Shown in pieces: positions 1 to 34,790 of a DNA stretch of 34,790 nucleotides (position 1 is the stretch's first letter; each line of letters starts with the position of its first letter). Origin of the DNA: Candidatus Thorarchaeota archaeon (GTDB lineage Archaea; Asgardarchaeota; Thorarchaeia; Thorarchaeales; Thorarchaeaceae); contig DAOVDG010000008.1 in assembly GCA_030669595.1 (NCBI GenBank), forward strand, positions 1-34,790, in the 5' to 3' direction. Below the pieces are notes generated by a model. It did no database searches, had not been told where the DNA came from, and worked only from the letters and a program-made list of their open reading frames with translations. Both the position numbers and the translations under genes were made by a program.

Positions 1-8
1 TGACCACC

Positions 9-716
9 ATGGACCTTGTCATGGCGGGGCTCACCGGCATCTTGTCATTAGCAGTTCTCGCAATAGCCTTCAAGATGTCATTGAAAGGTACACCCAAGTG
101 GCAAGCAAGAAAGCTAGTCCATGTTTCCCTAGGCACGTTCATCGCACTCACAGTACCTGCCTACTCGAACTTGAGTGGGCCAACGCTTGCCGGGGGTATT
201 TTTCTTACTATTCTCATCTACGCGTGGGCTCACAAGAGCGATTTGATCTCTGAATTGCTCATTTCAGGTAGCAGAGAAGGCGAGAGCGGACTCAACACAT
301 TCGCATCCGCCTTCATGGGAATGGTCGCGTTCATTTCAGTATTCATCTTGTTCAGGCCTGAACCATCGATATTCGTCGCATCCATACTGGCGGTATCATG
401 GGGGGACGCCGCAGGCGAGGCTGTAGGAAGGCCGCTGGGCGGTGAGTACGTCAAGAAAAAAATAAGGCAGAAATCAGTGGAGGGGAGTGTTGCAGTCGCG
501 GTGTTCACCAGTATTGCTGTCCTCACCGCTCTTGCATTGTATTCGAGTATTGGATGCCCGCTTTACATAATCCCACAGATATTATTGATTGGCGCAGTCG
601 TAGCGATTGTTGAGATATTGAGCATTGGCTGGATCGACAATTTCGCCATCCCATTTGCCACTGCCCTGTTGATGTGGATTCTATTATTCCCAGGGTTGGT
701 TATCTTCGGGACGTAG
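9..716 (+). CDS. Phytol kinase / dolichol kinase-like (SEC59/VTE5-type) integral membrane protein
   Basis: Multi-TM protein with 'RKLVHVSLG' near the N-terminus and 'SWGDAAGEAVGRPLGGEYVKKKIRQKSVEGSVAV', the GDxxAxxxGxxxG...KSxEGSxA pattern of CTP-dependent polyprenol/phytol kinases. Confidence 0.8.
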   Translation: MDLVMAGLTGILSLAVLAIAFKMSLKGTPKWQARKLVHVSLGTFIALTVPAYSNLSGPTLAGGIFLTILIYAWAHKSDLISELLISGSREGESGLNTFASAFMGMVAFISVFILFRPEPSIFVASILAVSWGDAAGEAVGRPLGGEYVKKKIRQKSVEGSVAVAVFTSIAVLTALALYSSIGCPLYIIPQILLIGAVVAIVEILSIGWIDNFAIPFATALLMWILLFPGLVIFGT

Positions 717-729
717 GTGTGTCGCTGCT

Positions 730-1635
730 CTAGGTCCAATCTGCTAGCCTTGTTACGCCTGATTCTCCAAGCTCGCAGACTAGTTTGAGCTCAGCGAGCA
801 TACTTGACCACCCAATGCGATAGCCAATGACATCCTCGGGCTTTTCAAACCCATAGTGATGAAGGGTCACAACGGTACTATTATCAACGGGGTCAAATCG
901 AATGTTGACACGAGTTTCTTTCTCATCTAGGTACACCCAGGAGAACTCCAGCTCACGATCTTGCTCCACCTTGGTGAATACAACTGGCCCCTTGCCCTCG
1001 GCCCACCATGTGAAGATGCCAGCATAACGAAGGTCAACCTTTGGTTTGTCGGCCCTAATAAAATGACTAAGCTTTTCGGGGTTTGAGAAGGCATCAAAGG
1101 GCAACTGTGGAGGAGTGTTAATCCGCACACTAAGGCGCAAATCGGTAGGATCGTATCGAGTAGTGCTCAACGGTCTGTAATTGGAATAGTCGAATCTGAG
1201 AGCAGCCTCACCAAGCTCCAACACGGACTTCAGGTTTGCGAACATCACGTTCCAGTGCTCAGGAAGATAGAGATTTCTCGCCTCCCTTGGAACAGCACCA
1301 TGCTTTACTTCCAATATCGAGCCGCCATCAGCCTTCGTGAGTCGCAGAACGAAAAGGGTGTCAACCCCCATAATCCTCCAGCTACACAGAATGGCCCTTT
1401 TGTCTTTCAGCCTCTTTATCTCCCAGTAATCTGCCATCTCAGGAATCGTTGGAGCATTCCTGCCCATGAAGCGTATGGTGCCTCCAAGCTTGACGTCTGC
1501 TGTTATCTCATTGCCCAACCACTGAATCATCAGGAGTGGGTTTGTGAGTATTTCCCATACGTCTTCAACAGGTTTGTTGAGACGTACAGTCAAGCGAATG
1601 ACAGGAAGTACATCTTCCTTAGATTGCTCACCCAA
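730..1635 (-). CDS. SRPBCC / AHSA1-like protein with two tandem START-like domains
   Basis: Two repeats of a SRPBCC-like pattern ('RLTVRLNKPVEDVWEILTNPLLMIQWLG' and 'LRLSVRINTPPQLPFDAFSNPEKLSHFI'). The start is a TTG in this call. Confidence 0.7.
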   Translation of the reverse strand: MGEQSKEDVLPVIRLTVRLNKPVEDVWEILTNPLLMIQWLGNEITADVKLGGTIRFMGRNAPTIPEMADYWEIKRLKDKRAILCSWRIMGVDTLFVLRLTKADGGSILEVKHGAVPREARNLYLPEHWNVMFANLKSVLELGEAALRFDYSNYRPLSTTRYDPTDLRLSVRINTPPQLPFDAFSNPEKLSHFIRADKPKVDLRYAGIFTWWAEGKGPVVFTKVEQDRELEFSWVYLDEKETRVNIRFDPVDNSTVVTLHHYGFEKPEDVIGYRIGWSSMLAELKLVCELGESGVTRLADWT

Positions 1636-1727
1636 GGTCCTCTACCTCGTCCAATTGTAGAATGCAACATTAATCTGGCGACTCCACCATATTAATGATT
1701 TCGCATTGGGAATTTAAGTCAGGGCGT

Positions 1728-1934
1728 TACAACAGTCCCGGAATCGGCGATAGGCTGAAGCAGGCGATATTCACTAGGTAGGAGTCGGAAAGCACACGGG
1801 GATCACGCATAGGACTTACGCTTGTGAAGCTAATAGTCAATCAGTGCGGAGGACACATTCGCGTTGAAGACCGGATGGAAAACGACCCATCACAGGGGGC
1901 TCGCTTTGTCATGCTCCTGCGCAGGCCAGCATAG
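1728..1934 (+). pseudogene. Remnant of a histidine kinase HATPase_c domain
   Basis: Frame starting at 1728 reads YNSPGIGDRLKQAIFTR*ESESTRGSRIGLTLVKLIVNQCGGHIRVEDRMENDPSQGARFVMLLRRPA*. It matches the archaeal HK pattern DNGPGIxxxxKxxIF...GxGLGLxLVKxIVxxYGGxIxVEDRxxxDxxxGARFxxxLP. In-frame TAG at 1779-1781; no upstream kinase. Confidence 0.75.
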
Positions 1935-1978
1935 TTCGAATCAATGAGCACTATCGAGGAGTCAAATCATCAAACGTT

Positions 1979-2407
1979 TCACATGCGGTCCATTCTCATC
2001 AAGGTGACGACAGCTTCTCCGTCAAGAACCACCTTATCCTCTTGATTGATGCAGACTGTTTTCAGCGTGAGGAATTCCTTTTCATCATTTTTGTCTGTGA
2101 CTTCAACACGAGCAGTGATTGTATCACCAATTCGAACGGGTTGTCGAAACTTCATGCTCTGACTCATGTAGATGGTCCCAGGACCAGGAAGTTTCATCCC
2201 AACCACCGTGCTTACGTAGGTGGCAGTCAGTATTCCATGCGCGATTCGGCCCTTGAACATCGTTTTCTTCGCCCAGTCCTCATTAAAGTGAAGTGGATTA
2301 TAATCGCCACTCACTTGACCAAACATCTCAATGTCCTCAGATGTAACTGTGCGTACGTATTCTGCATGCTGCCCAATTCTGATGTTTTCGTACTTTGCTA
2401 TCTCCAT
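1979..2407 (-). CDS. MaoC-like (R)-specific enoyl-CoA hydratase / dehydratase
   Basis: 'VTSEDIEMFGQVSGDYNPLHFNEDWAKKTMFKGRIAHGILTATYVSTVVG' hot-dog fold hydratase motif (D-x-N-P-x-H, FxxRIAHG). The start at MEIAKYEN is preceded by AAGGAGG. Confidence 0.9.
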   Translation of the reverse strand: MEIAKYENIRIGQHAEYVRTVTSEDIEMFGQVSGDYNPLHFNEDWAKKTMFKGRIAHGILTATYVSTVVGMKLPGPGTIYMSQSMKFRQPVRIGDTITARVEVTDKNDEKEFLTLKTVCINQEDKVVLDGEAVVTLMRMDRM

Positions 2408-2771
2408 TCGATTTCCTCCTTGTCCATTCAACAGGATCCCACCTAATCATCATGGCGTTCCAAGCTTCCGATGCCATCGACGGTCAGCAAGACCGAATTG
2501 TCAATCCTGAAGTTTCGCGTCCATTCCAGACGCTTGACTTCGAAGAGTCAATGCGAGTTTCGAACCTGACCTTTCTGAGTTCCTTGCGCATGATAGAAAT
2601 GTTGCGGTCTTCGTGGGGCATTCCTGCAAGGTCACTGTGTATCCATGAGATAGATTCGCACAAAGACAATTCATATGGTCAAAACAAATATAGCTCGTTG
2701 GCCTAGTTTCAACAATCCTGTGCATATGGTCCACCGAGCCAGAGTATGACGGGACGAAGGTCGGGGTCCAC

Positions 2772-5033
2772 ATGAGTGACAAACCTCCTTTGAGAGAGAC
2801 GCCCACGGAAGGCATGGATACCAGCGATGATATTCTCCGTTATCGTGCGCTAGTGGACTCGATGAATGAAGGGTTCGCTGTGGTCGACAAAAAGAATGTC
2901 TTCACCTATGTGAACAAGCGATTCTCCGACATGCTCGGATACACTCTTGATGCAATGATGGGCTTTAAGCTGACCGATTTCCTTGATGCGAAGAATGCCA
3001 AGGTACTCAAGGCGAACGTGAAAAGGAGGAAGAAAGGTCTGGCATCTCAGTACGAGCTAGTGTGGACGTCCAAGACCGGTGAAGAGGTCCCTACGATTGT
3101 ATCAGGTGCTCCTCTAATCGATCACAAAGGCAAGCATAGGGGCTCGTTCGCGGTTGTCCTTGACATGACAGCGTTCAAGAAGGCTGAGAAAGCCCTTGCG
3201 CGTTCAGAAGCGAGGTACAAAACCCTAGTAGAGAATCCGCTTCAGGGTGTCACCGTGATACAGAACAGCCGGTACGTATACGTCAACCAAGCATTCGCTG
3301 ACATGGTGGGTTACTCAGTTGATGAAATCCTAGAGATGACAACCGAAGAAGGATGGGGACTTGTCCATCCCGATGATAAAAGCAGGCTTCTAGAATATGC
3401 AGCGGACCGAAGAGGAAAAAAACCGACCCACACACAATACGAGTACAGGTTCATCAAGAAAGATGGCTCTCTCCTATTTGTAGAGGCGTTCTCAAGCGTG
3501 ATAGAATATGATGGAGAGCGTGCACTTGAAGTTTTGATAATCGATAGGACGGAGAGAGAAAAGGCAGAAGTAAGACAACAAGAAACGGAGAATCTCTACA
3601 GAGTTCTGATAGAAACCTCCCCAGATGCGATTACGCTAACTGATTTAGAGGGCAACCTCATAATGGCCAACAAGCAGGCAATCAAGATGCATGGCTGCGA
3701 AACTGAAGAACAACTGCTAGGCAAGGCTGCCATCGAAATGATTGTTCCGGAGGATAGGGAGCTCGCCATGACCAACCTCCATAAGACATTGACCGAGGGG
3801 GCGATACGCGATGTTGAGTACACCATGATTCGCTATGACGGAACGGAATTCCCCGCAGCGATGAGCGCTTCTCTGCTACGAGGCTCCGATGGTCAACCAA
3901 AGGCGTTCATAGGCGTAATTCGGGACATCACTAAGAGAAAGTATGCTGATTCTCAGCTGAAGACCTCCACTGATGCGCTGGGCAGGTCAGAGCTGAAGTA
4001 TCGAACGCTGGCTGAGCAGTCCATGCAAGGTCTGACTATCCTCAATGACAACGGGTTTGCCTACGTAAACTCCGCATTCGCTGACCTGGTTGGTTACGAA
4101 ATCGAAGACCTCCTTGCAATGTCACTGAAGCAAGCGTGGGATCTCATCCACCCTGATGACGCCGACCTTCTGAAGGAGAGGATGTCTGGTGGAAAAGAAG
4201 ACAAGCTCCAGACATCCAGTTTCGAGATACAACTCTTGAGAAAGGACGGAGAAATACGCTGGGTAGAGAACTTCACTAACAGAGTAGAATACGAAGGAAC
4301 GCCTGCGATTCAGACTGTGTATGTAGATGTGACTCAAGCAAAGAAGGCGGAGAAAGACGTTCGAGCGGCACGGGATAGTGCTCGTCTATATCAAGATCTC
4401 ATGGGACATGACATAACCAACCAGCTGCAAGTCATCCTGAATAGCGCGACTCTGATGCGAAGCGCGACAGAAGACACGATTAAGGACTCATTCCTCGACA
4501 TCATCAATGAAGCTGTAAGCAGATGTGCAAGACTGATTGGTGAGGCACGGGCAACAGAACAACTCATGCTAGTTCCCATGGAGGAGAGGTCTCTGAACCT
4601 AGCTGCCGCTGGGTGCATAAGGGCCATCTCAAGTCGTGTGAAAGCAGACTTCGACACTTCATTCAGTGCTCAAGATGCAATGATCAACGCAGATGAGTAT
4701 CTTGAACTGCTGATTTCTAATTTATTGATGAACGCAGTAGAACACAATCCTAGAGAGGACAAACGGGTGTGGGTGAAACTGCAAAAACAAGAAGATGCAT
4801 TCATACTCTCGATTGCTGATAATGGCCCGGGGATAACAGATGCTTCGAAAGCCGGAATCTTTGATATGTCACGTAGATTTGGGGGTTTAAGTCTTCACCA
4901 ATCCAAGCAGATTATTGACAAGTACGGCGGCGAAATACTAATCGTCGATCGTGTAGCTGGGGACCATAGCAAAGGCGCCGAGTTCAGAATCCGGTTTCCG
5001 AGGCAAAGGAGAAAGTCCAACCAGAGCTCCTAG
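2772..5033 (+). CDS. PAS-domain sensor histidine kinase (about four PAS domains, archaeal-type HisKA, HATPase_c)
   Basis: Four PAS-like repeats ('AFADMVGYSVDEILEM', 'AFADLVGYEIEDLLAM' etc.), phospho-acceptor region 'MGHDITNQLQVILNSATLM', N-box 'LLISNLLMNAVEHNP', G1 'IADNGPGI'. Confidence 0.92.
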   Translation: MSDKPPLRETPTEGMDTSDDILRYRALVDSMNEGFAVVDKKNVFTYVNKRFSDMLGYTLDAMMGFKLTDFLDAKNAKVLKANVKRRKKGLASQYELVWTSKTGEEVPTIVSGAPLIDHKGKHRGSFAVVLDMTAFKKAEKALARSEARYKTLVENPLQGVTVIQNSRYVYVNQAFADMVGYSVDEILEMTTEEGWGLVHPDDKSRLLEYAADRRGKKPTHTQYEYRFIKKDGSLLFVEAFSSVIEYDGERALEVLIIDRTEREKAEVRQQETENLYRVLIETSPDAITLTDLEGNLIMANKQAIKMHGCETEEQLLGKAAIEMIVPEDRELAMTNLHKTLTEGAIRDVEYTMIRYDGTEFPAAMSASLLRGSDGQPKAFIGVIRDITKRKYADSQLKTSTDALGRSELKYRTLAEQSMQGLTILNDNGFAYVNSAFADLVGYEIEDLLAMSLKQAWDLIHPDDADLLKERMSGGKEDKLQTSSFEIQLLRKDGEIRWVENFTNRVEYEGTPAIQTVYVDVTQAKKAEKDVRAARDSARLYQDLMGHDITNQLQVILNSATLMRSATEDTIKDSFLDIINEAVSRCARLIGEARATEQLMLVPMEERSLNLAAAGCIRAISSRVKADFDTSFSAQDAMINADEYLELLISNLLMNAVEHNPREDKRVWVKLQKQEDAFILSIADNGPGITDASKAGIFDMSRRFGGLSLHQSKQIIDKYGGEILIVDRVAGDHSKGAEFRIRFPRQRRKSNQSS

Positions 5034-5046
5034 AATAACCCAGCCA

Positions 5047-5691
5047 CTAACGAACCAGAAGATTCGAGCGTACTTGGTCTATCTGTTGCGAAGTCAGCCC
5101 CACCTCTTGCTGAAGGTATTCTGTGGCTCCGCCCATCCGTTGTATCTCAGCAAATAACTGTTTAATGTTTGTTGCTTTGGCCCCCGGCGAAAGCATGTAA
5201 TCTTGTACGATGGTGTCCTTGTTAAAGCCCATGACATCGAGAAGAAGAGCAGCAATCACGCCAGCCCTGTCACGTCCTGCAAAACAGTGGAAGAGAACGG
5301 GATAGCTCTCGCGAGCCTGTAAAATGCTGAATACCCGGGATATGCCCGTTCTGCATTCTTGGAAGATATGATGAAGTGGATTCATGTAGTCAGAATAGTC
5401 ATCATCGGGCCGCCTAACAGATGTGAACGAATCTAATGGCACGGACATGATTTCAAAACGCGAGAGCATGGCCTCGCTGTAGCAATGTTCACTCTTCTCT
5501 TCATCAGTGCGAAGGTCGATTATTGTTTTGACTCCATGAGCCTGCAGTATGCGAATCATCTCGGGCTCCTCTTGAAACAAAGGCAGAGCGGACCTGTAGA
5601 CAAGGCCCGGGCGAAGAGCAGGTCCCTTCACTTCCTCATAGTCAAGGGAGCGCATGTTGTATAGCAGGGAGTTATTGTTCATTGTTCTCAC
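5047..5691 (-). CDS. Tyrosine/dual-specificity phosphatase family protein (Y_phosphatase3-like)
   Basis: 'VLFHCFAGRDRAGVIAALLLDVMG' is an HCX5R P-loop; N-terminal 'MRSLDYEE...LRPGLVYRSALP' and 'TIIDLRTDEE' are typical of this family. Confidence 0.9.
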   Translation of the reverse strand: MRTMNNNSLLYNMRSLDYEEVKGPALRPGLVYRSALPLFQEEPEMIRILQAHGVKTIIDLRTDEEKSEHCYSEAMLSRFEIMSVPLDSFTSVRRPDDDYSDYMNPLHHIFQECRTGISRVFSILQARESYPVLFHCFAGRDRAGVIAALLLDVMGFNKDTIVQDYMLSPGAKATNIKQLFAEIQRMGGATEYLQQEVGLTSQQIDQVRSNLLVR

Positions 5692-5714
5692 CTCTTGGCG
5701 TGCCTGCAGGTTAA

Positions 5715-6575
5715 CTAACTGACAACTAGCTCAATTTCAGCATCACTCTTGGCTCCGATGCCAATCTCAACTGCATGAGCGATCTGAGGGAGTTCCCAGA
5801 CATTCCGGTCCAGTCGATTCTTAGCCCCGTAGCTCTGAAGAATCTTCACGCCCTCGACATCTATGGAAACCATATCTCCACTGGCGAGAATGAAACCAGA
5901 GCACTCCAACTGCCCACTCATGGGGCCACCTGTCACGAAGCACTTCCGGGCGTCCATGACTATTAGAGATGGCTGGAAGTACGAAGCTAGGTCAACTGCC
6001 TTCTGCTCAAGCCGTCGGGCGTGCATCCTAAGTCGATCCCTACGCCTTATCCAGCCTACAAAGAGTTTCATACTTGCAGTGAATCGCGCAAGCCGGTGTG
6101 TCTTGAGACATGGAGCCAGCACAAGCTTTCCAAGGTCAAGCAGTGGCTTCCCGATTGAGCCCGTCTTGAGGAACTTGCCACGGGGAAAGTCCACCTTCAC
6201 CCATTCATTCTCATCAAGGAATATCAGGTCTGCATCCAGGGCATCAGCTACTTCGTCAAGACCAATCTTTTTGGCTACTTCTCGCGTAGACACTCTCAGA
6301 GTTGAGCTGTCAATAATCCGAATCTTCTCGGCTCCGGCATCCAGAAGAAGCTCACCAAGAGCTTTGATGAACTCCGGATCACTTGATGCTGGATAAGGGT
6401 CAGCCGTGTTGAGATTCGGTTTGATGGTCACCGTATCACCTTCTTCGATGACTTTCTCAAAACCACCAATGAGTTCCACGGCTCGCTTGATATCACTCTT
6501 CAAGTCGCCACTAATGGAGGTCTTGCTCACTAGAAAGCGACCATCCTTGGTGTAGGGTTTCAACAATGGAAGCAT
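5715..6575 (-). CDS. DUF362 domain-containing protein
   Basis: 'GDTVTIKPNLN...PEFIKALGELLLDAGAEKIRIIDSS' and 'LVLAPCLKTHRLARFTASMKLFVGWI...LIVMDARKCFVTGGPMSG' are DUF362 signatures. No 4Fe-4S cysteine cluster seen. Confidence 0.82.
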   Translation of the reverse strand: MLPLLKPYTKDGRFLVSKTSISGDLKSDIKRAVELIGGFEKVIEEGDTVTIKPNLNTADPYPASSDPEFIKALGELLLDAGAEKIRIIDSSTLRVSTREVAKKIGLDEVADALDADLIFLDENEWVKVDFPRGKFLKTGSIGKPLLDLGKLVLAPCLKTHRLARFTASMKLFVGWIRRRDRLRMHARRLEQKAVDLASYFQPSLIVMDARKCFVTGGPMSGQLECSGFILASGDMVSIDVEGVKILQSYGAKNRLDRNVWELPQIAHAVEIGIGAKSDAEIELVVS

Positions 6576-6683
6576 TTAATCCCACTCAATACCATACATT
6601 GGCAGGTTAGCTATCATTAAGTTAGCTGATTGGGCACGAAAAAGCAGCCTATTGCTTATTCCGTTCTGGTAAATTCCCAAGAC

Positions 6684-6707
6684 CCACTGAACAGTAATCA
6701 ACAGTGG
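6684..6707. repeat. Hairpin CCACTG-N12-CAGTGG
   Basis: Perfect 6-bp inverted repeat directly upstream of the TnpB tail remnant. Confidence 0.5.
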
Positions 6708-6753
6708 AGTTTTTATACTCAAATGTGGATAAAAAGGGGTCGCCGCCAGTTAG

Positions 6754-6861
6754 ACGGAGACTCTAAACGCCTGTGGAGAGGATGTAAGACTCTGCAAATC
6801 AAAGATTTGCGAAGCAGCCTCGATGAATCAGGAACCGAACACCATTAGGAGGATGTCCTAG
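6754..6861 (+). pseudogene. Isolated C-terminal tail of an IS200/IS605-family TnpB (OrfB), probable element right-end remnant
   Basis: Frame reads (VAAS*)TETLNACGEDVRLCKSKICEAASMNQEPNTIRRMS*. The ETxNACGxxVR...EA(A/G)SxxQEP tail is characteristic of IS605 OrfB C-termini. In-frame TAG at 6751-6753; no RuvC or zinc-finger part nearby. Confidence 0.65.
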
Positions 6862-6969
6862 TTGGGTAAGTTTCGGGTAACGGTGTGACAGATGCCATAT
6901 TGAGGGAACGATGTCTTAACCATCAAATAGTCTTCCATGTAGGTGTTCACGCAGACACAGACGGGACTG

Positions 6970-7575
6970 CTAATCTTTCTGTTTCCGCTTTGGAATCAAG
7001 AATCCTACACGGTCCCTGTACTCCAAGTAAGGCTGCCCATATCTGATTACTAGGTCCCTCTCCTCTGCAAGGCAGAACACGTAGAATATGGGAAACCAGA
7101 GAAACGAGTACAGTATTAGAAACGGCGAATTGAGAAAGAAGGAAATGGCCAACCAGATGAAAGCCTCTCCAATGGCTTGGGGATGTCGAAGGGTTTCATA
7201 GATTCCGCTGGCCAATGTATGTTCCTTCTTGGGTTCAAGGCTTTCTTTGCCAGCATCCCTCAAACCCCTGAACATCAGAGTCAGCGAGGGGATGAGAATG
7301 ACGAATCCCATGACTACGGAAACCCAGTATTTCCATGGAAGGAGCCGCGGAAAATCATTAGAGAGCGGATAGAAGTAATAGATCAGATAGTTCACAATCG
7401 TCATGACTTCGAAAACAGATGCGATGATTCGGTACTGCTTGCACTTGGAGTACGCAGATTCACCAATCTCCTTCTCAAGAGCGGCAGGTCCGACGCTCTT
7501 GATATAGAAATGCGCCATTAGTACCGCTGACATTACCAGCACAATGAAATTGATCCAATCAATCATCGATGCCAT
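6970..7575 (-). CDS. Isoprenylcysteine carboxyl methyltransferase / phospholipid methyltransferase-like membrane protein
   Basis: 'GIYETLRHPQAIGEAFIWLAISFFL...AEERDLVIRYGQPYLEYRDRVGFLIPKRK' is the ICMT/PEMT RHP...EE...Y..Y...V...IP pattern. Confidence 0.85.
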   Translation of the reverse strand: MASMIDWINFIVLVMSAVLMAHFYIKSVGPAALEKEIGESAYSKCKQYRIIASVFEVMTIVNYLIYYFYPLSNDFPRLLPWKYWVSVVMGFVILIPSLTLMFRGLRDAGKESLEPKKEHTLASGIYETLRHPQAIGEAFIWLAISFFLNSPFLILYSFLWFPIFYVFCLAEERDLVIRYGQPYLEYRDRVGFLIPKRKQKD

Positions 7576-7645
7576 CTCAGAAGGAATTGCTCAATCACCA
7601 TTGGGGATGATTAGCTATTAAGTGACATGGGAAATGAAGTGTTAG

Positions 7646-8548
7646 TCACACGCCCAAAACAACGAGAATGACTCCCGCAATTGTAACTACAACGCCAATC
7701 ATCGCAACTCTCGTGATACGTTCCTTCAAGAAGACCATCGATATAGGCAGCGCGAAAAGTGGAGATAGAGAACCAATAACCGAGGTGACGGCGGCACCCA
7801 CGAATTTCACCGTGGAAACGTAGAGAAGTGAACCCAAACCCATTCCAAACAGTCCTGCAACAGCTATTATCTTGACAGTCCGTTGGGGAGGCGTCGGCAT
7901 CCCGCGATGCTTAGCAATGAGGAACATCGGGATGAATGCGGCTGACCCGAATGCCACTCTAACGAAATTGCCGTCGATAGGATTAACATTTTCAACTCCC
8001 ACTTGGAGGAGGATGGTTGCAAATGCATAGAGTACTGCAACCAGGAGAGCCAATCCTACTCCAACTTTGTCGAGCTTGCGCTTGACTGCGTGGTCTTCAT
8101 CTTGCCCCTGTTCCTTTGAAATGAGGATAACTCCTATTACAGCCAGGAGGATGCCAGCAGATCTGGATAACAGGGGTTCTTCAAAACCAACTGCAATGGC
8201 TAGAACATAGGTAAGGATTGGGAATGACATCGCAATTGGAAATGCATAGGATACACCGATTCTCTCTTGCGCCGAGAGATAGAAAGTGTCGCCTAGCACG
8301 GCACCGAAAATCACCGATACGACAAGGTATGCCAGCGCCTCCTGAGGAATGTAGAACGGCTCAGAACGAATGGGCAGAACAACCAGCACGGTCATGAAAG
8401 CCAATGCAACCCACATCTTGACCGAGCCTATTGCGAGAGGCCGAATGGAGTCGCTCTGTGACCTGTAGACAACAACGGACACCGCATAGATGGCTGATGA
8501 CAGTAGACCGGTTGCTATTCCAATCATCATCTCGGGGGTGAGTTGCAT
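7646..8548 (-). CDS. EamA/DMT-family transporter (about 10 TM, two EamA repeats)
   Basis: Repeat ends 'PILTYVLAIAVGFEEPLLSRSAGILLAVIGVILIS' and 'PLFALPISMVFLKERITRVAMIGVVVTIAGVILVVLG'. Confidence 0.9.
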   Translation of the reverse strand: MQLTPEMMIGIATGLLSSAIYAVSVVVYRSQSDSIRPLAIGSVKMWVALAFMTVLVVLPIRSEPFYIPQEALAYLVVSVIFGAVLGDTFYLSAQERIGVSYAFPIAMSFPILTYVLAIAVGFEEPLLSRSAGILLAVIGVILISKEQGQDEDHAVKRKLDKVGVGLALLVAVLYAFATILLQVGVENVNPIDGNFVRVAFGSAAFIPMFLIAKHRGMPTPPQRTVKIIAVAGLFGMGLGSLLYVSTVKFVGAAVTSVIGSLSPLFALPISMVFLKERITRVAMIGVVVTIAGVILVVLGV

Positions 8549-8591
8549 AGTAGAGATTCAGGCCGCTACTTGCACCTAAGATGTTATCGGA

Positions 8592-9668
8592 GTGGATGAT
8601 AAGCACAGGTTACCTTATTACAGTTCATCTGCATTTGTGAATGGGGGAAGAGTCGCATTGGAATCTGAAAGATTTCCAAAATTCGAAAAATCGCTTGAAC
8701 GCGAGCAAGGTTCAGTCTATGAGGAGGATCTGAGCGACATCTTGCTTATTTCTGGCGGCGGGGTTCTCGCTATTTGTATGGTCTATCTCGTGTTTGAGTT
8801 CATGTCAAAGTCCCCTTTTGTGGGATTGGCAGAGCTTGGAGCCCTATGTGGATTTGCCATCCTCACTTATGGCCTATACATTCGAAAAAGAGAGCATGAG
8901 AAATATCATTTTCGCGGTCTCAGTCGACGCATCAAGGATGGAAAGCGGCTTCTGCCGATTGCCTCAATGGTAGCAAACTTTCAGAAGCCAACCGAGAATC
9001 AACCATCTCTCCTAAATCATTCAGAGGTTGTGACCTTCTTCCACGAGTTCGGTCATCTAATGCATGCCATTACAAACAAAGCTAGCTACGCAAGATTCGG
9101 TCTAAGTGGAGTCTTGCGGGATTTTATCGAAGTTCCCTCACAGATGCTTGAGAATTGGGCGTGGAAGGAGGAGGTACTAACACTCCTGTCCGGGCATTTC
9201 GAAGATAACAAGAAGAAACTCCCATCAGAGATGTTGAAACGGATGATTAAGGCAAAACTGCTAGATATCGGTTCTTTTCAACTCAGACAGGTTTTCTACT
9301 CATTGATAGACCTCAAGTACCACACTGAAGGAGCTGAGGACACAACAGCGGAATATATCAAACTCTTCAGGGAAATCACTAGAATAGAGTTGCCTGACGA
9401 AACTACCCCCGATGCTGGCTTTGGACACGTAATGGGGGGCTATGCTGCGGCTTACTACAGCTATCTTTGGTCCAAAGTATACGCGGAGGATCTCTTCACG
9501 AAGTTCGAGAAAGCTGGATTCATGGATGAGAAAACAGGGCTCGAGTACCGTGAGAAGATTCTGGCGCCTGGTGGTAGCAAAGACCCTGATGAGATGGTAC
9601 GTGATTTCCTTGGACGCAAATCGAATAACGAAGCATTTCTGAGATCACTTGGTTTTGGCAAGAAGTGA
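8592..9668 (+). CDS. M3A-type metallopeptidase catalytic half fused to a short N-terminal membrane region
   Basis: 'IASMVANFQKPTENQPSLLNHSEVVTFFHEFGHLMHAI...RDFIEVPSQMLENWAW...FGHVMGGYAAAYYSYLWSKVYAEDLF...GLEYREKILAPGGSKDPDEMVRDFLGR' aligns to the C-terminal half of thimet oligopeptidase/Dcp-type peptidases. The first ~100 aa hold hydrophobic segments in place of the M3 N-terminal half. Confidence 0.85.
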   Translation: MDDKHRLPYYSSSAFVNGGRVALESERFPKFEKSLEREQGSVYEEDLSDILLISGGGVLAICMVYLVFEFMSKSPFVGLAELGALCGFAILTYGLYIRKREHEKYHFRGLSRRIKDGKRLLPIASMVANFQKPTENQPSLLNHSEVVTFFHEFGHLMHAITNKASYARFGLSGVLRDFIEVPSQMLENWAWKEEVLTLLSGHFEDNKKKLPSEMLKRMIKAKLLDIGSFQLRQVFYSLIDLKYHTEGAEDTTAEYIKLFREITRIELPDETTPDAGFGHVMGGYAAAYYSYLWSKVYAEDLFTKFEKAGFMDEKTGLEYREKILAPGGSKDPDEMVRDFLGRKSNNEAFLRSLGFGKK

Positions 9669-9787
9669 AGATGGCGACTAAATTGTCCGGTTTCTCGGGG
9701 GTGAAGCGCATTAGGGGAAGAACAAGAGATATGATTGTGGCAGGACCTTGTCCCTTCGCTCTGACATGTTGGTGGAGAAAGCCAAAT

Positions 9788-11128
9788 CTAGAGATTGAAA
9801 GCATCCGCAAGTGAGATGACCCTTCGTCTGAAGTCGGGATGGTCAATCATTAGCAGGTTCCGGCCAACTTCACTGTCAAACATCATCTTGCTAGGATTTT
9901 CGCGAAGCATGGCAAGCAGGTCAACAAGCTCGTCAGTTGAGAGCCTGCGGTCGCCGTCGGAGTCTGCCTTACGCCAGTCAACAACCATATTCTTGGGCCC
10001 TGTGCTGGATTCATCGTGAGTTTCCTTTTTCCTCTGTGCGAGAAGATTCTGCGCCGCAGGAGCTACGGCGTCCTTTATCTGTTGATTACTGATTTCTACA
10101 CCATAGACGTCGCGCATGTTGGTAAGGCGAGTTGTGAGAAAGACCCACGGAGCCATTTGCCTTGCATTTACTTCATCTATTGCGTCCAACGGATATGATA
10201 GAATCATCTGATTGAGCTCTGCATTGGTCAAGGGGTTCATCCGCTCTGGGTTCAATGACTCAAGCCAGCGTATCTCACTCACAAGGGCGGTCACTGCTTC
10301 AGCTCTCTGACCCAATCGAATGAGCCCATTAATGGTGGCTTCCGCTCCCAGAACTTCCGCCGCATGAAGGTCAGCAAGGAGCTCTGCTTCCCGGGATGCT
10401 CTCTGAGCGAAAATGATTGACCCTGACATTATCATCCTTGATGCGATAAAGAAAGCAATCAGGACGCCAAGACGAACTGCCGCCAGAAATAGATCGAAGT
10501 TCACCAGTAGAGAGCTAGCCACGCCAAGTCCGAGCCTCACATATACGTATAGATAGATTAGGTCAACGAAGATGGCGGGCATTCTCACAATGATAGAGAT
10601 TAGGGAGTCGGCATTTTTAACGTGTCCAAGCTCATGAGCGATGACAGACATGACCTCGCTTTGGCCAAGTACGTCCAAGAGGTTCGTGTGAATTACAATA
10701 ACGGTTCCGATGAGTGGTAGGCTGAAAGTGAAAGCATTCGGCAGAGGAGAACGCATAATGAAGACCCTGTCCACAGAGACCCCGCTCTTCTCTGCGAGCT
10801 CCTGAGTCCACTTGACAAGATCATCCCGTGAGTATTGACATCTCCATTTTGTGCTGGCGTCGAACGTGGGATAGAGCTCAACCATGCCTTCTTTTCGCAA
10901 CATGCTCATTGCAACGAGATAGATCATAACAGATTGCGCAAAGACGATTCCGATGAACAGAAGAACCGTGGTGAATGGATTTGAACCCCCAAGACCAATG
11001 CTAACTATTAGCGGAGTAGACTCGTCAAGAATCAGCAAAGACACAAAGGCAATCTGAACGACATCCAAAATAAGGAAAAGAGCAAACGAATTCCACTTCT
11101 TTCTGCTAATCGTTTCAGCCAGGCTCAT
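9788..11128 (-). CDS. M48-family (HtpX-like) membrane metalloprotease with C-terminal EF-hand
   Basis: 'VMSVIAHELGHVKNADSL' HExxH and 'SREAELLADLHAAEVLG' third-ligand motif; hydrophobic segments; C-terminal 'DSDGDRRLSTDE' EF-hand loop. The start at MSLAETISRKK follows AGGAG. Confidence 0.88.
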   Translation of the reverse strand: MSLAETISRKKWNSFALFLILDVVQIAFVSLLILDESTPLIVSIGLGGSNPFTTVLLFIGIVFAQSVMIYLVAMSMLRKEGMVELYPTFDASTKWRCQYSRDDLVKWTQELAEKSGVSVDRVFIMRSPLPNAFTFSLPLIGTVIVIHTNLLDVLGQSEVMSVIAHELGHVKNADSLISIIVRMPAIFVDLIYLYVYVRLGLGVASSLLVNFDLFLAAVRLGVLIAFFIASRMIMSGSIIFAQRASREAELLADLHAAEVLGAEATINGLIRLGQRAEAVTALVSEIRWLESLNPERMNPLTNAELNQMILSYPLDAIDEVNARQMAPWVFLTTRLTNMRDVYGVEISNQQIKDAVAPAAQNLLAQRKKETHDESSTGPKNMVVDWRKADSDGDRRLSTDELVDLLAMLRENPSKMMFDSEVGRNLLMIDHPDFRRRVISLADAFNL

Positions 11129-11323
11129 ATAATACACTCCTAGGAATAATATCGGCACTTGTCAGTCCATGAACGACACCGGACTCTATTTGAATCTTGA
11201 CAATGCTGCGAGTAGTCTTTCGGTTCTTTGGCAAATCAGTTAGCATTTGGCTCAATTGGCTGTATTATGAGGAGAACATAACATCTCAAGTTCTGTGTTT
11301 TCTATGAAAACAGGGGTAAATCG

Positions 11324-11788
11324 ATGAACATGAGATGTAGCACGTGCGGCTCAACAGAAGATACACATGTCGTGTATAACTCGCTGGTGAATGAAGCGGA
11401 ATGGCAATGCCGCTCCTGTGTCAGCAAACGTTTTCCTTCAGGCGCTCGCGTTGTCAAGTTCACTGACACTGCAAATCCGCACCATCCTACTTACTACATG
11501 AATGTGAAATCAAACGCAGATCTGGACCTCGTCATGAGTGTAAGTGAGCGGGCGCAGAAGATTGGAGCAAAGGGATTTCAAGCATGCTTCTACACGGCTC
11601 ACAATCAGGAGAGGCTCATTGGTCCTATGGCATTCCCGCTCGGGTATGCAGGCAACAATCGGCGACTGCGGAAACACGTTGATAAGCTGCGAATGTGGAT
11701 GGAAACTACAAGCATACTCCCGGGTCGAGATGAGTCTAAGAGCAACCTAGAAGACTCAACTCCGCTCTTTGCCCCAATCAACCTCTGA
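11324..11788 (+). CDS. Uncharacterised protein with N-terminal CxxC...CxxC zinc-ribbon-like motif
   Basis: 'MRCSTCGSTEDTHVVYNSLVNEAEWQCRSCVSKRF'; coherent ORF, no family recognised. Confidence 0.6.
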   Translation: MNMRCSTCGSTEDTHVVYNSLVNEAEWQCRSCVSKRFPSGARVVKFTDTANPHHPTYYMNVKSNADLDLVMSVSERAQKIGAKGFQACFYTAHNQERLIGPMAFPLGYAGNNRRLRKHVDKLRMWMETTSILPGRDESKSNLEDSTPLFAPINL

Positions 11789-12332
11789 AGAATGCGAGTT
11801 TCGAGTGCTAGAAATCGCCCTCTTCCTGAGGAGTCTTCTTGACACTCGATTCAAGCGTACTCGTCCAGTTGAGTTCTCTCTCCCCACTCTCTTTATCCTC
11901 CTATCTCTCCCCCCACGAGAGCCTGACGTAGAACCGTGGCATGACATGGAAGGCTTGAAGCACCTAGACAACACGGCTTGCCCCTTGAGTATCCTTATCA
12001 GCCAGTACCGTGTGAGGTAATCTAAGCCCCACAGAGGGACCCTAGATACTACTCGACGCCCCCTTGCGAAGTCAGGCTGCGTCTCAATGATATTGCGATA
12101 CTCCTCTCAGCCCCGTCGAACAACCCCCTCCTCTGAAAGCTGAGTCCCTCGCCGAACAATAGTCCAAGTTCGCATCAGATGGGATCTTTCAGTCTGTCAT
12201 CTATTCTTCTCCTTCACTGCGATTGGTGGACATGGCATTCATGCAGCTAGACTCAGGAAGGGTCTTACGCGCACACGGATGCAAGGGGCCAACTACCATG
12301 CCAATGTCCGGGTCATAGTTGAGTACAACGCG

Positions 12333-12968
12333 CTAGTCTTCTGCGGTTTCTGCGAGATCTTGTTTCTCTTTCGCGGCCCCTACGACCACCTCTTTAGAAC
12401 TGGACTGAGCCGGCTTGGATTCCGGAGCTGCTGCATCCTTGTCCCACCGCTGCTTTCGTTCTTCCATTTGTTGCCACGGTGTGGTGATCTCCGGCGGTGG
12501 CCTAAGCTTCATAATCACAAGTCCTGTCAAGAAGAGGACTGGGATTGGTCCGAACAGCGGGACCAAGATCTGACCGGGGTCAGGACTGGAAGCCAACTGC
12601 CCTATCATCCCAAGATATGCCACTACTAGAATCTGAAGCTCGGATGCAACACCTACAAGGAGTGTATTCAGCTTCGTCGTCCTCCCATTGTAGTATCTGA
12701 CCATTTGATAGGCGAACACTGGTCGAAGGGAAAAAAAGAGTAGGCCGGCCGTCAACATGGGAAGTTGAACCATGACAATATGTATGGCGTGGTCCCAATA
12801 GGATGCCTCCCAAGTCATGGCCATAAGTTGCCAATTGAAGCCGTACTCGAAACCGGGATATACTGTAAAGGCAGCAGGTCCAAGCAAAGCCACGAAGGTC
12901 ATTATAAATATAATACCTCTCGGACGCGATGTGTCTTGATTGACTTGTGCTGTATCACTCTCTTCCAC
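12333..12968 (-). CDS. Uncharacterised multi-TM membrane protein
   Basis: Four or five hydrophobic segments and a charged C-terminal tail. An upstream minus-strand TTTAAA TATA-like element lies at about 13014-13020. Confidence 0.7.
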   Translation of the reverse strand: MEESDTAQVNQDTSRPRGIIFIMTFVALLGPAAFTVYPGFEYGFNWQLMAMTWEASYWDHAIHIVMVQLPMLTAGLLFFSLRPVFAYQMVRYYNGRTTKLNTLLVGVASELQILVVAYLGMIGQLASSPDPGQILVPLFGPIPVLFLTGLVIMKLRPPPEITTPWQQMEERKQRWDKDAAAPESKPAQSSSKEVVVGAAKEKQDLAETAED

Positions 12969-13059
12969 GGATTAATGCACCTCCATCACTTCTGACATTA
13001 GCTCTGTATGCGATTTTAAATAGCTTGATTTGGCTCAGGGCTTTGTTGTGCTATTCGTC

Positions 13060-13729
13060 CTATGGCAGGTAGTACACTATCCTGCTGACTGTCAAGGAAG
13101 CCGGCTCATCGTGATCGGTGCGAGCTGTCGCCATGTAATAAGGTCCACGTCTGATAACCGTGACTTTAAGTGCGACCTTAAAAACGTAGGCGTTTCCATT
13201 TGCTAGATCCACTGAGAAGCGTTTCTCTATGCTCCTGGTGATTACATATTCTTCATTGACCCATCCCGACGTAGTGTACACACCCGCTGACCATGCGTAC
13301 TTTTCCTGAAGTAGCTTGCCTGCTGAATTGTAGACCTGATAGATAACTCCTATCTCGATCTCTGCTGGGTGCCACCAAAAGTCCGCTCCAGCACATATCC
13401 GATAATCAAGGGTCCAGGTAGAAGAAATGCACCAAGAAGCCGTGACAGACTGAGTCATCATCTCATCAGACCCCACCCACGCACGACCATAGGCCCCAGC
13501 GCTGTAAGGGAGAAAAACAAATTTATCTACCGCTTTTACTGTACACACGCCCGAGGACTTGGAAGCAGATACTGTGATGCCAGCATCGGTGCTTGTTGTG
13601 CCTTGGTAGTCATACGGGGGGATATAGTGCGCCGCCGAACGCGGCCGCTACAGGCGCCACTTCGAATGACGCGAAGATGAGGGCCAGAAGCACTAGTCCC
13701 ATCGCGTATTGTCTTGTTTCGATTTTCAT
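13060..13729 (-). pseudogene. Predicted secreted protein split by a +1 frameshift at a C6 tract
   Basis: Minus-strand ATG at 13729 follows AAGGAG and encodes MKIETRQYAMGLVLLALIFASFEVAPVAAAFGGALYPPV* (signal peptide). The downstream frame reads ...PPYDYQGTTSTDAGITVSASKSSGVCTVKAVDKFVFLPYSAGAYGRAW... (ORF 13060-13548). Removing one C from the tract at 13616-13621 joins the two. Confidence 0.7.
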
Positions 13730-13943
13730 CTATTTCTCATCTCCTTGACATAGTTTCATGCCTTCTAGCTCTAACTTCTATACAAGAGAATCAACGGAGG
13801 GACGAAACTCAGTCTGCTTCACCCCCCATGAGACTCACCGCTACTCAATCGAGGCCCTTTGTTGGAAACCGGACATAATACCCAGATATTACCTTAACAT
13901 CTGGCCATCATTATGGCACTAAGCACTGCACATCCGTGTAAGG

Positions 13944-14633
13944 ATGGCATTCATCACAGCTGACAAGACCTTCGACGAGATTGTGAATACATGTGTCTCC
14001 GAGTTAGACAAATCGCTCTACAGTGGCCTTGAGGTTGCTACGATGCATCTCTTCTACAGCTCCAGGCTCCTCCGCGACGGCCTGCTCAGGTTCCCAGTCC
14101 AATGCTAGCTCCCCAAAGAGGAAGGCGGCCTTAAGGGCCGGTGCATCATGATCGACAGCAACAGCGTCCTCAGGACCGACAGGCTCACTGATATCGCCTT
14201 CGAGCTGGGCATCGAGCCGGAGGCTGCCATGCACAACATCTTCATCTCGCGTGTCTTCAACCACTCTCAGACCTACGACCTCGTGATGACCAAGCTGGAC
14301 TCCTTCTTTGGATGCATCCCTGCAAGGCTTCTTCTCCTTCCTGGTTTTGCTGATATCTACTATCGAGAGGGGGTTGACGCTAAGGGGAAACAACACCTGA
14401 CTCACATGGCACACGGGCTCATAACCTTCTCCCTTAAGCATGAAATAACCACCATCATCGAGGGGAGTTTATCACCCAAGTTCAAGAGGTGATCTGCTGC
14501 CAGTCATGCCATCAAGCATAGTGCACAGGTCCATGCATATGTGAAGGAACCCCCTAAACGGACCATCTACCATCTCATGAAACACCCTCAGCTACCTCCA
14601 AAAAGGTCGGATACAATTTCCAGTTGCATCTGA
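13944..14633 (+). pseudogene. Degenerate RadA/Rad51-like recombinase reading frame with two in-frame stops
   Basis: One frame reads MAFITADKTFDEIVNTCVSELDKSLYSGLEVATMHLFYSSRLLRDGLLRFPVQC*LPKEEGGLKGRCIMIDSNSVLRTDRLTDIAFELGIEPEAAMHNIFISRVFNHSQTYDLVMTKLDSFFG...HEITTIIEGSLSPKFKR*SAASHAIKHSAQVHAYVKEPPKRTIYHLMKHPQLPPKRSDTISSCI*. It is colinear with archaeal RadA (FITADE..., LDKLLGGGIET, VQLPPEEGGLxGxxIxIDTExTFRPERIxxIA, HSATxRxYLRKxKxxKRIARLIDxPHLPEGEA). TAG at 14106-14108, TGA at 14490-14492. Confidence 0.82.
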
Positions 14634-14682
14634 TGGTTCGTCTCATTCTGAACTTCCAGATTTCGTTTCGGAAGATGAAGAG

Positions 14683-14700
14683 TGAGCCCCGGAGGGCTCA
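14683..14700 (-). terminator. Hairpin just downstream of the 14709-15221 gene
   Basis: TGAGCCC-CGGA-GGGCTCA perfect 7-bp stem with a 4-nt loop, followed on the minus strand by a pyrimidine-rich stretch. Confidence 0.45.
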
Positions 14701-14708
14701 AAGCTGTA

Positions 14709-15221
14709 TTAGAAATCCCCTAGTTCCTCAGGAGTTTTTTGGACTCCGGTACATACTGAGGAGTATTCAAGAAGTTTCCATTGTCCACTCGAGTTCTTGC
14801 GCACCTGCAAAGGCGTCGGGTTTGATTTCCCACCACTCTGAATGAATATCTTCATTCCCTTTCCATGGTCCTGTTTCTTAACCACAGTCATGGTCAGAGA
14901 GCTCTTACTGAACTTGTATCCATTCTCAGGAGTGCCACCAACATAGGAGCGTGCAATGTTCCTATTCTTCTTGAACTGTCCAACAAAATACTTCGCACTT
15001 CTACCAAGCTTCAGTCCAGAAGGGGACCCTCCTTTTTTGAGACAGTCCTTCTTTGACACAATCACGGTCATCATCGCATCAGCCAAATCGGGATCTTTCT
15101 CAATGTTGAGTGCTGCGATAAGATAGTACATGATGGTGTTCTCGGGTTTTCCTGCATCCTTCTCCCATTCAGATTCGAACTTGGAAAATGATGTTATGAT
15201 CTTCTTGGTGACCTTGGCCAT
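14709..15221 (-). CDS. Uncharacterised protein (possibly DUF6935-like)
   Basis: Coherent 170-aa ORF 'MAKVTKKIITSFSKFESEWEKDAGKPENTIMYYLIAALNIEKDPDLADAMMTVIVSKKDCLKKGG...'. The family link is a weak recollection only. Confidence 0.7.
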   Translation of the reverse strand: MAKVTKKIITSFSKFESEWEKDAGKPENTIMYYLIAALNIEKDPDLADAMMTVIVSKKDCLKKGGSPSGLKLGRSAKYFVGQFKKNRNIARSYVGGTPENGYKFSKSSLTMTVVKKQDHGKGMKIFIQSGGKSNPTPLQVRKNSSGQWKLLEYSSVCTGVQKTPEELGDF

Positions 15222-15371
15222 ATCAAATCACTCCGCTTTCTATCGCATCGGTACACAAAAAGATTGGGTGGCCAGATGCCGCTATTGCTTCTTGGGCGCA
15301 CTCACTCTTGTATCATCCGCATACTTTATTTTGCCACTAAAGGAGTGCCAATAGCTAACTGGTGGCAACGC

Positions 15372-16802
15372 ATGACCGATGGAAAAGACATCGCAGAGTA
15401 CTGTGTGGAACTTGGACGTGAGCTTGGCGCGAAATATGTTGAAGCGCGTTATGAAAATGAACGGGCCAGAGGATTGGCTTACAGGAACGGAGAACCGATC
15501 TCAGGTGGGACGACACCATCCGTGGGGATAGGGGTCCGACTTCTTGTTGATGGAAACATGGGCTTTGCGTCTTTTGACAGAATGGACCGTGAGATTGCTA
15601 GAGATGCGATTCAGGTTGCGCTCAAGATGGCAAGGAATGCTCAGAGGGAAGAGCACATAGAATTGGGCGAACCCGTGGCCAACAAGGCCAAGTGGACCAC
15701 GGATGTCAAGGAGCCGCTTTCGGACGTGGACATTGATACGTTGATGGACACAGCCAAAGAGCTGAACGCTCAGATGAAAGACCTAGCCCAGTTCGTTCTC
15801 GTGATGAACCCTACTGTTATCGACAAGTACATCGTAACCAGCGAGGGGGCTGAGATCACTGGACATATCTCCTACATTAAACTGTTGACGGTGCTCACTG
15901 CAAAGGGGAAGGTAGGCTCCGAACAGAAATTTCTGGATATGACACAGTCTGGTGGCTGGGAGCGCATAAAGGAGGCCAAGGTCAATGAAACCCTTGGCGA
16001 CGAGGTACGAGAACTCCAGAAGGCTGCACTCACAGCGAAGAAAGTTCCCGAGCTGATGGAACGCCCAATTGACATGATAGTCGGACCCGAGGTGGCAGGG
16101 ATTATTGCGCACGAAAACGTTGGTCACCCAAGCGAGGGCGACAGAATCATGGGCCGCGAGGGAGCTCAGGCCGGTGAGAGTTTCTGGAGAGACCTCAAGA
16201 TAGGCGATTCAAGAGTTGGGAGCGATGCAGTGACAGTCAGCGAAGATCCTACCATACCCAACACAGGAGGATTCTATCTCTATGATGATGAGGGAGTCAA
16301 GGCAAGGAAGAGAGTCCTGATCAAGAACGGCATTCTGAATGAACCCCTCCTCAATAGGGAGTTTGGTGTCAAGTTTGGAACTGGTTCGAATGGTGCCGCT
16401 AGAGCCTCAAGTTATGATCGAGAGCCCATTATCAGAATGGCAAACACCTACTTTGAACCTGGTGACCATTCGCTCGAAGAATTAATTGAGGATGTTAAGC
16501 TGGGGGTTCTAAAAAAATCGTTTACGGAATGGAATATTGACGATAGGCGCTACCAATCAAAGTACACGGGATGCGTTGCGTATCTGATAAAGAATGGTGA
16601 ACTGACAGACACGATGGTAAGAAGGCCAGTGATGGAAACCACGAGCGTTGGCCTGCTAAGCGCGGTCGATGCAGTCTCGAATAACCTTAGATTTGACTTC
16701 CCAGGCACCTGTGGGAAGAGTGACCCGATGCAGGGAGTACCTGTGTACGCAGGAGGCGGAGAGGTAAGATTCCGTGCTATTCGTCTTGGAGGTGTTGGGT
16801 AA
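15372..16802 (+). CDS. tldD: TldD-family metalloprotease subunit
   Basis: 'IIAHENVGHPSEGDRIMGREG' (HExxxH-type motif), 'VSEDPTIPNTGGFYLYDDEGVKARKRVLIKNGIL', 'FGGGEVRFRAIRLGGVG'-like C-terminus. Start chosen at MTDGKDIAEY. Confidence 0.93.
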   Translation: MTDGKDIAEYCVELGRELGAKYVEARYENERARGLAYRNGEPISGGTTPSVGIGVRLLVDGNMGFASFDRMDREIARDAIQVALKMARNAQREEHIELGEPVANKAKWTTDVKEPLSDVDIDTLMDTAKELNAQMKDLAQFVLVMNPTVIDKYIVTSEGAEITGHISYIKLLTVLTAKGKVGSEQKFLDMTQSGGWERIKEAKVNETLGDEVRELQKAALTAKKVPELMERPIDMIVGPEVAGIIAHENVGHPSEGDRIMGREGAQAGESFWRDLKIGDSRVGSDAVTVSEDPTIPNTGGFYLYDDEGVKARKRVLIKNGILNEPLLNREFGVKFGTGSNGAARASSYDREPIIRMANTYFEPGDHSLEELIEDVKLGVLKKSFTEWNIDDRRYQSKYTGCVAYLIKNGELTDTMVRRPVMETTSVGLLSAVDAVSNNLRFDFPGTCGKSDPMQGVPVYAGGGEVRFRAIRLGGVG

Positions 16803-18181
16803 TGACTAGTCTCGATGATCTCAAGTCCTACGTGGACCTAGCTGTTGACCATGCAAAGGGGAAAGCCGACGGAGCAATCGCGAGGGGAGTGCTATCCAGC
16901 AATTCCCAGATCAGATTCTCGCAGAATGCCATAGACATCAACAAGCGCTGGGAGAGCCTCTCACTGCAGCTCTTCCTGATTGTGGAAGAAGCAAAGACAG
17001 GATTCAGCGAGAGGTCAGTGTCAAGCGCGGAGGATGTCAAGAAAGCAGTGGATGACACCATTGCATTCACAAAGCGTCTTCCGGAGTCGCAATTCTTCGC
17101 AGGTGTCGAAGAGAAAGTTTACGAATACGAGGCGATTTCCGGCACATTCGACAGCAAAATCGATGACTTCGGTGAGAAGGCTCCAGGTGTGGTCAACGCA
17201 GCCATTGATGTTGCTCGCACACAAGGAGCCAAGCGAGTCGCGGGCGCTCTCAAGTTTGGGAAGGAGTTCCAGTTCTTCAGATCGAGCTACGGTCCTGAAG
17301 GCTCAACACGAAGCACATCATTCGACCTAAATGTCAGGGCATTCATGGACGAGTTGGACCATTCAGGGCAAGGTCTCGAGTGTGGGTCCAAGCCGTCACA
17401 AGCGTTGAACGGCATGATTGAAGCTGGCGCACAAGCAGGTAGACTGGCCAAACAAGCGGTGGGTGCCAAGCAAGGCGAGGCCGGAACCTATGACCTTGTC
17501 ATGAATCCGACCGTAGCCGCAAATGTACTGGGCTTCATGGTTGAATCAGCTAACCCATTCATGGTGATGATTGGCATATCACCACTCGGAGACAAGATGG
17601 GACAGCAGATGGGACCAGAGTTTGTTACAGTTGCCGACGATCCAAGAATGGCGGGAGGCCTAGCAAGCAAGCCATTTGACGCGGAAGGCACTCCAACTAG
17701 GGCAATCAATATCTATGAGAAAGGCGTGCTCAAGTCATTCCTCCATAATACGAGTACTGCTAGGATGTTTGAAACTGAATCCACAGGTAGTTCCGATCTT
17801 GTGGGACTTGGACAGGGTTTGAAAATGCTACTTCCTAACACCTCGAATATTGTGTTCGAGAATGGGGACCGCTCATGCGAGGAGCTATTGGAGGGGGACA
17901 AGCCAACCATCTATGTCACGTCGAACTGGTACACAAGGTTCACCAACTACCAGACCGGAGAGTTCTCGACAATTCCGCGTGATGCGATGTTCCTCGTAAG
18001 GAAAGGAGAGATGAAGCCAATCAAGAACGTGAGGATTAGCGACAGCATGCTGAGAATGTTTGCGAACATCACTGCATTTGGCAATGACCGCAGACAGGTC
18101 TACTGGTGGGAGGTTGAAACGCCCACATTCATTCCTTCGGTGAGGATTGCAGACTGTAGGATAACAGCGGCAACTCAGTGA
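16802..18181 (+). CDS. tldE: TldE/PmbA-family protein
   Basis: Directly follows tldD with overlapping stop/start. 'YDLVMNPTVAANVLGFMVESANPFMVMIGISPLGDKMGQQM', 'DDPRMAGGLASKPFDAEGTPTRAINIYEKGVLKSFLHNTSTARMF'. Confidence 0.92.
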   Translation: MTSLDDLKSYVDLAVDHAKGKADGAIARGVLSSNSQIRFSQNAIDINKRWESLSLQLFLIVEEAKTGFSERSVSSAEDVKKAVDDTIAFTKRLPESQFFAGVEEKVYEYEAISGTFDSKIDDFGEKAPGVVNAAIDVARTQGAKRVAGALKFGKEFQFFRSSYGPEGSTRSTSFDLNVRAFMDELDHSGQGLECGSKPSQALNGMIEAGAQAGRLAKQAVGAKQGEAGTYDLVMNPTVAANVLGFMVESANPFMVMIGISPLGDKMGQQMGPEFVTVADDPRMAGGLASKPFDAEGTPTRAINIYEKGVLKSFLHNTSTARMFETESTGSSDLVGLGQGLKMLLPNTSNIVFENGDRSCEELLEGDKPTIYVTSNWYTRFTNYQTGEFSTIPRDAMFLVRKGEMKPIKNVRISDSMLRMFANITAFGNDRRQVYWWEVETPTFIPSVRIADCRITAATQ

Positions 18182-18220
18182 GTAACGGATGCAGAAGAGT
18201 CTCGATGTCAGAGAGAAAGA

Positions 18221-18829
18221 CTAGACGCTGCTCTGCTCAGCCATGTTGCTCTTGATCCTGGCTCTGCACGACGATGCCGCGTGGATGAAGATTTCAGCGA
18301 CATTCATTCCGGTCTTCGCGCTGGCTTCAAAGTACTTCATGGATAGCAGATCGGCCAATTGGCGACCCTCTTCTTTCGTCACTTCAGTGGCATCCGTCAT
18401 GTCAACCTTGTTTGCAACCAAGGATCCAGCCAAGAAGATGTAGCTTGGCATTCTGATGCCATCGGTTAGGGTTTCATACCACTTTGGAATGTTTTCGAAG
18501 GTAGACCGGTCAGTTTTGTCGTATACTAGGATGACGTGGTGAGCACCCTGATAGAATCTGTTTCTAAGCGCAGCGAATGTCTGCTGACCGCCAAGATCAA
18601 CCACACTAAGCACAATCGTGCCTTCAGGGAAGTCGAAAGTGGCTACGCTGAGGTCAGCGCCCACCGTAGCAGTGTAGGTGGTTTCGAAGCGACCCAGAAG
18701 ATATCTTCGAACAAGAGACGTTTTCCCTACATTGCGTGAGCCAACTATAAGTGTCTTGTAAACCTCGGCAGTCAGCGCGTGCACCATCCTTATGCCTAGG
18801 TTAGCATCCCCAAGTTCGCTTATCAGCAT
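18221..18829 (-). CDS. Ras/Arf-like small GTPase
   Basis: G1 'GSRNVGKTSL', switch-I T in 'TYTATVGADL', G3 'VVDLGGQQTF', G4 'ANKVDM', G5 'EASAKTG'. Start chosen at MLISELGD; MVHALTAEVYK at 18787 is an alternative. Confidence 0.92.
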   Translation of the reverse strand: MLISELGDANLGIRMVHALTAEVYKTLIVGSRNVGKTSLVRRYLLGRFETTYTATVGADLSVATFDFPEGTIVLSVVDLGGQQTFAALRNRFYQGAHHVILVYDKTDRSTFENIPKWYETLTDGIRMPSYIFLAGSLVANKVDMTDATEVTKEEGRQLADLLSMKYFEASAKTGMNVAEIFIHAASSCRARIKSNMAEQSSV

Positions 18830-18935
18830 TCTTATGGCATCTAGGGTCAATGCATTAGATGACACTTCCGAGAGATACAAAAGGAAACACTGTGCAAAAG
18901 CGCTTGAACAGTGTGCCATTGTGAAGTTGATTGTC

Positions 18936-19415
18936 ATGGTCGACCTCAATGAAATCCGGACCAGAACCGTCACGTGCAGAGAATACCTGGAGAGTCTCAA
19001 GGGCGAATCGAAAGATGAGCAGATGCAGACATACAGCAACTACAAACTGAATGAGCAAGCAATGAAAGAGCTGAAAAGCCTCGTGAAAGGCATGAGTGTC
19101 GTTGCGCTGGGCGCAAGCTGGTGCAAGGACTGCCGAGCGGCAATACCAGTTTTATTGCATTTGGAAGAGAAGCTTGGTCTGGATGTCCGCGTATTCGGAA
19201 CGATGAAGGTTGCAGCGCTGGATCCTGACCACCAGTGGCGAATCCCACCATCACCGCCTGAGGCTGAGGACTGGGGTGTTAAGGCAATCCCCTGGATTGA
19301 GATCTTCGACGAGAATGGCGAAAGAATCGACACAATAATAGAGAAACCTGACTTCACTCCCACGCTCGAGGAGGAATTCGTATTTCTGCTGAAAAGGGCG
19401 AGTGGGAGAACATAA
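18936..19415 (+). CDS. Thioredoxin-fold protein with CxxC motif
   Basis: 'MSVVALGASWCKDCRAAIPVLLHLEEKLG...WGVKAIPWIEIFDENGERI': thioredoxin-like active site CKDC and a downstream cis-Pro-like 'IPW'. Confidence 0.85.
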   Translation: MVDLNEIRTRTVTCREYLESLKGESKDEQMQTYSNYKLNEQAMKELKSLVKGMSVVALGASWCKDCRAAIPVLLHLEEKLGLDVRVFGTMKVAALDPDHQWRIPPSPPEAEDWGVKAIPWIEIFDENGERIDTIIEKPDFTPTLEEEFVFLLKRASGRT

Positions 19416-19458
19416 AAGAGAGAATTGTTCTAGCTCGAATAGTGCAGGAGGTAGTCGA

Positions 19459-20730
19459 ATGGAAATTCCTATGATAACCAAGTTTGTAAATGGACTAAAG
19501 ATGTTCTGGGCGTCAAAGAAACTCCGATGGCTCACGATTGTCTTTGTGTTGGGCTTAGTGATGACCACGGCGTTGCAGCAACTGACGCTTTACATGCCAA
19601 GTGCGTGGGCATTTGCAACACTGGTGTCAGCAGCATTCCCAATGTTCTTTCTCTTAACTGCGATACTGTCACTTTTTGGACTGCAACGATTCGTCGCTAG
19701 CGAGGAGTCATATCGCTCGTCCGCAGTGATGTTCATCATATGGATATTTGTCAGCATTATACTTCAGGTATACTTCGTATTCAACTTGTTCGCTGTGTTT
19801 GTGATTGTATACTTCGGAATCGCGTTCTTGGGCTGGATTTCATTCCAAGCATACTTCTCAACAAGGACAAGCTTAGGCTATGCAGAAAAAGCTGATGTCA
19901 GGGAGAACTCCAGACTAATGAAGGTCCTAGTCACAATGAGCCATATCTTCTGCTACGTGGTGATCTTCGGCGCTCTCGTGTATGTCTTGTCAATAAACCT
20001 CACTGAACTCTCAGGCAACTTGCCAAGGCTGCTCCTGCTCGTGTTAGGAACTTCGGTGGCGGCATTCTTCAACTTCTTCAATGGGATGATTCTGGGCCGC
20101 CAGCGCGAAAAGACAACCTTCGTCAATGTTGCATTGATTGGGCTTTTCATCTCCCTTTATTCTGGTTACTTCATATACAACGCAGGGAAGACTACCTCGC
20201 TTGGCTTCGATATAGTCAGTTTTGCAATTACCATATTCTTTGTGTTCTACACAATGAGCTCTGTAGGATCTACTTTAGCCTCAAGATCTGAAAAGGAAAC
20301 AAGATGGAAAATATCAAAGGAACTGGCTGTGACTCTCACATTCTTCCTTGCTTCTGGCTACTACTTTGCAGACACAATACTACCGATACTACCCACGGTT
20401 GACTCGGTGTTGGGAGCGGCCATGGGCGACTTGGCAAAGCTCTTCATCTTTCCGTTGGTGGCTCTCGTGATGGAGTTGTTGTTCATCAGACGTGCCGGGA
20501 AGGTTCTCAAGCCGGCGGTAGAATTGCCACCTGAAGAAGAGCCCATTCCGACTGAGGAGGAAGCCGAAGCTTCGGCAGAACCAATCGTGGAAAAGGCTGC
20601 AGAAGACGAGGAAACCAAACCTTCCAAAGAACCAGTTGTGGAAGAGGTCACAGAAGTCGAGGAGCCCGATGTCGAAGAAGAGGAACCCTCCGACTTGGAA
20701 GAAGATCTTTGGGAAGAGGAGGACCAATAG
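19459..20730 (+). CDS. Multi-TM membrane protein with long acidic C-terminal tail
   Basis: Many hydrophobic segments followed by about 70 residues very rich in Glu ('PPEEEPIPTEEEAEASAEP...EEEEPSDLEEDLWEEEDQ'). Start MEIPMITK after GCAGGAGG. Confidence 0.75.
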   Translation: MEIPMITKFVNGLKMFWASKKLRWLTIVFVLGLVMTTALQQLTLYMPSAWAFATLVSAAFPMFFLLTAILSLFGLQRFVASEESYRSSAVMFIIWIFVSIILQVYFVFNLFAVFVIVYFGIAFLGWISFQAYFSTRTSLGYAEKADVRENSRLMKVLVTMSHIFCYVVIFGALVYVLSINLTELSGNLPRLLLLVLGTSVAAFFNFFNGMILGRQREKTTFVNVALIGLFISLYSGYFIYNAGKTTSLGFDIVSFAITIFFVFYTMSSVGSTLASRSEKETRWKISKELAVTLTFFLASGYYFADTILPILPTVDSVLGAAMGDLAKLFIFPLVALVMELLFIRRAGKVLKPAVELPPEEEPIPTEEEAEASAEPIVEKAAEDEETKPSKEPVVEEVTEVEEPDVEEEEPSDLEEDLWEEEDQ

Positions 20731-20821
20731 CGGCTTCACACGCCCAAACCGTCGCAACTGAACGCTTTTATCACCTCGACCCAGAAACGAAGAAATGCAC
20801 ATAAGGTCATTACGACATTGA

Positions 20822-21019
20822 ATGAGCGATACTCAATTGAAACCGGAGAATGCTAAAATGGCACGATGGGAATGTCTAGTTTGTGGTTGGGTTTACGACG
20901 AAGACAAAGGCGATGAGGACAGCGGAATTGCAGCGGGCACGAAATTCGAAGACCTGCCTGATGATTGGGTCTGCCCGATGTGTGGCGCTTCCAAAGAAGA
21001 TTTCGAGAAGCTAGAGTGA
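20822..21019 (+). CDS. Rubredoxin
   Basis: '[49 protein letters not shown]': two CxxC(G) knuckles, classic rubredoxin. Confidence 0.97.
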
Positions 21020-21025
21020 AGATTC

Positions 21026-21046
21026 TCGGGGGTATTCAGCCCCCGA
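21026..21046 (+). terminator. Probable rho-independent-like hairpin after rubredoxin
   Basis: TCGGGGG-TATTCAG-CCCCCGA perfect 7-bp stem 7 nt after the stop codon, followed by ATTCACTTTCTT. Confidence 0.55.
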
Positions 21047-21074
21047 ATTCACTTTCTTATCCGTGAACAGCGAT

Positions 21075-21305
21075 TCAGTATGGTCGCTCGTTCTCGATAA
21101 GACTCTCAGTGAACGATGGACACATCGGTCTATCTTTCTTATGCCTCCAGTATACAGCCCATTCATCTACCTCGCCCTTTTTCACGACAACCTGTCTGTC
21201 TTGGCTCAAATCACTCGCAAGCCGAATCGCCTCTCTGAGGGTCATGGAGGCGCATTCGAGTCTGAAGACCTGGCCCCTGATAAGCAGCCACTTCTCCGCT
21301 CTCAT
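21075..21305 (-). CDS. Small uncharacterised protein
   Basis: 76-aa ORF with protein-like composition (MTLREAIRLASDLSQDRQVVVKKGEVDEWAVYWRHK); competing plus-strand ORFs look less protein-like. Weak evidence. Confidence 0.45.
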   Translation of the reverse strand: MRAEKWLLIRGQVFRLECASMTLREAIRLASDLSQDRQVVVKKGEVDEWAVYWRHKKDRPMCPSFTESLIENERPY

Positions 21306-21387
21306 AACAGTAAATCTTGATGAAGTCTAATAACCTCCACCTGAGCACCGACATTCAATCACAGAGATTCTTAAAGGGCGCACTTAG

Positions 21388-21951
21388 TTGATGAGAAGGT
21401 TGGAGAACAGAGAGATGAAACTCCTAGACCGTATCAAGAAACTGACAACCCTGAGATTTTTCCTGCTGTTCCTCGTTCTGACGATAGTTGTAGCCGTGGC
21501 GATGGGATACATCAATTCCCAGATACTGACACTGTCCGGAGGCTTGCCGGTCCTGGATATCAGACCGGGTTACACCTTTCCTGAAGTCGAACATCTCTTC
21601 ACTGTGCTTGGCGAGCACGGTAGACGATTGTACACCATGCTACAGGTTCTTGACCTAGTCTTTCCGTTGGTCTATGGCATGAGCGTGACAATGGCACTGA
21701 CTGGTGTCATCACAAGAGTGCTTCCTGAAGGGCACCCACTGGAGACAGCAGTTTTCATACCCATTCTTGGCATGATCTTCGACTACCTAGAGAATATCAC
21801 GATTGCAACACTGATTGCGTCATACCCGAATCTCTCGCCGTTGGCTGTCAGCATTGCCAGCATCTTCACTCAACTGAAGTGGTCGTGCATAATTCTGGCA
21901 TTGGCTCTGCTAGTTATTCTAGCGATACTTGCGTTGGGTAGGAAGAAGTGA
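21388..21951 (+). CDS. Uncharacterised membrane protein (about 4 TM)
   Basis: Hydrophobic segments near the N-terminus, middle and C-terminus, 'GMIFDYLENITIATLIASYPNLSPLAV'. TATA-like TTCTTAAAGG upstream. Confidence 0.7.
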   Translation: MMRRLENREMKLLDRIKKLTTLRFFLLFLVLTIVVAVAMGYINSQILTLSGGLPVLDIRPGYTFPEVEHLFTVLGEHGRRLYTMLQVLDLVFPLVYGMSVTMALTGVITRVLPEGHPLETAVFIPILGMIFDYLENITIATLIASYPNLSPLAVSIASIFTQLKWSCIILALALLVILAILALGRKK

Positions 21952-21966
21952 ACATTACCGTCACGC

Positions 21967-22275
21967 TTATGAGGCGAACTCACTTGCTTCGAACAGGCTG
22001 ATTGTGCCTTTCAAGTCCTCGCGCTCTGAGCGAATGTTATTACTCTTGACGATCAATTTTAGCAGTAACCTCTGATAGAGTGGCTCTGAGATTTGTCCTC
22101 TGTCCTTCGTTTCATCAAGCTCGAATCTCTTGCGACGGATGTCATTGAAGGCCTTTCCAAGTGCAGCATGTCGTATTCTCATGAGTCTGATGCTAGTGCC
22201 TTCAGTGGCTTTTGGGCAGTTCAAAGTCAATGTTTCATATCTCCTAACAGAAGTAGTAATAACAGTGCATATCAT
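21967..22275 (-). CDS. Small charged uncharacterised protein
   Basis: ORF with helix-rich 'MRIRHAALGKAFNDIRRKRFELDETKDRGQISEPLYQRLLLKLIVKSNNIRSEREDLKGTISLFEASEF'. The real start may be the internal Met at 22182. Confidence 0.45.
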   Translation of the reverse strand: MICTVITTSVRRYETLTLNCPKATEGTSIRLMRIRHAALGKAFNDIRRKRFELDETKDRGQISEPLYQRLLLKLIVKSNNIRSEREDLKGTISLFEASEFAS

Positions 22276-22286
22276 AAAGTATTCGC

Positions 22287-22295
22287 TTATATATA
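22287..22295 (+). promoter_or_regulatory. TATA-box-like element upstream of the DUF4139 pair
   Basis: TTATATATA at 22287-22295, in the intergenic gap upstream of the tandem genes. Confidence 0.45.
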
Positions 22296-22361
22296 CTCCT
22301 ATTCATTAGCAAACGAACAATATCGACCGCAATCGCTGTTAAGCCGGGACATTAGAACTAG

Positions 22362-24008
22362 ATGCAGCCGACTCAAAGCATAAATGCGACAAAGCTTGAA
22401 GGACGCGAGGAGAGGACTTTGACAGAGCTTGAAACCAGAATATCAAACGTCACCGTCTTCCGCGATGGCGCTCGCGTGACGAGAACAGGCCAGACCAATC
22501 TTGCTACCGGCGCTCAGAAGGTTCTCATATCAGGAATAACCGCTTGGGCACAAGAAGACAGTTTTCGCGTCAAGGGAAAAGGACTTGCTACCATTTCCAG
22601 CATCGATGTAAGAAGAATGGAAACCGTCTACGAGCCAATGGAAGACAAGAAACAATTGATTGCTCGACTCAAGAAGCTTGAAGACAATCGCAAGACTATT
22701 GCTGACGAGGTTGAGATGCACACAAGCAGATTGACCTATCTCAATGGTATGATGGGAGAGTTTGCTACCACCTTTGGAATGGTCTACGCTGCTGATGAAG
22801 CAGAAATATCGCAGCTGACTGAGATTGACAATTCCTCTGGAAAGATGATTGCTCAGACGAAGAAGAAGCTGAGAGAGCTGGATGACAAACTCAAGGACAT
22901 AGACGATCAGATTCAAGTCCTTAGGCAGAACCTCGGTGTAATCGAATCCAGGAGAAGAACCGAAACCTTCTACGAAGTTGAGGTCAGCTTGGATGTTTCA
23001 AAAGCTGGCGTCATTGAGCTCGAAGTAACGTACCAGTGCAGTGGAGCAGGATGGATTCCAACCTACGACATTGACCTACTTCCGGAAGTCGCGAAAATCA
23101 GAAGAATAGCAATTGTTCGGAATCGCACAAGAGAACGGTGGGAAGAAGTAGAGCTAGTTGTTTCAACCGCCACAGCACGACCAGTGGAGGCTGTGGAACC
23201 AACGCCCTATATGATAACAGCTTACGATCCGGAGGAAGACCGCAGAAGGATGGCAACGAGGGTATCCAGACCGCCAGCCGTGAAGAAGATGGCTAAATTT
23301 GCAGCGGTGCCATCAGCAGCTCCAATGGAGGCAGCTGTCCCTCCACCCCCGCCAGAGATAGAGGAGGAGTTTGCAGAGGCCACTGAAACAGTTTCGGGAA
23401 TTGCAGTATACGAGTTATCCAAGCCCTTTACCATCCCTGCTGATGACAAGAAACACCCAGTGACCTTGATAGAAGAAGAGATGGACTCACGCACACTCCA
23501 CTACTGGTTTGCAGACGCCATGTCAGAGGTTGTTGCCCAGGATGAAGTCACCAACGGTGACACAGTTCTCCTTCCCGGAAAAGTCAAGGTCTACTCTGAA
23601 GGAGAATACATTGGCGAAACAAGCCTAGAATTGATGTCCCCCAGAGAGAAGTTCAAGTTGGGGACACGCGTTGCGTATAATATCAAGGCGAAGAAGAAAC
23701 TAGTTGAACGCGAGGTGGAGAAAGCAGGCATCACTCGCGGCAAGCTGAGAAGGAGCTACAAGTACAGACTTGAGCTTGAGAACTTTGCCAAGCAAATGAT
23801 TGACATTGAGATATTAGATAGAATACCCCACAGCCTCAGCACTTCAATAGAGGTGAAGGCGGACTGGGAGAAGCTTGGCGTCGACAAGCACGAGCTTGGA
23901 ATTATGGAGTGGCACCGCAAGGTGGACGCTGGCAAGAAAGCAGAGATCGAGTACGCCTTCGAGGTGCAATGGGAACGAGGTATTTCAATCAATCCTCCAT
24001 TGCCATGA
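22362..24008 (+). CDS. DUF4139/DUF4140 (mucoidy inhibitor MuiA-like) protein, copy 1
   Basis: 'ISNVTVFRDGARVTRTG', 'SFRVKGKGLATISSIDV', coiled coil, 'ELEVTYQCSGAGWIPTYDIDL', 'WEEVELVVSTATARPVE', C-terminal 'KVKVYSEGEYIGETSLELMSPREKFKLGTRVAYNIKAKKKLVERE'. A TTG start at 22419 behind GAGGAGAGG is a strong alternative. Confidence 0.9.
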   Translation: MQPTQSINATKLEGREERTLTELETRISNVTVFRDGARVTRTGQTNLATGAQKVLISGITAWAQEDSFRVKGKGLATISSIDVRRMETVYEPMEDKKQLIARLKKLEDNRKTIADEVEMHTSRLTYLNGMMGEFATTFGMVYAADEAEISQLTEIDNSSGKMIAQTKKKLRELDDKLKDIDDQIQVLRQNLGVIESRRRTETFYEVEVSLDVSKAGVIELEVTYQCSGAGWIPTYDIDLLPEVAKIRRIAIVRNRTRERWEEVELVVSTATARPVEAVEPTPYMITAYDPEEDRRRMATRVSRPPAVKKMAKFAAVPSAAPMEAAVPPPPPEIEEEFAEATETVSGIAVYELSKPFTIPADDKKHPVTLIEEEMDSRTLHYWFADAMSEVVAQDEVTNGDTVLLPGKVKVYSEGEYIGETSLELMSPREKFKLGTRVAYNIKAKKKLVEREVEKAGITRGKLRRSYKYRLELENFAKQMIDIEILDRIPHSLSTSIEVKADWEKLGVDKHELGIMEWHRKVDAGKKAEIEYAFEVQWERGISINPPLP

Positions 24009-24019
24009 GGTGAGAGAAC

Positions 24020-25615
24020 ATGACGAAAGAATTGACTACAGGGATTACCGAGGTTACAGTATTCCGCGATGGTGCAAGAATCACTCGTTCCGGCAAGACG
24101 GAGCTCATACCCGGAGAACATGTTGTTCGGATAACAGGGATTTCCGAGTACGCACACGAAGACAGCTTCCGAGTCAAGGGCAAGGGAGCCGCCATCCTGA
24201 GAGGTATTGACGTAAAGAAAACAAGTTCAGTCTTCGAACCGCCAGACGAGCTCAAGCAGATGAAGGAGAACCTAGAGGTCTTGGAGAAGAAGCGAGCTGA
24301 GGTTTCAGATAGTATTCAATATCAAGAGTCTAGAGCTGCCCATTTGTCATCCATAATGCAACAGTTCTCGGCAGAGTTTGGGAAGTGGTTTGCGGCTGGC
24401 GAAAGCACAATGGACCATCTCAGCACGATGGATAAGACTACTCTCAAGCTACTGAGCGATGCCAAGAAGAAGCAGCGAGAACTTCGCGAAGAGCTTGAGA
24501 AGCTAGATGCTGAAACACAAGTACTCCACAGCAATATTCAGAGAGTCCAAGGTCAGATGCGGACGATCACAACCACTGACGTAAGCGTTGCGATGGAAGT
24601 CAGAGAGAACACCAGAATCGAACTCGAAGTGACATATCAGATAGGGGGAGCAGGATGGAGCCCGACCTATGATGTTGACATTGGCGAAAATACTGCATCA
24701 GTAAAGAGAATCGCACAGATCTACAACCACACCCTCGAGGATTGGGAGGGTATTGAACTTGCGGTTTCCACGGCATCCGCACGCCCAGTTGAGGCAGTAG
24801 AACCAACACCGTTCTATGTGGATGTCTACAGACCATTTGCCGTGGGAGGATCTGGGTCATCTGGTTTTGGAAAGATGCGCGCTGCCAAGGCGGAAATGGC
24901 CAAAGATGGGGATTACCTCGATGATGTAATAGAGGAAGCCTATGAAGAGGAACCATTGATTGATATGACTGAAACCTTTGCTGAGGCAACAGAAACCTTG
25001 GGAGGCACGGTCATTTACGATGTGCCCGGCAGACTCGACATTCCCTCAGATGATGATCCGCACCCAGTCACTCTCACCGAAGAGAAGTTCGAATCCAGAC
25101 GGCTGCACTTCTGGAATGCATATGCAATGCCCGAAGTTGTTGCACAGGACGAGATTACGAATAGCGACTCTGTTCTCCTACCGGGAAATGTCAAAGTCTA
25201 TGCGACTGGCGATTTCATTGGTGAAACCAGTCTGTCACTGATAGCACCTCGCGAGAAGTTTCGACTTGGCACTAGGACCTCGTACGATGTGAAAGCTGAG
25301 AAGAAGCTAGTCGAGAAGGACACGGAGAAGGCGGGGTTCACCAGAGGCAAGAAAAGGCGCGGCTACTCATACAAGCTCGAACTGAAGAACTTTTCAAACG
25401 ATACCATGGAGATCCGAGTTGTGGACAGAATACCATACAGCTCATCCGAGAAGATCGAGGTCGATTTAAAAACGCCTTCATTGATTCCCAAGAAGATCGA
25501 GCTTGGTGTCATCGAGTGGGAAACGAGCATCGAATCGCAGAAGGAGTTAGCTATAGAGTACAGCTTTGAGGTCGAATGGGAGAGAGAGGTTTCGATAAGA
25601 CCACCACTTCCCTGA
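24020..25615 (+). CDS. DUF4139/DUF4140 (mucoidy inhibitor MuiA-like) protein, copy 2
   Basis: Colinear with copy 1 over its whole length (VTVFRDGARITRSGKTELIPGEHVVRITGI..., ELEVTYQIGGAGWSPTYDVDI, LPGNVKVYATGDFIGETSLSLIAPREKFRLGTRTSYDVKAEKKLVEKD). Confidence 0.9.
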   Translation: MTKELTTGITEVTVFRDGARITRSGKTELIPGEHVVRITGISEYAHEDSFRVKGKGAAILRGIDVKKTSSVFEPPDELKQMKENLEVLEKKRAEVSDSIQYQESRAAHLSSIMQQFSAEFGKWFAAGESTMDHLSTMDKTTLKLLSDAKKKQRELREELEKLDAETQVLHSNIQRVQGQMRTITTTDVSVAMEVRENTRIELEVTYQIGGAGWSPTYDVDIGENTASVKRIAQIYNHTLEDWEGIELAVSTASARPVEAVEPTPFYVDVYRPFAVGGSGSSGFGKMRAAKAEMAKDGDYLDDVIEEAYEEEPLIDMTETFAEATETLGGTVIYDVPGRLDIPSDDDPHPVTLTEEKFESRRLHFWNAYAMPEVVAQDEITNSDSVLLPGNVKVYATGDFIGETSLSLIAPREKFRLGTRTSYDVKAEKKLVEKDTEKAGFTRGKKRRGYSYKLELKNFSNDTMEIRVVDRIPYSSSEKIEVDLKTPSLIPKKIELGVIEWETSIESQKELAIEYSFEVEWEREVSIRPPLP

Positions 25616-25777
25616 ACAGCTTTCCTTTTTGTAGCCCCTCAGATTTGGCTATGCGTATATGGCAAGCCACATACAAGATGAGGTTCCAAAAGAGTCGGCA
25701 ATGTAGTAACTGGCTCAATAACAACATCGTCACTTGTCGAACCAACGTCGCTGTCACGATGTCTTTTGTGGGACTAC

Positions 25778-25784
25778 TTATATA
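25778..25784 (+). promoter_or_regulatory. TATA-box-like element for the ABC transporter operon
   Basis: ACTTATATAG about 65-70 nt upstream of the TTG start at 25848. Confidence 0.45.
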
Positions 25785-25847
25785 GTGCATAAGCGGTCTT
25801 TATTGCACACACACAATTATTTGTGCTGCGTGAAAGGAGGATTCCTC

Positions 25848-27515
25848 TTGGAACAAAAACAAACTATTGCTATTGTGGTCATTATTGTTGTCATCGCTGG
25901 AGCGGTGGCCGGATACATGATTATGTTTCCGGCAATACCCCCAGGTGGTACCATCATTATGGGAACCACTGACACTGTAGAAGCGAGCATTGATATGGCC
26001 CAATCATATGACTACTTCGGCTGGGAGATTATTACAGCTCTCAGTTCGGGGCTAGTTGAAATAAAACCGGGGTCAGCTGCGGGAGCAACTGACATCGACC
26101 CTGCACTAGCCGAAAGCTGGGTTATGAGTGAAGGGGGAACACAATGGGATTTCAACCTACGAGAAGGTCTTGTCTTCGCGGATGGAACACCATTCAATGC
26201 CACGGTTGTGAAATATACCTTTGACAGGAACTGTAACCTCACTGGTACGGGTCTCCAGGAACCTGACGGACCCCAATACAATATGGGTTATGCAGACATC
26301 ATCGACAATGTTGAAGTAATTAGCAACTATGTCGTAAGATTCAATCTGCATATCGCATTCGCACCATTTCTGCAACTGATGTCGTGTGCAGCATCATACA
26401 TGGTTCACCCGACATATGCACCACTCGATCACTATGTGGTGTACACTGAAGGTAACCCACGAGCCAGCCATCCGAATGGTCTGGGACCATTCATTCTGGC
26501 GAACTGGACACGGGTCGGCGGTAGCGACCAGCAGATGCGGCTAGAGAAGAACCCCAACTACTGGAATGCTGCGAATGGATACCCCAAGGCAGATGTAATC
26601 ATCATCCAGTTCTACTCAAAAGACACAACCTTAACGTCAGCAATGATATCTGGCGATATTGACATTGCATACAGGCACCTGTCGGCCGCACAAGTAGATG
26701 CCTTCAGGGAGAACTCTGATGTGCGAGTGTGGGATGGAATCGGTGCTGCGATACAGTACATGTGCTTCCAGCAAAACATTGCTCCATTCGACGAGGTCGA
26801 AATCAGGCAGGGCATAGCAGCAGCTCTGAACAAGAGCCACGTCTGCGAAACTGTATTCCTTGGCAATGCGGATCCATTGGAGACCATAGTGCCTGCCGGA
26901 ATGGCGTATCACAAGCCGTCCTTTGAGGTGTACGGAAGTGGTGCAAACTACACGTTCACCCGAGAAATGTTTGCTCTGCACGGTTACAACGAAACCAACA
27001 AGCTGGCATTCGACCTGTACTATGAGAGCTCAGGACACTATCCTCAGAGCGCGGACCAGGCCGCAGTGTACAAGAGTGATCTAGAGGCAAGCGGCGTTAT
27101 GACCGTTTCCCTCGTATCACTCGAGTGGCCTACATACAGGCAACAGAGGAACGCTGGTACCATGCCCGTGTACATATACGGCTGGTATCCGGACTACATC
27201 GATGCGGACAACTACGGGTTCCTACCGTTCGCCTCTTGGCTCAACATGGGCTTCAACCAGACATATCCACAGGCTGGTATTGATGAGTACAATCTGTGGG
27301 TTGATGGGCGCAGTGCCACGACTGATGCTCTCAGGCAGGCAGCCTACTACGATCTGCAGGACCTTCAGGCTGAACAGTGCTCAATGATTCCACTCTGGCA
27401 AGGCCGCACTGTAGCAGTGACCAGCACCGGAATTCACGGTGTTGTTCTTGACATCACAGTGAGCTGGCGCCACTGGCTAGTGTACTGGGGAGCTCCGGCA
27501 ACAACCGGTCCTTAG
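25848..27515 (+). CDS. ABC transporter family-5 (peptide/oligopeptide) substrate-binding protein
   Basis: N-terminal TM anchor MEQKQTIAIVVIIVVIAGAVAGYMI, then 'LAESWVMSEGGTQWDFNLREGLVFADGTPFNATVVKYTFDR' typical SBP_bac_5. TTG start behind GAAAGGAGG. Confidence 0.92.
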   Translation: MEQKQTIAIVVIIVVIAGAVAGYMIMFPAIPPGGTIIMGTTDTVEASIDMAQSYDYFGWEIITALSSGLVEIKPGSAAGATDIDPALAESWVMSEGGTQWDFNLREGLVFADGTPFNATVVKYTFDRNCNLTGTGLQEPDGPQYNMGYADIIDNVEVISNYVVRFNLHIAFAPFLQLMSCAASYMVHPTYAPLDHYVVYTEGNPRASHPNGLGPFILANWTRVGGSDQQMRLEKNPNYWNAANGYPKADVIIIQFYSKDTTLTSAMISGDIDIAYRHLSAAQVDAFRENSDVRVWDGIGAAIQYMCFQQNIAPFDEVEIRQGIAAALNKSHVCETVFLGNADPLETIVPAGMAYHKPSFEVYGSGANYTFTREMFALHGYNETNKLAFDLYYESSGHYPQSADQAAVYKSDLEASGVMTVSLVSLEWPTYRQQRNAGTMPVYIYGWYPDYIDADNYGFLPFASWLNMGFNQTYPQAGIDEYNLWVDGRSATTDALRQAAYYDLQDLQAEQCSMIPLWQGRTVAVTSTGIHGVVLDITVSWRHWLVYWGAPATTGP

Positions 27516-27533
27516 AATAAGTCAATGACTGTA

Positions 27534-27583
27534 GGTGCTGCCGAATCGTAATCGGTTTTGTGGCACCGAACTCTTCTTTTTTC
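27534..27583 (+). terminator. Imperfect stem-loop plus T-run between the SBP and permease genes
   Basis: GGTGC..CCGA..TCGG....GCACC stem followed by CTCTTCTTTTTTCG. Confidence 0.5.
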
Positions 27584-27696
27584 GTTCAAAGTAGGTAGCT
27601 GAGTTGTTTTGAGATGTGGTCCGGCTTAATCCACATCCCTTAAGACTTCGTTTGAAACTTCAAGTTGTAGAATAAAACGTACTGTGGTGGTATAGG

Positions 27697-28707
27697 ATGA
27701 CTTTAAGATCGTATGTCACATCCCGTGTGCTACTCATGATTCCCATGGTCATGCTGCTTCTCACTCTCGTGTTTGTCATTCTGCGGGTTATTCCAGGTGA
27801 TCCCGCTTTGCTTCACTTTGAGAAGGGTGTAGACCCCGTAGTCCTTGCTGAGTTTCGACATCGCCTCGGACTTGACAAGCCAATTCTTGAGCAGTATTTT
27901 GACTACCTCGTTGGCATATTGCGCGGTGACTTTGGCATATCGATGCAAGACTATGCGCCGATTAGCACACATCTGATCGGGAGATTTCCTGCAACCCTTG
28001 AGCTATCAATTTATTCCATGATCTTCGCTGTACTCCTAGGACTAGCCCTTGGCGTAAAGGCCTCAAAGAACTATGACACAGTCACAGATCACTCGATAAG
28101 GCTATTTTCTATTGTGACCTATGCAATCCCGGTCTTTTTCCTGGGGATGGTTCTTCAATTCTTTTTCTCAATATGGCTTGGATGGCTGCCCACAGGAAGA
28201 AGATTCGATGCTCACTGGATGCCTCCACCAACGGTGACAGGAATGTACACGATTGACAGTATCTTGGCGGGAGACTTGTTCTTATTGGTGATTTCTGTCA
28301 GATACTTAATCCTACCAACCATAACACTGGGTACGATACTGTGTGGTATCTTCATCCGCCTCACACGGACCAATATGCTCGAAACCCTTAGGATGGACTT
28401 CGTCACGGCAGCAAAGGCCAGAGGACTCTCCGATGGTACAGTCACCTATGGATACGCTCTCAGGAACGCGTTCCTCCCGATTCTAACGATGATCGGAATT
28501 CAGTTTGCAGCTCTCTTGGCAGGAGCTATACTCACCGAGACCACATTTAGCTGGCCAGGTTTGGGAACTTATCTGGTGGACCGTATCGGGCACCGCGACT
28601 ATACGGCCATCCAAGGGACGGTCGTCTTCTTTGGCATTCTCGTGAGCATGCTGACGCTGTTTGTGGACATTCTCTACGCCTACCTTGACCCGAGAATCAG
28701 ATTGTGA
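27697..28707 (+). CDS. ABC transporter permease, DppB/OppB type
   Basis: 'YVTSRVLLMIPMVMLLLTLVFVILRVIPGDPAL...RLGLDKPILEQYFDYLVGILRGDFGIS' and 'RTNMLETLRMDFVTAAKARGLSDGTVTYGYALRNAFLPILT'. Confidence 0.95.
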   Translation: MTLRSYVTSRVLLMIPMVMLLLTLVFVILRVIPGDPALLHFEKGVDPVVLAEFRHRLGLDKPILEQYFDYLVGILRGDFGISMQDYAPISTHLIGRFPATLELSIYSMIFAVLLGLALGVKASKNYDTVTDHSIRLFSIVTYAIPVFFLGMVLQFFFSIWLGWLPTGRRFDAHWMPPPTVTGMYTIDSILAGDLFLLVISVRYLILPTITLGTILCGIFIRLTRTNMLETLRMDFVTAAKARGLSDGTVTYGYALRNAFLPILTMIGIQFAALLAGAILTETTFSWPGLGTYLVDRIGHRDYTAIQGTVVFFGILVSMLTLFVDILYAYLDPRIRL

Positions 28708-28716
28708 GGAGAGAGA

Positions 28717-29985
28717 TTGATGGACAAAACAAAACTAGTAAGTGGTATCTTCTTCCAACTGACACCCAAGAAAGAAGCATTTGAAGGACGTTCTGGAAAG
28801 TGGTGGTTTGCACTTCTGATTCTTGTTGGCTTGGCCCTAGCTTTCATCGCGGGTCTGATTTTGGTTGCAGTGGGATCAAATAGCGGGATGGGCCTTCAAG
28901 TTGTAACGGGAACCTTCATCATTGGGTTCCTAGTGCTGGGGGGTAGAGCCGGAAGTAGGTACGTAGTTGAACAGGGGGTTGTGACTAAGAAAAGGGCATT
29001 CGCTTGGTTCATTGGTTTCTGCCTTATCACTACGATAGCTGTTTCTGTGGCAAGTTTTGTATTCCTACCAGCTAGCGCATTCGATCTCTGGTTTGTACTT
29101 GTAACCGGCGGATTCACCCTCGGTGTGATGGTTATCGTATTATACGATTTTTATCCCGTGCTGCGAGAACGAGGTAACCCAGGTCTGGCAGTAACAGCAG
29201 GCATCTTGCTTGTACTCTCAATTGTCTATATGACATTCATTGCTTACTGGATTGTGCCACATGACCCCTTCACACTAGATGTGGGTCGCCCACTCGCCCC
29301 ACCAAGCTCAAGTTTGCCATTCGGTACCACAAGTCTTGGACAGGACCTCTTTAGCCGAACAATCGCAGGTGGAGCGATTATGCTGCAGGTGGCAGTTGTG
29401 TCGGTAATTGTCTGTTTCTTCATAGGAGTTCCTGCGGGCTTGGGGGCTGCATATCGAGGAGGAATGGTTGACCGTGTGGTTTCACTTCTTATGGACAGCA
29501 TTTTCGCCTTTCCGGGCCTCGTGCTTGCAATCGCAATCGCGGCCATGCTTGGCCCAGGGATTATCAACATGGCGATATCAATCGCTGTCGTGTACGTTCC
29601 CTCATACTATCGAGTCATTCGAAGTCAAGTGCTCTCAATCAAGGAGCTGCCGTATGTCGAAGCGGCTGTGGTTATGGGTGCCAGGGACTGGGAAATCCTA
29701 TTTAGATATGTCCTCCCCAATGCACTCCCATCAGCTGTCGTTATCCTCTCCATTAATTTCGCAGATGCAATCCTAACAGCCGCCGGACTAACTTTCGTAG
29801 GACTAGGATTCCCCATTGACGTTGCGGATTGGGGCTACGACTTGACGGCTGGTTGGGGCGTGCTAGTTATTGGAAAATGGTGGTTGATGACATTTCCAGG
29901 AATAATGATTGTGCTCCTCGCGCTTGGATTCACACTAGCTGGAGAGGGCCTGAGCGAAATACTCACACCAAAACTTAGGGAGTGA
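28717..29985 (+). CDS. ABC transporter permease, DppC/OppC type, with extended N-terminal membrane region
   Basis: 'LPFGTTSLGQDLFSRTIAGGAIMLQVAVVSVIV...YVEAAVVMGARDWEILFRYVLPNALPSAVV'. About 150 residues of extra hydrophobic sequence come before the canonical part. Confidence 0.93.
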   Translation: MMDKTKLVSGIFFQLTPKKEAFEGRSGKWWFALLILVGLALAFIAGLILVAVGSNSGMGLQVVTGTFIIGFLVLGGRAGSRYVVEQGVVTKKRAFAWFIGFCLITTIAVSVASFVFLPASAFDLWFVLVTGGFTLGVMVIVLYDFYPVLRERGNPGLAVTAGILLVLSIVYMTFIAYWIVPHDPFTLDVGRPLAPPSSSLPFGTTSLGQDLFSRTIAGGAIMLQVAVVSVIVCFFIGVPAGLGAAYRGGMVDRVVSLLMDSIFAFPGLVLAIAIAAMLGPGIINMAISIAVVYVPSYYRVIRSQVLSIKELPYVEAAVVMGARDWEILFRYVLPNALPSAVVILSINFADAILTAAGLTFVGLGFPIDVADWGYDLTAGWGVLVIGKWWLMTFPGIMIVLLALGFTLAGEGLSEILTPKLRE

Positions 29986-29991
29986 TGCTGG

Positions 29992-31002
29992 ATGACTAAT
30001 GCACTAAGGATTCAGGATCTAACAGTGGAATACAAGACACGCAGGGGCGTGGCTCGTGCGGTGGACCGGGTTCAGCTGAGTCTCGAGGAAAACAGAACGC
30101 TCGGTCTGGCTGGGGAATCAGGTTGCGGCAAGTCTACTCTTGGTAGGGCGATAATGCGACTAGTTCCTCATCCTGGGCAAGTTGCGGGTGGGAATATCTA
30201 CATCAACATCGATGATGATATTCCGTGCAAGAAGGGAGATATCCCAAAAGGAGAAGTCGATATCACGGGACTAAATGAAGAACAAATGAGGGTTCTTCGC
30301 GGCAAGGAGATAGCCTACATCTTTCAGGACCCCATGACATCGTTGAACCCCATGCTGACCATTGGCAACCATTTCATTCAGATGATACAAGCCCACAACC
30401 CAGAGATAGAAAAAGAAGAGGCTCTTGATCGAGGAAAGGAGGTTCTCGAAGGCCTAGGTATCCTGCCTGAGCGTGTGACAGATTACCCTCACCAGTTCAG
30501 CGGAGGAATGCGTCAGCGAGTCATGATTGGTCTTGGTATGGTCTTACGGCCCCGACTATTGATATCGGATGAGCCAACAACATCGCTTGACGTAATCGTG
30601 GAGGCGCAAATCCTCGAACAGATGGCGGAACTGAAAAAGACGTTCAATCTGACAATGATTCTCATCACTCACAATCTCGGCGTATTAGCGCAAACTGCAG
30701 ATGACATCGCCATCATGTATTGTGGTCGAATAGTTGAGCTAGCATCTACAGAGAATCTATTTGAGGCTCCTCAGCACCCCTATGCACAGGCGCTGCTCCT
30801 CTCAGTTCCGGATGTCACAAAACCAAACAAGAAGCTTGTGTGGATTCCAGGAGCGCCGCCTGATCTGGTTGATCCCATCCCCGGGTGTATGTTCAACCCT
30901 AGATGTCCCATGGCAATGGATATCTGCAAGACGCAGGTTCCGCCCCTGATCGAGAGCGAAACAGGTGGACTCGTGGCATGCCACCTTTACGGAGGGAAAT
31001 GA
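29992..31002 (+). CDS. ABC transporter ATP-binding protein, DppD/OppD type
   Basis: Walker A 'GESGCGKS', signature 'FSGGMRQRVMI', Walker B 'LLISDEPTTSLD', C-terminal 'CMFNPRCPMAMDICK' oligopeptide transporter motif. Confidence 0.96.
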   Translation: MTNALRIQDLTVEYKTRRGVARAVDRVQLSLEENRTLGLAGESGCGKSTLGRAIMRLVPHPGQVAGGNIYINIDDDIPCKKGDIPKGEVDITGLNEEQMRVLRGKEIAYIFQDPMTSLNPMLTIGNHFIQMIQAHNPEIEKEEALDRGKEVLEGLGILPERVTDYPHQFSGGMRQRVMIGLGMVLRPRLLISDEPTTSLDVIVEAQILEQMAELKKTFNLTMILITHNLGVLAQTADDIAIMYCGRIVELASTENLFEAPQHPYAQALLLSVPDVTKPNKKLVWIPGAPPDLVDPIPGCMFNPRCPMAMDICKTQVPPLIESETGGLVACHLYGGK

Positions 31003-31004
31003 GG

Positions 31005-31982
31005 ATGGCACTCATAGAAGCAAAGAACATCAAGATGTACTTCCCAGTTCAGCGGGGTTTTATCGATTCGCTGTTCAAAGGAGAAACCACTTTTGTCAGG
31101 GCAATTGACGATGTTTCACTCCAAATAGAAAAGGGCGAAACCCTTGGTCTTGCTGGCGAGAGTGGTTCGGGAAAGACTACAATGGGAAGACTATGCGTGC
31201 GTCTACTCAAGCCCACTGAAGGTCAGATTATCTATGATGGGGAGGATATTGGAAAAATCAAAGGGAAGGAACTCAGGCTTCTCAGGCGTAGACTTCAGTT
31301 CACGTTTCAAGATCCTACATCTTCATTGAATCCGCGCCTGTCAGTTGGTAATGCGATAGCCGACGCATTGAAGTTCCAAAGGCTTGGCACACCCGCGGAG
31401 AGGAAGGAGAAAGCCGAAGAGGTGCTTGAGAAAGTGGGATTGTCTCCTGCGAGTTCGTTTTATGATAGGCTCCCACATCAACTCAGCGGTGGACAGAAGC
31501 AGAGGGTTGTCTTCGGAAGAGCTATCATAATGGAACCCGAGTTCGTGGTCACAGACGAACCAGTCGCGATGGTAGACGTGTCCATCAAGGCTCAGTTGCT
31601 CGAACTCATGCTTGACCTGAAGAAGGACCTTGATTTGACGTACCTCTTCATATCGCACGATCTAGCGACGGCAAGACATGTTTGTGATCGCATAGCAATC
31701 ATGTATCTTGGTCGAGTCATTGAGCTAGGAGACAGGAACCAAGTCTACGAGAACCCTCTTCATCCCTATACTGTGGGATTGATTGGTGCAATTCCAGTGC
31801 CTGATCCCAAGGCCCGGAGGTCAGAAGCAATTCCACCGGGAGAGATACCCAGCCCCATAAATCCACCCTCAGGCTGTCGATTTCATCCTCGCTGCCCGAA
31901 GTGCATGGAGAAGTGCAAAACGGAAGACCCTGAGTTCCGAGAGGTGGACACTGGCCATTCTGTTGCATGTCACCTTTTTTAG
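31005..31982 (+). CDS. ABC transporter ATP-binding protein, DppF/OppF type
   Basis: Walker A 'GESGSGKT', 'LSGGQKQRVVF', 'FVVTDEPVAMVD', C-terminal 'CRFHPRCPKCMEKC'. Start at MALIEAKNIKMYF. Confidence 0.96.
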   Translation: MALIEAKNIKMYFPVQRGFIDSLFKGETTFVRAIDDVSLQIEKGETLGLAGESGSGKTTMGRLCVRLLKPTEGQIIYDGEDIGKIKGKELRLLRRRLQFTFQDPTSSLNPRLSVGNAIADALKFQRLGTPAERKEKAEEVLEKVGLSPASSFYDRLPHQLSGGQKQRVVFGRAIIMEPEFVVTDEPVAMVDVSIKAQLLELMLDLKKDLDLTYLFISHDLATARHVCDRIAIMYLGRVIELGDRNQVYENPLHPYTVGLIGAIPVPDPKARRSEAIPPGEIPSPINPPSGCRFHPRCPKCMEKCKTEDPEFREVDTGHSVACHLF

Positions 31983-33334
31983 ATCGTCGAGCAATCACCA
32001 GGGACCATTTCGTCAATGACGTAAACAAGACGATGCATGGATTTCCTATAGTTCTCCAAGATTATGCTCTCGTTTGGAGAGTGCACGCTACTCTTGGAAT
32101 CCCCACATCCAATGGACACCATTGGAACATGTTCCTTGAAAAGATAGAGAGGTCCAGAGCCGGGGCTTGTTACTTGTATCCTCAAGTTTCCGAACACCTT
32201 TTGATTGGCCTTTGCGATGACCTCAACAAAAGGATGGTCAACCGGTGTTTTGGCCGCCGGATATCCATCGGAGTATGGAATCTTCACGTCTGTGAACCCC
32301 CGTCTGTCAAGGTGCAACCTGAGCTTTCGATGAATGTCATTCGGATCCATATCCTCCACGAGCCTGAAGTCAATCTTAGCCGATGCTCTTGCAGGAAGCA
32401 CTGTCATGGAGCCTTTACCCTGATAGCCGCTAGTTAAGCCACAGATATTGCAGGTCGGAGCATTGTAGTAAGCCTCCTTCAACGCACTGCCAGACAGACC
32501 CAACAGATACTCGTCTAATCCGTACTCAGTCTTCCACATCTGCTCGTGCATGTCTATCTTCTTAATGGCTTCCTGCTCAGCGACTGACAACTGCTTGGCG
32601 TCATCATAGAAGCCGTCGATGAGTATCTTATCGTTCTCGTCCTTCAATGAGGCTAGCGCCCAGACTAGACGATATGCTGCCGACGGAAAAACGCAAGCCG
32701 TGCTTGAGTGAACATCCTTATTCAAGCGTTCAACCTCAAGCTCTACGAAGAAGACGCCCTTTAGACCAAGCCAAGCTTCTTGTACGCCGTCGATTCCAGC
32801 GCCGCCGAACTCCCAAATCCCTCCATCAGCCTTTAGGAACTCAGTATTATTCTTGGTGAACTCAGGAAGGTGCAGGCTTCCAATCTCCTCTTCACCTTCC
32901 ACTACGAACTTGATGTTGACTGGCAGGTCAGTCTTGGTTTCAGTAAACGCTTTGATTGTCCAGATTCTTGAAACCGTGTCGCCCTTGTTGTCAGCGACCC
33001 CCCGGCCGTACAATCTGCCGTTCCTGACTTCCGGTTCAAAGGGTTCTGAATCCCAGAGGTCGAGTGGCTCTGCTGGCTGCACGTCGTAATGATCATAAAA
33101 CATGAGTGTCCTCTTTGCCCCAACGTCGAGAATCGCTGTGACAACCGGTGCGCCGGATGTTTTATGAAGCTGGGTTTCAAGACCTGCGTCCTCAAGCATC
33201 TTGCTCACCAGTTCAGCGGTTTCTTCAAGACCCTGTCCCTTCGCAGCCACAGTAGGGATACGACAAAGCTCCTTGAGAGAATCTATCGAACGCTCTATGC
33301 TATCATCAATGAACTCAATCACAGCATCGTACAT
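31979..33334 (-). CDS. M20-family metallopeptidase (dipeptidase/ArgE-DapE-like)
   Basis: 'RTLMFYDHYDVQPAEPLDLWDSEPFEPEVRNGRLYGRGVADNKGDT', 'VVEGEEEIGS', 'SPGSGPLYLFKEHVPMVSIGCGDSKSSVHSPNESI'. Confidence 0.95.
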   Translation of the reverse strand: MYDAVIEFIDDSIERSIDSLKELCRIPTVAAKGQGLEETAELVSKMLEDAGLETQLHKTSGAPVVTAILDVGAKRTLMFYDHYDVQPAEPLDLWDSEPFEPEVRNGRLYGRGVADNKGDTVSRIWTIKAFTETKTDLPVNIKFVVEGEEEIGSLHLPEFTKNNTEFLKADGGIWEFGGAGIDGVQEAWLGLKGVFFVELEVERLNKDVHSSTACVFPSAAYRLVWALASLKDENDKILIDGFYDDAKQLSVAEQEAIKKIDMHEQMWKTEYGLDEYLLGLSGSALKEAYYNAPTCNICGLTSGYQGKGSMTVLPARASAKIDFRLVEDMDPNDIHRKLRLHLDRRGFTDVKIPYSDGYPAAKTPVDHPFVEVIAKANQKVFGNLRIQVTSPGSGPLYLFKEHVPMVSIGCGDSKSSVHSPNESIILENYRKSMHRLVYVIDEMVPGDCSTI

Positions 33335-33485
33335 ATGCATCGACCAATGTCTTGGGGGATCTTGCTTAGTCAAATACCCTCCCATCTAGGAGAACCAATA
33401 TGTGCGAACGTCGAGACGAACTTCTTATCTTCAGATACTCGGACCCCACACATTAAGGACATCTTCTCACTATAAGGACGCCAAC

Positions 33486-34283
33486 ATGATGATTGCTCTC
33501 GACGGACCCATCTTCAACAAGGAAACTCTAACCCAGACTCTATCAAAGAGGATTCGTCGAAAAGGTGTGCGCCGAAGACCTATCGAGGCTCTAACTGTGC
33601 ATCCAATGATCTGGAGACCCTTCCGAAGAGTGCACTGGCACTGCAGTATGATTAGAGGCCAGGAGAAGAGGATGTTTTCATCGCTGCTGGACGAGCAGTG
33701 CGCTCCGCAGAGCAAGGAACCTGATGAGCGCTTGCTGCTATGGCGTCCAAGGTATGTTGAATTTCCGACGACAATGATTACAGGGGATGACTCGGAACCT
33801 TTGATTGATGACGTGGAATCTTCTCTTGTTGCTGTCTTGGAGGGCATCATGTCACGTCGGAGTTCAGCTCAGGAGAGAGAGAAGGAGATGGAGAAGGAAG
33901 TCCAACGGATGCAGAGTGACATGCGGGCTGCAGTATCATTCTTGATTCCCAGAACGCCCGCCGCGCTTCGACGTGAGGACCAGATAGTGGCCAAGAGAAA
34001 GGGTGTTCAGGCGGTCATCATTTCGTCCTCAATAGTGACCAACTGTCCTCGCTCGGTAGTCATAGAGGATGCAGTTCTCGGAGACCGCGTCTATGTAGGT
34101 ACCGTCGCCGCAGAATACAGGTCAATAGAGGGGAAGTCATCAAGATGGACATTCCTAGAGACCCCGGGTGCCAGTTCAATGGAAAAAGCAATTAGGTCCG
34201 GCAGCGCCTTGACACGTCTGTGTCGACTCAATGATTCGTGCCTTGATAGAGTTCGTGGCTCAGTTAAAAGCGGGCATGGCTGA
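33486..34283 (+). CDS. Uncharacterised protein with central charged, coiled-coil-like segment
   Basis: Long ORF 'MMIALDGPIFNKETLTQTLSKRIRRKGVRRRPIEALTVHPMIWRPF...RRSSAQEREKEMEKEVQRMQSDMRAAVSFLIPR...'; no family recognised. Confidence 0.65.
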   Translation: MMIALDGPIFNKETLTQTLSKRIRRKGVRRRPIEALTVHPMIWRPFRRVHWHCSMIRGQEKRMFSSLLDEQCAPQSKEPDERLLLWRPRYVEFPTTMITGDDSEPLIDDVESSLVAVLEGIMSRRSSAQEREKEMEKEVQRMQSDMRAAVSFLIPRTPAALRREDQIVAKRKGVQAVIISSSIVTNCPRSVVIEDAVLGDRVYVGTVAAEYRSIEGKSSRWTFLETPGASSMEKAIRSGSALTRLCRLNDSCLDRVRGSVKSGHG

Positions 34284-34332
34284 GTTAGACTATTGTTGAT
34301 GTAATGTTCGACGTTTCCTTGATAGACTTGAC

Positions 34333-34351
34333 AGGGCCGGTTTGGGGCCCT
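34333..34351. repeat. Hairpin AGGGCC-N7-GGCCCT
   Basis: Perfect 6-bp inverted repeat in the intergenic region between 34283 and 34444. Confidence 0.45.
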
Positions 34352-34443
34352 ACAGTGTGGCTAAGTTCGAAATCCTTTTAGGTATCCGTATCCTTACTCC
34401 GATTTCGGAAAGGAGGATAATTCCTTCCTAGGATGGAGAAAAA

Positions 34444-34790
34444 ATGGATGAAAAGAAAGTAGCCCTCTTCTTGCTGGCTATTCTTCTTTGTATACCTGGT
34501 GCAATGCCAGTAAGAGCCCAGGCCGATGAAACAATGACGTTCGTCATGGCCTATCCTTCGGACATAGGAGAGCTTAATCCCATGTTCTACCGAAGCGAAC
34601 GCTCCCACTGGTACGACATGCTGGTGTACGATACGCTAATCTCGTATGACAATGATTTACAAGCCATACCGTGGTTAGCAGAAGAGTTTAGTGTAGCAGC
34701 AAACGGGCTTTCGGTCACATTCACCCTTAGAACGGGTGCCGTGTGGCATGATGGAACATCGCTCACGCCGGATGATGTGGAATTCACCTT
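34444..34790 (+). CDS. ABC transporter family-5 substrate-binding protein (N-terminal part, cut by window edge)
   Basis: Translation MDEKKVALFLLAILLCIPGAMPVRAQADETMTFVMAYPSDIGELNPMFYRSERSHWYDMLVYDTLISYDNDLQAIPWLAEEFSVAANGLSVTFTLRTGAVWHDGTSLTPDDVEFT...: signal peptide plus SBP_bac_5 start. Absent from the ORF track because it runs off the end. Confidence 0.92.
   Translation, partial: MDEKKVALFLLAILLCIPGAMPVRAQADETMTFVMAYPSDIGELNPMFYRSERSHWYDMLVYDTLISYDNDLQAIPWLAEEFSVAANGLSVTFTLRTGAVWHDGTSLTPDDVEFT

Follow-up and report, generated by a model that had tools for sequence, protein, structure and literature searches.

A probable orphan iRadA pseudogene in a lineage-specific segment of a Thorarchaeal genome, and iRadA genes located apart from PPB2-PolB2 in Thorarchaeia

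The closest described counterpart of the genes considered here is iRadA of the archaeal and bacterial PolB2 (Dpo2) mutasome, which is encoded in a PolB2-iRadA-PPB2 operon (Makarova et al. 2014, PMC4104785; Timinskas et al. 2025, PMC11791011). It has neither the N-terminal domain of RadA nor its ATPase residues, and often carries a clamp-binding tail (PMC11791011). In Sulfolobus islandicus, targeted mutagenesis requires PolB2 (cited in PMC11791011). The 2025 description was made in silico and its text does not mention Asgards; in the published models, PolB2 would dock on iRadA as RadA protomers dock on each other, with PPB2 joining the complex. Canonical RadA, Rad51, and DMC1 share fold and sequence homology with the Thorarchaeal proteins described below, but the latter have neither Walker A nor Walker B, lack the helix-hairpin-helix (HhH) domain, and form a separate clade. 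RadB is also a core-only relative of RadA, but it keeps the P-loop, and the iRadA family scores far below the cut-offs of the NCBIfam RadB models. Bacterial ImuA and the eukaryotic RAD51 paralogues are likewise accessory proteins of RecA/RAD51 descent, and ImuA, too, is connected with translesion synthesis. On the iRadA family, however, the ImuA model reaches only E = 0.013 (far below cut-off). We found no specific relationship of the family to ImuA or to RAD51 paralogues: RAD51C/XRCC3 chains are among the profile matches, and the recombinases themselves match best.

We analyzed a stretch of 34,790 nucleotides (the window; contig DAOVDG010000008.1 of assembly GCA_030669595.1, Candidatus Thorarchaeota archaeon), in which a forward-strand frame at 13944..14633 is very probably the pseudogene of an extra (“orphan”) copy of a mutasome-type iRadA, located in a lineage-specific 2.9-kb segment. 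A preliminary description, made from the letters alone, had reported a full-length RadA/Rad51-like frame with two in-frame stops and lost catalytic motifs. The frame does translate as reported, and both stops are present (TAG at 14106..14108 and TGA at 14490..14492, both on the forward strand); a third, at 14631-14633, closes it. When the stop-masked translation was compared with RadA, as had been proposed, matches far above chance were obtained (Pfam Rad51, 8.7e-14, 51.8 bits against a cut-off of 22; P. furiosus RadA, 7.7e-13, aligned over nearly its full length). The longest ATG-started piece between the two stops (forward strand, 14148..14492, 114 aa) has a weak Rad51 match of its own (Pfam, 8e-06). 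“Full-length” holds for nearly all of the RadA core, but the frame stops before the conserved C-terminal tail of its own family. It has no N-terminal HhH domain and, like its relatives, begins at the linker.

Open frames related to 13944-14633, mostly of 243-290 aa, occur in most genomes of the family. These intact Thorarchaeal proteins (∼250 aa, beginning just before the core, with no N-terminal helical domain) share 37-56% identity with the frame; the gene at L057:9001-9768 is one example. A profile (A1) built on 28 of them has matches in 40 of the 47 genomes of the class, and in 12 of the 13 best genomes. Nearly all named copies belong to Candidatus Thorarchaeota, with one labelled Lokiarchaeota and two only “archaeon.” Walker A (GxxxxGKT) is missing from the frame and from every intact relative. 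Intact members have YG[DS]RxLxDDLL across the P-loop stretch, LLIVxGLPDLY at Walker B, and IDSxN in place of IDTE. Thus, the four motif readings in the window (SSRLLRDG, SLYSG, IDSN, and LLLLPGF) were all correct, but three of them, all except SLYSG, are near normal for intact members; for these, the missing catalytic motifs are a family trait of iRadA, and the only sign of decay among the four is SLYSG, where the family has LLGGG. The earlier argument that set frame integrity against catalytic loss falls away, because the same motifs are missing in the intact relatives. An AF2 model of iRadA (pLDDT 87, pTM 0.81) has a RAD51-like fold, and the closest solved folds are those of RAD51/RadA. One iRadA copy (L082:8194-9042) carries an LPLEYFV motif plus a second, very PIP-like end, ELTLFDFFE.

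When the whole phylum was searched, RadA-like frames of shorter length turned up in several further Asgard families. Of the 20 such loci fetched, one encodes a RadA with a P-loop, and the product of the other 19 is P-loop-less. Around these 19, a family-B-type polymerase occurs at 11 loci (770-870 aa in most cases, with some truncated at contig ends) and a ∼90-aa protein bearing GRTxPxFR close to its N-terminus at 14; they are mostly adjacent. One polymerase was scanned and matched Pfam DNA_pol_B (3.3e-29), and motif C, both in the consensus and in the Thorarchaeal members, reads V-D instead of DxD. This gene cluster is the PolB2-iRadA-PPB2 operon of PMC4104785 and PMC11791011. Because the Asgard relatives sit in such operons, we identify the protein family as iRadA and the motif loss as a trait of that family. 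An initial idea, that the family was undescribed, was abandoned when we came across the PolB2 operon and the papers on it. Among Asgard archaea the PolB2 mutasome is widespread, several families having iRadA-PPB2-PolB2 operons, and in surveys of Asgard RadA paralogues the loss of Walker motifs should not be taken as decay.

In Thorarchaeia, the arrangement is different. Nearly all Thorarchaeal genomes have both PPB2 and PolB2, usually adjacent (in the genome studied here, on contig G000:C101), but iRadA does not share an operon with them, either in the class or in the window, whereas it does in other Asgards. In two genomes that consist of a single contig (G025 and G027), about 1 Mb separates iRadA from PolB2. 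Most Thorarchaeal iRadA genes lie at one of two conserved loci. Group I copies neighbor a GCV_H gene, a ∼2990-aa convergent gene, and an AAA gene that we read as Orc1/Cdc6-like (Pfam sees AAA only); group II copies neighbor an aminotransferase and a 552-aa zinc-ribbon protein. There are also a few orphan copies. The convergent ∼2990-aa protein (L052:9888-18767 and orthologues) is conserved, and no Pfam match was found in the 205-aa stretch of it that was scanned. Extra PPB2-like genes, besides the PolB2-linked one, were seen in two genomes (G006:C28 and C19; G005:C288 and C377).

Two short motifs recur in the Thorarchaeal proteins. An FxxA just before the core occurs in 46 of 46 Thorarchaeal members but in only 1 of 19 from other Asgards, although the pattern is crude and picks up 16 of 23 canonical RadAs. 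In P. furiosus RadA, its aligned counterpart is the segment preceding the core, which holds the RadA oligomerization motif. A C-terminal tail with the spacing of a PIP box is found in 42 of 44 Thorarchaeal proteins (4.0 expected from shuffling), in 18 of 19 iRadAs of other Asgards (1.7 expected), and in none of 23 canonical RadAs. The Gln of the PIP box is mostly Thr or Asn in these tails and is kept in two (QTSLDHFW and QRNLNFWL); the C-terminal end of Thorarchaeal FEN1 reads QS[AST]L[ST]D[FY]F. Overall, the family agrees with the described iRadA (PMC4104785; PMC11791011) in its RadA/Rad51 core without the N-terminal domain and its missing ATPase residues, and other-Asgard members share the PPB2-PolB2 operon as well. 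The PIP-spaced tail, mostly lacking the Gln, may correspond to the clamp-binding motif that a fraction of known mutasomes carry in iRadA or PolB2. The Thorarchaeal genes differ in not adjoining PPB2-PolB2, in having several copies, and in the FxxA before the core, and the window copy differs further by its decay. The location of Thorarchaeal iRadA apart from PPB2-PolB2, at two conserved loci plus orphan sites and with FxxA, appears to be new.

The stops and a few other damaged positions of the window copy, which is seen in one genome, are very probably decay. The TAG takes the place of a Gln: 45 of the 46 intact relatives have Gln in this column, and the remaining one has a gap. The TGA falls on a variable column where relatives have no Cys, so it is not a selenocysteine site. 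Of 19 near-invariant family residues, five are lost in the frame (three Gly, one Asn, and one Ala) and none in L075, L081, or L082. The window copy has 29 private amino acid changes compared with 10 in L081 (two outgroups; Tajima p=0.002), an imbalance that other pairs of orphan copies do not show. A plain codon-position test for neutral decay was uninformative because third positions are saturated, and the private-change counts were used instead; the codon-position excess in the window copy (p=0.08) is suggestive only. The PCNA-box-like tail is not within the frame. A tail-like LPDFVSEDEE does occur downstream, in the +1 frame, but as a relic of the PIP tail after a frameshift it was rejected as not clearly above chance: equal scores are reached by 41 of 1000 shuffles and by 36 of 1045 ends of other ORFs. 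The closest orphan copies are divergent too; L093 has also lost residues and the tail, and relaxation of orphan copies may have preceded the stops. Short iRadA fragments (matches of about 35-45 aa or 49-78 bp) on G006:C22, C42, and C51 (L101, L102, and L100) are further signs of orphan copies coming and going.

The frame lies in a ∼2.9-kb segment (11847..14709) that is missing at the syntenic site in the congener G006 (contig C3). In blastn against that contig, window positions 1-11845 and 14710-32787 align at 88-91% to adjoining stretches of C3 that lie about 36 bp apart. Imperfect 38-bp repeats, 28 of 38 positions identical by eye, flank the segment: the right one (14710..14747) is the 3′ end of the present DUF6935 gene, and the left one (11809..11846) resembles that 3′ end. 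They favor an insertion or duplication-type event here rather than a deletion in G006. Besides the frame, the segment carries two small reverse-strand ORFs (12333..12968, membrane-protein-like, and 13060..13548), neither with a Pfam match or a counterpart among the fetched loci; at megablast sensitivity, the segment had no plasmid match. There is a second replaced stretch at 8594-9739 of the window, of 1.1 kb here, with an M3 peptidase-like gene, compared with 3.3 kb in G006:C3. Tandem DUF4140-DUF4139 genes at 22362-24008 and 24020-25615, 11 bp apart, are probably a tandem duplication.

Several other origins for the frame must be weighed. One is a second, decaying radA of the canonical catalytic kind, and the frame is indeed RadA-like across nearly the full core. 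Yet identity to RadA of the same genome is 27% (6e-15), compared with up to 56% to the P-loop-less relatives, and residues of the P-loop-less family are present, such as SQTYDLVM and RLLLLPGFADIY. In a quick tree, all P-loop-less proteins separate from canonical RadA (SH-aLRT 98), the frame among them as sister to L081 (96), a long-branch placement that is itself unsure. Identity and tree together rule out a canonical radA pseudogene for practical purposes. The preliminary description had offered a decaying extra radA copy or a divergent non-catalytic paralogue whose two halves are translated separately, and each proposal contributes a part: the frame is a decaying extra copy and appears to derive from a non-catalytic paralogue (iRadA), not from radA. 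Apart from the 114-aa ATG-started piece, nothing supports the halves, given a TAG at a Gln site and conserved residues lost outside the stops. A living gene might also use recoded stops (TAG as pyrrolysine, TGA as selenocysteine), and recoding is known in some Asgards (PMC9723677). However, Thorarchaeia have no Pyl cluster (PMC9723677), TAG and TGA are ordinary stops in the window (10 and 11 of 24 genes), and in the relatives the TAG column holds Gln and the TGA column a variety of residues. We reject recoding on these grounds, and regard a living gene of either kind, recoded or split, as highly improbable. Somewhat less improbable, but still quite unlikely, is a living iRadA gene in which assembly or sequencing errors created the stops: the MAG does show signs of two strains (radA contigs that are 91.6% identical), but the stops are base substitutions, not frameshifts, five near-invariant residues are lost besides them, the frame closes before the conserved tail, the lineage is accelerated, and the flanking genes are open.

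A less easily settled question is which living family the dead copy came from. The iRadA reading draws on homology, on the motif loss seen throughout the family, on the operons of other Asgards, and on the PPB2 and PolB2 of this genome, to which the observed decay and lineage-specific location of the window copy are added. What speaks against the assignment is that operon linkage, which is part of the published description, is absent in Thorarchaeia. The copy could instead derive from a living, PolB2-independent family of Thorarchaeal RadA regulators that are not mutasome subunits; the distance of iRadA genes from PPB2-PolB2 and the contrast in FxxA between Thorarchaeal and operon-type Asgard iRadA are in its favor. 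Against it stand the co-occurrence of PPB2 and PolB2 in nearly all Thorarchaeal genomes, the retained PIP-like tail, and the loop before “DRGG” in Thorarchaeal PolB2, which is kept and which, by its position in the sequence, we equate with the modelled iRadA-docking loop of PMC11791011. We consider this origin doubtful. Under the preferred mutasome-type iRadA reading, the intact protein would be a RadA/Rad51-fold subunit without ATP turnover, and its PIP-like C-terminal tail could tether the iRadA complex to PCNA for translesion synthesis. Thorarchaeia, this genome included, have retained the PPB2-PolB2 pair, and iRadA would be encoded in trans; the decayed window copy could no longer produce the protein. 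We infer this biochemical role for Thorarchaeal iRadA, as well as PolB2 joining in trans and binding to PCNA or RadA. More speculatively, Thorarchaeal iRadA may stand alone, freed from the operon, duplicated to two loci, and equipped with FxxA, so that it could attach to RadA filaments or cap them, and link them to PCNA. If so, this relative of eukaryotes would have a non-catalytic regulator resembling the RAD51 paralogues, and the window would hold a dead extra copy of it. Whether RadA filaments, PCNA, and an error-prone polymerase are linked by an inactive recombinase in such relatives of eukaryotes can be tested.

Other genes of the RadA type were also seen. The intact radA whose presence elsewhere the preliminary description proposed to check was found, on both G000:C92 (L001) and G000:C118 (L002); the surrounding 3.7 kb are 91.6% identical, and the two contigs probably represent two strains or species in one bin. 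Origin of the frame from this radA at the DNA level was rejected, as blastn gave no alignment between them. Flanks of the group I iRadA locus were not found in this MAG, which is 85% complete, in a search that had no positive control. A separate P-loop protein of this genome (L003) is RadB/KaiC-like. Finally, a second Thorarchaeial P-loop RadA paralogue of about 360 aa (L161, L162, and L163), with GPSRGGKT or GPAKAGKT, is distinct from canonical RadA.
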